Source: Bacteroidales bacterium (GTDB lineage: Bacteria > Bacteroidota > Bacteroidia > Bacteroidales > VadinHA17). From it: 64,000 nt of DNA. The notes under the pieces are model-generated. The model was not told where the DNA came from, did not search any database, and was given only the letters and a program-made list of their open reading frames with translations. Position 1 is the stretch's first letter. Each line of letters starts with the position of its first letter. Shown in pieces: positions 1 to 64,000 of the stretch. A program made the translations under genes and the position numbers. Where the stretch lies: positions 1 through 64,000 of the forward strand of contig PLLO01000008.1 of the NCBI GenBank assembly GCA_003142255.1. The letters are read 5' to 3'.

Positions 1-118
1 GATTCTTAACCGGACACTAGTGTTAATGAATAATTAATGTTCCATTCCCTGGAATTAATTTCCCTGGATCTTTGTCTAATAGATAAAGTTTTCTACTGGG
101 AATTTTAAAAACAGGAAT

Positions 119-778
119 ATGAATAAGATGGTAAAAACAACAGGAATGGCTCTGATGCTCTTAATGGCAGGCGCTTTAACTCTCACTGCACAGCAAAACA
201 TGAGAGGTATGAGGATGGACACCACCAGGATGCATAGGATGATGATGAACCGGGAAATGCCATTGATGATGAACTCTGATTCAATGCCGATGCGGGGAAT
301 GAAGCAGGGAATGGGACCCGGAATGATGCGACCTGGCATGAGAGGAATGGGTCGCGGCATGATGCAGCCCGGCATGGGAGGAATGGATCGCGGCAGAATG
401 ATGGGCGGCATGCAGGGAGGAATGTGCCAGTGCCCAATGATGCAGAATATGATGAAGCAGGGCAGGGGAATGCAACACCATGGTATGGGTATGGGTCCCT
501 GGATGCAGGGTGTGATGCACCAAAGGATGATGATGGATAATATCCCCAACCTTACAGACAAGCAGAAGAAAGATATTGCAGTGATGCGCATCGACCAGCA
601 GACTGAAATGAAGAAGCTGGCCGAAGATATGCAGTCAAAGATGAAGGTAATGCGCGAAGCCCACAGGGCTGCCATTGAAAAATTACTTACTCCGGAACAG
701 AAGAAATGGCTCGACGAGAATGCTCCCAAAATGGAAGCTCCTCAAAAAACCGAAGCTGTTCCAGCTAAGTCCAAATAG
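119..778 (+). CDS. Methionine-rich exported protein, Spy/CpxP-like
   Basis: The protein has 219 residues, of which 49 are methionine by hand count. A hydrophobic N-terminus ending near LTLTAQQ suggests a signal peptide. Residues about 25-140 are a low-complexity Met/Gly/Arg region with a few His residues and a CQC pair. Residues about 143-210 are helical and charged, and carry two LTxxQ motifs (LTDKQ and LTPEQ), the hallmark of Spy/CpxP periplasmic proteins. Met/His/Cys-rich segments in the envelope often bind copper or silver ions, so metal binding is a reasonable inference but is not shown. The gene stands alone and ends before a strong terminator. The Spy/CpxP link rests on the C-terminal motifs only. 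Confidence 0.75.
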   Translation: MNKMVKTTGMALMLLMAGALTLTAQQNMRGMRMDTTRMHRMMMNREMPLMMNSDSMPMRGMKQGMGPGMMRPGMRGMGRGMMQPGMGGMDRGRMMGGMQGGMCQCPMMQNMMKQGRGMQHHGMGMGPWMQGVMHQRMMMDNIPNLTDKQKKDIAVMRIDQQTEMKKLAEDMQSKMKVMREAHRAAIEKLLTPEQKKWLDENAPKMEAPQKTEAVPAKSK

Positions 779-823
779 AGGCAGGACCGAAGGAGAATTT
801 TATTTTTCAAAAGAGATATTATT

Positions 824-858
824 AATAATCCGACCCTAATTGGGCCGGATTATTTTTT
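824..858 (+). terminator. Rho-independent terminator
   Basis: AATAATCCG at 824-832 pairs with CGGATTATT at 846-854. The inner CCC/GGG can extend the stem. A T run follows directly. It lies 45 bases after the Met-rich gene and reads as a terminator only on the plus strand. Confidence 0.85.
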
Positions 859-905
859 AATTATAGCATAACAAATTCTACGATTGCACGATTTTACAAT
901 CTATC

Positions 906-2036
906 CTATAACCCCATCTTCTTTGCAATAGCTGCCGGGATAGCTGCCTTATTTACCATTATATTCGTTGTGCGCAGCGCTACGAAAGGCTTCGATACAT
1001 ATAAAAACCCGTCATATTTACCCATAACGCCCCATGAATTCTTGACCTTGTAATAGCTGTTCCCCAACTGGTCGGTAGCTATTCCTACGATATGCATCCC
1101 ATGGTCATCGGTTGTGGCATAATTATCGAATTCCTTCTGGCGTAATTCCTGGGTGATAACTTTCTCTGGATGAGGACCGCTGAAAGCAGCCGATCTTTCG
1201 GCATCCGTCATATCGGTCCAGTTCTTTTCTGGTATAATTGCGACGCCCTCTTTCATGGAAAAGCCCCTGTCGCTCATGTCGCTGGCCCAGGCTACCGTAT
1301 ATCCGTTATTTACAGAATTGTCGATCACCTGCATCATTTCATCGAGAGGCAGGTTATAGAAGTAACCGGCAGCCCAGTTGTCGGGTATCTCAAGAACAAA
1401 CTGCTTATAGAAGGGGTGATGGCTGAATGAAGTTATTATTGCATAATCACTTGGGTTAAGACCAAGCTCCTTCATGAAAGATGCTGGAGTATAGTTTTTA
1501 CCCTCATAGGTGAAGGTTGCTGGTATCTTGCCGAGATATGCATCAAGAATTCCGTTAAAACCTGCGAACCATGCAGTTGTAAGCTTTGGACTCTTTATCA
1601 GGGCATCCATGTATCCTTTCAGGACACCGTCCATCTCACCATGGTTATGCTTTACCTCCCCATAGTTAAGACCTGGATATACAGCATCAGGAACAAGTCC
1701 AACCTCGGTTGATCCTGAAATAAGATCTCCGTACTCGCCTCCTCCGGCGAATGTGGAGTTGCCGTGCATACGGGCATACATATCAGCTTTTTTCTCGTAG
1801 GTATGTCTTACAATATACATTTCTGACAGATCATATACCGGCTTACCCATCCGGAGCAGCTCCGACTCAAACATGGAAATTCCAGAAAAACACCAGCAAG
1901 TTGATGTTGAATTCTGGTTCTTGACAGGAGTGCAGGCAAGCTCTTTTTTCATTGTGAAGGTGAATCCTGTTTCCTGGCCGTATGCCATTGTTCCTGCCAG
2001 CAATAGCAGTATAACAAGTCTTAAAATCTTATTCAT
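906..2036 (-). CDS. Secreted C1-family cysteine peptidase (bleomycin hydrolase/PepC-like)
   Basis: The 376-residue protein has a signal peptide (about residues 1-20, ending AYGQ). The papain-type active site is visible: VKNQNSTSTCWCFS places the catalytic Cys at 47 and the oxyanion Gln at 41. The active His is in DDHGMHIVG and the active Asn in VKNSWG. The spacing and the GGGEYGDLI stretch resemble bleomycin hydrolase/aminopeptidase C. Those enzymes are usually cytoplasmic and about 450 aa; this one is shorter and exported, as is common in Bacteroidota. It probably degrades peptides in the periplasm or outside the cell. It is transcribed alone. Confidence 0.88.
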   Translation of the reverse strand: MNKILRLVILLLLAGTMAYGQETGFTFTMKKELACTPVKNQNSTSTCWCFSGISMFESELLRMGKPVYDLSEMYIVRHTYEKKADMYARMHGNSTFAGGGEYGDLISGSTEVGLVPDAVYPGLNYGEVKHNHGEMDGVLKGYMDALIKSPKLTTAWFAGFNGILDAYLGKIPATFTYEGKNYTPASFMKELGLNPSDYAIITSFSHHPFYKQFVLEIPDNWAAGYFYNLPLDEMMQVIDNSVNNGYTVAWASDMSDRGFSMKEGVAIIPEKNWTDMTDAERSAAFSGPHPEKVITQELRQKEFDNYATTDDHGMHIVGIATDQLGNSYYKVKNSWGVMGKYDGFLYVSKPFVALRTTNIMVNKAAIPAAIAKKMGL

Positions 2037-2163
2037 AGTATCTTTTTATTGGTTTATATTAAGGATTGCTAAAATTTCAATGCAATATTCAATTATCATT
2101 TATGGCGTTAAATATAAATATTTATTGTTATCGTTTTCCTGACACCTGATACCTGACTCCTTA

Positions 2164-3921
2164 TCAATCCATCACGGACTTCCTGTTCGAAACGCTTACA
2201 GCCGCCCCTTTACCATTTATGATACTCTTCACCACACTCTCCTTGTTGCCGTTAAGCCAGAAAATTATCATGTGGTGCAGCTTATTCTCCAGTGCAGCTG
2301 GTGTTTCTATGGCATTATCAACTATACATGGTGCGTTGTAGAAGACGTTATATATACCTAATCCCCAAGCTTCGTGACTGGTTACCTTGCCTGCCACTTT
2401 GTAGGAGGCATAGCCATTCACACCGTCATGCTTCCAGGCATCTGCAGTTGGCGGATCGTATGGCATCTCGCTCTGGTAGAAATATACCCGCCCGTTATTA
2501 CCGTTCCATAGTGTCTGGTACTCCTGGAAATGCTCATTGAACAACCCGTATATTGTCACATTATTGCCATTTACCACCAGCCCGTTTGCCCCTCTGTTAC
2601 GATCCCAGCCAACACCGTTCCCGTGATCGGCCCGCCAGAGCCAGGTGTGGTCAACGATAACATCATTGCTGTTTATTACGAGCGAAGATGTTGCCGATCC
2701 TTCAGCAGGTCCGCCCACTCTGATGAAAATATCGTAAAGAAATACGGGATTGCCGCTATGGGATTTCTGCGATCCCTGTTCCCCGACTACGAAAAGATTT
2801 TCGGAATGCTCCTTCCCGGCATCAAGTGTTAATCCGCTGACGATAACTCCATCAACGTCAGATATTTCAATGGCTGCATTGCCGTTTTCAGGAATGAGCG
2901 TGGCCATTCCGATACCGTAAATTACTGTTCCGGGCGTGGTCACCTTTATGCTCTCCTTAAGAAAATATCTTCCCGGGGTTATAAGCAGGTTTTTCCCTTT
3001 TCTCAGGGCTGAATTTATTGTTGAGGCATCATCAACCCCCTGCTTCACGATGTAAAATTGTTTAAGGGAGAGCATTTTTTCGGGTTTTGCATGATTAATC
3101 CATTCAGGTCCAATGCTATTTATCTGTATTGCCGGAATACTTATTCCAAATCCTTTTTTGTTGTATTGAAGCCATGGCTTTTCCCTGACCACCGGGGTCT
3201 CCTTTATTTTTGTAAATGGCTTTTCCGGCCATTCCTCGGAAGGTGCACCATTAACTCCCACGAACATCATATTCCAGTTGCTTCCAACCCATTTTCCCAT
3301 ATCGCTGTTCCTGGTGATCCATTGCTGTTGAGGACCGGAGTTGATAGTTCCATCAACTTTTGAGTCGGCAAGAAATCCTCCGCTGGCATAACCCTTGTCA
3401 TAAAGCTGCAGGTTCCCCTTAATATGTACCCTTCTAAGCGGGGCAGCCTGTGATACTCCCCAGATCATAGTGGAATTCACGGTGGGAACGATAGTCATGT
3501 TACCAACTGACCGCCAGAAATTTGTAAGTACGCTGTTGCCATGAGTGGTATTGGATCTCACTGCTCCATTTATCACAACATCTTCGGGAGAGGCTCCAAG
3601 CCCCAGCACTTCCATGTAATAATCCACCTTAATATCGAGGTCATATTTGCCTGGTTTGAAGAGAAGGGCATACCTGTTTGTAGTGAATTCACCTCTTCTG
3701 GCCGACTGCCTGGCAAAAATTGAATCGATCAGCGACTGTACTTCCTTCATATCCATTCCGGGCTCAAAGACAAAAACATTTTTGCCAAGTATGCTCTTGT
3801 TATATTTTTCTGAAAATGCCGGGAGCGGCCTGCTTACGGGATCAATAGCCTGTGAGAAGGAATTAAGTGTAAGGGCTGTTATCAGCGCGGTCATTAATGG
3901 TGTGAAGTGTCTTATTCTCAT
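2164..3921 (-). CDS. Secreted right-handed beta-helix protein (GH55/pectate-lyase-like fold)
   Basis: The protein has 585 residues with a signal peptide (about 1-24, ending NSFSQA). Two beta-helix-like halves can be seen. The first starts at about residue 45 with a segment of the type seen in GH55-like helices (DMKEVQSLIDSIF, then ALLFKPGKYDL). The second starts at about 290 with DASTINSALRKGKNLLITPG and continues with many short beta-rungs rich in Asn, Gly and Val. Such proteins are often mislabelled adenylyl cyclase, and no cyclase features are present. A polysaccharide-active or binding role is likely but the substrate is unknown. It is divergent from the Old Yellow Enzyme gene. Confidence 0.7.
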   Translation of the reverse strand: MRIRHFTPLMTALITALTLNSFSQAIDPVSRPLPAFSEKYNKSILGKNVFVFEPGMDMKEVQSLIDSIFARQSARRGEFTTNRYALLFKPGKYDLDIKVDYYMEVLGLGASPEDVVINGAVRSNTTHGNSVLTNFWRSVGNMTIVPTVNSTMIWGVSQAAPLRRVHIKGNLQLYDKGYASGGFLADSKVDGTINSGPQQQWITRNSDMGKWVGSNWNMMFVGVNGAPSEEWPEKPFTKIKETPVVREKPWLQYNKKGFGISIPAIQINSIGPEWINHAKPEKMLSLKQFYIVKQGVDDASTINSALRKGKNLLITPGRYFLKESIKVTTPGTVIYGIGMATLIPENGNAAIEISDVDGVIVSGLTLDAGKEHSENLFVVGEQGSQKSHSGNPVFLYDIFIRVGGPAEGSATSSLVINSNDVIVDHTWLWRADHGNGVGWDRNRGANGLVVNGNNVTIYGLFNEHFQEYQTLWNGNNGRVYFYQSEMPYDPPTADAWKHDGVNGYASYKVAGKVTSHEAWGLGIYNVFYNAPCIVDNAIETPAALENKLHHMIIFWLNGNKESVVKSIINGKGAAVSVSNRKSVMD

Positions 3922-3960
3922 TTTTGTTTCAGGTAAAATTCAGTTTTTTCGGAGATTGAA

Positions 3961-3988
3961 TATATGAAAAATGTACAATTTTCATATA
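3961..3988. promoter_or_regulatory. Perfect inverted repeat, candidate operator
   Basis: TATATGAAAA (3961-3970) and TTTTCATATA (3979-3988) are perfect 10-base arms around an 8-base spacer containing TGTACA. The element lies in the divergent gap between the beta-helix gene and the Old Yellow Enzyme gene, with no T run of the terminator type. It looks like a dimeric repressor site. The regulator is not in the window. Confidence 0.5.
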
Positions 3989-4052
3989 GTATGAATGAAC
4001 CCAAATGATTTTTTATTGTTTAATGTCTGAACTAATGTCAAAACTAATTATT

Positions 4053-5153
4053 ATGGATTATAAATTATTTTCAAAGTACAAGCTTGGCAACGCAAGCCTT
4101 CAGAACCGAGTTGTAATGTCGCCCATGACCAGGTCAAGGGCTATAGGAAATATCCCGAATGATCTCATGGCTGAGTATTATGGTCAGCGTTCATCAGCTG
4201 GTCTCATTATAACCGAAGGGACATCACCATCGCCCAACGGTCTGGGGTATTCACGAATTCCCGGTATTTTCAGTAAGGCCCAGGTTGAAGGATGGAAAAA
4301 GGTGACCACTGATGCTCACAAAGGTGGTGCGAAGATATTTGTTCAGTTAATGCACACGGGACGCATAGGGCATCAGCTTAATCTTCCTCATGGGGCAAAA
4401 GTGCTTGCTCCCTCGGCTTTAAAGGCAGCAGGACAGATCTGGACTGACCAGCAGCAGCTGCAGGATTACCCTGTTCCGGCTGAGATGACTGCCAGTGATA
4501 TTACCCACGCAAAAAATGAGTTTGCAACTGCAGCCCTCAATGCTATTGAAGCAGGATTTGACGGAGTGGAACTTCATTCAGCAAACGGATACCTGCTCGA
4601 ACAGTTTCTTTCACCCATAAGTAATATACGTACTGATAATTATGGAGGATCAATCGAAAACCGGAGCCGTTTTGTTCTTGAAGTAGCTGAAGCTGTTTCA
4701 TCAGTAATAGGCAAGGAGAGAACCGGAATCCGCATATCTCCATACGGTGTTTCAAGCGACATGAAGCCTTATCCAGAGATAGATGCCACTTACAAATACC
4801 TGGCCGGGGAGCTGAACAGGATTGGAATTGAATATATTCATATTGTTGATCATTCGGCCATGGGAGCACCAGTCGTACCTGCTGAAATAAAAAGTGCTGT
4901 CCGGAAGCTTTTCAAAAACACTCTTATTCTTTCTGGCGGATATGGCCTTGAAAGGGCAGAGGCCGACCTGCAGAATGGTCAGGGTGATCTTATCGCCTTC
5001 GGTCGTCCCTTTATTAACAATCCCGACCTTGTTGAGAGGCTCAGAAATGAGTGGCCCTTATCGTCAGATCTTAAATTCGATCTGTTCTACACTCCTGGTC
5101 CAAAGGGCTATACAGATTATCCTTCCTGCAAAGAAGCGGTAATTAAAGTATAA
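4053..5153 (+). CDS. Old Yellow Enzyme family NADH:flavin oxidoreductase (alkene reductase)
   Basis: This is an FMN-dependent ene-reductase of the NemA/OYE type that reduces activated C=C bonds or nitro compounds with NAD(P)H. From the ATG at 4053 the protein has 366 residues, the usual family length; upstream in-frame ATGs at 4005 and 4023 add a poorly fitting leader. Visible motifs are LGNASLQNRVVMSPMTRSRA at the N-terminus, QLMHTGRIGH, HSANGYLLEQFLSP with the substrate-binding His/Asn pair, and TDNYGGSIENRSRF. The C-terminal phosphate-binding loop is in LILSGGYG and FGRPFINNPDL. It is monocistronic, with a terminator just downstream and an inverted repeat upstream that may respond to electrophile stress. 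Confidence 0.93.
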   Translation: MDYKLFSKYKLGNASLQNRVVMSPMTRSRAIGNIPNDLMAEYYGQRSSAGLIITEGTSPSPNGLGYSRIPGIFSKAQVEGWKKVTTDAHKGGAKIFVQLMHTGRIGHQLNLPHGAKVLAPSALKAAGQIWTDQQQLQDYPVPAEMTASDITHAKNEFATAALNAIEAGFDGVELHSANGYLLEQFLSPISNIRTDNYGGSIENRSRFVLEVAEAVSSVIGKERTGIRISPYGVSSDMKPYPEIDATYKYLAGELNRIGIEYIHIVDHSAMGAPVVPAEIKSAVRKLFKNTLILSGGYGLERAEADLQNGQGDLIAFGRPFINNPDLVERLRNEWPLSSDLKFDLFYTPGPKGYTDYPSCKEAVIKV

Positions 5154-5172
5154 TTACATCTTATCTGTAAAT

Positions 5173-5206
5173 ATCCACCCTTTCACACTCCGGGTGGATT
5201 CTTTAT
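5173..5206 (+). terminator. Rho-independent terminator
   Basis: ATCCACCC (5173-5180) pairs with GGGTGGAT (5192-5199), followed by TCTTTATTT. It lies 20 bases after the Old Yellow Enzyme stop and separates it from the convergent gene at 5224. Confidence 0.8.
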
Positions 5207-5223
5207 TTAACGATCGCAGGGTA

Positions 5224-6195
5224 TCACTTAACCCCTATTCTCGTACCTGTCTGGACCACCAGGTTCTTCCGCCATTCGAATTTTGTCCCGTTCTTAGTGT
5301 CAAGCAGAACATCATATGATCCGGGGGGGCAGGCCGTTGTCATTGTCTGGTTATCGCACTTGATCAATTCAAGATTTTTGACAGGCATTGGCGTCCCTGT
5401 CTGCTTGTCGGCTGTGCCTGCAGGATAGAGACGGATAGCCTTTACATCCTTGTTCGTTCCTGCATAGGTCATTACCCCTGCATTAAGGTTGGTTGTGACA
5501 ATATAGCTTACATCAGGTTTCATGATGAAGTTCTCAAGCCAGATTCTCTGGGTATGCCCAGAAACGCCAAGATTTATTGCCATATCATAGGTACCTGGTT
5601 TTATCTTTCCGGCCCTGTTGTTTGTGACTTTATCAGGAGTGACAGGCGTATCGTGTTTCCCTTTCATGTAAAGCGAAGGTACTCCGAATAACGGGTTATC
5701 TTCCACATTGCCTTTGTACCTGTATACTTTCAATTCGTAGGCAGATAAGCCACCCTGACTTCCGGCAGTCTCCTGGATCTGGATCTGGAAGTCATACAGA
5801 GTCACCGAAAGGGTTGTTTTGGATTCTGCCTTGATTGTAACATTTTCTACGTCGAAGCTGAGAGATCCCGGTTTCCCTGACAGCTTGAAGATAAGCTTCA
5901 TGGTGTAGGTTCCAGGCTTTGCATTCTGGAGCTTCACCTCTTTTCCTGAACTTAAGAGCTTGAATGAGGAGCCTGAGGTGAGGTCTCCCAGTATCCTGAG
6001 GTTTATGGCCAAAGGAACCTTGTCGGCAGGATTTACGGGAGCGAAAGCCTGGGAAACCCAGACCTGGTTCCAGCACTTTTCTGTTCTTATAACTATGCCA
6101 TTATCGAGCTTGCAGGTATAGTTTGACACAATCTGGCCATTTAAAGAAATGATCAGCGCAGACTGAATTGCTAAAAGGATCAGTAGATTCTTCAT
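5224..6195 (-). CDS. Exported hypothetical protein with repeated beta-rich segments
   Basis: I do not recognise this 323-residue protein. A signal peptide is clear (about 1-20, ending SLNGQ). Two or three segments share a pattern of a Lys/Pro turn followed by GTYxM or GSYDV (KPGTYTMKL near 92, KPGTYDMAI near 200, PPGSYDVLL near 295). Each is followed by beta strands, which suggests tandem immunoglobulin-like or transthyretin-like sandwich domains. Cys residues occur near 28, 41, 280 and 290. No enzyme motif is visible. It is transcribed alone toward the Old Yellow Enzyme terminator. A cell-envelope or extracellular role is the only safe inference. Confidence 0.6.
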   Translation of the reverse strand: MKNLLILLAIQSALIISLNGQIVSNYTCKLDNGIVIRTEKCWNQVWVSQAFAPVNPADKVPLAINLRILGDLTSGSSFKLLSSGKEVKLQNAKPGTYTMKLIFKLSGKPGSLSFDVENVTIKAESKTTLSVTLYDFQIQIQETAGSQGGLSAYELKVYRYKGNVEDNPLFGVPSLYMKGKHDTPVTPDKVTNNRAGKIKPGTYDMAINLGVSGHTQRIWLENFIMKPDVSYIVTTNLNAGVMTYAGTNKDVKAIRLYPAGTADKQTGTPMPVKNLELIKCDNQTMTTACPPGSYDVLLDTKNGTKFEWRKNLVVQTGTRIGVK

Positions 6196-6323
6196 GGCTA
6201 TATATTTATTGATTTGGTTCTGACACCATCAAAGTTATTATATTCCATATTTAGAAAAAAATTAATTTCTCATTGTTTCAAGGGGTTCGATAAGAAATGT
6301 ATTTCCCAGAAGCTCTTTTTTCT

Positions 6324-6331
6324 TATTTTTG
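6324..6331 (+). promoter_or_regulatory. Candidate Bacteroidota -7 box for the AAE transporter gene
   Basis: TATTTTTG fits the TAnnTTTG consensus, with a weak TTTC at 6302-6305 at 18-base spacing. The start codon at 6348 is only 16 bases downstream, so the leader would be very short and without a Shine-Dalgarno sequence. Confidence 0.35.
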
Positions 6332-6347
6332 CACAAATTCCCTTGAC

Positions 6348-8009
6348 ATGGAATGGCTGTCTGATCTGCTTTTTAAACAGGGTGTTGCGCATACTATCCT
6401 GATCTACAGTGCGATAATATCGCTTGGAGTTTTTCTTGGTAAGATAAGGATATCCGGTATATCCCCGGGAATAGCATTTGTGCTTTTTGCCGGTATTGCT
6501 GCAAGTCATTTCGGTTTTACAGCCAACCACGAGATCGTCGACTTCATAAAGGATTTCGGACTAATACTCTTCGTTTTTTCAATAGGCCTTCAGGTTGGTC
6601 CCGGCTTCTTTTCGTCATTCAAAAGGGGAGGGCTGACTCTTAATCTTCTTGCCCTTGGAATTGTTTTTCTGGGTGGGTTAACGGTGGTGATCATCCATTT
6701 TGCAACTGGAATGTCGATGCCAATGCTCGTTGGTGTCATGTCGGGAGCAGTCACCAATACTCCGGGACTGGGAGCAGCACAGCAGACCCTGGTACAGGTA
6801 TCCGGAGGGGGAGAAGTTCCTCCTATCGGCCTGGGATATGCCGTTGCCTACCCGTTCGGTGTGCTTGGGATCATACTTACAATGTTGATGATGAGAAAGT
6901 TCTTTAAGATCAACGTAAATGAAGAGCGTAAACTCTATGACAAGGTTCAGCATCCCGAAGAGCAGATTCCTGAAAGAGTAAGTATCCAGGTTACCAACCG
7001 GAAGGTCATTGGTGAAACTGTTCGTGAGATCATGCCTTCCATTAACCATAGTTTCGTAATTTCAAGGATACTCCATAAAGGCGACCTGATACCCGCAGGA
7101 TCAGATAGCGTGCTTTACGAAAATGATATTGTCCTTGTAGTCGCTCAGAAGGGAGCCATCCCTGCAATTATTGCACAGATTGGCATGGTGAGCAGTATGG
7201 ATCTTTCAGTAAAGTCTGGCAAGCTGATTTCAAGGAGGCTCCTGGTGACTAAGCAGGAGGTGTTCGGCAAGAGGCTTGGATCTCTTAATCTCAGGGCTAA
7301 ATACAACATAAACATTACAAGGTTATACCGGTCGGGCATTGAGCTTGTGGCTTCTCCGGAACTGAGGCTCCAGATGGGTGATAAGCTTACAGTGGTTGGC
7401 GATGAGGGTTCAATTGATAAGGTAATAAAGGAGATTGGAAATTCGATCAGGCGGCTTGATGAGCCGAATATAATTCCCATTTTCATCGGCATTCTTCTTG
7501 GAGTGCTTCTCGGTAGCATTCCTTTCAGAATACCTGGTATTGACAATCCGATAAAGCTTGGACTGGCAGGAGGCCCATTGATTGTAGCCCTGCTGCTTAG
7601 CAAATATGGGTACAAGTTGCAGCTGGTTTCATATACGACACCCAGTGCCAACCTGATGCTTCGCGAGATCGGCATAGTGCTCTTCCTTGCAAGTGTAGGA
7701 CTTGCATCGGGAGAGAAGTTTATCCCTTCCCTCGTGTCGGGAGATGGATTTATATGGATGGGATACGGAGCGATCATTACTATAGTTCCGCTGCTTATCG
7801 CAGGTATCTTCTCGAGGTTTGTACTCAAGAGGAATTACCTTGAGATTTGTGGTCTTCTCGCCGGTAGTATGACGGATCCTCCGGCCCTTGCATTTGCCGG
7901 CAGCATAGCTCAGTCAGAAGCACCCGCTGTCGCTTATGCAACAATATATCCGCTGGTGATGTTCCTCAGGATTTTTGTTGCCCAGTTGTTGATATTACTG
8001 TTCATATAG
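6348..8009 (+). CDS. AAE/YidE-YbjL family transporter with two TrkA-C domains
   Basis: From the ATG at 6348 the protein has 553 residues, typical of the aspartate:alanine exchanger (AspT/YbjL/YidE) family of inner-membrane transporters. About five or six membrane segments precede residue 180 and a similar set follows 375. The two hydrophilic RCK_C/TrkA-C-like domains lie between them (about 195-275, with LYENDIVLVVAQKG; about 285-365, with LRLQMGDKLTVVGDEG). Family signatures in the membrane halves are GVMSGAVTNTPGLGAAQQ and GLLAGSMTDPPALAFA, the repeated G-x-M-T-D/N-x-P element. The substrate, perhaps a dicarboxylate or amino acid, cannot be read from the sequence. The upstream ATG at 6297 is rejected because it adds an unusual leader. 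Confidence 0.88.
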   Translation: MEWLSDLLFKQGVAHTILIYSAIISLGVFLGKIRISGISPGIAFVLFAGIAASHFGFTANHEIVDFIKDFGLILFVFSIGLQVGPGFFSSFKRGGLTLNLLALGIVFLGGLTVVIIHFATGMSMPMLVGVMSGAVTNTPGLGAAQQTLVQVSGGGEVPPIGLGYAVAYPFGVLGIILTMLMMRKFFKINVNEERKLYDKVQHPEEQIPERVSIQVTNRKVIGETVREIMPSINHSFVISRILHKGDLIPAGSDSVLYENDIVLVVAQKGAIPAIIAQIGMVSSMDLSVKSGKLISRRLLVTKQEVFGKRLGSLNLRAKYNINITRLYRSGIELVASPELRLQMGDKLTVVGDEGSIDKVIKEIGNSIRRLDEPNIIPIFIGILLGVLLGSIPFRIPGIDNPIKLGLAGGPLIVALLLSKYGYKLQLVSYTTPSANLMLREIGIVLFLASVGLASGEKFIPSLVSGDGFIWMGYGAIITIVPLLIAGIFSRFVLKRNYLEICGLLAGSMTDPPALAFAGSIAQSEAPAVAYATIYPLVMFLRIFVAQLLILLFI

Positions 8010-8093
8010 TTTATATTTTTCATTTTTAACCATGTGAGGGAGTACCGGATTTTCTGTAATTAGCATTGAAAATTTAAAAATAGGGGGAAAGTT

Positions 8094-8975
8094 ATGCCAT
8101 TTTCATTCAGATCAGGTTTCATTCGTCTGCTGACTGTAAGCTTTTTACTAATGTTTTGTTGCCAGGCTTTTTCTGGTGCAGAGAAGTTCAGAACTCCCAA
8201 ATTCAGGGTGATCGCCTTTTACAAGGCCGAAAATGATCAGGGACATATCAGCTTTGTTCACGAAGCTAACAGGTGGTTCTCAAAAATGGCAGTTGCATGT
8301 AATTTTACATATGATTCCACAAACGACTGGGATAATATGAATCTGGAATTCCTTTCGGGTTACCAGGTTGTGATTTTCCTTGATGCAAGACCGGAAAAGA
8401 GTTCACAACGGGAAGCATTCCAGAAATACATGGAGTCAGGAGGTGCATGGATGGGGTTCCATTTTTCTGCTTTCGCAATGAACCAGACTGCATTTCCGCA
8501 GAACTGGGACTGGTATCATAATACTTTTCTCGGGTCGGGAGAATATTCAGGAAATACCTGGCGCCCCACGTCGGCTGTTCTGCATATCGATGACAAAAGA
8601 AACCCGTCAGTAAGACACCTTCCGCGTACTTTCACCTCTTCGCCAAACGAATGGTACAAGTGGAAGAATGATCTCAGGAATAATCCGGATATCAGGATAC
8701 TTGCATCAATAGACTCTTCAAGCTTTCCTCTTGGTACCGGTCCGAAGCTAAATGAAATATGGCATAGCGGATATTACCCGGTAATCTGGACGAACAGGAA
8801 TTACCGCATGCTCTATATCAATATGGGGCACAATGACATCGATTATGAACACAATACCAATGCAGAGCTATCTCTGACTTTCTCGAACAAGAATGTGGAC
8901 AATCTTGTCATGAAAGGAATCTACTGGCTTGCCAGGAAAAGAAAGCAGCCAAAAGGCAGCGGAGAAGGATTATGA
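8094..8975 (+). CDS. Exported ThuA-like domain protein
   Basis: This 293-residue protein has a signal peptide (about 1-28, ending CCQAFSGA) and a single ThuA-type class I glutamine-amidotransferase-like domain. Supporting segments are RVIAFYKAENDQGHISFVHEA, GYQVVIFLDARP, YMESGGAWMGFHFSAF, and the late PVIWTNRNYRMLYINMGHND. ThuA proteins in Bacteroidota act on or bind glycosides, and one group hydrates 3-keto-glycosides; activity here is inferred only from the fold. An unusually clear Shine-Dalgarno sequence (AGGGGG, 8082-8087, six bases before ATG) fixes the start. The gene runs toward the convergent GH30 gene with a 19-base gap. Confidence 0.85.
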   Translation: MPFSFRSGFIRLLTVSFLLMFCCQAFSGAEKFRTPKFRVIAFYKAENDQGHISFVHEANRWFSKMAVACNFTYDSTNDWDNMNLEFLSGYQVVIFLDARPEKSSQREAFQKYMESGGAWMGFHFSAFAMNQTAFPQNWDWYHNTFLGSGEYSGNTWRPTSAVLHIDDKRNPSVRHLPRTFTSSPNEWYKWKNDLRNNPDIRILASIDSSSFPLGTGPKLNEIWHSGYYPVIWTNRNYRMLYINMGHNDIDYEHNTNAELSLTFSNKNVDNLVMKGIYWLARKRKQPKGSGEGL

Positions 8976-8994
8976 TATACTCTCTGACTTACGA

Positions 8995-10464
8995 CTAAAA
9001 CACCAAAGTCTGTATCGAATGTGGCAGAATATGTATTTCAGCCTCACCCTTTCCAGCACAAAGAACATATCTGGCCTCTATCGTACTCTGGTTCATCACA
9101 ATGATAACCACGCTTCCGTCTTCATTTATGAATCCCGTTGTAATAAGCTGACTGCGGCTTGCAGTACTAACTATCCTTTTTGCCCCCGGGCGGATGAACT
9201 TAGAAAAATGGCCAATGTAATAATAGGCCGGTGTGAAAATAAGTTCACCTGTCTTTGTATTTCCATGAACAGGAGCGAAGCAGAAGTTGCCGATATGATT
9301 CGGCCCGCCTGTTTCATCAAGTAATATGTTCCAGTCGGTCCAGCCGCATGCACCATTGTTGAAATCATTGATCATTGCCTCTCCATATCTTTCAGCCAGG
9401 CTCCAGTCATAGTATCGCGCTGTGTCAAAATCACCATTGCTGCCTTCAGTAAAGAGAAGGTTAGTGCCGGGATATGTCTCGTGGACAATGCCGAGGTTTG
9501 AAAACATCTGCGTGCCACCGCTCCAGTCCTCATACCAGTGGAATCCCATTCCCCAAACATATTTCGCTGCATCAGGGTCATCAAGTATAACCCTTGCTCT
9601 CTGGGCAATAAGGTCGCGGTTATGATCCCATACAATTATTTTCTTGTCGCCAAGACCCTCTTTTTCCATTGTCGGGCCAAGATAATTTTTCAGGAAATCC
9701 CTTTCATCTTCGGCGTAATAGATGCACGATTCCCATTTTTGAACTGCCATCGGTTCGTTCTGAACGGTTATTCCCCAGACTGGAATGCCAGCCTTCTCAT
9801 AACTCTTGATGAATTTTGTATAGTAGGTTGCCCATGACTGGAAAAACTCAGGCAGAAGTTTACCACCATGGAGCATATTGTTATTATCTTTCATGAATGC
9901 CGGCGGACTCCAGGGGCTTGCAAACAAGGTAAGTTTGCCGCCTGCAGCTGTAATGGCTTTTCTGATGAGGGGCATCTTGAACTTTTCGTCATGAGCCAGT
10001 GTAAACGATTTTAATTCTTTGTCGCCTTCATCAACATATGTATAGCTGTCGCTCGAGAAATCGCAGCTGTTGATGTTAGTCCTGCCAAGTGAATAACCTA
10101 TCCCTTTTTGAATATCATAATAGGCTGTCAGAAGCTGCTGCTGTTTTTCCTCAGGAAGCTTGGCAAATGTCTCGGCAGCTGCGTCAGTAAGTGCTCCACC
10201 TATACCGAGGAATGACTGGAATGTCTTTGTCGGATCGGCAAAGAGATAAATATGCTTTTCGGATGTCTTCACAGGTGCAGTAAAGATGACAGTATCGGTA
10301 TGGGAGAGACGGAAGTCAGAACTGTCGGCTGTCGTATATACGACAACCTTTTTTCCTTCCGTCTTAAATGTGTCGAATGGCGCTCCGGCAGTTACATTTT
10401 TTTGTTGCGGTCCGCTGCATGCGAAGAGCAGAAGCAACGGTATTAATAAATAACTTTTTATCAT
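8995..10464 (-). CDS. GH30 family glycoside hydrolase, lipoprotein
   Basis: The protein has 489 residues and a lipoprotein signal (LLLLFAC, Cys16), so it is probably attached to the outer membrane. The GH30 clan A barrel is clear: FLGIGGALTDAAAETFAKL, RTNINSCDFSSDSYTY, FASPWSPPAFMKDNN, the acid/base Glu237 in VQNEP and the nucleophile Glu340 in LLFTEGSN. A short beta-sandwich forms the last 70 residues. The family includes beta-glucosylceramidase and beta-1,6-glucanase; this sequence resembles those subfamilies rather than GH30 xylanases. It is the last gene of a tight minus-strand run that starts with the GMC oxidoreductase, 39 bases after the DUF4352-like gene. Confidence 0.92.
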   Translation of the reverse strand: MIKSYLLIPLLLLFACSGPQQKNVTAGAPFDTFKTEGKKVVVYTTADSSDFRLSHTDTVIFTAPVKTSEKHIYLFADPTKTFQSFLGIGGALTDAAAETFAKLPEEKQQQLLTAYYDIQKGIGYSLGRTNINSCDFSSDSYTYVDEGDKELKSFTLAHDEKFKMPLIRKAITAAGGKLTLFASPWSPPAFMKDNNNMLHGGKLLPEFFQSWATYYTKFIKSYEKAGIPVWGITVQNEPMAVQKWESCIYYAEDERDFLKNYLGPTMEKEGLGDKKIIVWDHNRDLIAQRARVILDDPDAAKYVWGMGFHWYEDWSGGTQMFSNLGIVHETYPGTNLLFTEGSNGDFDTARYYDWSLAERYGEAMINDFNNGACGWTDWNILLDETGGPNHIGNFCFAPVHGNTKTGELIFTPAYYYIGHFSKFIRPGAKRIVSTASRSQLITTGFINEDGSVVIIVMNQSTIEARYVLCAGKGEAEIHILPHSIQTLVF

Positions 10465-10503
10465 GAGGTTGATATTTTAAGAATATTGTGCAATAATTAT
10501 CTA

Positions 10504-11007
10504 TCAGAATAATCTTATCATAACTTTTCTGAATTTTCCGCTGTTAAATACATCTCCCATCAGGGTTTCTCCTCTTACCATCAAAAATGGTCTTGTAACC
10601 GTAAATGGGAGGTCGAAAGCCAGATAAGTAGAATCTGAAGCTCCTGCCGGAGTATTGTATTTGTCAATATATCCGAAGGGATGAGATTTTTCAAGGAACT
10701 GCTGAACCTTAGGAAGGTTATCATATTTACTTCCATGTTCGTCGATTATATAGCCTATGTTGTTATCCCAGTTATGTCCAACCCTCCTGGCCCTGTTTTC
10801 AACCCTGAATGTCACCACGTAAAACATGCCATTTGCTTTAAGCGTATCGGTGCCATTTTTCAGGAACCTTGAGACCATATAATTTGAAACTGAATATTCA
10901 AAATCGTCATGATGGATCCTGTCTCCGACACCTATCACATACTCCGTTTTGTTTGAAGTGCAGGATGTCAGCAATAACACCACCGGTATTATAAAGAAGT
11001 TTTTCAT
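10504..11007 (-). CDS. DUF4352-like lipoprotein
   Basis: A 167-residue lipoprotein (VLLLTSC, Cys16). The body follows the DUF4352/telokin-like pattern: DRIHHDDFEYSVSNY, then FYVVTFRVENRAR, a Gly-Ser-Lys-Tyr turn, and DLPFTVTRPFLMVRG near the end. Such immunoglobulin-like domains are common in exported proteins of unknown role. Its start overlaps the stop of the aldehyde dehydrogenase gene by four bases (ATGA), so it is translationally coupled to an enzyme of a quite different compartment. The function is unknown. Confidence 0.7.
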   Translation of the reverse strand: MKNFFIIPVVLLLTSCTSNKTEYVIGVGDRIHHDDFEYSVSNYMVSRFLKNGTDTLKANGMFYVVTFRVENRARRVGHNWDNNIGYIIDEHGSKYDNLPKVQQFLEKSHPFGYIDKYNTPAGASDSTYLAFDLPFTVTRPFLMVRGETLMGDVFNSGKFRKVMIRLF

Positions 11008-12380
11008 CTCAACAGCAGTTTTATAATATTCTCTTTAAAATTTGTGTAAGGCGGATATCTTGCAAAAATATCCACAAGATTTGATTTCACAAGCACCGAC
11101 CTCATATTTGAGAAAGTCTCGAACGATTTTCTTCCATGGTACCTGCCAATTCCGCTGGGACCTATTCCTCCATATGGAAGGTAAGGTGATGCGATTTGCA
11201 TTACCGTATCATTAATAGATGCAGAACCGCTCTCAGTCCTGGCAAGGAAACTGCGGACAAGTTTTTTATTACGTGTGAATATATAGGTCGCCAGCGGTTT
11301 TGGGTTCTTTTCGATTATGCTGTAAACCTCTTCTATGTTCTGATATTCAATAACCGGCAGTATCGGACCGAAAATTTCCTCAAGCATCACCGGGTCACCT
11401 GGTTTCACATCTTTAATAATTGTCGGAGCCACATACCTGTTTCCAATGTTGGCAGTTCCCCCTGCTGCAATCTTGCCTGATTTCATCAGTGATGTAAGTC
11501 TTTCTGCACTCGAAGTACTGATGACCCTCGCAAAATCTTTGCTCTCCTCCGGGTTCTCACCATAGAAATCCCTTATTTTGGCTGACAATATCTCCAGGAA
11601 GCGATCTTTAATTCTGCTGTCAATTAGCAGATAGTCGGGAGCAACACATGTCTGGCCGGCATTGATGAATTTGCCCCATGCGATACGTGTTGCTGCAAAA
11701 TTGAGCTTCGCATCTGCTGCAACGACACAGGGATTTTTACCCCCCAGCTCAAGCGAAATGGGCGTTAGGTTAACTGAAGCCTTCTCCATTATATGCCTTC
11801 CGACCCTGGGACTTCCTGTAAAAAAAATATAGTCAAACTTGTAGTCAAGCAGATATTCGCTTACCGAATGATCACCCGGAAAAACTGCAATAAGCGCTCC
11901 TGGAAAATTGCTGAGTATTTTCTCGATAACCTTCCCGGTTTCCGGTACCTGTTGAGAAACTTTTAATGCGACACAGTTGCCTGCAGCCAGAGCACCCATT
12001 GCCGGAAGCATTGAAAGCTGAAAAGGGAAGTTCCATGGCGACATTACAAGTACCTGGCCATAAGGCTGTGGCAGGACATAGGAATGAGCAGGGAAATGGA
12101 CAAGTGGTGTCTTGACTCTTCTTCGTCCTGACCATTTTTTCAGATTCCTGATGGTATAATTTAGTTCAGCAAGAACAAAACGAGTCTCGGTGGCGACCGT
12201 TTCGAATTCTGGTTTATGAAAATCCCGGTTCAAAGCCTCCTTAATCTCATTCTCATACTTTAGTATAAGCGATCTTAACTTTTTCAGGTTCGAAAGCCTG
12301 TAACCTGTATCACGTGTTGCTCCTGATAAAAAGAATTTTCTTTGTTCTGCGAGTATTACTCCGATCTCTTCTTTTTCCAT
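11004..12380 (-). CDS. NAD(P)-dependent aldehyde dehydrogenase, class 3 type
   Basis: The 458-residue length and sequence fit class 3 (fatty/aromatic aldehyde) dehydrogenases such as CoxD/ALDH3. Motifs seen are the cofactor region SPWNFPFQLSMLPAMGALAAGN, the FFTGSPRVGR turn, the general base Glu211 in LELGGKNP and the catalytic Cys245 in NAGQTC. No signal peptide is present, so the enzyme is cytoplasmic. Its start lies inside the last 25 bases of the GMC oxidoreductase gene and its stop overlaps the next gene by four bases. The pair with the GMC enzyme suggests sequential alcohol-to-aldehyde-to-acid oxidation. Confidence 0.92.
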   Translation of the reverse strand: MEKEEIGVILAEQRKFFLSGATRDTGYRLSNLKKLRSLILKYENEIKEALNRDFHKPEFETVATETRFVLAELNYTIRNLKKWSGRRRVKTPLVHFPAHSYVLPQPYGQVLVMSPWNFPFQLSMLPAMGALAAGNCVALKVSQQVPETGKVIEKILSNFPGALIAVFPGDHSVSEYLLDYKFDYIFFTGSPRVGRHIMEKASVNLTPISLELGGKNPCVVAADAKLNFAATRIAWGKFINAGQTCVAPDYLLIDSRIKDRFLEILSAKIRDFYGENPEESKDFARVISTSSAERLTSLMKSGKIAAGGTANIGNRYVAPTIIKDVKPGDPVMLEEIFGPILPVIEYQNIEEVYSIIEKNPKPLATYIFTRNKKLVRSFLARTESGSASINDTVMQIASPYLPYGGIGPSGIGRYHGRKSFETFSNMRSVLVKSNLVDIFARYPPYTNFKENIIKLLLR

Positions 12381-13981
12381 TCTTTTTCAAGTTGTATGAG
12401 TTGTCCCGATATTTCATTTTCCTTCAATCCCTCCTTTGCAGAGATCCTGCTAATGGCATATTCTGCCATAGCCGTTATTGTGAGGCTAGGGTTGACACCT
12501 ATATTTCCCTGAACTACGGATCCATCCATAATGTAAAAGTCAGGATAGCCAAATACCTTCAGCTCTTTGTCAACAACACCCGCGGCCGCTGATTCCGACA
12601 TTGGGCATCCTCCAAGTATATGAGCGGTTGTAGGCCGGTCAAAGAAAACTTCAAGGAGAATATTCTGTGGTATGCCGGTAACTTTCCTGGCATATCGCTC
12701 CATAACCTCCTGTCCGACAGGTATATATGCAGGCACCCTTTTCTGACCGCTGTTGTCGATCTTCATCTTCCCCCCGAAAATAGTCCTCTTCCATACCATC
12801 TTCATGGCATTGTCTATTGTCTGCATGACCAGGAATATTACCATACCTGTCGACCATTTGAAATTGAAAACTGTCTTAAGAAACTGGATCGGATGAGTAA
12901 AAGTCTTTTTTATCAGACCAAGAGTCCTTCCTGCCGGAGTTTGCGAACCGGGTACAGAAAGGCCGAAGAACCATTTCATTGCGTTGGAATTATCAGGATA
13001 TTTCACTATCTCCACATGGGTCAGCGGAGCGGGACTGAATACTGAAGTTATAGCAAGTCCGTTATTCATTTTTCCCTTTACCCCTGAGACAGCGCACAAA
13101 GTTTCGGCATTGGTTCTCAGTTCATAGCCAATCATATCTGAAAGCAGCGGAAGGCTCTTATATTTATATTTCTGCTTAAGTAAAAGTTCGAGAGTGCCGA
13201 GCGTCCCGGCAGCAACAATTATACCCTTTGATTTGAATTCTATCCTTTTCTTTCGGAAGAATGAAGTGACCTTACTTGTGCGGATCGTGTAGATCCCGTC
13301 GCTAAAGGTTATCTCTTCTGCTTTAGTCTCAGGGAGTATCTCAAGCCCTAGTTTTTCACCGAACCAAAGGTAATTCCTGTCGAGAGTGTTCTTTGCATTC
13401 TCTCTGCAGCCAACCATGCATCCGCCGCACTCTGTGCATTTTTTACGCAGAGGTCCCAATGAATTGAAATATGGATCAGTATCATCCTCACCTTCAAGAT
13501 TTACACCTACATTAACCGACTCAAATGTGTCATGGGCATTCATCTCCCTGGAGACCTCTTCTAGAACAAGGTCTTCGCGATTGAGATGATTGTATTTTTT
13601 GCGTCCCAGCATGAACGATGCCTTATCATAGAATGGTTCAAGTATCTCTTTCCATTTGCCAAACCTGGACCATGAAACATTGCTGAAGAATTCATCGGGA
13701 GGTATATAAAGGGTGTTGGCATAAACCAGACTTCCGCCTCCTACGCCTGTCCCGCTGAGTATGCTTGCTGTGGAATAAAAAGAGAGTTTCTGAAACCCGA
13801 ATAATCTCAATGATGGTACCCATAGGTACTTTGCCAGATTCCAGTTTGACTTCGGAAAATCGGAAGGGTTGAAGCGCTTCCCCTGCTCAATGGTAAGCAC
13901 CTTATATCCTTTTTCAACCAGGCGGAGGCTCGCCACACTTCCCCCGAAACCCGAACCTATAACAATGTAATCATAGACCAT
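12356..13981 (-). CDS. GMC-family FAD oxidoreductase with Cys4 motif
   Basis: The 541-residue protein starts with an FAD-binding Rossmann motif (IVIGSGFGGSVASLRL, then IEQGKRF) and has the GMC-type second signature GTGVGGGSLVYANTL. The C-terminal catalytic region includes AHILGGCPMS, with the active-site His, and GNIGVNPSLTITAMAEYA. It is closest to the cholesterol-oxidase-like clade. At about residues 180-190 a CTECGGCMVGC run gives Cx2Cx2Cx3C, followed by AKNTLDRNYL. The enzyme probably oxidises a hydrophobic alcohol to an aldehyde or ketone, passing electrons to an acceptor other than oxygen. It leads the GMC-ALDH-lipoprotein-GH30 run. Confidence 0.88.
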   Translation of the reverse strand: MVYDYIVIGSGFGGSVASLRLVEKGYKVLTIEQGKRFNPSDFPKSNWNLAKYLWVPSLRLFGFQKLSFYSTASILSGTGVGGGSLVYANTLYIPPDEFFSNVSWSRFGKWKEILEPFYDKASFMLGRKKYNHLNREDLVLEEVSREMNAHDTFESVNVGVNLEGEDDTDPYFNSLGPLRKKCTECGGCMVGCRENAKNTLDRNYLWFGEKLGLEILPETKAEEITFSDGIYTIRTSKVTSFFRKKRIEFKSKGIIVAAGTLGTLELLLKQKYKYKSLPLLSDMIGYELRTNAETLCAVSGVKGKMNNGLAITSVFSPAPLTHVEIVKYPDNSNAMKWFFGLSVPGSQTPAGRTLGLIKKTFTHPIQFLKTVFNFKWSTGMVIFLVMQTIDNAMKMVWKRTIFGGKMKIDNSGQKRVPAYIPVGQEVMERYARKVTGIPQNILLEVFFDRPTTAHILGGCPMSESAAAGVVDKELKVFGYPDFYIMDGSVVQGNIGVNPSLTITAMAEYAISRISAKEGLKENEISGQLIQLEKEWKKKRSE

Positions 13982-14055
13982 ACTGATTGGTTTGGTGCGG
14001 GGTAAATATAGGAAGTATATTGAAAAGAATGTACTGGCAAATAAAACTGATTGAC

Positions 14056-14871
14056 TTATCCTGTAACCTTGGACTTATCAACTCTTGGCTGCTCCCCCTG
14101 TTTGGCAAACTTTTCGCTTACAAGCTCCGGCCATTTGAGGTCGAGCTCTTTCAGGGTTTTCAATACTACCTCTGCCACTGCATAAATCTTCTGCCAGTTT
14201 TTATCGGCTGGAACTATATACCATGGGACCTCGTTGCAGGTATTTATTATCTTCTCGTAGACTGCAATATAATCATCGAATTTCTCCCTGGTATCCCAGT
14301 CACCGTCCTTATGCTTCCAGTTCTTCTCCTTAAGTTCAATTCTCTCCATAAGCCTCTCCTTCTGAGCTTCTTTTGATACATTCAGGAAGAACTTAAGGAT
14401 CCATGTTTCATTGTGCTCAACGATTCTTTCGAAATCGTTAATCAGCTGGTACCTCTTAGCGATAACTTTGGGAGGAATGAATTTCTGGACTGAAGGCACA
14501 AGTATATCTTCATAGTGAGACCTGATGAAGATCTTTGTCTCCCCTTTATGCGGACACACATTATGGACCCTCCACAAAAAATCATGGGCATACTCTTCTT
14601 CTGTCGGCTTTTTGAAACTGTGTATACCCAGACCGATAGGATTGCAATATTTAAGCAGGCCTTTTGTCACTCCATCCTTACCTGATGCATCCAATCCCTG
14701 GAAAACTATCAGCAGACTGTACCTGTTCTGTGCATACATCTTATATTGAAGCTCACCGATCTGCTTGAGCATTCTCTCAGTCTTCAGTACTGTTTTTTCC
14801 TTATCCCACTCCTTAATGAAAGTGGGTTGGTCTGCGATTTTTATTTTCATATTTTCAATTTTTTTTGTCAT
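14056..14871 (-). CDS. ppk2: Polyphosphate kinase 2 family protein
   Basis: This 271-residue single-domain PPK2 transfers phosphate between polyphosphate and a nucleotide. The Walker A loop is FQGLDASGKDG (about 57-67), the lid region contains KPTEEEYAHDFLWRVH, and the Walker B region is FIRSHYEDIL. The downstream NDFERIVEHNETWILKFFLNVS and GDWDTREKFDDYIAVYE are standard for the family. The length fits one-domain PPK2. Which nucleotide (AMP, ADP or both) is used cannot be decided by eye. An alternative start at the internal Met8 is possible. It is a single gene divergent from rmuC. Confidence 0.92.
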   Translation of the reverse strand: MTKKIENMKIKIADQPTFIKEWDKEKTVLKTERMLKQIGELQYKMYAQNRYSLLIVFQGLDASGKDGVTKGLLKYCNPIGLGIHSFKKPTEEEYAHDFLWRVHNVCPHKGETKIFIRSHYEDILVPSVQKFIPPKVIAKRYQLINDFERIVEHNETWILKFFLNVSKEAQKERLMERIELKEKNWKHKDGDWDTREKFDDYIAVYEKIINTCNEVPWYIVPADKNWQKIYAVAEVVLKTLKELDLKWPELVSEKFAKQGEQPRVDKSKVTG

Positions 14872-14985
14872 TACCTCTTTTAAAGAAATAATTAATTTAA
14901 CGAATATTTATTTCACGATATAAGTTTTAGAGTGACTAAGTTAATAAAATGACAATTTTAATCGGCATGGTAAGGCGAAAACTTA

Positions 14986-14993
14986 TAAATTTG
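14986..14993 (+). promoter_or_regulatory. Candidate -7 box upstream of rmuC
   Basis: TAAATTTG fits TAnnTTTG and lies 24 bases before the rmuC ATG. No convincing TTG box is found 19-21 bases upstream, so the call is weak. Confidence 0.3.
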
Positions 14994-15017
14994 AAGATCA
15001 GCAAAATTTAGTTTGAT

Positions 15018-16280
15018 ATGGAAGTTGCTTTATATATTGCATTGGGATGTGTTGTCGGAGCATTGGTTACCTGGCTTATTTCAAATGCCAGGTATCGCGA
15101 ATCCCTTCTGAAGAAATCTGAGGAGCTCAACGAGATAAAAAGTATGAATGGTGTCCTTCAGGCCAACCTCGATGCACAGGATAAGAGTCTCGGGGAGGTG
15201 AAGAAATCGATGCTCGACACTTTTAAATCGGCTGCTTCAGATGCCCTTCTGCAGAATAATAAGCAATTTCTGGATCTTGCAAAGCCGCAGCTCGAAGCAC
15301 AGGTGAATGCTTCAAAAGGCGATCTTGACATGCGCAAAAGTGCAATCGAAGAGATGCTGAAGCCGGTAAGGGAGTCCATTGACAGTTACAGGAAAAGAAT
15401 AGAGGAGCTCGAAAAGGGATCTGAAAAGACCTTTGGTCAGGTCACGGAAATGCTCTCAAATCTGCAGACTACAAATGCTTCCCTCCAGAAGGAGACAGGT
15501 GCTCTGGTAAATGCACTGAGGAACCCAAGGATCAGAGGACGATGGGGGGAGATAGGGCTCAGAAGGGCAGTCGAATTCTCAGGCATGTCGGCTCATTGCG
15601 ATTTTATTGAACAGGTCTATACAGACGATGATGATTCAATCCTGAAACCCGACATGATAATAAACCTTCCCGGCAACGGCCATGTGGTGGTCGATTCAAA
15701 ACTTCCGCTCGATGCTTACCTTGAAGCTCTCGAAACCGACGACGAAGCTGCCCGTAACCTGTTGTTTGCTAAACATGCCAAAATGTTAAGGGATCATATT
15801 ACCAGGCTTAGCAGGAAGCAGTACTGGTCACAATTCCCGAATGCTCCTGATTTCGTGGTCTTGTATATGGAGGTAGAGTCGGCATTTAATGTAGCTCTGA
15901 TGACAGACAAGACTCTTCTCCAGGACGCAATGAACGATAAGATAATTCTTGCTACACCTACCACCCTCATTGTCATTCTGAAATCAGTGGCAATGTCGTG
16001 GCAGCAGCATAACATTACGGAAAATGCGATGGAGATTATGAATGCAGCTGAAGATTTTTCAACCCGGGTAACGACCTTTGCCGACCATCTCGAAAAGATA
16101 GGCGGAGGGTTGAAGAATGCACTTAAAAGCTATAATGATGCGGTTGGATCCTGGGAAAGCAGGATAGTCCCTGCCAGCAGGAAGCTCGAGCAGCTGAAAG
16201 CCACGGAAAACAAAAATGCACTTCCCGATATTGAAAAAATAGATAAGCCTGTAAGAGGATTGAAAAAACCGGAGGAATAA
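15018..16280 (+). CDS. rmuC: DNA recombination protein RmuC homologue
   Basis: The 420-residue protein has an N-terminal membrane segment (about 2-20), a long coiled coil (about 30-140) and the conserved RmuC nuclease-like core. The core shows RNPRIRGRWGEIGLRRAVE, then DMIINLPGNGHVVVDSKLPL and PDFVVLYMEVESAFNVAL, and ends with a second helical section. RmuC limits rearrangements between inverted repeats in E. coli. It is transcribed alone, and 229 bases without a gene separate it from the receptor cassette. Confidence 0.94.
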   Translation: MEVALYIALGCVVGALVTWLISNARYRESLLKKSEELNEIKSMNGVLQANLDAQDKSLGEVKKSMLDTFKSAASDALLQNNKQFLDLAKPQLEAQVNASKGDLDMRKSAIEEMLKPVRESIDSYRKRIEELEKGSEKTFGQVTEMLSNLQTTNASLQKETGALVNALRNPRIRGRWGEIGLRRAVEFSGMSAHCDFIEQVYTDDDDSILKPDMIINLPGNGHVVVDSKLPLDAYLEALETDDEAARNLLFAKHAKMLRDHITRLSRKQYWSQFPNAPDFVVLYMEVESAFNVALMTDKTLLQDAMNDKIILATPTTLIVILKSVAMSWQQHNITENAMEIMNAAEDFSTRVTTFADHLEKIGGGLKNALKSYNDAVGSWESRIVPASRKLEQLKATENKNALPDIEKIDKPVRGLKKPEE

Positions 16281-16521
16281 TTCCCACAACCTGCAATCTA
16301 TAGCCTTCAGCCTGCAACAATCAAAATAATATTCCGGAATACTCGGGAACAGGAAAATGAAACTAAATGTTCTTGATGTGCAGCAAAAGTGAACAACTTG
16401 TGAAATAATAATTAAATTTGTTCGTTTTTTTTGACTTCAGCAAGATTTTTACCGGAAACAAGGTTATCCTTTATATTAGTCCTGTTTAATACGGCCAAAT
16501 TTCCTGCTTTTGATTATTTTC

Positions 16522-17232
16522 ATGAGGAATCTTGGTTTAATTTTTATTCTATCACTGGTAATATTCTTATCACCAGCTCTATATGGATCAAATGATTATC
16601 GCCCGGTCGCCCGGAGATACCAGGTGACACAGGATACAATTGATAAGCAACTCCTGTTCAATGGCAGGATATGGAGAAACCTTTTTTACAGGGTAAGAGG
16701 CGACCAGTTCCTGTTTTCCGATTCCTTCCTTCCGGCAACAATAGTTATAAACGGGAAGTCATTCCCGGGCAGCAGCATAAAGTACGACATCTGCAACGAT
16801 GAACTCCTTACAAAAGCAGGACGGAATATAATCATTCAGTTGAACAAGCAGATTGTTGAATCTTTCACTTTTGTATATAACAATAAATCATGGCGTTTCC
16901 TAAAGCTTGACAAAGACAGCCTTAATGACCTGAATGGCTATGTCAACCTGCTTTACCAGGGAAATATTTCCCTCTTTGTCAAATACCGGAAAGTCATTCT
17001 TCTTCTGGCAGTAGATAATAAATATGATGAATTTGATCTGACACAGAAAATTTACGTGATGAAAGACGGCAAAGCCTATCCTGTCAGTAACCAGAATGAT
17101 GTAATTGCGCTTTACAGCAGCTATAAACAGCAAATCAGAAATTTTATCAGGACAAATAAACTTCAAATATCACGAAAGAGTCCGGAAAGCTTTGTGCCTC
17201 TCATTGAATATTGTGATAAACTTGGACATTAG
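16522..17232 (+). CDS. Exported protein of unknown function, cassette copy 1, gene A
   Basis: A 236-residue protein from the ATG at 16522; a TTG four codons upstream is less likely. It has a signal peptide (about 1-19). I do not recognise the family by name. Conserved with its paralogue at 23305 are FNGxxW, the DQFLFSDSFLPATI-type segment, KYDIxxDEL, IQLNKQIVESFTF, a Gly-Tyr-x-NxLYxG segment, and the ending NFIRTNKLQIS followed by ESFVPLIEYxD. The pattern suggests a compact mostly beta periplasmic protein. It stops four bases before the receptor start, so the two are probably translated together and may work together. Confidence 0.65.
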   Translation: MRNLGLIFILSLVIFLSPALYGSNDYRPVARRYQVTQDTIDKQLLFNGRIWRNLFYRVRGDQFLFSDSFLPATIVINGKSFPGSSIKYDICNDELLTKAGRNIIIQLNKQIVESFTFVYNNKSWRFLKLDKDSLNDLNGYVNLLYQGNISLFVKYRKVILLLAVDNKYDEFDLTQKIYVMKDGKAYPVSNQNDVIALYSSYKQQIRNFIRTNKLQISRKSPESFVPLIEYCDKLGH

Positions 17233-17236
17233 TAAA

Positions 17237-19972
17237 ATGAGAGCTAAGCTTAAAATATTATTCATTTTTCTTGCGCTCTTTTATGCAAGCGCAGCTGAAG
17301 CCCAGCAGAATATTCAAATAGGGTGGGATTATTCCGGTATGAGTTTCACGGCTTTTGCGGCAAAGGCAGAAAGCCAGGACAGCCTCAGGTTCTTTTACAT
17401 GGACGAATGGGTGAGCGATATCAGACTCGGGGAATTCAAAGGTCCTGTTCTGTTATCTGACTTACTTGATGTTCTGTTCCGCAACAAATCTCTTTTTTAT
17501 TATATTGATGACTCCGGCAACGTAATAATAACAATGAATTTCGCAATTAAAATTACCGGCTCCGAAGCTTCACCGGGACTTAATTTCATACCTTCATCAA
17601 ATTACAGTGACCAGGATAACCAGAAGACCTCTGCCTCTGCATACATCAATATCGGAAATCCGGCTGACAGGAACAAGCCCGGCAATGCGATTTTAACGGG
17701 TTACATCACAAGCTCAGATACGAAGGAACCGGTAGCCGGGGTTACAGTTTTTAACCAGAGACTCTCATCAGGAACCATTTCCAACCAGTATGGCTATTAT
17801 TCACTATCCATGCCAAGAGGTTCCCATCAGCTTCAATTCACCTTTGTCGGGATGAAGGAGAAAATGGTAAATATTAACCTGAATGGTCCGGGTGAAATGA
17901 ATATTGACATGAACAGTACTCTCATTCCGCTTAAGGAGACAGTCGTTTCGGCCGACAGGAATTTGGTGCTGAAAAGGTACGAGGTGGGAGCAGAGAAGAT
18001 CAATATTACTTCATTCCGTCTTCTGCCCACATCCATGGGCGAATCAGACATCATTAAGAGCGTACTGCTGCTTCCCGGCGTTCAGACAGTCGGCGAAGGA
18101 TCAGCAGGATTCAACGTCAGGGGAGGCTCTGCAGATCAGAACCTCATACTGATGGATGGCTCCCCTCTTTATAATACATCCCATTTCTTTGGTTTCTTTT
18201 CTGCAGTAAATTCCGATATAATAAAGGATGTAACACTTTACAAAGGCGGTATTCCTTCCCGCTTCGGTGGAAGGATTTCATCAATACTTGATATAAGCAC
18301 ACGGGAGGGAAACCTGAAGCAATTCAAGGGGAACGCAGGTATCAGCCCTATAACCACGCACTTTGTTGTAGAAGGGCCTATAAAGAAGGACACCAGCTCA
18401 TTCATCATCACGGCCAGGACCACCTATTCGAACTGGATATTCAAGCTTATTGATGACCCGGATCTCAAAAAAAGCAGAGCCTTCTTCTATGATATCAATG
18501 CCAAGTACACGTACGACATCAACAGGAATAACAAGCTCGATTTCTCAGGCTACCTGAGCCATGATTCCTTCAGATTCAGTTCCGATACAGTATATTCCTA
18601 CGATAATAGCATATTAATCGCAAGATGGCGTCATTTCTTCAGCAGCAGGTTTTTATCCCTTGTAACTCTGAATAACAGCAATTACAGGTATGATGTATCC
18701 GGTGAAAGCGGCACCACAGAAGCATTTATACTGTCACACAGAATAAACAGCACGGGCCTGAAAGCCGATTTCAATTATTTCCTTGGACGAAATGAAATTA
18801 ATTTTGGCACTGACCTCACATGGTATGGAGTGATTCCCGGAAGCTATAAGCCTGCCAGTGATTCATCAATCGTCAAGTCTGAAACACTGGCGAAGGAGAG
18901 AGCCCTGGAAGCTGCTCTTTATATCGACGATAAGTTTGTTCTGAATGAATATGTCTCACTGAATGCCGGCATTCGATTCTCGTCTTTTTTTGCATTCGGC
19001 CCTGAGACACTTTTGCTTTATGATCCGGAATTTACAAAGAGCAGGTCGTCGGTTACAGACTCTGTTTCATACAGCGCAGGTCACATTTCAAAATTATATG
19101 GCGGCCCGGAGTTTAGATTTTCAATGAATTTCAAACTGTCAAACAGCAGCTCACTTAAAATAAATTATAACCGTACCAGGCAATACCTTCATCTTCTTTC
19201 GAACTCCGCATCCATAGCTCCGACAGATACCTGGAAGCTGTGCGATTATTATCTTAAACCGCAGACCGGAGATCAGTACGCCCTTGGATTTTACCAGATG
19301 CTCCATAGCAGAAGCGTTGAAGCCTCGGCAGAAATATATTACAAGTCAATACATAACATGGTTGATTATAAAGGTGGAACATCTCTTGTTATGAACGACA
19401 ACATTGAACAGAGCCTTGTGGACGTTGAGGGAAAAGCATATGGGCTTGAACTGATGATTAAAAAACCGGAGGGGAGGGTGCGCTGGAGCCTTGGCTATAC
19501 TTTTTCCAGGACATTCCTCAGAAGCACCGGAAAATTCAATGATGAGATCATAAACAAGGGTAAATGGTTCCCTGCCAACTTTGACAGGCCCAACGATCTT
19601 GTGGTGACTTTCAATTATCTCTTATCGCGCCGCTTCAGCTTCTCGACAAACTATACCTGGAGTACCGGCAGACCAATAACCTATCCTGTATCTTCATATT
19701 ACACGAATGATATATATATTATCTATTATTCGGAAAGGAATAAATACCGCATCCCGGATTATTCGAGGCTCGATATGTCATTCAGGTTTAGCGGAAGCCT
19801 GAGATCGCACAAGCTCGCCAATCCAAACTGGACATTTTCAGTATTTAACCTCCTGGGAAGGCAAAATGTATATTCGGAGTATTTCAATAATATAAATAAT
19901 AAGGTTGTGGGATATAAACTGTCGGTATTCGGCAAGGCAATACCCTCTGTAACACTTAGTTTTGACTTTTAA
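17237..19972 (+). CDS. STN-domain TonB-dependent outer-membrane receptor, cassette copy 1, gene B
   Basis: From the ATG at 17237 the protein has 911 residues; an upstream in-frame ATG at 17105 lies inside the previous gene and would bury the signal peptide. Order: signal peptide 1-22, STN (secretin/TonB short) domain about 25-102, carboxypeptidase-regulatory-like beta-sandwich about 150-235 (ITSSDTKEPVAGVTVF), plug about 265-370 (GFNVRGGSADQNLILMDG, LYKGGIPSRFGGRISS), then a 22-strand-type barrel to a terminal Phe. It imports a ligand using TonB energy. STN domains usually signal to a FecR anti-sigma factor, but none is encoded nearby. The substrate is unknown. Confidence 0.9.
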   Translation: MRAKLKILFIFLALFYASAAEAQQNIQIGWDYSGMSFTAFAAKAESQDSLRFFYMDEWVSDIRLGEFKGPVLLSDLLDVLFRNKSLFYYIDDSGNVIITMNFAIKITGSEASPGLNFIPSSNYSDQDNQKTSASAYINIGNPADRNKPGNAILTGYITSSDTKEPVAGVTVFNQRLSSGTISNQYGYYSLSMPRGSHQLQFTFVGMKEKMVNINLNGPGEMNIDMNSTLIPLKETVVSADRNLVLKRYEVGAEKINITSFRLLPTSMGESDIIKSVLLLPGVQTVGEGSAGFNVRGGSADQNLILMDGSPLYNTSHFFGFFSAVNSDIIKDVTLYKGGIPSRFGGRISSILDISTREGNLKQFKGNAGISPITTHFVVEGPIKKDTSSFIITARTTYSNWIFKLIDDPDLKKSRAFFYDINAKYTYDINRNNKLDFSGYLSHDSFRFSSDTVYSYDNSILIARWRHFFSSRFLSLVTLNNSNYRYDVSGESGTTEAFILSHRINSTGLKADFNYFLGRNEINFGTDLTWYGVIPGSYKPASDSSIVKSETLAKERALEAALYIDDKFVLNEYVSLNAGIRFSSFFAFGPETLLLYDPEFTKSRSSVTDSVSYSAGHISKLYGGPEFRFSMNFKLSNSSSLKINYNRTRQYLHLLSNSASIAPTDTWKLCDYYLKPQTGDQYALGFYQMLHSRSVEASAEIYYKSIHNMVDYKGGTSLVMNDNIEQSLVDVEGKAYGLELMIKKPEGRVRWSLGYTFSRTFLRSTGKFNDEIINKGKWFPANFDRPNDLVVTFNYLLSRRFSFSTNYTWSTGRPITYPVSSYYTNDIYIIYYSERNKYRIPDYSRLDMSFRFSGSLRSHKLANPNWTFSVFNLLGRQNVYSEYFNNINNKVVGYKLSVFGKAIPSVTLSFDF

Positions 19973-19977
19973 TATCT

Positions 19978-21105
19978 ATGAGACCGGCAAGGTATATTCT
20001 GTTTTTTGCCATGATGCTCTTCTCTGGAAGCTGTATCACGGAGTTCATTCCTGAGACGAATGAAAATGCTGATATGCTTGTCGTTGAGGGACTAATAACC
20101 AACAAGGCCGGTAATAATACAGTCAAGCTTTCAAAAGCGCTTTCACTTTCCAGCAAAACAACCGGAACTCCTTACACCAGATGTTCAGTAATTATTACTG
20201 ATGACCTTGGCAATATGACACCACTTTATGAGAAGAGCAACGGTTTATATGTTACTGATTCAGCTTTTGCAGGAGTGGTGGGTAGAGAATATAAGCTCAC
20301 TATCAGAACGAATAATAGCGGCGCCAGCAATTATACCTACGAATCGGTTCCGGTGAAGATGGTTCCTGTTCCTCCTGTCGATACCATTTATTATGAAAAA
20401 CAGCAGTATAATCCTGGATCAGATGCCTTCATCAGGGAAGGCTGCCAGGTCTGGTTCGACAGTCACGATCCGGATAATAAATGCCATTTCTACAGGTGGG
20501 ATTATAGCGAGACCTGGATGTTCCAGCTTCCGTATTATGTCCCAAACAACATCTGCTGGATCTCCGCAAACTCAAATGTCATTAATATTAAGAATGCTTC
20601 AATACTTACTGAGAACCGGATAACCGGTTACCCGCTGATCTTTATATCTCCGGAGAGTGACAGGCTCAGCATTAAGTACAGCCTGCTCCTGAACCAGTAT
20701 TCCATTAGTGAAGATGAATTTGAATACTGGGAGAAGCTAAAAACGATTACAGATGAGGTTGGATCGCTTTATGATGTTACACCATCATTCATCCCCGGAA
20801 ATGTCACTTGCATTGAAGACCCTACTCAGGATGTGTTAGGTTACTTCAGCGTTTCAGCTGTGAGCTCGAAAAGGATGTATATCTCAGGCAGGTTCAGAGG
20901 GCTGGCGTATCTTTATTCACAATGTCCCTCGGATACAGTAAACGACCTTAATGCTGTTGCGGACCTTAACTGGAAAAGATGGGTCATTGAGTCAGACGAG
21001 CTTGTTGTGCCGCCTATATACATCCTTACCAGGATTAAAGGATGTGCTGATTGTACGGTCAGGGGAACAAAAGATAAACCCTTATGGTGGGATGACAGTA
21101 AATAA
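19978..21105 (+). CDS. DUF4249 family lipoprotein, cassette copy 1, gene C
   Basis: A 375-residue lipoprotein (FSGSC, Cys19) that starts five bases after the receptor stop. Features of the DUF4249 family are the early LVVEGLITNKAGNNTVKLS, a VVGREYKLTI segment, the PPVDTIYYE motif, and an RWDYSETWMF-type aromatic strand near 180. Four Cys in the C-terminal half (with ADCTV near 360) may form disulfides. DUF4249 proteins very often sit next to TonB receptors in Bacteroidota and are presumed surface-exposed substrate-binding partners, comparable in position to SusD, though this role is not proven. Confidence 0.88.
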   Translation: MRPARYILFFAMMLFSGSCITEFIPETNENADMLVVEGLITNKAGNNTVKLSKALSLSSKTTGTPYTRCSVIITDDLGNMTPLYEKSNGLYVTDSAFAGVVGREYKLTIRTNNSGASNYTYESVPVKMVPVPPVDTIYYEKQQYNPGSDAFIREGCQVWFDSHDPDNKCHFYRWDYSETWMFQLPYYVPNNICWISANSNVINIKNASILTENRITGYPLIFISPESDRLSIKYSLLLNQYSISEDEFEYWEKLKTITDEVGSLYDVTPSFIPGNVTCIEDPTQDVLGYFSVSAVSSKRMYISGRFRGLAYLYSQCPSDTVNDLNAVADLNWKRWVIESDELVVPPIYILTRIKGCADCTVRGTKDKPLWWDDSK

Positions 21106-21115
21106 TGATTGAATA

Positions 21116-23272
21116 ATGATGACAAGGTACACAGGATCAATATTATTCATTTTCCTTTCACTCATGCCTTTACTGGCAGATGGGCAGGGCAAGGCTGCTG
21201 TCAATGAGGAGATCGCCGGGAAATTCATTAAGTATTGCAAAAGCGTACCCAGGGAGGAAGTTTACGTGCATACCGACAGGGATGAATACATTGCAGGCGA
21301 ACCAGTCTGGTTCAATGCATATCTTTTTAACAGGCTTAGTCTCGGTCTCTATGAAGAAAGCAGTGTTATTTACGTGGAACTTCTTAACTCTCTCAACCTG
21401 CCAGTCATACAGAAGAAGATAAGAATTGAAAAAGGTTCCGGTGCGGGAATCATTTCACTGCCTGATACGCTAAGCACGGGTAAATATCTTCTCAGGGCAT
21501 ACACAAACTGGATGAAGAATTTTCTGCCGGACAATTGCTTCATGAAAGAGATTAGCGTATATAATTCCATCAGTTCCCGCAGAATTATTGGTATGGCAGG
21601 CAGCGGTGCAGTTGCCGGCGTAAATGAGACGGCAGCAAATTCCCAGGCCTCCGAAAAAGGGTTCAGCGTAAATATCAATTCCTCAAGCCGTGATACTGTT
21701 AATATTGCGATCAGTGCTAATGAGAGCTTCAGGCTCGGCAACGGAAGCACATGCTATCTTTTTATTCAAACTCACGGGGTGATCAACTTCAATGAACCTG
21801 TAAGAGTTTATGGTGCGTCCACCATGATTCCTGTTCCGAAGAAGTCACTGATGCCGGGGATTAACCAGGTGACTCTGTTTAATTCAGCCGGTGAACCCAT
21901 CTTTGAAAGATATTTATATACACCTTCAACAGATAATGAGTCCTTATCGATAAACGCACCGGGCTCTGTACATAAAAGGAGTAAAGTACTGGTTGAGATT
22001 GATCCGGGTGCTGTTCAGAAATCAGATCTTAGCATCTCTGTTTCAGCGTCAAACAATGACAGCAATGGAGGAATTGACGATTACCTGGTTTTCGGTACGG
22101 AGTTCGGTACACTTCCTGAAGTTATGAGGGGAAGGAAACTTGCTTCTCTTCCCTTTGAAACAATAAATGATTTTCTGGCCACCGCAAAAAGCAACTGGCT
22201 TGACTGGAAGATCATCCTGGCCGGCCAGGTCCCGGGCCTTAAATACAGGATGGAAAATGAGTATCATAATTTGTCAGGATTTCTTATGGACAAGAATAAT
22301 ATGGCTCCCGATACCGGGCATTATGTATTCCTATCAAGACCTGGCAAAGAAGCTTATTTTCAGTATGCAAAAACCGGCATCGATGGTAAATTCAGCTTTG
22401 AGGTCCCCGAGTGGCTCTCAGACAAGGATATAGTGATACAACCTGCTGATCCGGGAAGGAATGATAATATAAGAATTGAATCCTCATTCCCTGGTCTCAG
22501 TTTTCCAGTGACTCCTGAAACAAAGTCACCCTCTGTAAATTCATCTCCATTATCAGATAGGTTGAGTGTGAACTACCAGGTAGGGAAAATATACAATACC
22601 TCATCAATTGGAGAAATATTAAAACAGCAGGGAGTGGCTTCTGAACCCGGAAGCTTTTATGGCAAACCCGATAATACGCTTCTGATGGATAATTACATTA
22701 AGCTGCCTATAATGCAGGAAGTCTTCTTTGAGCTTATCCCCGGTGTATATCTTAAAAATAAGAAATCGGAATGGGAAATGACAATTGCCGATCCTGTCGA
22801 CTTCAGCATTTACCAGGCTCCCCCAATGCTTTTAATTGACGGGGTAGTGGTAAAAGATGCATCGTTGATAGCAAACCTAGATCCTGAACTGATTGAAAGA
22901 ATTGAAACCGTGCGGGATAAATATCTTGTTGGAGATTACCTGATATATGGCCTCGTAAATGTCATTACCAGATCTGGAAACTTCAGTTGCATAAGCCTTC
23001 CTGATTATGCTGTCCGCCTTCAATGGAGCGTGGCTGATCAGGTTTATTCATTTGCTTCACCTGAGTACTTTTCCGCAGATAAGAAGAACAATCACGTACC
23101 CGACTTCAGAAATACTCTTTACTGGAATCCTTCCCTCAAACCAGGTAAAGACGGCAAATATCTGGTTGAATTCTGGAGTTCGGATTTTGCTTCAGATTAT
23201 TTAATCAACATCCAGGGAGTTGGAAATGACGGCAGGAGCATCTCCTTCAAAAAATCAATAAAAGTGGAGTAG
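21116..23272 (+). CDS. MG2-like plus plug-like exported protein, cassette copy 1, gene D
   Basis: A 718-residue exported protein (signal about 1-24). Residues about 47-150 resemble an alpha-2-macroglobulin MG2 domain (EVYVHTDRDEYIAGEPVWFN, then LLRAYTNWMKN). A beta-sandwich region lies at about 270-450. Residues about 575-640 look like a TonB receptor plug without a barrel: PPMLLIDGVVVKDASLIANL, then LIERIETVRDKY, then GLVNVITRSG. The end has a conserved NTLYWNPSLKPGKDGKY-type motif. It probably sits in the periplasm or on the outer membrane beside the receptor and could regulate, cap or extend it. This reading of the domains is by eye. Confidence 0.75.
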   Translation: MMTRYTGSILFIFLSLMPLLADGQGKAAVNEEIAGKFIKYCKSVPREEVYVHTDRDEYIAGEPVWFNAYLFNRLSLGLYEESSVIYVELLNSLNLPVIQKKIRIEKGSGAGIISLPDTLSTGKYLLRAYTNWMKNFLPDNCFMKEISVYNSISSRRIIGMAGSGAVAGVNETAANSQASEKGFSVNINSSSRDTVNIAISANESFRLGNGSTCYLFIQTHGVINFNEPVRVYGASTMIPVPKKSLMPGINQVTLFNSAGEPIFERYLYTPSTDNESLSINAPGSVHKRSKVLVEIDPGAVQKSDLSISVSASNNDSNGGIDDYLVFGTEFGTLPEVMRGRKLASLPFETINDFLATAKSNWLDWKIILAGQVPGLKYRMENEYHNLSGFLMDKNNMAPDTGHYVFLSRPGKEAYFQYAKTGIDGKFSFEVPEWLSDKDIVIQPADPGRNDNIRIESSFPGLSFPVTPETKSPSVNSSPLSDRLSVNYQVGKIYNTSSIGEILKQQGVASEPGSFYGKPDNTLLMDNYIKLPIMQEVFFELIPGVYLKNKKSEWEMTIADPVDFSIYQAPPMLLIDGVVVKDASLIANLDPELIERIETVRDKYLVGDYLIYGLVNVITRSGNFSCISLPDYAVRLQWSVADQVYSFASPEYFSADKKNNHVPDFRNTLYWNPSLKPGKDGKYLVEFWSSDFASDYLINIQGVGNDGRSISFKKSIKVE

Positions 23273-23304
23273 CAAGCCGCTTCAATAGCTGGAGGCTATT
23301 AGTT

Positions 23305-24009
23305 ATGAAAGGAATCATTGTTCTGTTTGCTTCTTTGCTCACCGTGTCAGCATTGTCTGCTCCATGCACCACAGGTTCATCAGTACTATCTTCTTTAAGT
23401 GTACAGGATACACTTAAAGAGAGACAGATCCTTTACAACGGTATCCTCTGGACTAACAAGTACCATAAATTTGATGGGAACCAATACCTTTTCTCTGACA
23501 TTTTCTTGCCGGGTTCATTATCATTCAACGACCATATATTCAGAAACCTGGAGCTCAGGTACGACATTTTATCTGACGAGATCATGACACCCAAGAACGT
23601 TGATGTGATAGTTCAGCTGAACAAGGAAATGGTCGACAGCTTCACGCTGGTATTTGAGAATAAAGAGTACCGTTTTCGAAACTTCAGTGGTGATTCGCTG
23701 CTGGGTTCAAGCGGTTATTTCAATGTACTGTACGAAGGTAAATCAGCCCTCTATGCCAAATATGAAAAGAGCATAGCAACTGTAATCAAGGACAATAGCA
23801 ATGGCTATTTCAACCAAACTATGGATATGATTCTGGTTTTGGATGGCAAAGACTATAAAATAAACAGACTGAAAGATATAATGAACCTGGTCCCCGGAGA
23901 GAATGGGCAGATAAGGAACTTTATCAGGGAGAAGCGGCTGAAGGTATCGATTAAACACCCCGATAGCTTCGTCCCTGTGATCAGGTATTACGACTCTCTG
24001 AAATATTAA
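23305..24009 (+). CDS. Exported protein of unknown function, cassette copy 2, gene A
   Basis: This 234-residue paralogue of the gene at 16522 keeps all the shared blocks (YNGILW, NQYLFSDIFLPG, RYDILSDEIM, VQLNKEMVDSFTLVFENKEYRF, NVLYEGKSALYAKYEK, NFIREKRLKVS, DSFVPVIRYYDSL). It has a signal peptide (about 1-18). It differs most in the 35 residues after the signal. Its stop is nine bases before the ATG of the receptor. Retention of this gene in both copies argues that it is an essential partner of the receptor and not a passenger. Confidence 0.65.
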   Translation: MKGIIVLFASLLTVSALSAPCTTGSSVLSSLSVQDTLKERQILYNGILWTNKYHKFDGNQYLFSDIFLPGSLSFNDHIFRNLELRYDILSDEIMTPKNVDVIVQLNKEMVDSFTLVFENKEYRFRNFSGDSLLGSSGYFNVLYEGKSALYAKYEKSIATVIKDNSNGYFNQTMDMILVLDGKDYKINRLKDIMNLVPGENGQIRNFIREKRLKVSIKHPDSFVPVIRYYDSLKY

Positions 24010-24018
24010 TTCCTATTG

Positions 24019-26751
24019 ATGCGGAGCAAGTTTTGTATCATGGTTATAACCCTGTGCCTCTGTTGCCGGCTGGCAGCTCAGGAGAAATATACTGTTACAT
24101 GGGAATTTAAGGCTCAGTCGTTCAGGGAATTTGTTACAAAAGCTGAAAGCTTACTCCCTGTTAAGTTCTATTATAAGGAGGATTGGATAGCTGATCTTAA
24201 ACTATCAGATTGCCCTGGCTGTACTACTGTGCCATCTGTTCTGACCAGCTTGTTCAATGGCACTTCGCTTCATTTTTTTATTGACAATTCGGGACATATA
24301 GTTATAACAAGGGATTTTGCTGTCAAACGGCCCGATGTAGTTAATGAAGATGTTAAATTGTACATACCAACGGCATATTTTGCTGAATCGGGCGGTGAAC
24401 AGCAGAAGACTGAAAACATGTTTGTTGAGATCGGGAATAAGGTCGACAGGAACAGGCCTGGCAATGTCTCCGTTTCGGGATATGTCACTAACAGTGATAC
24501 ACATGAAAAGATAGGAGGAGCGACCGTATCTGTTCCAAAGCTGTCGAAGGGAACAATTTCAAATGAATATGGTTTCTACTCGATTACTCTTCCGCGTGGA
24601 ACATATGAGGTCCAGTTTTCGTTTGTCGGGATGAAGGAAAAAAAGATCAACCTGAATCTCTTCGGCACTGGCGAGATGAATGTTGATATGAAGGGTATGC
24701 TTATACCTCTGAAAGAGACTTTTATATCAGCCGAAAAGAATACCACTCTCCAGCGCTTTGAGGCGGGTGCCGAAAAGATAAATCTTTCTTCATTCAGGCT
24801 GACTCCCACCTCCCTTGGAGAACCCGACCTGATGAAGAACATTCTCCTTATATCCGGCGTTCAGTCGGCAGGTGAAGGTTCTGCAGGGTTTAACGTCAGG
24901 GGAGGGTCGGCCGATCAGAACCTTATTCTGATTGACGGTGCCCCGCTGTACAACACTTCCCATTTCTTCGGGTTCTTCTCGGCAGTCAATTCCGACATAA
25001 TCAGGGATGTGACGCTCTACAAGGGAGGAATTCCTGCCAGGTACGGGGGAAGGATCTCTTCAGTGCTCGACATAGTTACCATCGAAGGCAATCCAAATAA
25101 GTTTTCAGGCAGCGCGGGAATAAGCCCTATAACAACGCGTCTGATGGTTGAGGGTCCAATTATAAAGGATACACTCTCTTATGTTCTGGCAGCAAGAACT
25201 ACCTATTCAAACTGGATATTCGGACTGATAAAGAATCCTGATATACGTGAGAGCCGGGCTTTGTTTTATGATATGAACGGTTCGTTGACATGGAATCCTG
25301 ACAAGAAAAATAAATTCGAGCTATCTGCATATCATTCCTACGACAACAGCAGGTTTAACAGCGATGCAGTTTATGGTTACATGAACGCCACTGCACTTCT
25401 TAAATGGCAGCACTTCTTCACCAGCAGGTTCATATCAAACTTCTCCATTAATAACAGCTTTTATAAGTACAATGTCACAGACAGAGAGGTTGAGACCGAA
25501 GAATATTTCCGGTCTCACAGGCTCAACAGTACTGAATTACTGGCTGATTTTAACCTGTTCAGGGGTAACAATAACTTCAATTTCGGGCTCGATATGACTA
25601 TGTATTCAGTTCTTCCCGGAAGCTACAGACCTGCCAGCCCAACTTCTTCAGTTGTCTCTCATTCAATAGAAAATGAGAGGGCCCTCGAGACCGCTCTTTA
25701 CCTGGAGGATAAGATAACCCTCACTGATTATCTTTCTGTAAATGCCGGGATGAGAGTCTCTTCATTTTTATCATTCGGCCCCCAGACAGTTTACATGTAT
25801 GATCCTGAAATACCCAGAAGCGGTTCATCAATATATGATACTCTTTATTATCGTCGTGGTGCAATATCCGGCAAATATGCCGGCCTTGAACCAAGATTAT
25901 CACTGAATTTCAGGTTATCAGGGACCAGTTCCCTGAAGATTAATTATAACAGGACCCGCCAGTATATACATCTCCTTACAAACTCAATGTCGATATCGCC
26001 AACCGATACATGGAAACTGTCAGGTTATTACCTGAAGCCGCAGATCGGCGACCAGTTCGCAGCCGGTTTATATAAGTTCATGTTTGACAAGAAGCTCGAG
26101 GCATCAGCAGAAATATATTATAAAACGATCAGGAACATGATCGATTATAAGGGAGGTACGACTCTTACATTCATAGAAAACATTGAGCAGGAAACAATCG
26201 ATGTGAGAGGAAAATCCTATGGACTGGAGCTTGGGCTGAAAGAGACTGAAGGAAAGGTCCGCTACAGCCTCAGCTATACGTTTGCCAGGACATTCATCAG
26301 AAGCACTGGCAAGTCAGGCGGGGAGATGATAAATTCAGGCAACTGGTACCCTGCAAATTACGACAAGCCCAACGACCTTGTGGTTACATATAACTATCTT
26401 TTTTCACGCCGGCTGAGTTTTTCGGCTGCCTATACATACAGTACCGGTCGCCCAATAACATATCCAGTCGCAACTTACAGGATAAGGGATAACCTTGTTG
26501 TGCAATACTCTGAAAGGAACAAATACAGGATACCTGATTATTCAAGGCTGGACGTATCATGCAAAATAAGCGGCAACCTGAAATCGAAGAGAGCAGCACA
26601 CCCTGATCTCACTTTCTCGGTCTATAACCTCCTTGGAAGAGATAATGTTTATTCCGTGTATTTCAAGAGAGACCAGGAAATTATTAAGGGATATAAGCTT
26701 TCTATTTTCGGGAGACCGATTCCGACGGTGACCTTTAATTTTAACTTTTAA
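24019..26751 (+). CDS. STN-domain TonB-dependent outer-membrane receptor, cassette copy 2, gene B
   Basis: From the ATG at 24019 (a TTG lies one codon earlier) the protein has 910 residues and the same order of signal, STN, carboxypeptidase-regulatory-like, plug and barrel as the copy at 17237. The plug matches over long stretches (GFNVRGGSADQNLILIDG, LYNTSHFFGFFSAVNSDII), while the STN linker and barrel loops differ more. That is the pattern expected if the two receptors share partners but recognise different ligands. The STN domain has CPGC in place of a polar loop, so a disulfide is possible there. Confidence 0.9.
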   Translation: MRSKFCIMVITLCLCCRLAAQEKYTVTWEFKAQSFREFVTKAESLLPVKFYYKEDWIADLKLSDCPGCTTVPSVLTSLFNGTSLHFFIDNSGHIVITRDFAVKRPDVVNEDVKLYIPTAYFAESGGEQQKTENMFVEIGNKVDRNRPGNVSVSGYVTNSDTHEKIGGATVSVPKLSKGTISNEYGFYSITLPRGTYEVQFSFVGMKEKKINLNLFGTGEMNVDMKGMLIPLKETFISAEKNTTLQRFEAGAEKINLSSFRLTPTSLGEPDLMKNILLISGVQSAGEGSAGFNVRGGSADQNLILIDGAPLYNTSHFFGFFSAVNSDIIRDVTLYKGGIPARYGGRISSVLDIVTIEGNPNKFSGSAGISPITTRLMVEGPIIKDTLSYVLAARTTYSNWIFGLIKNPDIRESRALFYDMNGSLTWNPDKKNKFELSAYHSYDNSRFNSDAVYGYMNATALLKWQHFFTSRFISNFSINNSFYKYNVTDREVETEEYFRSHRLNSTELLADFNLFRGNNNFNFGLDMTMYSVLPGSYRPASPTSSVVSHSIENERALETALYLEDKITLTDYLSVNAGMRVSSFLSFGPQTVYMYDPEIPRSGSSIYDTLYYRRGAISGKYAGLEPRLSLNFRLSGTSSLKINYNRTRQYIHLLTNSMSISPTDTWKLSGYYLKPQIGDQFAAGLYKFMFDKKLEASAEIYYKTIRNMIDYKGGTTLTFIENIEQETIDVRGKSYGLELGLKETEGKVRYSLSYTFARTFIRSTGKSGGEMINSGNWYPANYDKPNDLVVTYNYLFSRRLSFSAAYTYSTGRPITYPVATYRIRDNLVVQYSERNKYRIPDYSRLDVSCKISGNLKSKRAAHPDLTFSVYNLLGRDNVYSVYFKRDQEIIKGYKLSIFGRPIPTVTFNFNF

Positions 26752-26756
26752 CGGCT

Positions 26757-27890
26757 ATGAATTATATGCGGCCTGCCATATTGTTTTTATTCATGCTGAT
26801 CCTTGCTGGTTGTGTCACAAGCTACACTCCTGAAAATATTGAGAGTGAGCAGGCTCTTGTAGTTGAAGGGCTCATTACCGACCGGCCGGGACCATATACT
26901 ATAAACTTATCGGTATCAATCCCCCTTTGGAGTGCCAATAAAGCAGTGAGAATGACTGGATGCACGGTCTGGATTACAGATGATGCAAACGGAAGTTATA
27001 CTCTGAAGGAAGGATCCAGGATCGGTTCATACCTTACGGATTCTGCAAACTTCAGGGGAGTTCCCGGAAGGACATATACTCTTCATATAATTACAAACAA
27101 AGGTATGGAAAACCTTAATTATGATTCGTACCCCATGAAGATGGTAGCTGCTCCTCCTGTCGACTCGGTTTATTATGAGAAGAAATTATTCAATCAGAAC
27201 GGCTACGGTATAGTGGAAGGGTGCCAGATATTTCTCAATACTCATGATCCGGCAGGGGAATGCAGGTTTTACAGGTGGGAGTACAATGAAACCTGGGAAT
27301 TCAGCCTTCCTCATAATTATACTGTTCTTAACAGGACATGCTGGATATCACAGAATTCAGAAGGAATACTGATAAAGAACTCTTCATCCCTTGAAAATGG
27401 GAAAATATCACGTTTCCCCATTCTGACAATTTCAAATCCTGTCGACAGGCTGAGCGTGAAATACAGCATACTGGTGAACCAGTTTTCCCTTAATGAGGAT
27501 GAGTTTTATTATTGGGAGAAAATAAAAAATATGACAGAGGCGACAGGCGGGTTTTATGATATCGTACCGGCTTCAATTCCCAGCAATGTTTATTGCCTCG
27601 ACGATGTTACCAAAAAGGTGCTTGGTTATTTCTGCGTCTCCTCCGTGACCTCAAAAAGGATTTTTATCAGGGACTCCTTCAGCGGGGAGAACATGATGTA
27701 CTATAATTGTCCCACTGGAATTTATACGGGGACCACAACCATACCGCGTCTTAATGACTCGCTCTGGGTTATCATTACTTACCCCGATTCTGTCCCTGTT
27801 CAAAGGATCGTGACAAGTAAATTCGAATGTGTATCATGCATCGGGCGAGGATCGGGTACTGAACCTTCTTTCTGGCACGACGATAAATAA
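26757..27890 (+). CDS. DUF4249 family lipoprotein, cassette copy 2, gene C
   Basis: A 377-residue lipoprotein (LILAGC, Cys19) starting five bases after its receptor. It matches copy 1 at ALVVEGLITDRPGPYTINLS, PPVDSVYYEKK, CRFYRWEYNETWEF and VDRLSVKYSILVNQFSLNEDEFYYWE. The C-terminal Cys pair is in CVSCIG. The pairing of one DUF4249 lipoprotein with each receptor fits the idea of a cognate receptor-lipoprotein pair. An ATG three codons downstream is an alternative start. Confidence 0.88.
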   Translation: MNYMRPAILFLFMLILAGCVTSYTPENIESEQALVVEGLITDRPGPYTINLSVSIPLWSANKAVRMTGCTVWITDDANGSYTLKEGSRIGSYLTDSANFRGVPGRTYTLHIITNKGMENLNYDSYPMKMVAAPPVDSVYYEKKLFNQNGYGIVEGCQIFLNTHDPAGECRFYRWEYNETWEFSLPHNYTVLNRTCWISQNSEGILIKNSSSLENGKISRFPILTISNPVDRLSVKYSILVNQFSLNEDEFYYWEKIKNMTEATGGFYDIVPASIPSNVYCLDDVTKKVLGYFCVSSVTSKRIFIRDSFSGENMMYYNCPTGIYTGTTTIPRLNDSLWVIITYPDSVPVQRIVTSKFECVSCIGRGSGTEPSFWHDDK

Positions 27891-27910
27891 AGAACCATCA
27901 CTTCAACTGG

Positions 27911-30076
27911 ATGAAAAAAAATAGCAAACCGGCTTTTCTTATTCTGTTCTTCCTTCTGATCTTTCAGAGTTCATTCGGGCAGGCAAGGATAAATGTGCCG
28001 GATTATATAAGCAGGAAATTCACCAGTTACTGCAAATCAGTTCCCTGGGAGGACGTGTATCTGCATACCGACAGGGATGAATATATTGCCGGTGAAGAAC
28101 TATGGTTTAATGTTTACGCGTTCGACAGGCAGAGCCTGGCAACTTCGCTTAAAAGCCGGCTGGTTTATGTTGAGGTAGTTTCGCCCGATAACAAACAAAT
28201 AATAAAAGCACGGTTTGAGATAAAAAAGGGCTATGGTCCGGGACAGATCCTTTTGCCGGATACGTTAAGCTCAGGATTATATACGATCAGGGCATATACC
28301 GGGTGGATGAAAAATTTCCTTCCCGGAAACTGCTTCACAAAGGATATCAGGATATATAATGCAATCAGCAGCAAACCCTTCAGGGGCATATCAGGGAAGT
28401 ACGGAATAATCAGGGATAGTGCGATTCTTCCCGGTTCAAAAGGGATATCAGTTAAGATAGATAACCATAACCCCGACAGCCTTGAGATCCGGATAAATGC
28501 TGATAAAGATTTCATAAATTCCGGAAATGAGAATGTATTTCTTTTCATAGAGACACGTGGTAATATCAACCTTGCCTGTCCCGAGAAGTTGAATGGAGAA
28601 AATACCAGAATAAAAGTCTCACGCTCTATTCTTATGACGGGGATAAATCATATTACTTTATTTGATCAGAGTATCAATCCGATCTGCGAAAGGTTCATCT
28701 ATTCTGCTGCAAGAGATGAAAAGCAGAAAATATCGGTTAAATCAAAGGATATTTATAAACCCAGGAGCAGAGTTACTCTTGAGATAGATAATGAGGGAGA
28801 ATTTAATGCACTAGCAGGAGGGAACCTTAGCATATCAGTATCTCCTCTGACTGTCGATTCTGCTTCACGGGATATAGGCGGGTACCTTGTGTTCGGATCA
28901 GAATTTGGCGAATTGCCATGGGATATCCTGAAAGACAAAAAAATAGATGAGCTTTCCTCAGATGCTATCGACAGCCTTCTTAACGACCTGAAAAGCAACT
29001 GGATAAGGTGGAGCTCGGTTTTTGCTTCAAATGAAGTTCAATTCAGAAATATACAGGAATCAGAAGATCATTACCTGTCCGGCAAGCTGATAAAAAATGA
29101 TCAGCAGCCTGCACCATTTGGAGAGCCTGTCCTGCTTTCCATTCCCGGCAAGGTGGCGCTCTTTCATTATGCCCTGACAGATTCTGATGGCAATTTCAGC
29201 TTTCCTTTACCTATTGATGAAGAGATGAGAGACATTGTGATTCAACCGGGCAACAGCGCTGGTAATTATAAAATAATTATGGAGACCTCTTTTTCAGACC
29301 TTATTCCGGAAAAAGGAGGTGATGATGTCAACACTAGTCACGCTCCTCCTTCATATATTTCGGAATGGAGCTCTAATTTTCAGGTTGCAAGGATATACGG
29401 GATAACATCAGAAGGAGCTTTTCAGAAACCTCTCTCTTCCCCGCTGCAGGTAAAAAGGTTCTACGGTAAACCTGGACTGGAGATCCGACTTGACGATTAT
29501 CTAAGCCTTCCGGTAATGGAGGAGGTGTTTTTTGAATTGTTGCCACGTGTCATTCTGAAGAACGACAAGTCCGGATATGAGTTGTATATGGTTGACCCTC
29601 TAAGGAACAGGCTCTATAAGGAACAGCCGGTTATGATGGTCAATGGCGTTATTTTTACTGACCCGGCTGTTATTGGCAAAATGGACCCTGCCCTGGTGGA
29701 GAAAATTGACGCTATCCGTGAAAAATATGTCGTTGGAGATTACCAGTTTCCGGGCATTGTGAACGTAATAACAAAATCGACCGATTATAAGAACATGACA
29801 ATCCCTGCCAATGCAGTAAGGATTCCTTATTCTGTTGCTCAGCCGGTGGCATCTTTTAATGCTCCTGATTATTCGACGGAAGTCCTTGGAAACAGCAGGG
29901 TTCCGGATTTCCGGAATACCCTTTACTGGAATCCCTCCGTCAAACCCGGAAATGACGGCAAATACCATGTTGAATTCTGGAGTTCCGATTTTGTTTCTGA
30001 CTACATGATTAAAATAGAAGGTATATCAACTGACGGAAAAACCGTATCCCTTAAAAAGACTATTTCAATCAGGTAA
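27911..30076 (+). CDS. MG2-like plus plug-like exported protein, cassette copy 2, gene D
   Basis: A 721-residue paralogue of the 21116 gene, with the same features: signal (about 1-23), MG2-like block (DVYLHTDRDEYIAGEELWFN near 46-66), middle beta region, plug-like block (PVMMVNGVIFTDPAVIGKM, then GIVNVITKST) and the NTLYWNPSVKPGNDGKY-type ending. Both copies keep the terminal motif and the plug-like helix almost unchanged, while the central 150-450 region varies. It begins 20 bases after gene C and ends the presumed operon. No clear terminator follows. Confidence 0.75.
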   Translation: MKKNSKPAFLILFFLLIFQSSFGQARINVPDYISRKFTSYCKSVPWEDVYLHTDRDEYIAGEELWFNVYAFDRQSLATSLKSRLVYVEVVSPDNKQIIKARFEIKKGYGPGQILLPDTLSSGLYTIRAYTGWMKNFLPGNCFTKDIRIYNAISSKPFRGISGKYGIIRDSAILPGSKGISVKIDNHNPDSLEIRINADKDFINSGNENVFLFIETRGNINLACPEKLNGENTRIKVSRSILMTGINHITLFDQSINPICERFIYSAARDEKQKISVKSKDIYKPRSRVTLEIDNEGEFNALAGGNLSISVSPLTVDSASRDIGGYLVFGSEFGELPWDILKDKKIDELSSDAIDSLLNDLKSNWIRWSSVFASNEVQFRNIQESEDHYLSGKLIKNDQQPAPFGEPVLLSIPGKVALFHYALTDSDGNFSFPLPIDEEMRDIVIQPGNSAGNYKIIMETSFSDLIPEKGGDDVNTSHAPPSYISEWSSNFQVARIYGITSEGAFQKPLSSPLQVKRFYGKPGLEIRLDDYLSLPVMEEVFFELLPRVILKNDKSGYELYMVDPLRNRLYKEQPVMMVNGVIFTDPAVIGKMDPALVEKIDAIREKYVVGDYQFPGIVNVITKSTDYKNMTIPANAVRIPYSVAQPVASFNAPDYSTEVLGNSRVPDFRNTLYWNPSVKPGNDGKYHVEFWSSDFVSDYMIKIEGISTDGKTVSLKKTISIR

Positions 30077-30114
30077 CATTTTTAATCAGGAAGGGGACGT
30101 TCCCGGAAAAATGT

Positions 30115-30150
30115 TAAATTTGATATGTTCATGGCGGTCAGCTATGAACA
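30115..30150 (+). promoter_or_regulatory. Candidate -7 box and short inverted repeat upstream of the GH3 gene
   Basis: TAAATTTG at 30115-30122 fits TAnnTTTG. Right after it, TGTTCAT (30126-30132) and ATGAACA (30144-30150) form a perfect 7-base inverted repeat with an 11-base spacer. No good -33 TTG is placed. The repeat could be an operator or a small hairpin in the leader. Confidence 0.3.
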
Positions 30151-30192
30151 AGCTTATTTAAACAGGTTTCTGTTTATTAATATTAATGAAAT

Positions 30193-32349
30193 ATGAAGAA
30201 GATTAATTTGCTTGTTGTACTGGTGTCTTTCCAGTTGATAACATACGGCCAGACTTATCCATTCCGCAATACCAGTCTTCCGGAAGATGCACGTATTAAA
30301 AATCTCATCTCCCTTATGACACCAGATGAGAAATTAAACTGCCTTTCCACAAGGTTTGCAATTCCCCGTCTGGGAATATCCGGAACTCATACCATTGAGG
30401 GACTGCATGGTCTTGCCTACAGCGGCCCTGCAAACTGGGGCGTCAGGGGACCCAAGGCTTCGCCAACGACTACATTTCCTCAGTCAATCGGCCTTGCGGC
30501 TACATGGGATCCCGATCTTTTGCAGCAGGTTGCTGATCAGGAGGCAACGGAGTGCCGCTACCTGGCACAGAATAAAAAATTCGGTACGGCAGGACTCATC
30601 GTGTTTGCTCCCAACGCCGACATGGGAAGGGATATCCGGTGGGGCAGGACAGAAGAGTGCTACGGAGAAGATCCTTTTCTGAACGGAACCCTCGTGACTG
30701 CCTATGTAAAGGGATTGCAGGGGAGTGATAAAACCTACTGGAAAACAGCTTCCCTTATGAAGCATTTCCTTGCAAACAGTAACGAAAATAACCGCGCATA
30801 CAACAGCTCTGATTTCGATGAACGCCTATTTCGGGAATACTATTCCTACGCTTTTTTCAAAGGTGTTACGGAAGGCGGGTCCCAGGCTTTCATGGCTGCC
30901 TACAATAAGTATAATGGAATTCCCTGTACTGTTAACCCGGTCCTTAGGAACGTCACCATGAACGATTGGGGTTTGAGAGGAATTATCTCAACTGATGGAG
31001 GAGCTTTCAAGCAACTGCTTACCACCCATGCATATTATCCCTCGTTGGCTGTTGCTGCGGCAGAGTGCCTGAAGGCGGGCATTACAATGTTCCTTGATGA
31101 TTACAGGGCGTCAGTGAAAGAGGCTCTTGACAAAGGACTGATAACTGAAAAGGATATTGACGATGCCATTTACGGGAACCTGAGGGTTATGCTGAAGCTT
31201 GGAATGCTTGACGACTCACCTGAGAATCCATATGCGGCAATCGGAATATCCGATACCATTCCGCCATGGACAAAACCGGAAGCAAAAGAGCTTGCAAGAA
31301 AAACAACGGCCGAATCGATAGTTTTGCTTAAGAATGAAAACAGACTTCTCCCTCTTCAGAAAGAAAAGATAAAATCGATTGCTGTAATTGGTCCATCCGC
31401 AAATATGGTTATTTCAGACTGGTACGCCGGCACGCCACCTTACAAGATCTCAATACTCAAAGGAATAAGGAACGCCCTTGGTGATAATGTGACGGTAAAA
31501 TTCGCTATGAGCAATAAAGCCGATTCGGCAATTATTGCTGCAAAACAGTGCGATGCTGCAATTGTCTGCATCGGCAACCACCCGTTAAGCTATGGTCTGG
31601 GCTGGGGAGTAAGCCATGTTCCGAGTGACGGCCGCGAAGATGTAGACCGGCAGGCAATCTCAATCGAGCAGGAAGACCTTGTGAAGCTGGTGATGACTGC
31701 CAATCCGAAGACTATTCTTGTAATGGTCTGCAGTTTTCCTTATTCAATCAACTGGTCTAAGGAGCATGTCCCGGCAATCCTCCAGGTTAGCCAGTCAAGC
31801 CAGGAGCTAGGCAACGGTATGGCTGATGTCATTTTTGGGAAGGTAAGCCCGGCTGGCAGGCTGGTGCAGACATGGATTTCTTCAATTGACCAGATACCAC
31901 CGATACTTGATTACAATATCAGGAACGGAAGGACCTATATGTATTTTAAAAATGTTCCGTTGTTCCCGTTCGGTTATGGACTGACATACACCGATTTCAA
32001 ATATTCAGGGTTAAAAACCGATAAGAATAGTATCACTAAGGATGAGGTGGTTAATGTATCGTTCACCTTGCAAAATACCGGTAATTTTGACAGTGATGAA
32101 GTGGCACAGCTGTATGCTTCGTTCCCCGATTCCAAGGTTGAAAGACCCGCAAAGGCACTTAAAGGATTCAAACGCATACCGGTTAAGAAAGGGGAGTCTG
32201 TAACTGTGACTATCCCGGTTAAAGCATCTGACCTCACATACTGGGATGCAGCTGGAAAGTCATGGGTGCTTGAACAAGGCAGGATAAACCTGTCTGTTGG
32301 ATCATCATCATCCGATATAAGGCTGAAGGGAGTGATAACGGCAAGGTAG
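30193..32349 (+). CDS. GH3 family glycoside hydrolase
   Basis: A 718-residue exported enzyme (signal about 1-20) with the GH3 layout: a TIM-like domain about 25-340, an alpha/beta sandwich domain about 360-570, and a C-terminal FnIII-like domain about 610-715. The nucleophile Asp268 is in GIISTDGG. Substrate-binding KHF is at 190-192, preceded by NADMGRDIRWGRTEECYGEDP. It resembles GH3 beta-glucosidases and beta-xylosidases, and the specificity cannot be settled by eye. It lies 116 bases after the receptor cassette on the same strand, so it may or may not serve it. Confidence 0.92.
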   Translation: MKKINLLVVLVSFQLITYGQTYPFRNTSLPEDARIKNLISLMTPDEKLNCLSTRFAIPRLGISGTHTIEGLHGLAYSGPANWGVRGPKASPTTTFPQSIGLAATWDPDLLQQVADQEATECRYLAQNKKFGTAGLIVFAPNADMGRDIRWGRTEECYGEDPFLNGTLVTAYVKGLQGSDKTYWKTASLMKHFLANSNENNRAYNSSDFDERLFREYYSYAFFKGVTEGGSQAFMAAYNKYNGIPCTVNPVLRNVTMNDWGLRGIISTDGGAFKQLLTTHAYYPSLAVAAAECLKAGITMFLDDYRASVKEALDKGLITEKDIDDAIYGNLRVMLKLGMLDDSPENPYAAIGISDTIPPWTKPEAKELARKTTAESIVLLKNENRLLPLQKEKIKSIAVIGPSANMVISDWYAGTPPYKISILKGIRNALGDNVTVKFAMSNKADSAIIAAKQCDAAIVCIGNHPLSYGLGWGVSHVPSDGREDVDRQAISIEQEDLVKLVMTANPKTILVMVCSFPYSINWSKEHVPAILQVSQSSQELGNGMADVIFGKVSPAGRLVQTWISSIDQIPPILDYNIRNGRTYMYFKNVPLFPFGYGLTYTDFKYSGLKTDKNSITKDEVVNVSFTLQNTGNFDSDEVAQLYASFPDSKVERPAKALKGFKRIPVKKGESVTVTIPVKASDLTYWDAAGKSWVLEQGRINLSVGSSSSDIRLKGVITAR

Positions 32350-32362
32350 GACCTTTACATTT

Positions 32363-33361
32363 TCAGGCACCGGCTACAACCAGCAATGCAAGCCCTGCCA
32401 GATATGCGAGGAACATCAGCAATATTAGGGTGCTTACAGGTTTAGTCGCGCCCTTGAATTCATTCCAGATAAATACGCCCCAGAAGGCTGCAATGAGTGT
32501 GGCTCCCTGGCCGAGACCGTATGAAATGGCAAAACCTGCTTTACCGGAGGCAAGGATGCTCATTGCCATTCCGATGTTCCAGATGACCCCTCCGAAAATT
32601 CCTGTAAGATGAACGCCAAAGCTTCCTGCAGTATAATCCTTGAAAGATAAAGGAGCTCCCTCTATCGGCTTCTTCATAAGCAAATAGTTGAAGAGAAAAT
32701 TGCTTACGAATACACCTATTGCAAAGAAAAAGAGCGCCGTATACGGGGTGAGCTTGCCCGGTTCAGGAGAAGCGAAATCTGTCGCCATTGAGCTTGCCAC
32801 AAAACGGTAGAATAGCGACATAAGTACTCCGGCAGCCACCGACAACATTATCCCTTTGCCTGAGACCTTTTGTTGTGTCACCGAGTGCTTCCTGTAAGCG
32901 ATTGCATCGATTAATATAGCAACTACAATAAGAATCAGACCTGCGAACAGCAAAATGGGATTCCCATGCGGTGCAAATAGATAATTGATTATTACTCCCA
33001 ATGCAAGAGCTATTCCCACACCAACAGGAAATGCAACTGCCATTCCGGCTATCGACATTGCAGCTACAAGCAGTATGTTGGAAGCATTGAATATAACTCC
33101 CCCTATAAGTGAGTTGAGGATATTTTTTCCTCCTGCCTGCGAAATGTCGGTGATAAAGCTTCTTCCCCCTTCTCCATGGCTTCCAAGGGTAAATCCCAGC
33201 AGAAGCGAGAAGAGGACTATTCCGAGAACATAGTCCCAGTAAAAGAGTTCAAAGCGCCATGATTTGCCGGCCAGCTTCTGGGTGTTCCCCCATGAGCCCC
33301 AGCAGAGCATTGTGACGATGCAGAGAATGACTGCGAGTGAGTACGACTGAGGTATAAACAT
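32363..33361 (-). CDS. GRP-family (GlcU/RbsU-like) sugar transporter
   Basis: A 332-residue inner-membrane protein with ten predicted helices, in two five-helix halves. The N-terminus FIPQSYSLAVILCIVTMLCW and the GSWGNTQKL that follows match the glucose/ribose porter family of the DMT superfamily. GIALALGVIINYL and SYGLGQGATLIAAFWGVFIW are similar hydrophobic turns in the two halves. The neighbours (ribokinase and a nucleoside hydrolase-type lipoprotein) favour ribose as substrate. It ends the minus-strand operon, 14 bases from the convergent GH3 stop, and lies 136 bases after the fusion gene with a hairpin cluster between. Confidence 0.82.
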   Translation of the reverse strand: MFIPQSYSLAVILCIVTMLCWGSWGNTQKLAGKSWRFELFYWDYVLGIVLFSLLLGFTLGSHGEGGRSFITDISQAGGKNILNSLIGGVIFNASNILLVAAMSIAGMAVAFPVGVGIALALGVIINYLFAPHGNPILLFAGLILIVVAILIDAIAYRKHSVTQQKVSGKGIMLSVAAGVLMSLFYRFVASSMATDFASPEPGKLTPYTALFFFAIGVFVSNFLFNYLLMKKPIEGAPLSFKDYTAGSFGVHLTGIFGGVIWNIGMAMSILASGKAGFAISYGLGQGATLIAAFWGVFIWNEFKGATKPVSTLILLMFLAYLAGLALLVVAGA

Positions 33362-33403
33362 GTTTTAAAAGATAAAAGATAAAAGTAAAAAGATAAAAGT
33401 AAT

Positions 33404-33490
33404 CCAAAAGAATCCCCTCCTGGGAGATCGGAGTGTAACGGAGATTCCGCGATAGCGGAAGCTTGTCCGCCAACCGGCGGAGGTCTGGGG
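33404..33490. repeat. Hairpin cluster, intergenic repeat
   Basis: Two perfect small stems lie side by side: TTCCGC-GATA-GCGGAA (33445-33460) and TCCGCC-AACC-GGCGGA (33466-33481). They are flanked by AATCCCCTCC on the left and GGTCTGGGGTGGG on the right, which pair loosely. The AT-rich edge toward the transporter repeats a GATAAAAG-type unit several times. It resembles palindromic intergenic repeats common in Bacteroidota and may stabilise or terminate the upstream transcript. Confidence 0.55.
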
Positions 33491-33497
33491 TGGGTTT

Positions 33498-36047
33498 CTA
33501 TTCAAATGAGAATTTATAATTGTCGCTCTTTTTTGGTTCTGTTTTAAATATAAGTGCTTCTGAAATATAAACATTCGTCCCGGCTGATTCGGATCTCTTT
33601 TCTCCGTTTACTACTATTTTTACGGAGTGCGTTCCCGGTTTCAGGCCGAAGGCATGCCAGATGCTGACATCCATATGCTGCTGGTTACTGAAATTATAAT
33701 AAGTATCAATAGTCCGGTGAAGAGCGCCATCCAGATAAATATCAGCTTTCCCTCCATCGGCCACCCAATTGCCGGTGATGGATATGCCTGATCCCTTAAA
33801 AGTTATCTGAATCTCATCGCCTTTTTTCCCCGAAACAATCCATTTTGCATTTTTGCCGGCAGGTACATCCTGGTTCTTCCATTTTCCCGTTAATTTAATA
33901 GCAGCATTGTCAAAGACAGAGATCCTGCTGTCGAAAACAAGATTGGGAAATGAAACCTCAAGATCAGGGGGAACCGGCTGCCGGATTTTAATTTTAATTT
34001 TCTTTCCGGAGACAATTCCACCGCTCTCATTTATAAATCCAAGAGCATAATTATAAGTGCTCTCCACAGCTTTATTGAATGAATAATTTGTATTGATAAA
34101 GATTGATTCGCTTATTGCTTCAATGCCTTTTCTCATGTTTTCCGGAAGATTACTGAACCCAATCAAAACACCCAGAACCGCAAGGGCATTGGACGGATTG
34201 CAGTCAGAGTCCTGTCCGCAGCGTGTTGTGATCTCCAGTGTTTTCAGCGGATCTCCATTGCCGTAGAGCAGTCCCATTACAATATATGCGCCATTCAGCT
34301 TGGCATCAATATTGAACGGATCGCCGGCACCACATATATCAACATCTCCCCATTTTGCCTCTAGGTCCTTCCAGGCCGATCTCCAGTCATCAGGATAATG
34401 TCGATGCAGTTTTATGACATCTCTGATTGTTCTGGAGTAGTCACTCTCCTCCGGAATCGATTTCAGCGCATTTTCGATTATGAGATTAATATCCTTTTCA
34501 AAAAAAGCCTGTGAATAAAGTGCAGCAACAAATATTCCGCCATATACTCCGTCGCCATAATTCATTATATGCCCTATCCTGCCGGCAATTGCTGATGCTT
34601 TCACAGGCATTCCCGGGCACATGAAGCCGATATAGTCGGCCTCTATCTGGAAATCTATGTCGTCGGCGTGGAAGTTATACTCAGGGTTTCCGGATAATGG
34701 CGCGAATATGCTATCATAATAATTCTTGCGGGCCTGCATGTTGGCGTGCCAGAGCGGGTATCCGGCTTTGGCGAACATCTCCTGGAATTTCTTTGCCGGA
34801 GCATCAACTCCGAACCTGTCCATCGACATCAGGAAAGTAAGCTGAACATAGAGATCATCCTGCCAGAGGCTTCCTTTTATATCGGAAGGTTTCCACCTGA
34901 TGGAATCTTCGAAAGTTTTCTGCAATGCATGAAACTCGGTAGGGGCTCCATAGGTAACGCCGATCATCTTGCCAGCCCAGCCGCCGGCAATCTTGTCCCT
35001 TAGTACGCCGGCATCTATCTTAAGGAATTCATCAACCGTGGCTTCAGATGAATGAGGAATCGGGACATGCATCATACGTGCCTCGATAAAATCAGCAATC
35101 TCATTTGCCGGAACTTTCATTACCACGTAAGAGTGTTTCCCGGCCGGGTTATCCTCCCATGTGTTGCTGCCATCGGAACTTACTTTGATAGTACCATGAA
35201 CAGTATTGAAAAATTTCTCGGTTCCGTAAACAGAGATAAGAGCTGCTGTCTCGTCCCAACTCATCCTTCCGTATTTGTCCTCCTGCGAAAGCGGCAGGCT
35301 TATTCTGAAGACATCCCTCACTGGACTATTTTTAATACCGGCAGCAACGAGCTTAAGTCCGGTCTTGATTTCCTTGCCGGTCTCGAAGCCAGTAAAGGTT
35401 ATTTCACCCGGCCAGTTTTCAAATACATATTTCGATGAAGCTGAATCGATAAAAATATTGAACTCCCGGCCTTTGGGAAACCATCCAGCCATGGAAACAA
35501 GCTTCCCTACCTTCTTTTCGATGAGTTCCCTTCCTGTGAAGCCGCTGATTTCATCGGGCTGCGATTTAAGCAGATTGCAGAGATTGGTAAGAAACCCGAC
35601 AGTGACAATGGTGACACTTTTATCAGGCTGGGCATTCAGCACCTTCCTGTAAACAGTAACTGCATCGGGAGCTTCTGAAGTTGATTTTATCCTGTGCGGG
35701 TATTTTGCGATAATAGAATCGGGCCAGTGCTGTGCAGCGCCCATATCTGCTCCGGCCGTTTTAGGTGAACCAGTTGGAATATCCGGTCTGCCGAAATATG
35801 TATTGATGACATCAATTGAAGGAACAACCAGTTCGTTCTTGTTGGAAGCAACAGTTGCAAGTATCTCAGCTTTGCCGCTATCGGCCATCGCATGAAGGAA
35901 TGCGAGCGCCCCTACATCGTCATAATCGGGTCCCATGTCGGTATCGAATATGATCTTTACAGTTTGATTTAGCTGTTTTCCAGATTGGTTTATGCAACCT
36001 GAGAAAGGTAGCAAACTTATTGAAAAAATAATTAATAGTTGTCTCAT
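33498..36047 (-). CDS. Lipoprotein fusing nucleoside hydrolase, ADP-ribosylglycohydrolase-like and C-terminal beta-sandwich domains
   Basis: An 849-residue lipoprotein (LLPFSGC, Cys18). Residues about 30-330 are an inosine/uridine-type nucleoside hydrolase: IIFDTDMGPDYDDVGAL holds the calcium-binding Asp set. Residues about 345-680 resemble ADP-ribosylglycohydrolase: LRDKIAGGWAGKMIGVTYG, the metal-binding-type QDDLYVQLTFL, and the C-terminal CGQDSDCNPSNALAVLGVL. Residues about 700-849 form a beta-sandwich that may bind ligand. The nucleoside hydrolase half should release ribose from nucleosides; the second half could cleave ADP-ribose or a related glycoside. It lies between ribokinase and the GRP transporter, so released ribose would be taken up and phosphorylated. 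A role in nucleotide salvage is inferred. Confidence 0.85.
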   Translation of the reverse strand: MRQLLIIFSISLLPFSGCINQSGKQLNQTVKIIFDTDMGPDYDDVGALAFLHAMADSGKAEILATVASNKNELVVPSIDVINTYFGRPDIPTGSPKTAGADMGAAQHWPDSIIAKYPHRIKSTSEAPDAVTVYRKVLNAQPDKSVTIVTVGFLTNLCNLLKSQPDEISGFTGRELIEKKVGKLVSMAGWFPKGREFNIFIDSASSKYVFENWPGEITFTGFETGKEIKTGLKLVAAGIKNSPVRDVFRISLPLSQEDKYGRMSWDETAALISVYGTEKFFNTVHGTIKVSSDGSNTWEDNPAGKHSYVVMKVPANEIADFIEARMMHVPIPHSSEATVDEFLKIDAGVLRDKIAGGWAGKMIGVTYGAPTEFHALQKTFEDSIRWKPSDIKGSLWQDDLYVQLTFLMSMDRFGVDAPAKKFQEMFAKAGYPLWHANMQARKNYYDSIFAPLSGNPEYNFHADDIDFQIEADYIGFMCPGMPVKASAIAGRIGHIMNYGDGVYGGIFVAALYSQAFFEKDINLIIENALKSIPEESDYSRTIRDVIKLHRHYPDDWRSAWKDLEAKWGDVDICGAGDPFNIDAKLNGAYIVMGLLYGNGDPLKTLEITTRCGQDSDCNPSNALAVLGVLIGFSNLPENMRKGIEAISESIFINTNYSFNKAVESTYNYALGFINESGGIVSGKKIKIKIRQPVPPDLEVSFPNLVFDSRISVFDNAAIKLTGKWKNQDVPAGKNAKWIVSGKKGDEIQITFKGSGISITGNWVADGGKADIYLDGALHRTIDTYYNFSNQQHMDVSIWHAFGLKPGTHSVKIVVNGEKRSESAGTNVYISEALIFKTEPKKSDNYKFSFE

Positions 36048-36093
36048 AATACATTGATATATAATTAAATATGTATCTCAGCCTGCCTTTAAC

Positions 36094-36175
36094 TGCCCCC
36101 CGACCCCCCTGAAGGGGGGCTGAAATCCAAATCTTAGATGGATTTAAAGTCCCCTTTAGGGGATTTAGGGGTCAA
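36094..36175. repeat. G/C-run palindromic intergenic repeat, copy 1
   Basis: Stems seen are CCCCCC-TGAA-GGGGGG, AAATCCA with TGGATTT, and CCCC-TTTA-GGGG, followed by GATTTAGGGG. The reverse complement of 50434-50505 aligns closely, so the two form one family. The right end runs into the ribokinase gene, whose last residues (Asp-Pro and the stop) are encoded by the repeat. Confidence 0.75.
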
Positions 36176-37070
36176 TCTCCTTCCTGTATGGTGCAGATGC
36201 CTGGGCACCAAGCCTTGTGACGGATATTGCAGCAGCTTTGTTCGCAAACTGAACAGCTTCCTCCAGATCATTCCCTTCAGCGATGGCTACTGCCAGTGCT
36301 CCGTTAAATATATCACCGGCTGCCGTTGTATCGACAGCATCAACTTTGATGGCTGGAATCATGCCAGAATACTTACCTGACCTGACATATGCGCCTGCAG
36401 AACCAAGCGTTATAATTACATTCTGTACACCCTTTTTCTGAAATGATTCTGCTGCATCATCGGCTGATGGCACATCATGAACCCTGATCCCGGTCAGTAT
36501 CTCCGCTTCGGTCTCATTTGGAGTGATCAGCCATATGTGCTTAAACAGATCATCTGGAAGCGTGGTGGCAGGAGCGGGATTTAGTATCACCTTAATGCCA
36601 TATTCCGAAGAGATATGGACGGCGTATTCTACTGTTTTTACAGGTATCTCGAGCTGAAGGAGCAGGATAGCGCATTTACTTGATTTCATAAGTTTCAGGG
36701 AAATGTCCTCCGGCAGCAGATTGCCATTTGATCCCGGCGCCACCACAATGCTGTTTTCACCAGACGCATCGACAGTTATCAGGGCTACTCCCGAGGGTAG
36801 TTCCTTATCTTTTACTATATATTGAGTATCAATTCCTTCTCTCATAAAAAGACCTACTGCCTGGTTGCCGAAGAGATCATTGCCTCTCTTTGTTATAAAG
36901 GTGACCTTTCCTCCAAGACGGGCTGCGGCAACTGCCTGGTTTGCTCCCTTACCGCCGGGATTCATCAGAAATGTTCCGCCGAGAATTGTCTCCCCGGGAG
37001 CAGGCATCTTTTCAGTCTTTATAACCATATCGGTATTGGAACTGCCGATAACAAGTATTTTATCCATCAT
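36165..37070 (-). CDS. rbsK: Ribokinase, PfkB family
   Basis: A 301-residue cytoplasmic kinase. The PfkB N-terminus is typical of ribokinase (ILVIGSSNTDMVIKTEKMP, then NPGGKGANQAVAAARLG). The C-terminal signature VDAVDTTAAGDIFNGALAVA gives the catalytic Asp and the anion hole. Ribokinase converts ribose to ribose-5-phosphate with ATP. It leads the minus-strand set with the nucleoside hydrolase-type fusion and the GRP transporter. The gap of 117 bases to the fusion is filled largely by the palindromic repeat, which also supplies the last codons. Confidence 0.92.
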   Translation of the reverse strand: MMDKILVIGSSNTDMVIKTEKMPAPGETILGGTFLMNPGGKGANQAVAAARLGGKVTFITKRGNDLFGNQAVGLFMREGIDTQYIVKDKELPSGVALITVDASGENSIVVAPGSNGNLLPEDISLKLMKSSKCAILLLQLEIPVKTVEYAVHISSEYGIKVILNPAPATTLPDDLFKHIWLITPNETEAEILTGIRVHDVPSADDAAESFQKKGVQNVIITLGSAGAYVRSGKYSGMIPAIKVDAVDTTAAGDIFNGALAVAIAEGNDLEEAVQFANKAAAISVTRLGAQASAPYRKEIDP

Positions 37071-37553
37071 TAATAATTAGTAATCTATAATGAACTAAAT
37101 TAGAATATTATTTTGAAATTTTTTATAGATACCGGAAATCAATAATAACAGTTAAACCAACAAACCACTTTACTCTTTTTCCTGTCTTCCATAGTTGGGA
37201 AGATGACTTACTTATGATATTAAGCCCCTTCAGGGCTTGCTAAGGTAGTGCGATCGTCACCCCCGGTTGCACCGGGGGTTATTCACATTTGGCTCTTTCA
37301 GAGCCGATCCAGGTAGTGTAGATTTCATGCCCCCGAAGTAATTTATTTCTGAAGTTTTATCAAGGTATTGACATATTGCTCTTTCAGAGCCGATCCGTGG
37401 AGTGTGGCTGTCACCTCTGGTTTCGCAATGGGTTATTCACATTTGACTCTTTCAGAGCCAAAAATACAAACACTATTACCTCTAAAATTCCACTCTAATT
37501 TTAAAATTCATAACTTTATAATTGGATCTATTACTAATAATTCATTTTGAACC
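37071..37553. other. 483-base gene-free region with repeat modules
   Basis: No gene is seen. The middle (37222-37459) carries short palindromes and repeat modules. The rest is AT-rich leader for ribokinase on the left and the esterase gene on the right. No tRNA or known riboswitch shape was noticed. Confidence 0.6.
37222..37459. repeat. Array of short palindromic modules
   Basis: The palindrome GGCTCTTTCAGAGCC occurs at 37291-37305, with variants at 37378-37391 and 37445-37459. Two of the three are preceded by a module ending GGGTTATTCACATTT or GGGGTTATTCACATTT, and the first two are followed by GATCC and a GTAGTGT or GGAGTGT. An AAGCCC/GGGCTT hairpin begins the block. Spacing is irregular and the modules are degenerate, so this is not a CRISPR array. 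It may be a dispersed intergenic element. Confidence 0.7.
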
Positions 37554-38855
37554 ATGAAAAGAATCATCCTGTTTTCTTTTATTATCCTGATATTTACAGG
37601 ATTATCAGCATCTGCACAGTTTCAGGAGATCCTTCTGAAACAAACAAGGAAGGCAGGGATATATAAGAAAGGAGAAAAGATATCTGTCTATGCCTTCCCG
37701 GAAAGTCAGGCAGGCGATTCACTTCATGTTAAGGTTTTGAAAAACAACAGTCAGCAACTTGAGGATAAAGCGATACCTGTTGGCAAAGACAGCATTCTGG
37801 TTTATAGCGGTTTTTTCGGAGATCCTTGCTCTGTAATTGTTGAAGTAAGAGCGAAGGGATCGATTTCAAGCATCGGGATCCTGGTTGATCCAGTGAAGCT
37901 AAAGCCGGGAGCCGTAAGCCCGAAAGATTTTATTTCTTACTGGGACGGACAGAAGAAAGCCTTGCAGGCATTGCCTTTTGAAGTAAAATCAGTTCCAGTT
38001 GCAGACAAGGATAACGTAAGCGGCTTTTCATGTGCTGATATTGAAATTAACTGTACAGGACCAAAACCGGTACATGGTTATTATGCAAAACCGGCTCAGG
38101 CAGCTCCCGGATCACTGCCTGCTGTTCTGCTTGTGCATGCTGCCGGAGTCAAAGGTTCATGGTGCAGGTCAGAACCGCGGAATGCTATTGAATATGCCAA
38201 AAAGGGCGCTATCTGCTTTGACCTTAATGCACACGGGATGCTGGATGGCCAGCCGGAGAGTTATTATGACGGGCTCGAAAGCGGTGAACTCAAAAACTAT
38301 TTTCTGCAGGGAGTGACCAGCCGGGATGATTTTTATTTCAGGGGAATGTATCTGCGACTCCTGAGGACCATAGAGTTTCTGACAAGACAACCGGAATGGG
38401 ATGGTAAAAGAATACTGGTGATAGGAGAGAGCCAGGGCGGTGGTCAGGCTCTTGCTGCAGCCGGTCTTGATCACAGGGTGAGTGTTGTAGTAGCCATCGT
38501 GCCGGCAATGTGTGATTTTATGGGTGCTCTTGCCGGAAGAAGAGGAGGCTGGCCACAGCCATTCGAGACTGACGCATCAAAGGAAGACATGCAGAAAGCT
38601 CTGCCATATTTTGATAATGCGAATTTACTGAGAGGATCTAAAGCCAGAATATTTGCAGAGATAGGAATGATAGATCTTACATGCCCACCGGCCTCTGTTT
38701 TTGCTGCTATAAACCAATCAAAAGGCAAAAAGATCATTTATCCCGTTCCTTACCGTGGCCATCAGTCACAGGCTCTTCAAAGGTCAAAGTCCAAAATATG
38801 GGAAGAGACAGTTTATAAGCCAAGGGAGGCTTTTATCAGCGATTACATTAAATAA
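37554..38855 (+). CDS. Exported acetyl-xylan-esterase-like alpha/beta hydrolase
   Basis: A 433-residue protein with a signal peptide (about 1-21, SASA-Q). An N-terminal beta domain of about 110 residues precedes an AXE1/cephalosporin-C-deacetylase-like alpha/beta hydrolase. The nucleophile Ser293 is in VIGESQGGGQ, the acid Asp in FAEIGMIDLTCPP and the His in PYRGHQ. HAAGVKGSWC and DLNAHGMLDG form part of the family pattern. It probably removes acetyl groups from xylan or other polysaccharides. Its stop codon abuts the convergent stop of the cupin gene. The upstream region holds repeats and no clear promoter. Confidence 0.87.
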   Translation: MKRIILFSFIILIFTGLSASAQFQEILLKQTRKAGIYKKGEKISVYAFPESQAGDSLHVKVLKNNSQQLEDKAIPVGKDSILVYSGFFGDPCSVIVEVRAKGSISSIGILVDPVKLKPGAVSPKDFISYWDGQKKALQALPFEVKSVPVADKDNVSGFSCADIEINCTGPKPVHGYYAKPAQAAPGSLPAVLLVHAAGVKGSWCRSEPRNAIEYAKKGAICFDLNAHGMLDGQPESYYDGLESGELKNYFLQGVTSRDDFYFRGMYLRLLRTIEFLTRQPEWDGKRILVIGESQGGGQALAAAGLDHRVSVVVAIVPAMCDFMGALAGRRGGWPQPFETDASKEDMQKALPYFDNANLLRGSKARIFAEIGMIDLTCPPASVFAAINQSKGKKIIYPVPYRGHQSQALQRSKSKIWEETVYKPREAFISDYIK

Positions 38856-39197
38856 TTATCCTTTTTTAATAAAGTCGCTACGGACAGGAGTGAAGGTATC
38901 AATCAGCCTGACATTCTTGCTGATGGTCTGAATTGTGTGAAAAATTCCTGACGGGATGGATACAAGGTCTCCTTCAACGAGTTGATGTTTTTCTTCCCCG
39001 ATGAAAAAATACAATTCACCTTTTTCAACATAAGTAATCTGTTCGTGAGTATGATTATGAGGTTTATCTGGTTGTGCCCATGGGCCGTTTGAGAAATCGC
39101 ATACTACCACCATCAGATTGTCGAGATGAACAAGCCTGCGCTCCAGCACAGGGCTTACTTTTTCGGGAACAGATTCACTTTTTTTAAGTACTGGCAT
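38856..39197 (-). CDS. Small cupin-domain protein
   Basis: A 113-residue single cupin barrel with no signal. The metal-binding pattern is present: PHNHTHEQITYVEKGELYFF, then the Gly-Asp-Leu and GIFHT-type second motif. Such proteins are dioxygenase-like, isomerase-like or ligand-sensing. Its gene lies 17 bases downstream of the sorbitol-dehydrogenase-like gene on the same strand, so a role in the sugar pathway (epimerase or lyase) is likely but not shown. Confidence 0.85.
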   Translation of the reverse strand: MPVLKKSESVPEKVSPVLERRLVHLDNLMVVVCDFSNGPWAQPDKPHNHTHEQITYVEKGELYFFIGEEKHQLVEGDLVSIPSGIFHTIQTISKNVRLIDTFTPVRSDFIKKG

Positions 39198-39214
39198 AAG
39201 AATATATTTTTAAA

Positions 39215-40249
39215 TCAGAAATCTATCATTGCTTTCATAACTCCATCGCTGTAGGCAGCCACAAGGTCGAAAGCCTCCTTCGCCTTGCCAAAAGGGAACC
39301 TGTGAGTGATCATATGGCCAATGTTGATCTTGCCACTCTGCATAAGCTCAAGGGCCGGTTCGACACAATCGACCTGCCTGCGCACAAAATGCAGCGATAT
39401 TTCCCTCCGCCTTGTATCTTCAACATTTAAAGACCACCTGTCGAATTCAGGAATCCCTACTACCATTATTTTCCCTCCTGGTTTCACGATGTCGACGGCC
39501 TGGTCTAGTGCCTCCTGCTGACCGCAGCATTCAAAAACAACATCCAGCCCAAGAGGTTCTATCTGCCTGATCTCTTCGACGATATTCTCTTTTTCCGGAT
39601 TAAGTGTACATGTTACACTTATTTTCGAAGCTATCTCCAGGCGCTCGTCTATTTTATCGGTTACATATATTTTCCCGGCTCCTTCTGCCTGTGCTGCAAG
39701 AGCTACGCTCATACCGATCGGCCCGAAGCCGAGAATGGCGATCCTTGCTCCCTTGATATTCCCTGATTGTTTTACAGAATAGACACCTATTGAGAGGGGT
39801 TCCGATATGGCCGCCTGATCAGCAGTCAGCTTGCCAGGCAATGGGAAACAGCTTTCCTCAGGCATCACAAGGTATTCAGAGAGGCATCCCTCTGCCTGTC
39901 CCGGACAGCCCAGGTATCTGAGCTTGCGGCATGTATGATACCTTCCCGATTTGCACTGGTCACACTCCCGGCAGGGCATAGCAGGTTCAATTGCAATTAT
40001 ATCGCCTGGCTTAACTTTTTTGACAGCAGACCCGGTTTCAACAACCACTCCTGCACCTTCATGACCTACCGTGAAAGGGTAGACGACTTCCTGGGAACCT
40101 ATCTTTCCCTGGGTATAATAATGCACATCCGATCCGCAAATGCCGAGGACCTTCATTTTTATCTTAACATCTTCAGGTCCGGCTACAATAGGATCAGGAA
40201 CTTCTTTCATCTCAATCTGCCGGATACCGGTGAGCATCATCGCTTTCAT
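39215..40249 (-). CDS. Zinc-dependent MDR alcohol dehydrogenase, sorbitol/xylitol-dehydrogenase-like
   Basis: A 344-residue medium-chain dehydrogenase. The catalytic zinc site is GICGSDVHYY, then GHEGAGVV; the structural zinc site has the Cys set in CRECDQCKSGRYHTC; and the Rossmann loop is ILGFGPIGMSVAL. It should oxidise a polyol or sugar (sorbitol, xylitol or similar) with NAD. It is divergent from the PfkB kinase by 39 bases and co-transcribed with the cupin gene. A typical reaction would give a ketose for the kinase next door. Confidence 0.88.
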   Translation of the reverse strand: MKAMMLTGIRQIEMKEVPDPIVAGPEDVKIKMKVLGICGSDVHYYTQGKIGSQEVVYPFTVGHEGAGVVVETGSAVKKVKPGDIIAIEPAMPCRECDQCKSGRYHTCRKLRYLGCPGQAEGCLSEYLVMPEESCFPLPGKLTADQAAISEPLSIGVYSVKQSGNIKGARIAILGFGPIGMSVALAAQAEGAGKIYVTDKIDERLEIASKISVTCTLNPEKENIVEEIRQIEPLGLDVVFECCGQQEALDQAVDIVKPGGKIMVVGIPEFDRWSLNVEDTRRREISLHFVRRQVDCVEPALELMQSGKINIGHMITHRFPFGKAKEAFDLVAAYSDGVMKAMIDF

Positions 40250-40272
40250 GATTTTTTCTTATTTTAGCTTAA

Positions 40273-40280
40273 CAAATATA
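40273..40280 (-). promoter_or_regulatory. Candidate -7 box for the MDR dehydrogenase gene
   Basis: On the minus strand the sequence reads TATATTTG, matching TAnnTTTG, 23 bases before the ATG of the dehydrogenase. A -33 TTG is not clearly placed. The gap to the kinase is only 39 bases, so both promoters must overlap. Confidence 0.35.
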
Positions 40281-40288
40281 ACTTGTTT

Positions 40289-41227
40289 ATGAGAAAAATC
40301 TATGGGATAGGAGAGACGGTTTTCGACATCATTTTCAAGGATGGATCGCCGCAGGCCGGAAAGGCAGGAGGATCGATGCTAAACAGCGTCGTTTCTATGG
40401 GCCGGGCGGGATTGCCAGTATCTTTTATAAGTGAATTCGCAGTAGACAAGATAGGAGACCTGATTGACATGTTCCTTCTTGAAAATGGCGTTAATACCTC
40501 ATATATAAATCGTTACAGCGACGGTAATACTACTCTTGCTCTCGCCTTCCTGGATGAGAATAATGATGCTTTATATACTTTCTATAAAAACCATCACCCC
40601 GGGAAGACTGGTACGGAATACCCTGTGGTTGAAAATGGAGATATTCTATTATGCGGATCATTTTATTCGGTATGGTCAGAGATACGTGACAGGTTCAGGC
40701 AATTAGTAGCCGGTGCAAGGGATAAAGGGGCCCTGGTCATTTACGATCCGAATTTCAGGGAGTCGCACCTGAATGATCTGGATGCACTGAAGCCGCTGAT
40801 AATAGAAAATATGAAGATGGCAGGACTAGTGCGAGGTTCAGATACAGATTTCAGGAATATCTTCGGTGCCGGGAGCGCAGATGAAGCTTACTCGATCGTA
40901 AAGAACTATTGTCCTCTCCTTGTATACAGTGTCAGCACTGAGGGAGTCTACGTACGCACTCCCGTTTTCTCAGGAAAATTCCCTCTCCGGAAGATCATAC
41001 CTGTAAGCACCATCGGCGCAGGAGATAATTTTAATGCAGGTATGATAACCTCGATTTATAAGAATAAGATTACTTCTGAACAACTGGGGAATCTAAAGGA
41101 AAAGGAGTGGTCGGAGATTATTTCCCTTGCAGTAGGTTTTGCGACAGATGTCTGCCTGAGCTATGATAATTATATTTCCCGTGCATTTGCAAGCAGGTAC
41201 TTCTCTGCCTCGAGCGACCATATATAA
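40289..41227 (+). CDS. PfkB-family carbohydrate kinase (fructokinase-like)
   Basis: From the ATG at 40289 the protein has 312 residues; a TTG two codons earlier is less likely. The N-terminus IYGIGETVFDIIF is close to fructokinases, followed by AGGSMLNSVVSMGRAG. The active site Asp is in VSTIGAGDNFNAGM. It would phosphorylate a ketose or a related sugar. Its 3' end overlaps the convergent dehydrogenase gene by 58 bases. It is the only plus-strand gene in the sugar block before the GntR regulator. Confidence 0.87.
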   Translation: MRKIYGIGETVFDIIFKDGSPQAGKAGGSMLNSVVSMGRAGLPVSFISEFAVDKIGDLIDMFLLENGVNTSYINRYSDGNTTLALAFLDENNDALYTFYKNHHPGKTGTEYPVVENGDILLCGSFYSVWSEIRDRFRQLVAGARDKGALVIYDPNFRESHLNDLDALKPLIIENMKMAGLVRGSDTDFRNIFGAGSADEAYSIVKNYCPLLVYSVSTEGVYVRTPVFSGKFPLRKIIPVSTIGAGDNFNAGMITSIYKNKITSEQLGNLKEKEWSEIISLAVGFATDVCLSYDNYISRAFASRYFSASSDHI

Positions 41228-42432
41228 TCATTCTTTGCTACGATCTTGTGAAGCTCAGCATAGAAAGGATCATTTTTGCCTGCCTCTTCAAGCTTATAAA
41301 GAGAAATCAGCGGCATCGAGACATTGGTATATATAAGCTTCTTGCCTCCTGGTATCTGTGGGAGGTTCAGAGTAGTATCGACCACTGCATCGAGCCCTCC
41401 AACATGTGTTATAATGACCGCCGGATTGATCTTCCCTTCACCCATGAGTTTAAGCGATTCGCGCATATCATCGGTGTTGCCGCCGGAAGTGCCGACAATA
41501 TGTGTAAATGCGTAATGTACATTGTAGAAATTGAATTCAGCCCTGAATTGAGGGTTCGTCGGACCTGCAAAGAAATTGAGGCATCCGTCGAATCCGAGAA
41601 TTGCATCAGCCTGTTCAACCACGGGCTTGACCGGTGCAAATACGAAGACATCATCAAAGCCGGTTCCTTCTGATAACTCCTTTAAATGCTTTACAGGGTC
41701 GTTCATTTTTCCTGTGTTCACATAAAGGAGCTTGATCCCCTGTTTTGCAGCATGCTCCGGAGTGAAGATACATGCAGCCCGGGAGAGCCTGTTGTCATCA
41801 ATATCCGTTACTACAAGAAGACCCGGTCTTCTGTCGCTATGGAGTGCATAATCTATTGCGCCGAGACCCATCGGTCCGACGCCGGCAAGCAATGCCATCT
41901 TGCCCCCTTTCCTGATACCCATTTCATGATTATAAGTTCCGGGAGGAATATGGTAACTGGCATGGAATGCCCCGACAATGCACGACATGGGTTCTGACAG
42001 AGAAGCAGGGAAAAATGCTTCACCATCATATTGAAGAAGGCAATCGGCTTCCATTACAATATTAGGGATTATAACATGCGTTGCATCGCCGCCGATATAC
42101 CTGAATGAGTAACCCGGGGCATCAAGTGAACCGGTCTGTGCCATTGCAGGCTGTATGGAGAATTTCTGTCCCGGGCGGAACTTCTTCTGCCATTTCCTGC
42201 CGACTTGCATGATTGTTCCGGCAAACTCATGGCCTATAATTGTGGGGTTGACATCAATATCCTTAGGAACACGCTTATGGTCGGCGCCCTGGAGAGCTGC
42301 CTTGTGAGACGACATGCAAATGCTGTCGGAAATTACATGGGCAAGGATCTCGTCATCCTTCATCTCCGGAAGCTCAAATTCCTCAAGGCGAAGATCCTTT
42401 TTGCCATATATCCTTACTGCTTTTGTTTTCAT
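41170..42432 (-). CDS. Zinc-binding MDR dehydrogenase, L-sorbose-1-phosphate-reductase-like
   Basis: This 420-residue protein is longer than common MDR enzymes. It has a zinc-site-type core (DSICMSSHKAAL, then PTIIGHEFAGTI) and a Rossmann loop LLAGVGPMGLGAIDYAL with two insertions. Its closest remembered relatives are SorE-type L-sorbose-1-phosphate reductases. The segment that binds structural zinc in short MDRs is absent. It is probably an NAD(P) oxidoreductase acting on a sugar phosphate or polyol phosphate. It is the last gene of the operon led by the E2 gene, 61 bases after the aldolase-SDR fusion. Confidence 0.75.
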   Translation of the reverse strand: MKTKAVRIYGKKDLRLEEFELPEMKDDEILAHVISDSICMSSHKAALQGADHKRVPKDIDVNPTIIGHEFAGTIMQVGRKWQKKFRPGQKFSIQPAMAQTGSLDAPGYSFRYIGGDATHVIIPNIVMEADCLLQYDGEAFFPASLSEPMSCIVGAFHASYHIPPGTYNHEMGIRKGGKMALLAGVGPMGLGAIDYALHSDRRPGLLVVTDIDDNRLSRAACIFTPEHAAKQGIKLLYVNTGKMNDPVKHLKELSEGTGFDDVFVFAPVKPVVEQADAILGFDGCLNFFAGPTNPQFRAEFNFYNVHYAFTHIVGTSGGNTDDMRESLKLMGEGKINPAVIITHVGGLDAVVDTTLNLPQIPGGKKLIYTNVSMPLISLYKLEEAGKNDPFYAELHKIVAKNDYIWSLEAEKYLLANAREI

Positions 42433-42493
42433 ATAATATTATACTTATTTACAATGGATTAACCCACCCCTGTCTCGCCCTCTCGTCTGTCGC

Positions 42494-44467
42494 CTATCCT
42501 AACATTACCTGTCCTCCGGCCACTGGGAATGCCTGACCTGTCTCATATTCCTGGTCGACAATATACAGAAGTGCCTTGACAACATCCTCGAGTCTGCAGC
42601 CTCTTTTCATCGGAGCCTGGTCTTCGTAATGCTTCTTCACATCCTCAATTGTCTTTGCACCGGGAACTTTTCCTGTTTGCAGGTACTGGACGAAGAGTCC
42701 CTTATGAGGATCGGACCAGAGGGGACCCTCGTAAAAATTGCCCGGACATATTGCATTTACCTTGATTTTGAATGGTGCAAGCTCAAGTGCAAAAGACTGT
42801 GTAAGGCCTATGCCACCAAATTTGGAACCTGCATATGCAAAGTTATGGTTACTGCCCCGTAGCCCTGACTTGGAGTTTATCTGAATAATATCTGTAAAAT
42901 AATCAGGTTTCTCCTGGTTCTGCAGCTTCATCACTTCAGATGAATATTTTGCACAATGGAAATAACCATTATAATTAATAGCTGTTGTTTTTGAAAAAAC
43001 ATCCGGTTCAATTTCATCGAGACTGCCGGCTCTGAGGACACCGGCATTGCTTACCATTAGGTCGAGTCCGCCGAAATCACTGACAGTCGAAGCGACAAGA
43101 GCTTTTACCGAGTCCGGGTCCGATACGTCTGTTTTAATGAATATTGCTCTTCCGGTAGTTTTAGAACTATTAAGTCTGGCAACAAATGCCTGTCCCGTCT
43201 CTTCATTGATATCGGCGACCACGACGTTCATGTTAAGCTTATAAAGCGATTCTGCTATTCCGGCACCAAATCCCTGGGCTCCGCCTGTTATAATGGCTGT
43301 TCTGTTTGCCATCCTGTTTTCGCCTCCGGCAGACTTTGCTACCTTTCTCCTGTAATTCTCAACCTCCCACTTATCAATGAATTCGACTTGGTCAGGTGTA
43401 AGAAACTTAATTCCGCCGCACTGGAGTGCATAATGGCTTATTTTAATCAAATCTTCAAATACGTCAAGAGCTGATTCAGCTGCCACATAATTATCGTCGA
43501 TGGCAAATATCCCCATGTCTTTAATAATCAGAATTTTGGGAAGAAATCCATACTCGTTCTGGAATCTCGGCAGCTGGCTTCTGAATGAATCAAGGATCTT
43601 CTCTGCCGTCGAAGAGTGCTCGATATAAAGGTATCGTGCTTTGCAATAGACGATTATATCAGGTATGAGCGGAAGGGATATCTTATGGAATTCAAACTGG
43701 GCTGAATAATATTTTGCTATAAGAGTATTATGGCGGTACCGGATCACCTTTGGTTTATCGTCCGAGAGCATCATCCTTATTGCCGGAAGAACCTTGTTCA
43801 TGATCGGGATATAGGGAAGCGGCTCAATGTCAGATACCTGAGGGACGCGCTTTTCAATGGTGGAAATAATTTCGCCGTAAATGTTCCTTATCTCTTCCGT
43901 TGTCTCAGCACCGGCAAAGACACCATGATTCTCGAGAAAGATTATTTTAGGATCTTCCCCGAATTTCTTCCTGTATTCAATTATCTCTGCTTCAAGCTTT
44001 TTAAAAAGTGTATAGCCCGGATCAGTATAAGGCACGAAAAGTACACGATCGCCGAAGAGCTGGAGTGTCATGTTTTTTGCATTCCTGCTGCACAGAACAC
44101 CATTTACCAGGGTAGGATGGAGGTGAACAACGAATTTATACCGTATAATCTCATGGAGGGATGTTTCGACTGAAGGTCTCCTGTTCTGTGACGGGTCGAG
44201 TATGCTTTTGTAGAGGTCGGTTTTGACCTGATCTTCCCTTTCAACAGGGTCTTCGGAATATGTTTTGCCTGATATTTCATGAAGCTTCTCCCGGCTGAGT
44301 GCAACGAGCCCGTCTTCAGTAAGGGTTGCCAGAGGCTGTCCGCTTGCCTTAACCCATATCGTCTCTTCATCCTTGAATGATGAATTGCCGCCACCTGCAA
44401 TTACGAAGTCCTTATCGGTGCCGTAAAATCTGGAGATTTCAATGAGATCTTTAATTTCCCGGTTCAT
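42494..44467 (-). CDS. Class II aldolase/short-chain dehydrogenase fusion
   Basis: A 657-residue bifunctional protein. Residues about 1-380 are a class II aldolase/adducin-type domain: GGGNSSFKD, the ligand Glu in PSVETSLHEII, HLH in VVHLHPTLVNG, and ENHG. Residues about 385-657 are a short-chain dehydrogenase: AIITGGAQGFGAGIAES, VSNAGVL, and Tyr/Lys in FAYAGSKFGG. Fusions of this kind include RhaEW, which cleaves rhamnulose-1-phosphate and oxidises lactaldehyde. The SDR half resembles sorbitol-6-phosphate or polyol dehydrogenases, so rhamnose is not assured. It starts inside the last 17 bases of the PHP gene. Confidence 0.83.
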   Translation of the reverse strand: MNREIKDLIEISRFYGTDKDFVIAGGGNSSFKDEETIWVKASGQPLATLTEDGLVALSREKLHEISGKTYSEDPVEREDQVKTDLYKSILDPSQNRRPSVETSLHEIIRYKFVVHLHPTLVNGVLCSRNAKNMTLQLFGDRVLFVPYTDPGYTLFKKLEAEIIEYRKKFGEDPKIIFLENHGVFAGAETTEEIRNIYGEIISTIEKRVPQVSDIEPLPYIPIMNKVLPAIRMMLSDDKPKVIRYRHNTLIAKYYSAQFEFHKISLPLIPDIIVYCKARYLYIEHSSTAEKILDSFRSQLPRFQNEYGFLPKILIIKDMGIFAIDDNYVAAESALDVFEDLIKISHYALQCGGIKFLTPDQVEFIDKWEVENYRRKVAKSAGGENRMANRTAIITGGAQGFGAGIAESLYKLNMNVVVADINEETGQAFVARLNSSKTTGRAIFIKTDVSDPDSVKALVASTVSDFGGLDLMVSNAGVLRAGSLDEIEPDVFSKTTAINYNGYFHCAKYSSEVMKLQNQEKPDYFTDIIQINSKSGLRGSNHNFAYAGSKFGGIGLTQSFALELAPFKIKVNAICPGNFYEGPLWSDPHKGLFVQYLQTGKVPGAKTIEDVKKHYEDQAPMKRGCRLEDVVKALLYIVDQEYETGQAFPVAGGQVMLG

Positions 44468-45707
44468 ATTGTTTCCTGTTTAAATAATACTCAATTACCA
44501 GTCTGCCAAGCTTTGAAAGGTCTTGTTTCTGATTGTTGCTCAGAGTCCCGTCGGAAAGAACATATCCCTGCCTGCGGTGAGCTCTGAGATACTGGTGAGC
44601 TGCAATCACGCATGCACCTTCCCATGCAATTATCTTCAATGAGTCATCAAGCGGTTTACCTCCTCTTGCAGTGACAGTAAGCGGTACCATTTCCGGTGTA
44701 TTATGCTCCGTCCCGAATAAAATTACAAAGCCATTCTTATCGAAAAACTCAACAAAACTTTTAAGCATGGAAAAGTCATTTCTCCCGGGGATAAGTTCAA
44801 TGCATCCTACTCCGAGATCTGAGAGAGACGACAAGAGCTTATCCTTGTCGGCTTCAAACTCAGTGAATTTGCCCGAAGGATCATCGAGCAGAACAGGATA
44901 ACAGGGTACTCCGCCGGCTTCATGAATTATCTTTATTATTTTCTTAAGCTCAATAAAGGAGCTTTCTTCTTCTTTTACAAATGCAGCACCTCCGGTCTTG
45001 AGAAGATTTGACCTTATCTCATTCTCGAGAGCTGCAGGATTCTTAATTCCTGCTTTGGATTTCTTGCCTCCGTACAATGATTCAATAAACTTAAGCTGTT
45101 CTTCAGACTCAGGATAATTTTCGGCTGCAAGGATCCTGATGGCTTTTGCAAGATGGCGCTCACGTACAAGCTCCTCTGCAAACCTATTCCTGACCTCTTC
45201 ATAAGTTATTTTAAGAGATGGATTTATTCCTCCGATAAGGCCATTCAGCTTTGATATCATTGCTTTGATCTGTTCCTGGCTTTCCCTGATCACTCTGTTA
45301 AGCTTAAGCTTCTTCATGAAGCCGGGATTAAAAGGATAATCCAATCCTTTGCCGCTGAAATAGATCCTTCCGGGGTTGTTGGGGTCGTTGATCCTGATCC
45401 CTTTCTTCTGCTCTTTCTTCAGCAGCCCTATAAATTCAATGTTGAAGAGAGGAAATATATCATTTCTCAGGCATCCCAATTTGAATGCTTCGAAACCGTC
45501 AGCAACAAAAAAATCATTTATTCCAAGTACGGCAATCTCTTCTTCTTTTGCCATAGTAAAGGCTTTTTCAAGCCTTTCAAAGGCACTGAATGAATATGGA
45601 GTATGAATATGTCCGTTCACCTCACGGTATTCCGGAACAGGGATGCCGTTCATCCTGTTTTTCATTTCATCGATCCAGGGAAAGTCAGAAATAAAGTTTT
45701 TATTCAC
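44451..45707 (-). CDS. PHP-domain metal-dependent protein
   Basis: A 418-residue protein with a PHP phosphoesterase-type start: EVNGHIHTPYSFSAFERLEK with the HxH metal pair, AVLGINDFF in the next position, and NIEFIG. A helical insertion (about 140-240) is unlike short PHP phosphatases. The late segment VILFGTEHNTPEM holds a further His set. PHP proteins hydrolyse phosphoesters, and the long form here has an unknown substrate. Its start is 50 bases downstream of the HAD gene and its stop overlaps the aldolase-SDR start, so it belongs to the operon. Confidence 0.78.
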   Translation of the reverse strand: MNKNFISDFPWIDEMKNRMNGIPVPEYREVNGHIHTPYSFSAFERLEKAFTMAKEEEIAVLGINDFFVADGFEAFKLGCLRNDIFPLFNIEFIGLLKKEQKKGIRINDPNNPGRIYFSGKGLDYPFNPGFMKKLKLNRVIRESQEQIKAMISKLNGLIGGINPSLKITYEEVRNRFAEELVRERHLAKAIRILAAENYPESEEQLKFIESLYGGKKSKAGIKNPAALENEIRSNLLKTGGAAFVKEEESSFIELKKIIKIIHEAGGVPCYPVLLDDPSGKFTEFEADKDKLLSSLSDLGVGCIELIPGRNDFSMLKSFVEFFDKNGFVILFGTEHNTPEMVPLTVTARGGKPLDDSLKIIAWEGACVIAAHQYLRAHRRQGYVLSDGTLSNNQKQDLSKLGRLVIEYYLNRKQYEPGN

Positions 45708-45757
45708 GATTTAATAATTTTATTTGTCATGGTTTCGGAATTTCCTTTTTAAGCTTT

Positions 45758-46402
45758 TTACCACTCAAGCGCCTCTTCCGGTACTTCTTCAAGAGAACTG
45801 CAAATCCAGTCAGCCTCAGAAAGTTTCGACCTGTCAAAAGATGTTGTTACTGCAAGGCATCTGCATCCTGCTGATTTTGAAGCTTTTATGCCACTTACCG
45901 CATCCTCGACAACGAGACACTCCTCCGGTTTCAGGCCAATCCTTTCAGAAGCTTTAATGTAAATATCGGGAAAAGGTTTCTTGTTTTCGACATCAAGTCC
46001 GTTGATTGTCGCATTGAAGGCAGAAGATGGTAAACCTATCTCCTTCAGGTTGGCTTCCATTTTTACGGCATCGGCACTTGTGGTTACGGCCGTCTTAAGC
46101 CCGGTATCGCGACACTTCCTGATAAAAGCAATTGCCCCGGGCAGAGGTTTTAGTTTTCCCCGGATTATCGACAGGTATATTTCATAAGTTCTGGCTTTAG
46201 CCTTTTCGATGTCAACTTTCAGTCCGTATTTTTCAGCAACGCCACCTATATACCTGTTTTCACCGGTACCCACAAAAGGCTTGAAATCATCAGGTATTAC
46301 CTTAAGCCCGGTTTCGGCAAACATTATAATAGCGGCCTGGCAGATGAACGGTTCGGAGTCGGCAAGTACGCCGTCCATGTCGAAAAGCACACCCCTTATC
46401 AT
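45758..46402 (-). CDS. HAD-family hydrolase, beta-phosphoglucomutase/phosphatase type
   Basis: A 214-residue HAD protein with motif I LFDMDGVLADSEP, a helical cap (about 15-80), motif II AVTTSADAVKME, and the C-terminal acidic motif VVEDAVSGIKASKSAG. The cap and size fit subclass IA sugar phosphatases and mutases. It probably dephosphorylates or isomerises a sugar phosphate. Its start overlaps the aldolase stop by four bases (ATGA), so the two are coupled. Confidence 0.88.
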   Translation of the reverse strand: MIRGVLFDMDGVLADSEPFICQAAIIMFAETGLKVIPDDFKPFVGTGENRYIGGVAEKYGLKVDIEKAKARTYEIYLSIIRGKLKPLPGAIAFIRKCRDTGLKTAVTTSADAVKMEANLKEIGLPSSAFNATINGLDVENKKPFPDIYIKASERIGLKPEECLVVEDAVSGIKASKSAGCRCLAVTTSFDRSKLSEADWICSSLEEVPEEALEW

Positions 46403-47037
46403 CTGAACATTCTTTCAATTTCACGAAGCCTTGGTGTGCTCAGCACCCTCTTTTTTCCTGTTATTTCAACGATAAGTGAAATTTTTGCGGCATTCTCGAG
46501 CACTTCAATCTTATCAAAAGCGCTTAAAAGTGTTGGTCCCGTTGTAAGTATACCATGGTTTTCAAGTAGCATTACATCGGCTTCGGCAGCCTCCTGAGAC
46601 ACAACATCTGCAAGTTCCTGGGTACCCATCAATGCATAGGGTACAAATAGGGGAGTGCCACATATAGCTCTTGCCTCGGCTGTAAGATCGGTATCTATTT
46701 TGCACTTTGTCGCTGTAAAGGATGTTGCAAAAACCGGGTGCGCATGGACAATAGCTGAAACGTTACTGTTCTTCTTATAAATTCCAAGATGAAGTGCAAA
46801 TTCAATCGACGGTTTAAGATCGGGAGTAAGATTCTCACCCAGGAGATTCATAATTCCCACCTCTTTCCATTTCATACGGCCCTTGTCAGTTGCCGACGGG
46901 GTGATTATTACAATGTCATCAGAAAGCCGAAGACTGATATTCCCTCCGGATGTGGTGGTAAGTCCCTGTCGGTAAAGACGGCGCATGAAACGGGCAACCT
47001 CCTTACGCTCCTTTTTGAATTTTGTTAATTGTTTCAT
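46399..47037 (-). CDS. Class II aldolase/adducin family protein, fuculose-phosphate-aldolase-like
   Basis: A 212-residue single domain with all metal-site residues: TSGGNIS, PSIEFALHL (Glu), HAH in IVHAHPVF, and the third His in LLENHG. This is the set used by L-fuculose-1-phosphate aldolase to bind zinc and cleave a ketose phosphate into dihydroxyacetone phosphate and an aldehyde. The substrate here is unknown. It sits between two HAD genes, ends with a four-base overlap and starts eight bases after the HAD-IIA gene. Confidence 0.88.
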   Translation of the reverse strand: MKQLTKFKKERKEVARFMRRLYRQGLTTTSGGNISLRLSDDIVIITPSATDKGRMKWKEVGIMNLLGENLTPDLKPSIEFALHLGIYKKNSNVSAIVHAHPVFATSFTATKCKIDTDLTAEARAICGTPLFVPYALMGTQELADVVSQEAAEADVMLLENHGILTTGPTLLSAFDKIEVLENAAKISLIVEITGKKRVLSTPRLREIERMFR

Positions 47038-47045
47038 GGAAAAAA

Positions 47046-47831
47046 CTATTGAACAAGATCAATAATCCCATTTAGGATGTACTGCGGACGATACGGGTAC
47101 TTGTCTATATCTTCCCTTTTGGTTATTCCGCTTAGAACAAGGAGAGTATCTATTTCCGATTCCAGCCCGCACCTAACATCGGTATCCATTCGGTCGCCGA
47201 TAACTATTACCTCTTCTGTCTTTAAACCAAGCATCCTGCGGGCTATACGCATCATGAGAGGATTTGGCTTCCCGACAAAGTATGCTTTTTTTCCGGTTGC
47301 AATTTCAATAGGAGCGATCAGGGCTTTGGTTGAAGGTGCAATCCCATTTTCCACAGGTCCGCTTACATCGGAGTTGGTACCAATAAGCCGTGCTCCTTTA
47401 AGAACAAGGTTAATAGCTGTTTGTATGTTTTCAAAATTATATTGGTGAGTATCTCCCACAACAACATAGTCGGGATTTACATTATTGATAGAATAGCCCA
47501 CACTGTAAAGAGCATGTATCAATCCGGCATCCCCTATGATATATACGCTTCCGTTAGGTTTCTGGCTAGAAAGGAAGCTTGCCGTGGCAAGAGCGCTGGT
47601 ATAAAAATGATCCTCCTCAACATTTATACCGAGTCTTTCCATCTTTTCATGCAACTCCTTTGGTGTCCTTTCACTTGAATTGGTGAGAAAAAGGTATTTC
47701 TTTCCCGAATTCTCGAGCCAGGAAAGGAATTCGACCACTCCCTGAAGGAGCCTGTTGCCATGGTAAATGACACCATCCATATCTATTATGAAGCCCGCTT
47801 TTCCCTTTATGCTGTCAACTATTTGTTCCAT
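47046..47831 (-). CDS. HAD-IIA family phosphatase, NagD-like
   Basis: A 261-residue protein with the HAD-IIA layout: motif I FIIDMDGVIYHGN, motif II YLFLTNSSER, an alpha/beta cap of about 100 residues (RLIGTNSDV and GPVENGIAPSTKALI), the Lys in YFVGKPNPLMMRIA, and motif IV VIVIGDRMDTDV. Substrates of the family include sugar and nucleotide monophosphates. It begins 90 bases after the E1 gene, and the aldolase follows at once. Confidence 0.88.
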   Translation of the reverse strand: MEQIVDSIKGKAGFIIDMDGVIYHGNRLLQGVVEFLSWLENSGKKYLFLTNSSERTPKELHEKMERLGINVEEDHFYTSALATASFLSSQKPNGSVYIIGDAGLIHALYSVGYSINNVNPDYVVVGDTHQYNFENIQTAINLVLKGARLIGTNSDVSGPVENGIAPSTKALIAPIEIATGKKAYFVGKPNPLMMRIARRMLGLKTEEVIVIGDRMDTDVRCGLESEIDTLLVLSGITKREDIDKYPYRPQYILNGIIDLVQ

Positions 47832-47921
47832 GATTAAATAATAATATTCTTTAAAAACTTACTCAAAGGTCGCAAAGTTTTGCAAAGGGTGCAAGTTGGA
47901 ACCGGTTAAAATATTGTTTCA

Positions 47922-50390
47922 TTAAACCCCTTCTTTATTCAATGCAACAGACTTTTCGGCTGAGAAGTCGTGACTTGAAGTGTGTCCTTTCAGCGGCATT
48001 ATTTTTTCATGAACGGCATCAACGATCCAGTCTGGCTGCGGGAAGAAGTACTGCTCCATTTCATGTGCAGGAATGATCCAGTTGCGCGATCCGACAACAA
48101 CAGGAGGAGCATCTAGATAATCGAACGCCAGCTCAGTGATCGTCTGGGCCATCTCCTTCAGGAACGATCCTCTTGAGGATGCATCGCTGGACAGAAGTAT
48201 CCTTCCTGTCTTTTTAACTGATTCAATGACAGGCTGATAATTAAATGGTACCAGTGTTCTTGCATCAATGACTTCAGCGCTGATGTCATATTTTTCCTTC
48301 AGTATATCTGCTGCTTTAATAACAGGGTATAGAGTAGCCCCGATTGAAAGTATAGTGAGGTCATCGCCTTTTCTTTTAATATCCGGTTCGCCAAAGGGTA
48401 TTTCATAATAGCCTTCAGGAACTCCTCCTTCATGGAACATCTCACCGATATCATATATTCTCTGACTTTCGAAGAATATTACAGGATCAGTACCCTGCAG
48501 TGCACTGTTCATCAGGCCCTTGGCATCATACGGAGTTGCCGGGAAAACAACCTTCAATCCGGGTATGTGTGCTGTCAGTGATGACCAGTCCTGTGAATGC
48601 TGGGCACCGTACTTTGAACCGACTGAAACCCTTACTACAACTGGCATTCTTAAAATGTTTCCGCTCATGGCCTGCCATTTCGGAAGCTGGTTGAAGACTT
48701 CATCGCCCGATCTGCCAAGAAAATCGCAGTACATTATTTCGGCAATCGCCCTTCCGCCGCACATCCCGTAACCGATTGCAGTGCCGACAATAGCACCTTC
48801 CGATATTGGTGAATTGAAAAGCCTGTGGTATGGCAAAGCTTCAGTAAGTCCTCTGTAAACGGCAAATGCACCTCCCCAGTCGCGGTTCTCCTCACCCCAT
48901 GCAGCAAGAGTTGGATCCTTGTAAAAGCGGTCGATGATCGCTTCAAAAATACCGTCACGCAGCTGGTAGAGTTTTGCTTTTGAGACAGTTTTGCCTTCTT
49001 TATCCTTAAAGAACCTCTCCTTGTTTTTTAGTGATTTCACCCTCGGATTTTCTTCGAGAGGAATAAGTACTTCGGGAGTGCCAGGCTCCATCATTATTTC
49101 AGATCCATTGGAGAACATCATTTTACCTATGGCATCGGGATCGCTTTTCAGGTCGAGCCTTGGCGATATTTCATCATCGATAGCCAGCTTAAGGATATGG
49201 GTCATCAGTTCTCCTGTTTCCCTCCTGATATCTTCAAGCTGATCTTTGTATGCTATACCTGCGCCTGAAAGGAGATTGCCATATTCAGTGATGGAATCCT
49301 CTTTCTGCCATGCATCGATCTCTTCCTTCGAACGGTAAGATGAAGCATCGGAGGGTGAGTGTCCACTGATTCTATAGGTAAGAGTATCGAGCAATATGGG
49401 TCCTTTCTTTTCAACAATCAGCTTTTTCTTGCGTTTGAAAGCATCTATGACTGCCAGGGGATTATATCCGTCGATGCGTTCAGAATACATTTCTTCAGGA
49501 TTGACGCCTGCTCCGATACGAGCAAGAATTCCATAGCCCATTGTTTCGCCCATGGTTTGTCCGCCCATTCCGTACAGGTTATTCATGAAGTTGAAGATAA
49601 GAGGCAAACCGCCCCTGTATTCACCATCCCAGAGAGTCTTGTACTGGTCCATGGTGGCAAAACATATGCCTTCCCATACAGGTCCGCAGCCAAGCGATGC
49701 ATCGCCGATGTTGCAAACAACAATGCCCGGCTTCCTGTTTATTTTCTTATAAAGCGCAGCTCCGACCGAGATGTCTCCCGATCCGCCGACGATAGCATTG
49801 TTCGGATATATTCCGAACGGGGTGAAGAAGGCATGCATAGATCCTCCGAGTCCCTTGTTGAAGCCATTCTCGCGGGCGAATATCTCGGCCAGAGCGCCGT
49901 ACAGCAGGAAATGAACTGCAAGACCTTTAATATCGCCCTGGAATCCTTTTTCAACGACATTAAGAGCTCCACCGCCAAAATGGTTCCTCATTATCCTGTA
50001 AAGGGTATCTTCATCGAGTTTATTGATGGATGATAATCCCTTTGCAAGGATCTCTCCGTGACTGCGGTGTGATCCGAAAATATAATCTTCAACAGTGAGA
50101 TTGTATGCCATACCGACGGCTGAGGCCTCCTGTCCGATGGAGAGGTGTGCCGGCCCCGGATGATTATATGCTATGCCATTATATTCATTTGTTGTCTTTA
50201 TGAGGTTCAGCATGGTTTCAAACTCGCGGATAATTACCATATCGCGGAAGATCCTTACGAAGTCGTCATTGCTGAAGTTCTTCTTCTCCTCTTCAATTGA
50301 TTTGTTATACTGGTTTACGGGGATCTTGCCAAATTCAATGAATTGAGGCTTCCGTACTACTTTCGGGTTAATGTTCTGACTTTTAGGCAT
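47922..50390 (-). CDS. Fused thiamine-diphosphate dehydrogenase E1 (alpha and beta) component
   Basis: An 822-residue fusion of E1-alpha (about 40-430) and E1-beta (about 470-800). The thiamine-diphosphate motif is GDASLGCGPVWEG, ending at NNLYGMGGQT. The beta half has AWGEENRDWGGAF, the PISEGAIVGTAIGYG loop, and SSLTAHIPGLKVVFPATPYDAK. Sequence features fit 2-oxoacid or acetoin dehydrogenases (AcoA/AcoB, BCDH) rather than pyruvate dehydrogenase E1. With E2 it would convert a 2-oxoacid or acetoin into acyl-CoA. No E3 gene is nearby, so E3 would be shared. It lies 115 bases after E2, with a palindromic repeat between. Confidence 0.87.
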   Translation of the reverse strand: MPKSQNINPKVVRKPQFIEFGKIPVNQYNKSIEEEKKNFSNDDFVRIFRDMVIIREFETMLNLIKTTNEYNGIAYNHPGPAHLSIGQEASAVGMAYNLTVEDYIFGSHRSHGEILAKGLSSINKLDEDTLYRIMRNHFGGGALNVVEKGFQGDIKGLAVHFLLYGALAEIFARENGFNKGLGGSMHAFFTPFGIYPNNAIVGGSGDISVGAALYKKINRKPGIVVCNIGDASLGCGPVWEGICFATMDQYKTLWDGEYRGGLPLIFNFMNNLYGMGGQTMGETMGYGILARIGAGVNPEEMYSERIDGYNPLAVIDAFKRKKKLIVEKKGPILLDTLTYRISGHSPSDASSYRSKEEIDAWQKEDSITEYGNLLSGAGIAYKDQLEDIRRETGELMTHILKLAIDDEISPRLDLKSDPDAIGKMMFSNGSEIMMEPGTPEVLIPLEENPRVKSLKNKERFFKDKEGKTVSKAKLYQLRDGIFEAIIDRFYKDPTLAAWGEENRDWGGAFAVYRGLTEALPYHRLFNSPISEGAIVGTAIGYGMCGGRAIAEIMYCDFLGRSGDEVFNQLPKWQAMSGNILRMPVVVRVSVGSKYGAQHSQDWSSLTAHIPGLKVVFPATPYDAKGLMNSALQGTDPVIFFESQRIYDIGEMFHEGGVPEGYYEIPFGEPDIKRKGDDLTILSIGATLYPVIKAADILKEKYDISAEVIDARTLVPFNYQPVIESVKKTGRILLSSDASSRGSFLKEMAQTITELAFDYLDAPPVVVGSRNWIIPAHEMEQYFFPQPDWIVDAVHEKIMPLKGHTSSHDFSAEKSVALNKEGV

Positions 50391-50433
50391 TTTACGTTGT
50401 AATTATATCTTGTTGTTTTTCATGTCCTTTATT

Positions 50434-50505
50434 TGCCCCTAAATCCCCTGAAGGGGACTTAAATGTCCGGGATTTAGCCCCCCTTTAGGGGGGATGGGGG
50501 GCATA
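50434..50505. repeat. G/C-run palindromic intergenic repeat, copy 2
   Basis: It contains CCCC-TGAA-GGGG and CCCCCC-TTTA-GGGGGG stems with ATTTA spacers. Its reverse complement aligns with 36094-36175. It lies between the E2 stop and E1 start in the operon, so it is transcribed and could modulate the balance of the two messages. Confidence 0.75.
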
Positions 50506-51735
50506 TTAATAACTGAATTTTTCAATCTGTTCTTTAATCTCCTTAAGGAATAAAGTGGCCGGTCCTCCGTCGATGGCCCTGTGGTCGTATGTGAGCGACA
50601 GACCAATATACGGGACAAAGCCATATGTGCTGTTGCCCAGGTCTACGGGCCGGTTGATTATTGTGCAGACACCGAGTATAGCTGCCTGCGGAAGGTTAAT
50701 AACTGGAGTGAACATTTCGACTCCGTAATTACCGAGGTTTGATACCGTGAATGATGCAGCAGTGCTCTGTATCAGCTCAGGATTGATGTTTCCTTTCCGG
50801 CATGATTCGGCAATCTGCTTTAGTTCCTTGGAGAGCTGCGGCAGGTTCATTCCGTCAGCATTTTTTAATGCAGGCACCATCAGTCCCCGGGGTGTATCAA
50901 CTGCCATTCCCAGGTGCACCCTGTTGAATGTTTTAATGGTATCGCCCAGGAAATGAGAATTGGCTTCCGGAAATTTACGGAGTGCCCTGATGACGCACCA
51001 GCATACCATATCATTAAGGGTGATGTCTTGTTTTTCAGTGCCGGAGGCTAAGCCTTTCTTTATTGTTTGTCTTGCCTGAAGCAAGCCTCTTACATCAGCG
51101 CTCATGTGATGAGTCAGCTGTGCCGAGCTTTGCAGCGAAGAATGCATTGCTTTTGCAATAAGCTTCCTGACGTTGCTCAGGGGTTGTTCGGAGAATTCAA
51201 CGCCAGCCCCTGCATTAGTTGCGGGAGAACTGGCAGAACCTTCAAGAACTGCCTCAATATCGCTAACAACTATCCTTCCGTTTGGTCCCGACCCGATTAT
51301 GATGGCGTAATTAATCCCTTTGCTTTCAGCAAGTTTTTTTGCCCTGGGTGATATCTTTATCATTGAATCAGGTAAACTGGCTGCAGCACTTATTGATGAT
51401 CCGGCTTTTATTGCTTCAGGCTCATTTTTCAACACCTGTTGAGCATTCTCTTTTTTGCCTGCCTTTTCTCCCGGGACGAATTCAGCTGTTGATTCACCCG
51501 GCTGACCGATCACTGCCACGTTAACCAATACCGGCACTTCAGCGCCATCGTCAAAGAACGTTTCAAGAAGAATGCCATCGGCTGGAGATTCCAGTTCAAA
51601 TGCAGCTTTGTCTGTTTCGTATGAGAAGAGCAGGTCGCCTGAAGAGACTTTATCGCCCCTGGATTTAAACCAGCGGGTTATAATACAGGTTTCAACTGAC
51701 TGCCCTTGTTTTGGCATGATTACAGGTATTGCCAT
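50506..51735 (-). CDS. Dihydrolipoamide acyltransferase E2 component
   Basis: A 409-residue E2. Lipoyl domain about 3-75 with the modified Lys in YETDKAAFE; peripheral subunit (E3/E1)-binding domain about 125-165 (ISPRAKKLAESKGIN); catalytic domain about 185-409 with the signature TYDHRAIDGG near the end. A single lipoyl domain and this length resemble E2 of acetoin or branched-chain dehydrogenases. It is the first gene of the operon and faces the GntR gene across 188 bases that hold two promoters and one palindrome. Confidence 0.92.
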   Translation of the reverse strand: MAIPVIMPKQGQSVETCIITRWFKSRGDKVSSGDLLFSYETDKAAFELESPADGILLETFFDDGAEVPVLVNVAVIGQPGESTAEFVPGEKAGKKENAQQVLKNEPEAIKAGSSISAAASLPDSMIKISPRAKKLAESKGINYAIIIGSGPNGRIVVSDIEAVLEGSASSPATNAGAGVEFSEQPLSNVRKLIAKAMHSSLQSSAQLTHHMSADVRGLLQARQTIKKGLASGTEKQDITLNDMVCWCVIRALRKFPEANSHFLGDTIKTFNRVHLGMAVDTPRGLMVPALKNADGMNLPQLSKELKQIAESCRKGNINPELIQSTAASFTVSNLGNYGVEMFTPVINLPQAAILGVCTIINRPVDLGNSTYGFVPYIGLSLTYDHRAIDGGPATLFLKEIKEQIEKFSY

Positions 51736-51855
51736 TGTCGGATTTTTATAGGTTTTTATTATGTTTCAGCATTTTCAATTGGTAATCAGCTTGTTATTAT
51801 AAGTAGAACTAAACTGTTTATTATTAAATCTGATCTTATTATAAATCAGCAGGTA

Positions 51856-51887
51856 CAAAAATAATTTAAATAACTTGTATTTACAAG
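51856..51887 (-). promoter_or_regulatory. Candidate promoter of the E2-led operon
   Basis: On the minus strand, CTTG (plus 51884-51887) is followed by 20 bases and TATTTTTG (plus 51856-51863). This matches the Bacteroidota -33 TTG / -7 TAnnTTTG pattern with ideal spacing. The -33 part lies within the right arm of the 51873-51888 palindrome. The leader would be about 110 bases. Confidence 0.65.
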
Positions 51888-51888
51888 T
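51873..51888. promoter_or_regulatory. GntR/HutC-type operator palindrome
   Basis: ACTTGTATTTACAAGT is a 7-base perfect inverted repeat with a 2-base center. It resembles the CTTGTATNTACAAG type sites known for HutC-like regulators. It overlaps the -33 boxes of both divergent promoters, so the GntR product probably represses both its own gene and the E2-led operon. No second full copy was noticed in the window. Confidence 0.7.
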
Positions 51889-51905
51889 GAAATATAATAT
51901 ATTTA
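51875..51905 (+). promoter_or_regulatory. Candidate promoter of the GntR gene
   Basis: TTG at 51875-51877, a 20-base spacer and TATATTTA at 51898-51905 fit the Bacteroidota pattern except for one base at the end of the -7 box. The -33 lies in the left arm of the palindrome. This is the mirror image of the opposite promoter. Confidence 0.5.
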
Positions 51906-51923
51906 CAAAAAAATTGCAGGACA

Positions 51924-52640
51924 ATGACACCGGTAAAGAATATTCCAAGGCACCAAAAGCTATATGAGATTCTGCGCAAACATATTTCTGACGGTCTGTA
52001 CAGGGAGGGAGACCTGCTTCCTTCAGAGAATGAACTTTGCCAGCTCTACGGGATGACAAGACCGACGGTAAGGCAGGCATTAAGCACGCTTTCCAATGAT
52101 GGTTATATAAGGAAGCATCAGGGAAAAGGAAGTATTGTTCACCACCTTCCAAGGGAGATCGGTATTCTTTCTGTTTCCGGAACAACCTCTGCCGTAGGTA
52201 ACCGTAACCTTCAGACTGAAATAATAGTCAAGCCTGTACTGGTTCCGTGGCCTGATAACTTCATGTTCCCGCTTTCAGAGATTGAGAAAGAATCAGGTTG
52301 CATATACATGGAACGGCTAAGGTTTCTCGATGGTGTGCCTATTTTCTACGATATCACTCACATAGCGAATATGAATCTTCCCAGGATCACTTCAAGGCAG
52401 TTCGAAAACAGGTCACTCTTCAGGATATTGCGTGAGCATTATCATATTGAGATAAAGGGGGGAGAGCAGAGGATAAAGGCAATCCAGGCATCGCCGAAGA
52501 TCAGCAGATTCCTTAACCTTAAAAAGGGAGAGCCTGTGCTTCACCTTGAAAGAAAGCTTGAAACAAACAACCCGGTTCTCTTTCTCTATTCATCAATCTT
52601 CTGCAACACTGAGAAATATTCTATTTTCGGCAGATTCTGA
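51924..52640 (+). CDS. GntR-family transcriptional regulator, HutC subfamily
   Basis: A 238-residue regulator with an N-terminal winged helix (about 8-72: LPSENELCQLYGMTRPTVRQ, then LSNDGYIRKHQGKGSIVH) and a C-terminal UTRA effector domain (about 90-235: CIYMERLRFLDGVPIFYDI, then LFLYSSIFCNTEKYSI). UTRA domains bind sugars or sugar phosphates such as glucosamine-6-phosphate, so the effector is probably a pathway intermediate. It is divergent from the catabolic operon and near a perfect palindrome, its likely operator. Confidence 0.93.
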   Translation: MTPVKNIPRHQKLYEILRKHISDGLYREGDLLPSENELCQLYGMTRPTVRQALSTLSNDGYIRKHQGKGSIVHHLPREIGILSVSGTTSAVGNRNLQTEIIVKPVLVPWPDNFMFPLSEIEKESGCIYMERLRFLDGVPIFYDITHIANMNLPRITSRQFENRSLFRILREHYHIEIKGGEQRIKAIQASPKISRFLNLKKGEPVLHLERKLETNNPVLFLYSSIFCNTEKYSIFGRF

Positions 52641-52806
52641 CAAGTTTACACTAACCACTGGCTTTAACCCTCAATTCTTTATTAAATACCGGTCGAAAAC
52701 TATCCTACTTCAAAAAGATTCTATAAATTAGTCTGGTCGATCAGCACCTTCCGGTGTTCTTCGGGGAAATAACATATTAATTTTATAAACCTTATTATAC
52801 CAATTT

Positions 52807-54132
52807 ATGGAAAATAGTAAAAACCAATGGTCAAGGCGCCGCTTCCTGGGCACTGCAGTTGCAGGTGTTGCAGGTGCTGCAGTAGTTCCTTACTTCGCAG
52901 GATGCACATCAAAGAAAGTCTCAAAGGACATTAAGCTCGGCTTTATAGGCATGGGCCGACAGTCGATGTTCCTGCTGGATGGTTTCATAAACCTGCCTGG
53001 TGTAGAAGTGGTAGCCGGTTGCGATGTATACGGAGTAAAGCGCAGACGATTTGAGAAGAAAGTGAATGAATTCTATGTGAAAGCAGGGAAGAAGGTAAAA
53101 GTTGAAACTTACGAAAAGTATCAGGAACTTCTTGCCAGGAGAGATATTAATGCAGTCGTAATTGCCGTACCCGATCATTCGCATGCAATGGTGGCCATCG
53201 CAGCATGCAAGGCAGGCAAGGATGTTTATCTCGAAAAGCCGATGACCTTTACCATTTTTGAAGGACAGCAACTGATGAAGGTTGTCAGGGAAAATAAAAG
53301 AATCCTGGCTCTCGGCAGCCAGCAGCGATCCGATCCCAACTTCCAGCATGCCGTCAATCTGGTTCAGACCGGAGCCATTGGGAAAATTGTAACTGTGAAT
53401 GCCTACGTAGGGGCACCTCCGACTCCATATAACCTCCCGGAAGAGCCGATACCGTCAGATCTGAACTGGGATCTGTGGCTTGGCCCGTTGCCAACGCCCA
53501 TCCACTTCAACAGCCAGCTCGATCCTCCGATAACTCTTGATCCTCCTGAAGATGAAAAATTCTGGGGAGCATGGAGATGGTACAAGGAGACTGGCGGTGG
53601 TTTTACAACTGACTGGGGCGCTCACATGTTTGATATCGCACAGTGGGGACTTGGTATGGATAAAAACGGCCCTGTGGAAATATCACCGATTGGCGACGGC
53701 ACGGAATTCATGAAATTCAAATACGCCTCAGGAACAGTTATGACCTCAGAGCCATTCAATGATGAGAAGACCAAAGGCGTCAAGTTCTGGGGCGAAAGCG
53801 GATGGATAGAAGTTGCAAGAGGTTTTTTCAATGCTTCCGATCCAAAATTCAACCCTCCGGCCACGGCACAGGCTGATCCTAATGTGCCTTATGAGACAAA
53901 AATACCCCACCAGGTGAACTTCATCGAATCGGTACGTTCGCGCAAGGATCCTGTCGTCCCGGTTGAGATAGGCCATAGCAGCTGCACAGTATGCAACCTT
54001 GGAAACATCGCTTGCGATCTTAAAAGAACTATTTACTGGGATCCTAAGACTCAGACTTTCGTTAACGATACTGACGGTGCCGCGACGAAACTGATGAAAT
54101 ATGAATACAGGAGACCCTGGAAACTGATTTAA
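52807..54132 (+). CDS. Tat-exported Gfo/Idh/MocA family oxidoreductase
   Basis: A 441-residue protein with a twin-arginine signal (SRRRFLGTAVAGVAGAAVVP) followed by a lipobox-like YFAGC, so it may be a periplasmic lipoprotein. The Rossmann half begins LGFIGMGRQSMFLLDGF, the catalytic-type EKPM motif follows YLEKPMTF, and a C-terminal alpha/beta domain completes the fold. Such exported forms are frequent in Bacteroidota and oxidise or epimerise sugars or glycosides with NAD(P) folded in before export; the substrate is unknown. It is a single gene with a strong hairpin after it. Confidence 0.9.
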   Translation: MENSKNQWSRRRFLGTAVAGVAGAAVVPYFAGCTSKKVSKDIKLGFIGMGRQSMFLLDGFINLPGVEVVAGCDVYGVKRRRFEKKVNEFYVKAGKKVKVETYEKYQELLARRDINAVVIAVPDHSHAMVAIAACKAGKDVYLEKPMTFTIFEGQQLMKVVRENKRILALGSQQRSDPNFQHAVNLVQTGAIGKIVTVNAYVGAPPTPYNLPEEPIPSDLNWDLWLGPLPTPIHFNSQLDPPITLDPPEDEKFWGAWRWYKETGGGFTTDWGAHMFDIAQWGLGMDKNGPVEISPIGDGTEFMKFKYASGTVMTSEPFNDEKTKGVKFWGESGWIEVARGFFNASDPKFNPPATAQADPNVPYETKIPHQVNFIESVRSRKDPVVPVEIGHSSCTVCNLGNIACDLKRTIYWDPKTQTFVNDTDGAATKLMKYEYRRPWKLI

Positions 54133-54152
54133 TAAATGGGAAGGTCATATCT

Positions 54153-54180
54153 AAAGGGAAGAAGTAAAATTCTTCCCTTT
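54153..54180 (+). terminator. Hairpin terminator after the Gfo/Idh/MocA gene
   Basis: AAAGGGAAGAA (54153-54163) pairs perfectly with TTCTTCCCTTT (54170-54180) around a 6-base loop. The downstream U-run is short (GTGTTACTTT), so efficiency is uncertain. On the minus strand no U-run is present. Confidence 0.65.
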
Positions 54181-54205
54181 GTGTTACTTTCTGATTTCCT
54201 TTGTG

Positions 54206-54255
54206 ATCCTTTGTGGTTAAGTTCTTTTTTGTTTAACCGCAAGAGCACAAAGGAT
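54206..54255. repeat. Imperfect inverted repeat, common intergenic type
   Basis: ATCCTTTGTGGTTAA (54206-54220) faces a TTTAACC...CACAAAGGAT arm (54232-54255) around GTTCTTTTTTG. The right arm has an 8-base insert (CGCAAGAG). CCTTTGTG sequences of this form recur in Bacteroidota intergenic DNA, and the T run could assist termination on the plus strand. Confidence 0.5.
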
Positions 54256-54268
54256 TTTAATTTCATAA

Positions 54269-56875
54269 TTATAACTTTCTGTAGGAAAAATTGTCAAATA
54301 TCACGTTCCCTTTTCCAAAAGCAAAAAGGCCAGCCCTGAGACTCAGGAATTCACCGAATACATTATGATTATAACCAGTAGCATCAAGGCTCCTTTCAAC
54401 CCTGGTCCATTTAATTCCGTCGGCACTAAAATAAAAACTTACTTCGTTTTCGTCATTCAGGATTCTCAGAAAACCATGATTCCCAAGCAGATTTTCCTCC
54501 CTGCCTTTTGCATTCTTCTGAATGAAAACAGTAAACCGGGCAGAATCAACTGCAACATGAACATTAGCCAACTCATTATAATACAAACATAAGCCTGCCG
54601 TTACACCAGCATCAATAGTATATTCTACCATTATTTCGTATTTATGATCAGCAGTATTTACAAGCAATGGTGAACTATCGTCGAACGAGTTTCCTTCAGC
54701 TCTTAAAACCATTTTACCTCCATCGAGAGAAATCCTTTCGGGAGAATACCTTTTATAGAACTGCCACTGTAATCCTAACTTATTTCCTGAAAAGTCATCC
54801 GAAAGAACTTTGCCATCTACTGAAGATAACCCTGCAGGTTTCCGGATTGAATCATTGCATTTAACTCCTTCAGGAATATGGAACCAATGATCGGCAGTCC
54901 AAACCACGGGCAATATTAAAGTTTGTCTTCCCAGGGTATGGAAATTTTTTTCGTAGCCATGAAACATAATCCAGTAATTGCCACTGATATCATCAACCAG
55001 AGTGCCATGTCCCTGACTCCACCATCGTTCCGAGCGGTTATCGGTATGCACAACAGGATTATATGGTGAATTCTCCCATGGACCAAAAGGAGATTTTGCG
55101 CGGGCAGAAACCACCATATGTGAAGTTGCCGGACCAGATGTTCCTCCTTCAGCGACCGTCAGGTAATAATATCCGTCCTTAAAGGTCGATTTTGGCCCTT
55201 CAAGGCAAAAGCACTCGGTGCTCCATGTCTCAGGGAATTTCCACCCCTCGTAAATCAGTTTTGGTTCTCCCACAATGGATAATCCATCTTCAGCTAGCTG
55301 AACAATATAACCTTTTGAAAGATACAGATAACGATTCCCCTCAGGTGTAACCACATGACCCGGATCAATAAACCCCTTTAACTTCAAATCTACCGGCCCC
55401 GTCCATGGGCCTTCAGGCGATCGGGCGGTAACCACCCAGTTTGTTCCGCCGGCAGGGAAATAAATATAATAGGTGTCTTTATACCTGACCAGATCAGGTG
55501 CCCAGACCGAACCAACATTCTGGTGCAAAGCATGGCATATTCTTTCCCAGTGAATAAGATCGGTAGAATGCCATATCAATAATCCCGGGTAATAATTAAA
55601 CGAAGAATTAGTCAGGTAATAATCATTTCCCATTCGCAGGACTGACGGATCAGGATAATCGCCACCCAAAACAGGATTCAGGAAAAGATCATCATTGATT
55701 TTTTTCTGCCATTCCGTGTATTTATCCAATACCATCTTTGGGGCATAAGTATACCATGTATATCCACTACGTCTTTCACGGCTGACTTCTGCAAGCAAAT
55801 AAAGGAATTTGCTGTTACGGTCGCAAAACAAGGGTTTATCAGTTCCAAGTTCATAAAAGCGTGTCCAGATTGGTGGCGCGAGGGAGTCAATCACAACGAT
55901 CCGATCAGTTGTACTGGTTGTCCATTGTGATTTTTCAGGTGGAGCCGGAACTGTATTAACCCTGGTATAATAAATCTTCGAATCGTTAAACCATTTTACC
56001 GCAGATTGGACAGATTCAATTATTCTCTGACTGGGATGATCGAGGTTCATCAGGAATAATACCACAGGGACACTTTCCCCGTTGCAGATACTCGGCGGTT
56101 CAAAAGCTCTTGCCCAGGCTGGCTTTAGGTTAATTTCATCATATTGCTGACACCAGGCTGTAAGCCGGCCGTTGTCAACAATCTGGGAATTCAGGATACA
56201 TTCCAGACCTTTTTCATAAGCGAGGCTTGCTTCTTTCCGGACTTTGTCCCCAACAAATGAAAAGTTCGGGTCATTATCAACGATCTTTTTCAGCATTTCA
56301 ATTATACCTAAAAATGCACCGTCGTTGAATGTTATTCTCCTGCTGTAATTATTTTCAAGGGGAAAATATTGAGGCCAGCCACCATTTGGATATTGGGCAG
56401 AAAGAACAAAATTGATCCCTTTTAAGCAAGCCTCTTTATATTTTTCTACTTTATAAAGGGTATAAACCTGGGCCAGATATTCAATATGTGTGTATGTCGT
56501 TGAATTATCGAAAGTGGTATGCAAGATATTCCTGGTTTTAACCAGACTGTCCACCTGCTTGCTTGTCAGTATGGCCTGCATATCGTAATTCTTAGGCCAT
56601 CCGCCATTGTTTCTCTGGTATAAAAGTATGTTATCGGCAATCTTGATTATCTCCGATTCCTTGTATCTCGGTTGATTTGCTACCGGGTTGACAATATTCC
56701 CATCGTCATGAATATCATACCAGTGATGAACACTATCAAAAAACGGATTTGTGCTGATAATTGCTTTTTTTTCATCATTTACTTTTACCTGCCCGTTTAA
56801 TGGCATATAAAAAAATATGGTAAATAAACTCATAATGATGAGTTTATCATACCTATCCGAAATTTTCTTCCTCAT
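54269..56875 (-). CDS. PL10 pectate lyase fused to a GH43 domain and a C-terminal beta-sandwich
   Basis: An 868-residue exported protein (signal about 1-29, ending PLNGQ). Residues about 60-385 are PL10: NNGGWPKNYD, TTFDNSTTYTHIEYLA, QYPNGGWPQYFPL and WTRFYELGTDKPLF. Residues about 395-690 are GH43, a five-blade propeller: base Asp in GGDYPDPSVL, the middle Asp in FIDPGHV, and the acid Glu in CLEGP. Residues about 700-868 form a beta-sandwich like those after GH43. Pectate lyase cuts polygalacturonate by beta-elimination, and the GH43 part probably removes arabinose or xylose side chains. It is the last gene of the pectin locus. Confidence 0.9.
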   Translation of the reverse strand: MRKKISDRYDKLIIMSLFTIFFYMPLNGQVKVNDEKKAIISTNPFFDSVHHWYDIHDDGNIVNPVANQPRYKESEIIKIADNILLYQRNNGGWPKNYDMQAILTSKQVDSLVKTRNILHTTFDNSTTYTHIEYLAQVYTLYKVEKYKEACLKGINFVLSAQYPNGGWPQYFPLENNYSRRITFNDGAFLGIIEMLKKIVDNDPNFSFVGDKVRKEASLAYEKGLECILNSQIVDNGRLTAWCQQYDEINLKPAWARAFEPPSICNGESVPVVLFLMNLDHPSQRIIESVQSAVKWFNDSKIYYTRVNTVPAPPEKSQWTTSTTDRIVVIDSLAPPIWTRFYELGTDKPLFCDRNSKFLYLLAEVSRERRSGYTWYTYAPKMVLDKYTEWQKKINDDLFLNPVLGGDYPDPSVLRMGNDYYLTNSSFNYYPGLLIWHSTDLIHWERICHALHQNVGSVWAPDLVRYKDTYYIYFPAGGTNWVVTARSPEGPWTGPVDLKLKGFIDPGHVVTPEGNRYLYLSKGYIVQLAEDGLSIVGEPKLIYEGWKFPETWSTECFCLEGPKSTFKDGYYYLTVAEGGTSGPATSHMVVSARAKSPFGPWENSPYNPVVHTDNRSERWWSQGHGTLVDDISGNYWIMFHGYEKNFHTLGRQTLILPVVWTADHWFHIPEGVKCNDSIRKPAGLSSVDGKVLSDDFSGNKLGLQWQFYKRYSPERISLDGGKMVLRAEGNSFDDSSPLLVNTADHKYEIMVEYTIDAGVTAGLCLYYNELANVHVAVDSARFTVFIQKNAKGREENLLGNHGFLRILNDENEVSFYFSADGIKWTRVERSLDATGYNHNVFGEFLSLRAGLFAFGKGNVIFDNFSYRKL

Positions 56876-57004
56876 GATTAATGCATCACATAAAAGTTAA
56901 AAACAACTATTCTAGCTTTCACAGGAAAGCAATTTATAGCATCGTGATATTTTGCTGACCGGAGCATAACATCTCTCTTCTCCTGGACCAGTTTGTCCAT
57001 AAAA

Positions 57005-57676
57005 TCAGTATTTCAGAAAATCATCAGGTCTGAGAGCTTTCGGAGAGACCCTGATCTCGTAAATTGATCCCCTGAACCATGAAACCTCATTCTGTCTCAT
57101 TCCCAGGGATGTATTTCCGCTTTTGAGGGGGGCACATTTCAGAAACCCTTCAAGTTCTTTCCTGCCATTTACATATACAGAGAATTTACCATTATCATTT
57201 ATATAGGCAAGGTGGTACCAGCTGTCAAACGGATGAAGAAGACCTGGATCAATCAAAGCCATCTGATCATCGCCTGTCTTTATGAATGCATCTGAATACC
57301 ATCCTGCAGGTGTTGCCCTTAATTCGAGGAGGACCCTGTCACTCTGAACTTCACCGCAATGGAAAAAGCGCTGTTCGAAATTTCCGCCGCTCTGTGGCTG
57401 GAATATCAATTCGATTGTAAATTGTTCCAGACCAGCCAGAGGCATACTTTCGAGAAGAATTCCATCGGAAGATCCGTTAAAGGATACAGCTTCTCCGTAT
57501 TTGCATTTCATGGTTAAAGGCTTCCCGACAACTTTCATTTTTTCTTTCAGATTGCTGACAATCCATTCGGTGACTGCAGATTTGCTGTCTGCATTGTTTT
57601 TTTGTTTCATGATCGTTTGATTTGGTGTTAGTGATAAGACAGAAATGAACATAATTAACAAACCCGTCCTGAACAT
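57005..57676 (-). CDS. Secreted LamG-fold (concanavalin-A-like) protein
   Basis: A 223-residue protein with a signal peptide (about 1-18). The rest is a single LamG/laminin-G-like jelly roll: GEAVSFNGSSDGILLESM, then FTIELIFQPQSGG, WYHLAYINDNGKFSVYVNG, and the closing SWFRGSIYEIRVSPKAL. Such small domains bind glycans or are inactive enzyme relatives. Position between PL9 and PL10-GH43 suggests a pectin-binding or accessory role. No catalytic pair was noted. Confidence 0.8.
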   Translation of the reverse strand: MFRTGLLIMFISVLSLTPNQTIMKQKNNADSKSAVTEWIVSNLKEKMKVVGKPLTMKCKYGEAVSFNGSSDGILLESMPLAGLEQFTIELIFQPQSGGNFEQRFFHCGEVQSDRVLLELRATPAGWYSDAFIKTGDDQMALIDPGLLHPFDSWYHLAYINDNGKFSVYVNGRKELEGFLKCAPLKSGNTSLGMRQNEVSWFRGSIYEIRVSPKALRPDDFLKY

Positions 57677-57800
57677 TTGAAATTTAATTTTAAGATAATT
57701 GCCAATGTATTAAAAAATGCGCAGTTGTGTTGTTCTTCGTCTGTTAAAAAGACTTCCTGCAAGAATTACCGGATAGAATATTTACAAGACATATGATATC

Positions 57801-59264
57801 TTACTTGATAACTTTAAAAACAAACTGTCTGTCTCCCTGTGATAATTCTAAAATGTATAATCCATTGATTAGCCCGCCACAGTTAATTTGATTTACATTA
57901 GCATCTATTTGGGTTTGATAAGCTAATTGTCCTTTTAAGTCATAGAGTTTGCATATCATATTGCCGTCAGGTTTCTGATTAAAATTGAAGACCAGATTAT
58001 CCCCTGAGAAAAATGGATTTAGCTTGTTGTAATATTCATCAATTTTTTCTATAGCCGTAACAATATGTTCAAAAGCACCCAAATCCGGGGCAGATCCGGA
58101 AAAAACCAAACCAACGTTAGTTCCGGCATCGATCAGGTCACTTGACTCATTCAAATGGAAAAAATTCACCTTTGGCAGATTTCCGTCGGAAGAACGGGCA
58201 CCTGACACACCTGTGGTATCCAGTGTAACAAAATCGTCATTAGTTACAATAAAAGGAACCATCCAGCTATTCGTTGTTTGATTGACAAAACTGCCTAAGG
58301 TGACTTTACCCTCAAAGTTTATACAATTAGTTATAGTGCATATTTTCCCGGCAGCAAGCGTTTTGTAGATACTGTAATTATCGCCAGTATTTCGATAAGC
58401 AGAGCAGTTGTATAAAACCATAGAACCAACATTGCTGTTCTGATCAAATCCTTTGCCTTTATTGTCAAAAGAAACACAATTCTTCAGTGCAAAGTTGTGT
58501 TTCAGGGTTTTATCATCACTGCCCCCCATTTTAAAACCATTACCATTGGCATTAGCGCCTGCATCTGTTCCATCTTTAAAATAACCATTCATCCATGACC
58601 AGCAATTTACTAAAACGGTACTCACATCGTCATTGCCCCTCAAATATCCATCCCATCCATCATCAACGTTGAGCCAGGCCCTGCAACCATAGAAACTATT
58701 ATTCGTCCCTACATCTAATTTACAAGAAAAGCCATCAGCATCGCCATAATCTGTTGGATCAGCATTCCAATACGAATCACAATCAAATATCTGGTTATCA
58801 TGTGCACCTCCCGACAATTGCATACCTGAGTCCATATTCTCGAAAAATGAACAAAATTCAATTGTGTTATAGGCCCCTGATATTAATATACCGTTATCTC
58901 CTGCTTTTCGTACATCCAAACCTTTGATATGCCAGAAATTTCCTCTCAAGTCAATACCGCGCGTCCCAAAAATTGTTCCTGAAAAATCAAGTAACGGTCG
59001 TTCTTCGGAGTAGCCTTCCAAACGGATAGGCATTTTATCTGTTCCGCTTTTTGTGAGAGTGATCGTAGCAGAGATTGCATACGTCCCTCCCCGTAAATAA
59101 ATAATATCTCCAGCTATGGCAATTCCGACAGCTTTAGAGATTGTTTTAAATGGAGATGACAAAGATGTGCCACTATTGGTATCTCCTCCGTCAGCTGCGA
59201 CATAATAGACATTCCCTTTTGTCATTATTGAAACAAACAACAAAAGAATTGTGATTTTTTTCAT
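57801..59264 (-). CDS. PL9 pectate lyase with type IX secretion sorting domain
   Basis: A 487-residue beta-helix lyase with a signal (about 1-18). Early repeats (GGDTNSGTSLSSPFKTISKA) and the calcium/catalytic Asp cluster GDADGFSCK, then NVDDGWDGYLR, then the Lys in NGNGFKMGG, match Pel9A-type enzymes. The last 75 residues (about 415-487) are the beta-sandwich C-terminal sorting domain of the Por/T9SS type, ending YILELSQGDRQFVFKVIK. The enzyme is therefore exported to the cell surface or medium and cuts homogalacturonan endo-wise. A hairpin precedes its start on the minus strand. Confidence 0.92.
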   Translation of the reverse strand: MKKITILLLFVSIMTKGNVYYVAADGGDTNSGTSLSSPFKTISKAVGIAIAGDIIYLRGGTYAISATITLTKSGTDKMPIRLEGYSEERPLLDFSGTIFGTRGIDLRGNFWHIKGLDVRKAGDNGILISGAYNTIEFCSFFENMDSGMQLSGGAHDNQIFDCDSYWNADPTDYGDADGFSCKLDVGTNNSFYGCRAWLNVDDGWDGYLRGNDDVSTVLVNCWSWMNGYFKDGTDAGANANGNGFKMGGSDDKTLKHNFALKNCVSFDNKGKGFDQNSNVGSMVLYNCSAYRNTGDNYSIYKTLAAGKICTITNCINFEGKVTLGSFVNQTTNSWMVPFIVTNDDFVTLDTTGVSGARSSDGNLPKVNFFHLNESSDLIDAGTNVGLVFSGSAPDLGAFEHIVTAIEKIDEYYNKLNPFFSGDNLVFNFNQKPDGNMICKLYDLKGQLAYQTQIDANVNQINCGGLINGLYILELSQGDRQFVFKVIK

Positions 59265-59360
59265 GTCCCCGAAAGCATAATTTTCGTATTGGAATTATTC
59301 TGTGGCTAATCATACTATGTATTGCAGAACGATAAATATCTCGCTCTAAAATCATCATCA

Positions 59361-59386
59361 AGACCGGGAGAAAAATCTCCCGGTCT
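59361..59386 (-). terminator. Strong hairpin between surface-protein gene and PL9 gene
   Basis: AGACCGGGAGA and TCTCCCGGTCT form a perfect 11-base stem with an AAAA loop (TTTT on the minus strand). The following minus-strand bases are TGATGATGATTTT, not a tight U-run. It may be a partial terminator or processing stem that lowers lyase expression relative to SusC/SusD. Confidence 0.65.
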
Positions 59387-59428
59387 GAGAAGATGATACA
59401 AAACAAACCTAAACCTAACCTCAATAAA

Positions 59429-61075
59429 CTAAGGTCTCCAGCGCGGATCGCCGGTGTTGCTTTTACCGACAAAACCTGCATCCAGAAAATGGAAGTCATG
59501 TGTTGTTAAAGGATCTACCCATAAGGCAGTTGATGCTCCTGAATAAGCAGTCAGGCTGCTCATAATAGAGGTTGCGGGCGTAAAAAAATCGTCATAATCA
59601 GTAGTGCGATAAGAATTGCTGATTGTCAATGTTGCGGAAGTCCTTACGCCATTTGTATGTGCAGCTGCAGTGCTTCCGAAAATGCAATTTTGAATAGTTA
59701 TTCCACTACTTAATGTAGTCGCGTTTGCATCAATAATATACCTGCTTGTGCTTCCTGTAGTGTATGTAATCTGATTGAGGGTACAATTTTTAACAACGAT
59801 GCTGGTAGATGCTGTATTGTTTGAATATAAAACCAGATACGACAGGAAATTATAGATAGTTGAATTACTGAAAGTTATATTATTAATTGTCCCTGTTGCA
59901 GTGTTTGAACTGATGATCCCGTAGCTTGTAGAGTTGGTGCTGTAATCGAACAAAGTGCAATTGTTGACAATAAAATTGTTAATATACTGTGTTGCAGTTC
60001 CTCTTAACCGAATCAAGTGTCTGCTGAAATGGCTAAGTACACAGCCTTCAAATCTCAGGGTTCCTATATTACAGGCATTTGCAGTTCCCTGGTCATAGAC
60101 TCCTGTAATCATGCCTTCAGGTGAATTGTTGTTTATATAACCGGTAATGGTTACGTTCTGGAAAACTATAGAATCAGAGGGAGTCAGCGCCGGATCGATA
60201 AGGAACATAGGCGCAGTTGTACTTGCTCCTGAAGCTACATACAGAGTCGGCAGGTTTGTATTGTATATTGCCCTGATTTTAATGCTTTTATTAATTATGG
60301 CATTACCGGTAAAAACGAACGTCCCTCCCTGCGGTAAAAGAATCACATCACCTGGATTTGCAGCAATAATTGCAGTCAGCAGATTATCCCCGGAAGCAAG
60401 CATTACATTACCTTCAAGAGCAAGATTTCTTTTCCCTCTTACGAATGTACCATTCATCAGGCGGACTTCATATTTGGCGTTTGGGATACTGGTAAGGACT
60501 TTAACACCTGCTGCCATTTCACCAGCAGTGATCGGATAGGAAGTCTCAATGGTTCCATTGACAAACAGAAGAGCGGTTGCAGCTGACCCCGGCTTCCACC
60601 TTACAGTGCAAGCATTTAAACCAGACAATTCGCTTGCATAATTGGTAAACAGGTTTTCCGGACCAGACTTATATGTTGTTGAAGCCCATTTTGAGTCTTC
60701 AACTCCAGTCAGAGAGCTTACAGCTTTAATTCTTGTGGTAAACTGCGTATCTCCGGCAGGCAGTACGAACTGTAATGACATTACATTAACTGTTCCGGGA
60801 AGCGCTGGTATAGTATCCGTTTGGATCAATGCGCTCTCAATAAAATCAGCGCCATTATATGTTTCAAGAATATAGTGGTCAGTATTTTTTACGGGCGACC
60901 AACTCAAAGTAACCGTTGTAACATTGCTTATTACAGAAGAGAGGCCAACGGGTGTAAAATCCCTGCTAAAAGAAAGCTGATCAACTACCGGGACAATATC
61001 TTCTTTACATGAATTCAGAAGGAACATTGAAGAGAGCCCGATAAATAATCCAATATTTATAAATATCTTTTTCAT
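59429..61075 (-). CDS. DUF4957/DUF5123-type surface glycan-binding lipoprotein
   Basis: From the ATG at 61075 the protein has 548 residues, with lipoprotein signal SMFLLNSC (Cys22). An earlier Met would add 12 residues and disturb the signal. Two FnIII-like domains (about 40-215) precede a DUF4957-type beta-helix (about 225-400: VILLPQGGTFVFTG) and a DUF5123-type end (about 400-548) that closes with VDPLTTHDFHF and KSNTGDPRW. Proteins of this type accompany SusC/SusD in pectin loci and bind polysaccharide at the cell surface. It begins 19 bases after SusD. Confidence 0.85.
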   Translation of the reverse strand: MKKIFINIGLFIGLSSMFLLNSCKEDIVPVVDQLSFSRDFTPVGLSSVISNVTTVTLSWSPVKNTDHYILETYNGADFIESALIQTDTIPALPGTVNVMSLQFVLPAGDTQFTTRIKAVSSLTGVEDSKWASTTYKSGPENLFTNYASELSGLNACTVRWKPGSAATALLFVNGTIETSYPITAGEMAAGVKVLTSIPNAKYEVRLMNGTFVRGKRNLALEGNVMLASGDNLLTAIIAANPGDVILLPQGGTFVFTGNAIINKSIKIRAIYNTNLPTLYVASGASTTAPMFLIDPALTPSDSIVFQNVTITGYINNNSPEGMITGVYDQGTANACNIGTLRFEGCVLSHFSRHLIRLRGTATQYINNFIVNNCTLFDYSTNSTSYGIISSNTATGTINNITFSNSTIYNFLSYLVLYSNNTASTSIVVKNCTLNQITYTTGSTSRYIIDANATTLSSGITIQNCIFGSTAAAHTNGVRTSATLTISNSYRTTDYDDFFTPATSIMSSLTAYSGASTALWVDPLTTHDFHFLDAGFVGKSNTGDPRWRP

Positions 61076-61094
61076 AGATAACAATTTATTATTG

Positions 61095-62903
61095 TTAATA
61101 ACCATAATCATTTGTTAGCGTGCCATTACTGGCATCGATGAATACCTGCCAGATTGGCCAGAACTGTTTTTGATCGGGATTGTTTGTGTAGAGAGCGGCA
61201 ATTTTTGGGGCATCCAGCTTGGTCGGATCGACGTATAATGCATTATAAGTATAGCTTGCAGTCATATCCGAAGTTTCGCCTCTGTTCAATCCATAAAACT
61301 CGAGTGATGTTCCATTGGCAGCATACCTGTAGTATATCGTTGCAGGAACATCGGAATATTCACCTGTCCGGTTACTGAGGTTAGCCATTTTGGTCATGGC
61401 CTCATCCATTTTTGTTTTCAATAAATTCCAGCGGATTAATGCCTGCTTACGTGCAAGTTCACCGCAAAATTCAAATCCCTGCTCTTTAACAATAGCATCG
61501 AACATTTGTTCCTTGCTTGTAATGGCGTCAACATAAGCATCCACTTTAGAAGGCCAATCTGCTGATGCAAAAGCTCTTTTACGGATTTGCTTCAAATAAT
61601 CCTGTGCAGCGCTGAGGTCTCCAAGTTCATTTTGTATTTCGGCAGCCATTAACAAGACCTCAGCATAACGCATATAAACAAAATTCAATCCATCATCATT
61701 TGTTGATGTAACTTTTCTGGTCATCCATTCATAACGCAGTTTCCCAAAATCCCATGTTTTAACAGAAGGAGAAGAACCTGCCCCTTCATTCATAACCTGT
61801 TTTGAAATACCACCAACAGCAGTTCCCCAGATATAAGGAACACAGGTGACATCCCTTCTGGTATCCTTTACATCAAAATCGTAGAATACATTCGGAAGAG
61901 GACCATAGACACCTCCCTGATACTGATCGGTATACTGGTCAGCAGTATTATGCTTTACAGCATAAGTATAAGCCATACGGCCGCGTCCATCGGCAAATCC
62001 TATTTCCCATAAAGATTCTCCGCCGGCAGTTATATTTTCCAGGCAAACTTTCCGAAAAAATCCTTCAAAAGTACTTTCAAGATGCACTTTCCCGCTGCTG
62101 ATTACGTCAAGACATTCCTGTAAAGCAATCGGGTATAATTTTGCCACTGTCAAATCAGGATCGTTACTTATTCTTATCCCATCCGGATATTGAGAATAAC
62201 CAGCTGCTGCAAGACAGAGACGTGCACGAAATGCTTTTACAAATGCTTTATTAATCCCTTCAGTTGTACCCGTTCTATCAGTTATAGTTGTACTTGGCCA
62301 TGCCACTAAACTTGAAGCTTCTCCCAGATCAGCAATGAGCTGCTTGTAAATAACATCACGGCTCGATTTCGGAAGATACATGGTTTCTGAGGAAACAGGT
62401 TCAAACCTGGCTACGACATCACCCCAGGCTTTTACAAGATCTGCATAATAGACAGCCCTGAGAGTTAGTGCTTCGCCTAATAATTGTCCCATTTCATTAC
62501 CTGCAGCAGGAGCTCCATAAGCTCTTAATCCCCTGATGCAGATATTTGCACGCTCAATGCCTGAATACATCATGGCCCACGCGTTATTTGTAGTATTCAT
62601 GTCTGTGTTGATAGAAGAATTGACATATCTCGACAAATCTCCCTTGGCACTAGCTGATGTTGAATTAATCCATTCAATATCGGTATTAGAACCATAATGA
62701 GTCAGAAATCTGCCTCTATATGAATTGGTCTCCCCGAAGGGCACTTTTATTCCATTAATTGCCGAAGCGGCCAGAGTCGCATTCGAGAATATCAGTGATT
62801 CATCGAGTGTTGACTGAGAAGGGGCTTCCAGAAATTTTTCGCATGAAATTAAGCAGCACGCGAAAACCAAACCAAGTATATATAATATTTTTTTCATATT
62901 CAT
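61095..62903 (-). CDS. susD: SusD/RagB family surface lipoprotein
   Basis: A 602-residue lipoprotein (CCLISCEKFLEAP), with the second ATG at 62897 equally possible. SusD marks are SCEKFLEAPSQSTLDESLIF, the RANICIRGLRAYG helix, EALTLRAVYYADLVKAWGDV, and a long TPR-rich body ending with GDLSAAQDYLKQIRKRAF and ELARKQALIRW. It binds oligosaccharide over the SusC channel. The gap to SusC is 14 bases. It probably takes pectin fragments released by the downstream lyases. Confidence 0.95.
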   Translation of the reverse strand: MNMKKILYILGLVFACCLISCEKFLEAPSQSTLDESLIFSNATLAASAINGIKVPFGETNSYRGRFLTHYGSNTDIEWINSTSASAKGDLSRYVNSSINTDMNTTNNAWAMMYSGIERANICIRGLRAYGAPAAGNEMGQLLGEALTLRAVYYADLVKAWGDVVARFEPVSSETMYLPKSSRDVIYKQLIADLGEASSLVAWPSTTITDRTGTTEGINKAFVKAFRARLCLAAAGYSQYPDGIRISNDPDLTVAKLYPIALQECLDVISSGKVHLESTFEGFFRKVCLENITAGGESLWEIGFADGRGRMAYTYAVKHNTADQYTDQYQGGVYGPLPNVFYDFDVKDTRRDVTCVPYIWGTAVGGISKQVMNEGAGSSPSVKTWDFGKLRYEWMTRKVTSTNDDGLNFVYMRYAEVLLMAAEIQNELGDLSAAQDYLKQIRKRAFASADWPSKVDAYVDAITSKEQMFDAIVKEQGFEFCGELARKQALIRWNLLKTKMDEAMTKMANLSNRTGEYSDVPATIYYRYAANGTSLEFYGLNRGETSDMTASYTYNALYVDPTKLDAPKIAALYTNNPDQKQFWPIWQVFIDASNGTLTNDYGY

Positions 62904-62917
62904 TTACTTAAGACAGA

Positions 62918-64000
62918 TTAAAAAGTAAGATTTAACCCAAATATTAATTGTCTGCTTTTTGGGTAAGCCGAATAATCAAGTCCCGGGGTTAGAACAGTAT
63001 TCCTTCTTGATGAAACTTCAGGATCGAAACCAGAATATTTTGTCAGTATAAATACGTTATATGCTGAAGCATAAATTCTTACATTCTGGATATTAACTTT
63101 TTTAACTATTTCTGAAGGCAAGCTATATCCAAGAGACAGCGTATTTAAACGAAGAAAAGAACCATCTTCAACAGCCCAATCGCTAAAGACATGTCTTGTC
63201 ATATAAGGCGACCACATGGTAGTATTTGCATTCATGGCTGCTAAAGTTGTCGGGTCATTGACCAGGTTTCCATCTGCATCCACATTGGTCCACCTTTTTC
63301 CATCAGCCATTATATCAATCATGTTCCGGAACTGGTACCTGCCAGTAGTATATTCAACTTTATTGGCGTTATAGATGTCGTTCCCATAGCTCCAGCTAAA
63401 TGCAGCTGACAGATCGAAGCCATAGAAACGGGAATCGATGTTAAAACCTCCGGTATTTTTTGGATTTGCATTTCCTATAACTTTACAATCCGCAACAGTA
63501 ACAGCACCGTCGTCAGTATTATCTCTCAGTTTCAAGCTGCCAGGGCGTACTGTCCCTATAACATCCTTATCAGTTACAACGCCTGGATTTAGCGTCCAGG
63601 TATCCGATACTGCATCATAGCCCGAAAAATCTGAAACCTCATATCTGCCTTCAACCTGATAACCGTACATTTGGCCAACAGATCCTCCTTTTGCAATCCA
63701 GTAGTCATTACCGATTTCGGTTGATGCCCATCCTGTAGCCTGGCCAAAGTCGTTCATCGTACCTAATGAGACAATCCTGTTCCTGTTGAAACCAATGTTA
63801 AAGCCAAAATTAAGCCCATATTTTTCTTTATCAATGATTGCCCAGTTCAATGTAAATTCCAAACCTTTATTTTCAGTTTCACCCATATTTCTGTATTGAG
63901 AATTATATCCGGTACCTGAAACAAGGAAATTAATCAGAAGGTCTTTGGTTGTATTGTAATACAACTCAATATTACCGTTTAGCCGGCTTTTAAATAAGCC
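62918..64000 (-). CDS. susC: SusC/RagA TonB-dependent receptor, C-terminal part (runs off window)
   Basis: Only the last 360 residues are in the window. The frame stays open to the end (RLNGNIELYYNTTKDLLIN precedes the first in-window start candidate). Typical SusC barrel features: GLEFTLNWAI, YQVEGRYEVSDF, the DNTDDGAVTVADCKVIGNANP segment near a PKNTGGFN, and SLGYSLPSEIVKKVNIQNVRIYASAYN, ending QLIFGLNLTF. It is the pore partner of the SusD gene, and the N-terminal plug and carboxypeptidase-like domain lie beyond base 64000. Confidence 0.95.
   Translation of the reverse strand, partial: GLFKSRLNGNIELYYNTTKDLLINFLVSGTGYNSQYRNMGETENKGLEFTLNWAIIDKEKYGLNFGFNIGFNRNRIVSLGTMNDFGQATGWASTEIGNDYWIAKGGSVGQMYGYQVEGRYEVSDFSGYDAVSDTWTLNPGVVTDKDVIGTVRPGSLKLRDNTDDGAVTVADCKVIGNANPKNTGGFNIDSRFYGFDLSAAFSWSYGNDIYNANKVEYTTGRYQFRNMIDIMADGKRWTNVDADGNLVNDPTTLAAMNANTTMWSPYMTRHVFSDWAVEDGSFLRLNTLSLGYSLPSEIVKKVNIQNVRIYASAYNVFILTKYSGFDPEVSSRRNTVLTPGLDYSAYPKSRQLIFGLNLTF

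Follow-up and report, generated by a model that had tools for sequence, protein, structure and literature searches.

TonB-receptor uptake complexes define how Bacteroidota feed, and one pairing of such a receptor with a DUF4249 protein, BT2172/BT2173, is described in a passage of PMC11003636, citing the preprint of Price et al., as a conserved operon in which disruption of either gene has similar consequences. As far as this passage goes, the pairing of receptor and DUF4249 has been proposed before (PMC11003636). The locus described here adds two further partners, a split of the DUF4249 proteins by length and a fusion of one of the new partners to the receptor, and neither these features nor the four-part unit as a whole were found described in the literature searched, which includes no preprints and few subscription journals; within the same coverage, nothing was found on an MG2 domain in Bacteroidetes or on a macroglobulin with a TonB-dependent plug in Flavobacterium. 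With proteins that resemble a gate in the membrane, a lid on its outside and two partners on its inside, the unit probably represents a form of nutrient-uptake machine that has so far gone undescribed.

The window, the whole stretch of 64,000 nucleotides that was analysed, contains at positions 16522-30076 on the plus strand eight intact open reading frames that form two tandem four-gene units, each arranged A-B-C-D. In the first unit, A1 (16522..17232), an exported protein of 236 aa, is followed by B1 (17237..19972, starting with the ATG at 17237), a TonB-dependent receptor of 911 aa composed of a weak STN-like region, a CarbopepD_reg_2 domain (NTE; 2e-15), a plug (8.4e-9) and the barrel, by C1 (19978..21105), a long DUF4249 protein of 375 aa (3.1e-42) with a lipobox-like Cys19 at its N-terminus, and by D1 (21116..23272), an exported MG2/plug-like protein of 718 aa. 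The second unit consists of A2 (23305..24009; exported, 234 aa), the TonB-dependent receptor B2 (24019..26751; 910 aa, CarbopepD_reg_2 6e-15, Plug 2.4e-10), for which the ATG at 24019 was taken as the start and the ORF tool gives the TTG at 24016, the long DUF4249 lipoprotein C2 (26757..27890; 377 aa, Pfam DUF4249 4.2e-41) and D2 (27911..30076; exported, MG2/plug-like, 721 aa). Gaps of 4-20 nt separate the genes within each unit and 32 nt separate the units. The tandem four-gene cassette that a sequence-only reading had placed from 16522 onwards, which is the start of A1, is thus present with its eight reading frames and two units, but its order has to be corrected, as the exported protein without a described family comes first and not third.

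The double unit is flanked by rmuC upstream and a GH3 glycosidase gene downstream (30193-32349). A terminator-like hairpin after D2 (30126..30150, plus strand) is a consensus match only, terminator-like sites across the region numbering 12 versus 12.8 expected from shuffles, and promoter consensus scans of the region are close to shuffle level. The motif TAnnTTTG, which we take to be the Bacteroidota -7 motif, is found at 16413 and 30115; these are two of its 16 plus-strand occurrences in the window and are uninformative. Elsewhere in the window, a minus-strand gene (33498-36047) joins nucleoside hydrolase and ADP-ribosylglycohydrolase domains, and a short tandem array with a 36-base unit (308-412) is located within open reading frames overlapping on both strands.

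The four genes recur together in many Bacteroidota. At the order level, a search of 247 genomes gave matches to A in 55, to D in 102 and to Pfam DUF4249 in 209 genomes, the D counts being lower bounds as scoring took in about four candidates per genome at most and the listing ran to 150 places. Eighty order-level stretches were read, with genes labelled by profiles built up from the proteins of the window; 67 of these stretches were chosen for A matches, and those chosen for D or C (L105-L117) stand outside the 67. B, C and D are near A in 44 of the 67 loci (43, and one A-B fusion with C and D following), A stands alone in 15, two of which (L042, L077) lie at most 700 bases from the contig end on the side expected for B, A is accompanied by B only in seven, six of them running into the contig end, and no A was found in the remaining one (L103). 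The genes run A-B-C-D in some lineages and B-C-D-A in others, and A-B is divergent from C-D in three loci (L054, L083 and L006); the latter, on contig 3 of this genome at about 49800-57800, is a third, diverged unit with a further DUF4249 gene facing it. A same-strand gene upstream of the block is at least 59 nt away in 43 of 44 cases, and a downstream one follows within 20 nt in four of 37, so that the boundary of the operon is blurred in some cases.

Named genomes were scanned with the 13-member B alignment, and the best 80 of at least 594 confirmed matches, a selection that favours close relatives of B, include, according to their record titles, Bacteroidales, Flavobacteriaceae, Hymenobacter, Cyclobacteriaceae, Chitinophagaceae, Mucilaginibacter and one MAG labelled Chlorobiota. 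Among these best 80 of at least 594, A is present in 76, C in 76 and D in 70 loci, and the set A, B, C and D is complete in 64 overall and in 54 of the 57 with room for all four, with median gaps within units of 1, 3 and 3 nt; C is missing in L130 and L152, and A in L174 and L193. Culturable species that carry a unit include Dyadobacter sp. CY312 (L138) and Cyclobacterium salsum (L150). The alignments drew on the named loci and took in, besides the two window copies, 75 of the 76 eligible A proteins, 65 of the 71 D proteins and 41 of the 93 C proteins. That the four genes constitute a fixed functional unit, as initially suggested from the window, is strongly supported by the same order and near-zero gaps across these genomes, and the rarity of co-occurrence that would have spoken against it is not seen in the genome search.

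The four-gene unit goes with a long form of DUF4249. The family (PF14054) is recognized in C1 and C2 with 145.4 and 141.7 bits versus a curated cut-off of 28.5, and Pfam gives no SusD-family match in either. In L196 (12771-18757), L143, L169 and L181, one receptor and one D enclose three to five diverged DUF4249 genes in tandem. Cys19 is conserved in 43 of 43 aligned long C proteins, as are Cys193, Cys356 and Cys359, and Cys316 in 41 of 43. The long and short forms were counted among the matches listed (the first 100 DUF4249, 150 D and 112 A matches, and 41 long plus the next 60 DUF4249 places). Among the first 100 listed order-level matches, none of the 56 DUF4249 proteins shorter than 360 aa versus 38 of the 44 longer ones have a listed D within 7 kb, and D is present in three of the six remaining long cases (L116, L044) once the locus is read. 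Among the matches listed at the phylum level (296 genomes), where a DUF4249 match counts as long if it extends to the end of the long profile, a listed A lies within 9 kb of 36 of the 41 long forms and five have none nearby, compared with 0 of 60 for the next DUF4249 matches, which fall short of that end. The split provides an immediate rule predicting which receptors have extra partners. C is multiplied to two to five copies in 16 of the 80 units, with a mutual identity of 39-91% in the 14 loci measured, as if one receptor were served by alternative or swappable lids.

For A1 and A2 no Pfam or NCBIfam family was found, and comparison of the AlphaFold2 model of A2 (pLDDT 88.9) with the PDB gave nothing at E <= 0.001 and no prominent family, which does not imply a new fold. 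Across Bacteroidota, A homologues sit before the receptor or after D. One family has, in six of its 15 genomes (L091 (G211:C41), L198-L203), a receptor that carries A at its N-terminal end in the layout A, linker, plug and barrel, with A replacing the regions of STN and CarbopepD; a single fused protein was scanned by Pfam, and it gives a match to Plug but none to STN or CarbopepD. As A is fused to the receptor N-terminus in place of periplasmic domains, it is put on the plug side of the receptor. Outside the unit, 82 of the 112 listed phylum-level A matches are not near any listed long DUF4249. A lone A-family gene is located outside any unit in this genome (L228, contig 13, about 118700-119300), which the family search reads in one piece with one in-frame stop versus a 224-aa frame in the ORF scan.

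Concerning the receptor, CarbopepD_reg_2 and Plug are found by Pfam in 13 of 13 aligned members, and the B profile matches structures of SusC homologues and RagA. The original label of an STN/TonB receptor holds with respect to CarbopepD_reg_2 and Plug, present in both B1 and B2, but not firmly with respect to STN, which is matched at E 0.049 in B2, not at all in B1 and at E <= 0.01 in one of the 13 family members (3.5e-4). B also contains a TonB-box-like stretch, by what we take to be its motif, and such a stretch is, like plug and NTE, presumably typical of importers.

The fourth protein, D, combines two kinds of domains. MG2 is scored below the curated Pfam cut-off of 32.8 bits in D1 and D2 (18.1 and 28.3 bits), and the AlphaFold2 model of D2 (pLDDT 88.6) displays alpha-2-macroglobulin/C3-like MG domains. 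A profile of the 67 aligned D proteins, which range from 534 to 835 aa, matches the SusC plug at profile positions 548-616, and the CxEQ thioester motif occurs in none of the 67. A simple pattern finds no lipobox in the D proteins of the window, and Pfam and NCBIfam show no T9SS sorting domain in its A or D proteins. Among the D-like loci picked away from units, 13 of 14 are without A, B and C. A 1181-aa MG2/plug-like protein is encoded elsewhere in this genome (L216, C19, about 41450-43770) with no such receptor nearby, and two or three D-like genes stand side by side in L217, L221 and L222.

Between the two units of the window, amino-acid identity is 38.5% for A1 and A2, 57.2% for B1 and B2, 47.3% for C1 and C2 and 43.9% for D1 and D2, and each of the four pairs shows homology that extends over the whole length or most of it (BLASTP, E at most 1.5e-54). 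The dS (NG86) is saturated and not estimable for the A, B and D pairs and amounts to 2.3 for the C pair; as synonymous sites are saturated, dN/dS is unusable as a selection test for the unit pairs. Because of the low identity and the saturated or nearly saturated synonymous sites, the window's two units are, judged by sequence, old copies of one machine. An assembly artefact or a recent duplication is ruled out by the same figures, and near-identical copies, which the sequence-only reading had named as evidence against itself, are not what is found. Tandem double units are present in four of the 80 named loci (L120, L153, L166, L172) and, with the same pattern, among 82 order-level loci in the window only.

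With respect to descent, B1 and B2 are not sisters in a 33-row IQ-TREE receptor tree and fall inside one clade of nine, where B1 groups with L122 (97/95) and B2 with L118-L120 (100/99). In small trees made with FastTree, L122 is the partner of A1, of C1 and of D1 (0.923, 0.954 and 0.952), B2 and D2 fall with L118-L120, A2 falls with L121 (0.80) and the placement of C2 is unresolved; in contrast to IQ-TREE, the FastTree receptor tree places the B of L122 beside the outgroups and not with B1. The trees fit, without proving, a block-wise descent of the units, best for unit 1, and the lateral acquisition of one unit is possible. Along the receptor, B1 and B2 are 78% identical in the plug, 59% in the barrel, 58% in the CarbopepD region, 34% in the STN-like region and 26% in the linker. 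The divergence of barrel versus plug had been taken as a sign of different ligands, a view that is rejected here as a gradient of this kind is seen in ten other receptor pairs as well (plug 72-93%, barrel 56-76%) and reflects ordinary constraint. The STN-like domain is at 34% identity lower in B1-B2 than in any of these ten pairs (37-63%), and this extra divergence may be worth attention.

Homology, gene order, wide co-occurrence and the N-terminal A-B fusion in one family are observed, and as their interpretation we lean towards each unit encoding one four-part TonB-dependent outer-membrane import complex. B would be the barrel with its plug in the outer membrane and C a lipoprotein on the cell surface that serves as the lid or binds the ligand, in analogy with the proposal for BT2172/BT2173. 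A, presumed to be periplasmic, would dock at the N-terminal, plug side of B, and D, exported and probably located in the periplasm, would be a scaffold built from macroglobulin-type domains and a plug-like domain that takes over cargo as it comes out of B or steadies the receptor in its open state. Import as the function, and every step after the barrel, we infer. More tentative, and to be held with some doubt, is the specific proposal that the macroglobulin-type D with its plug-like domain and without a thioester is the periplasmic cargo acceptor or gate partner of a lidded TonB receptor and that A couples at the plug, which would make the unit a new class of outer-membrane importer. It is speculation that the plug-like domain of D stands in place of the macroglobulin bait region, a placement which depends on what we take to be the macroglobulin domain order. 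If the four proteins form one complex, a class for which chiefly a barrel and a lid have been known gains two inner partners, one of them without a described family, and testable roles arise for three poorly understood families at once.

By its architecture, as far as sequence can tell, an uptake or a sensing role of the unit is plausible. Were it sensing, B would be the transducer, and its STN-like domain and A would relay the ligand signal across the outer membrane to a regulator elsewhere in the genome, in line with the STN-like region preceding the CarbopepD domain in B and with A taking the place of the STN-like region in the A-B fusion. We consider this unlikely, as STN is recognized at E <= 0.01 in a single one of the 13 members, as the fused A-B receptor manages without an STN-like domain, and as regulators do not accumulate beside the unit. 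Among 122 immediate flanking genes scanned (of 129), Sigma70_r2 is found in four and Sigma70_r1_2 and Sigma70_r3 in three each; of the 201 families seen there, the 25 most frequent, the last of which have two members, do not include FecR. No Pfam family occurs in more than four of the 122, and none of the directly adjoining genes is consistently an enzyme or an inner-membrane transporter, unlike in sugar-uptake loci, which is a point against the import complex. Nothing recurs in the neighbourhood that would hint at a substrate, to which the GH3 gene downstream in the window lends no support either.

The absence of recurring ligand-processing genes in these immediate flanks would suit export or surface assembly, in which D, exported and of 534-835 aa with its MG-type beta-sandwich domains, would be a macroglobulin-type surface structure placed with the help of B and C; against this, B has the plug, the NTE and presumably the TonB-box-like stretch of importers, and the window's D proteins are without a lipobox by simple pattern or a listed sorting domain, which makes this reading very improbable. 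Rather improbable is also that B and C are an ordinary TonB receptor and DUF4249 lid pair with A and D as loose accessories travelling by operon convenience. The published passage on a receptor with DUF4249 (PMC11003636) would agree with it, as would the relatives of A and D away from the unit and the presence, on contig 1 of this genome, of a B-C pair unaccompanied by A and D (L007; a 777-aa receptor and a 310-aa DUF4249 protein). On the other hand, A and D occur almost always with the long form of C and, among the matches listed, never near the short form, and six of 15 genomes in one family have A and B as a single fused protein.

With FecA-type signalling receptors, B may share a weak STN-like N-terminal domain, but no adjacent FecR/sigma pair recurs among the 122 immediate flanking genes, and the unit's immediate neighbours in the window are rmuC and GH3. 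D may share with alpha-2-macroglobulin and complement C3 an MG2 domain, scored below cut-off, and further MG-type domains; it differs by being far shorter, by the absence of CxEQ in all 67 proteins and by its plug-like domain. The pedal-bin importers SusCD and RagAB resemble the unit in a receptor with CarbopepD (NTE), plug and barrel and in an adjacent lipoprotein, whereas the unit has a DUF4249 lid and not SusD, two extra exported partners and no recurring enzyme set. The BT2172/BT2173 type shares the receptor adjoining a DUF4249 protein (PMC11003636), and the partners A and D, unmentioned for BT2172/BT2173 in that passage of PMC11003636, would set the unit apart.
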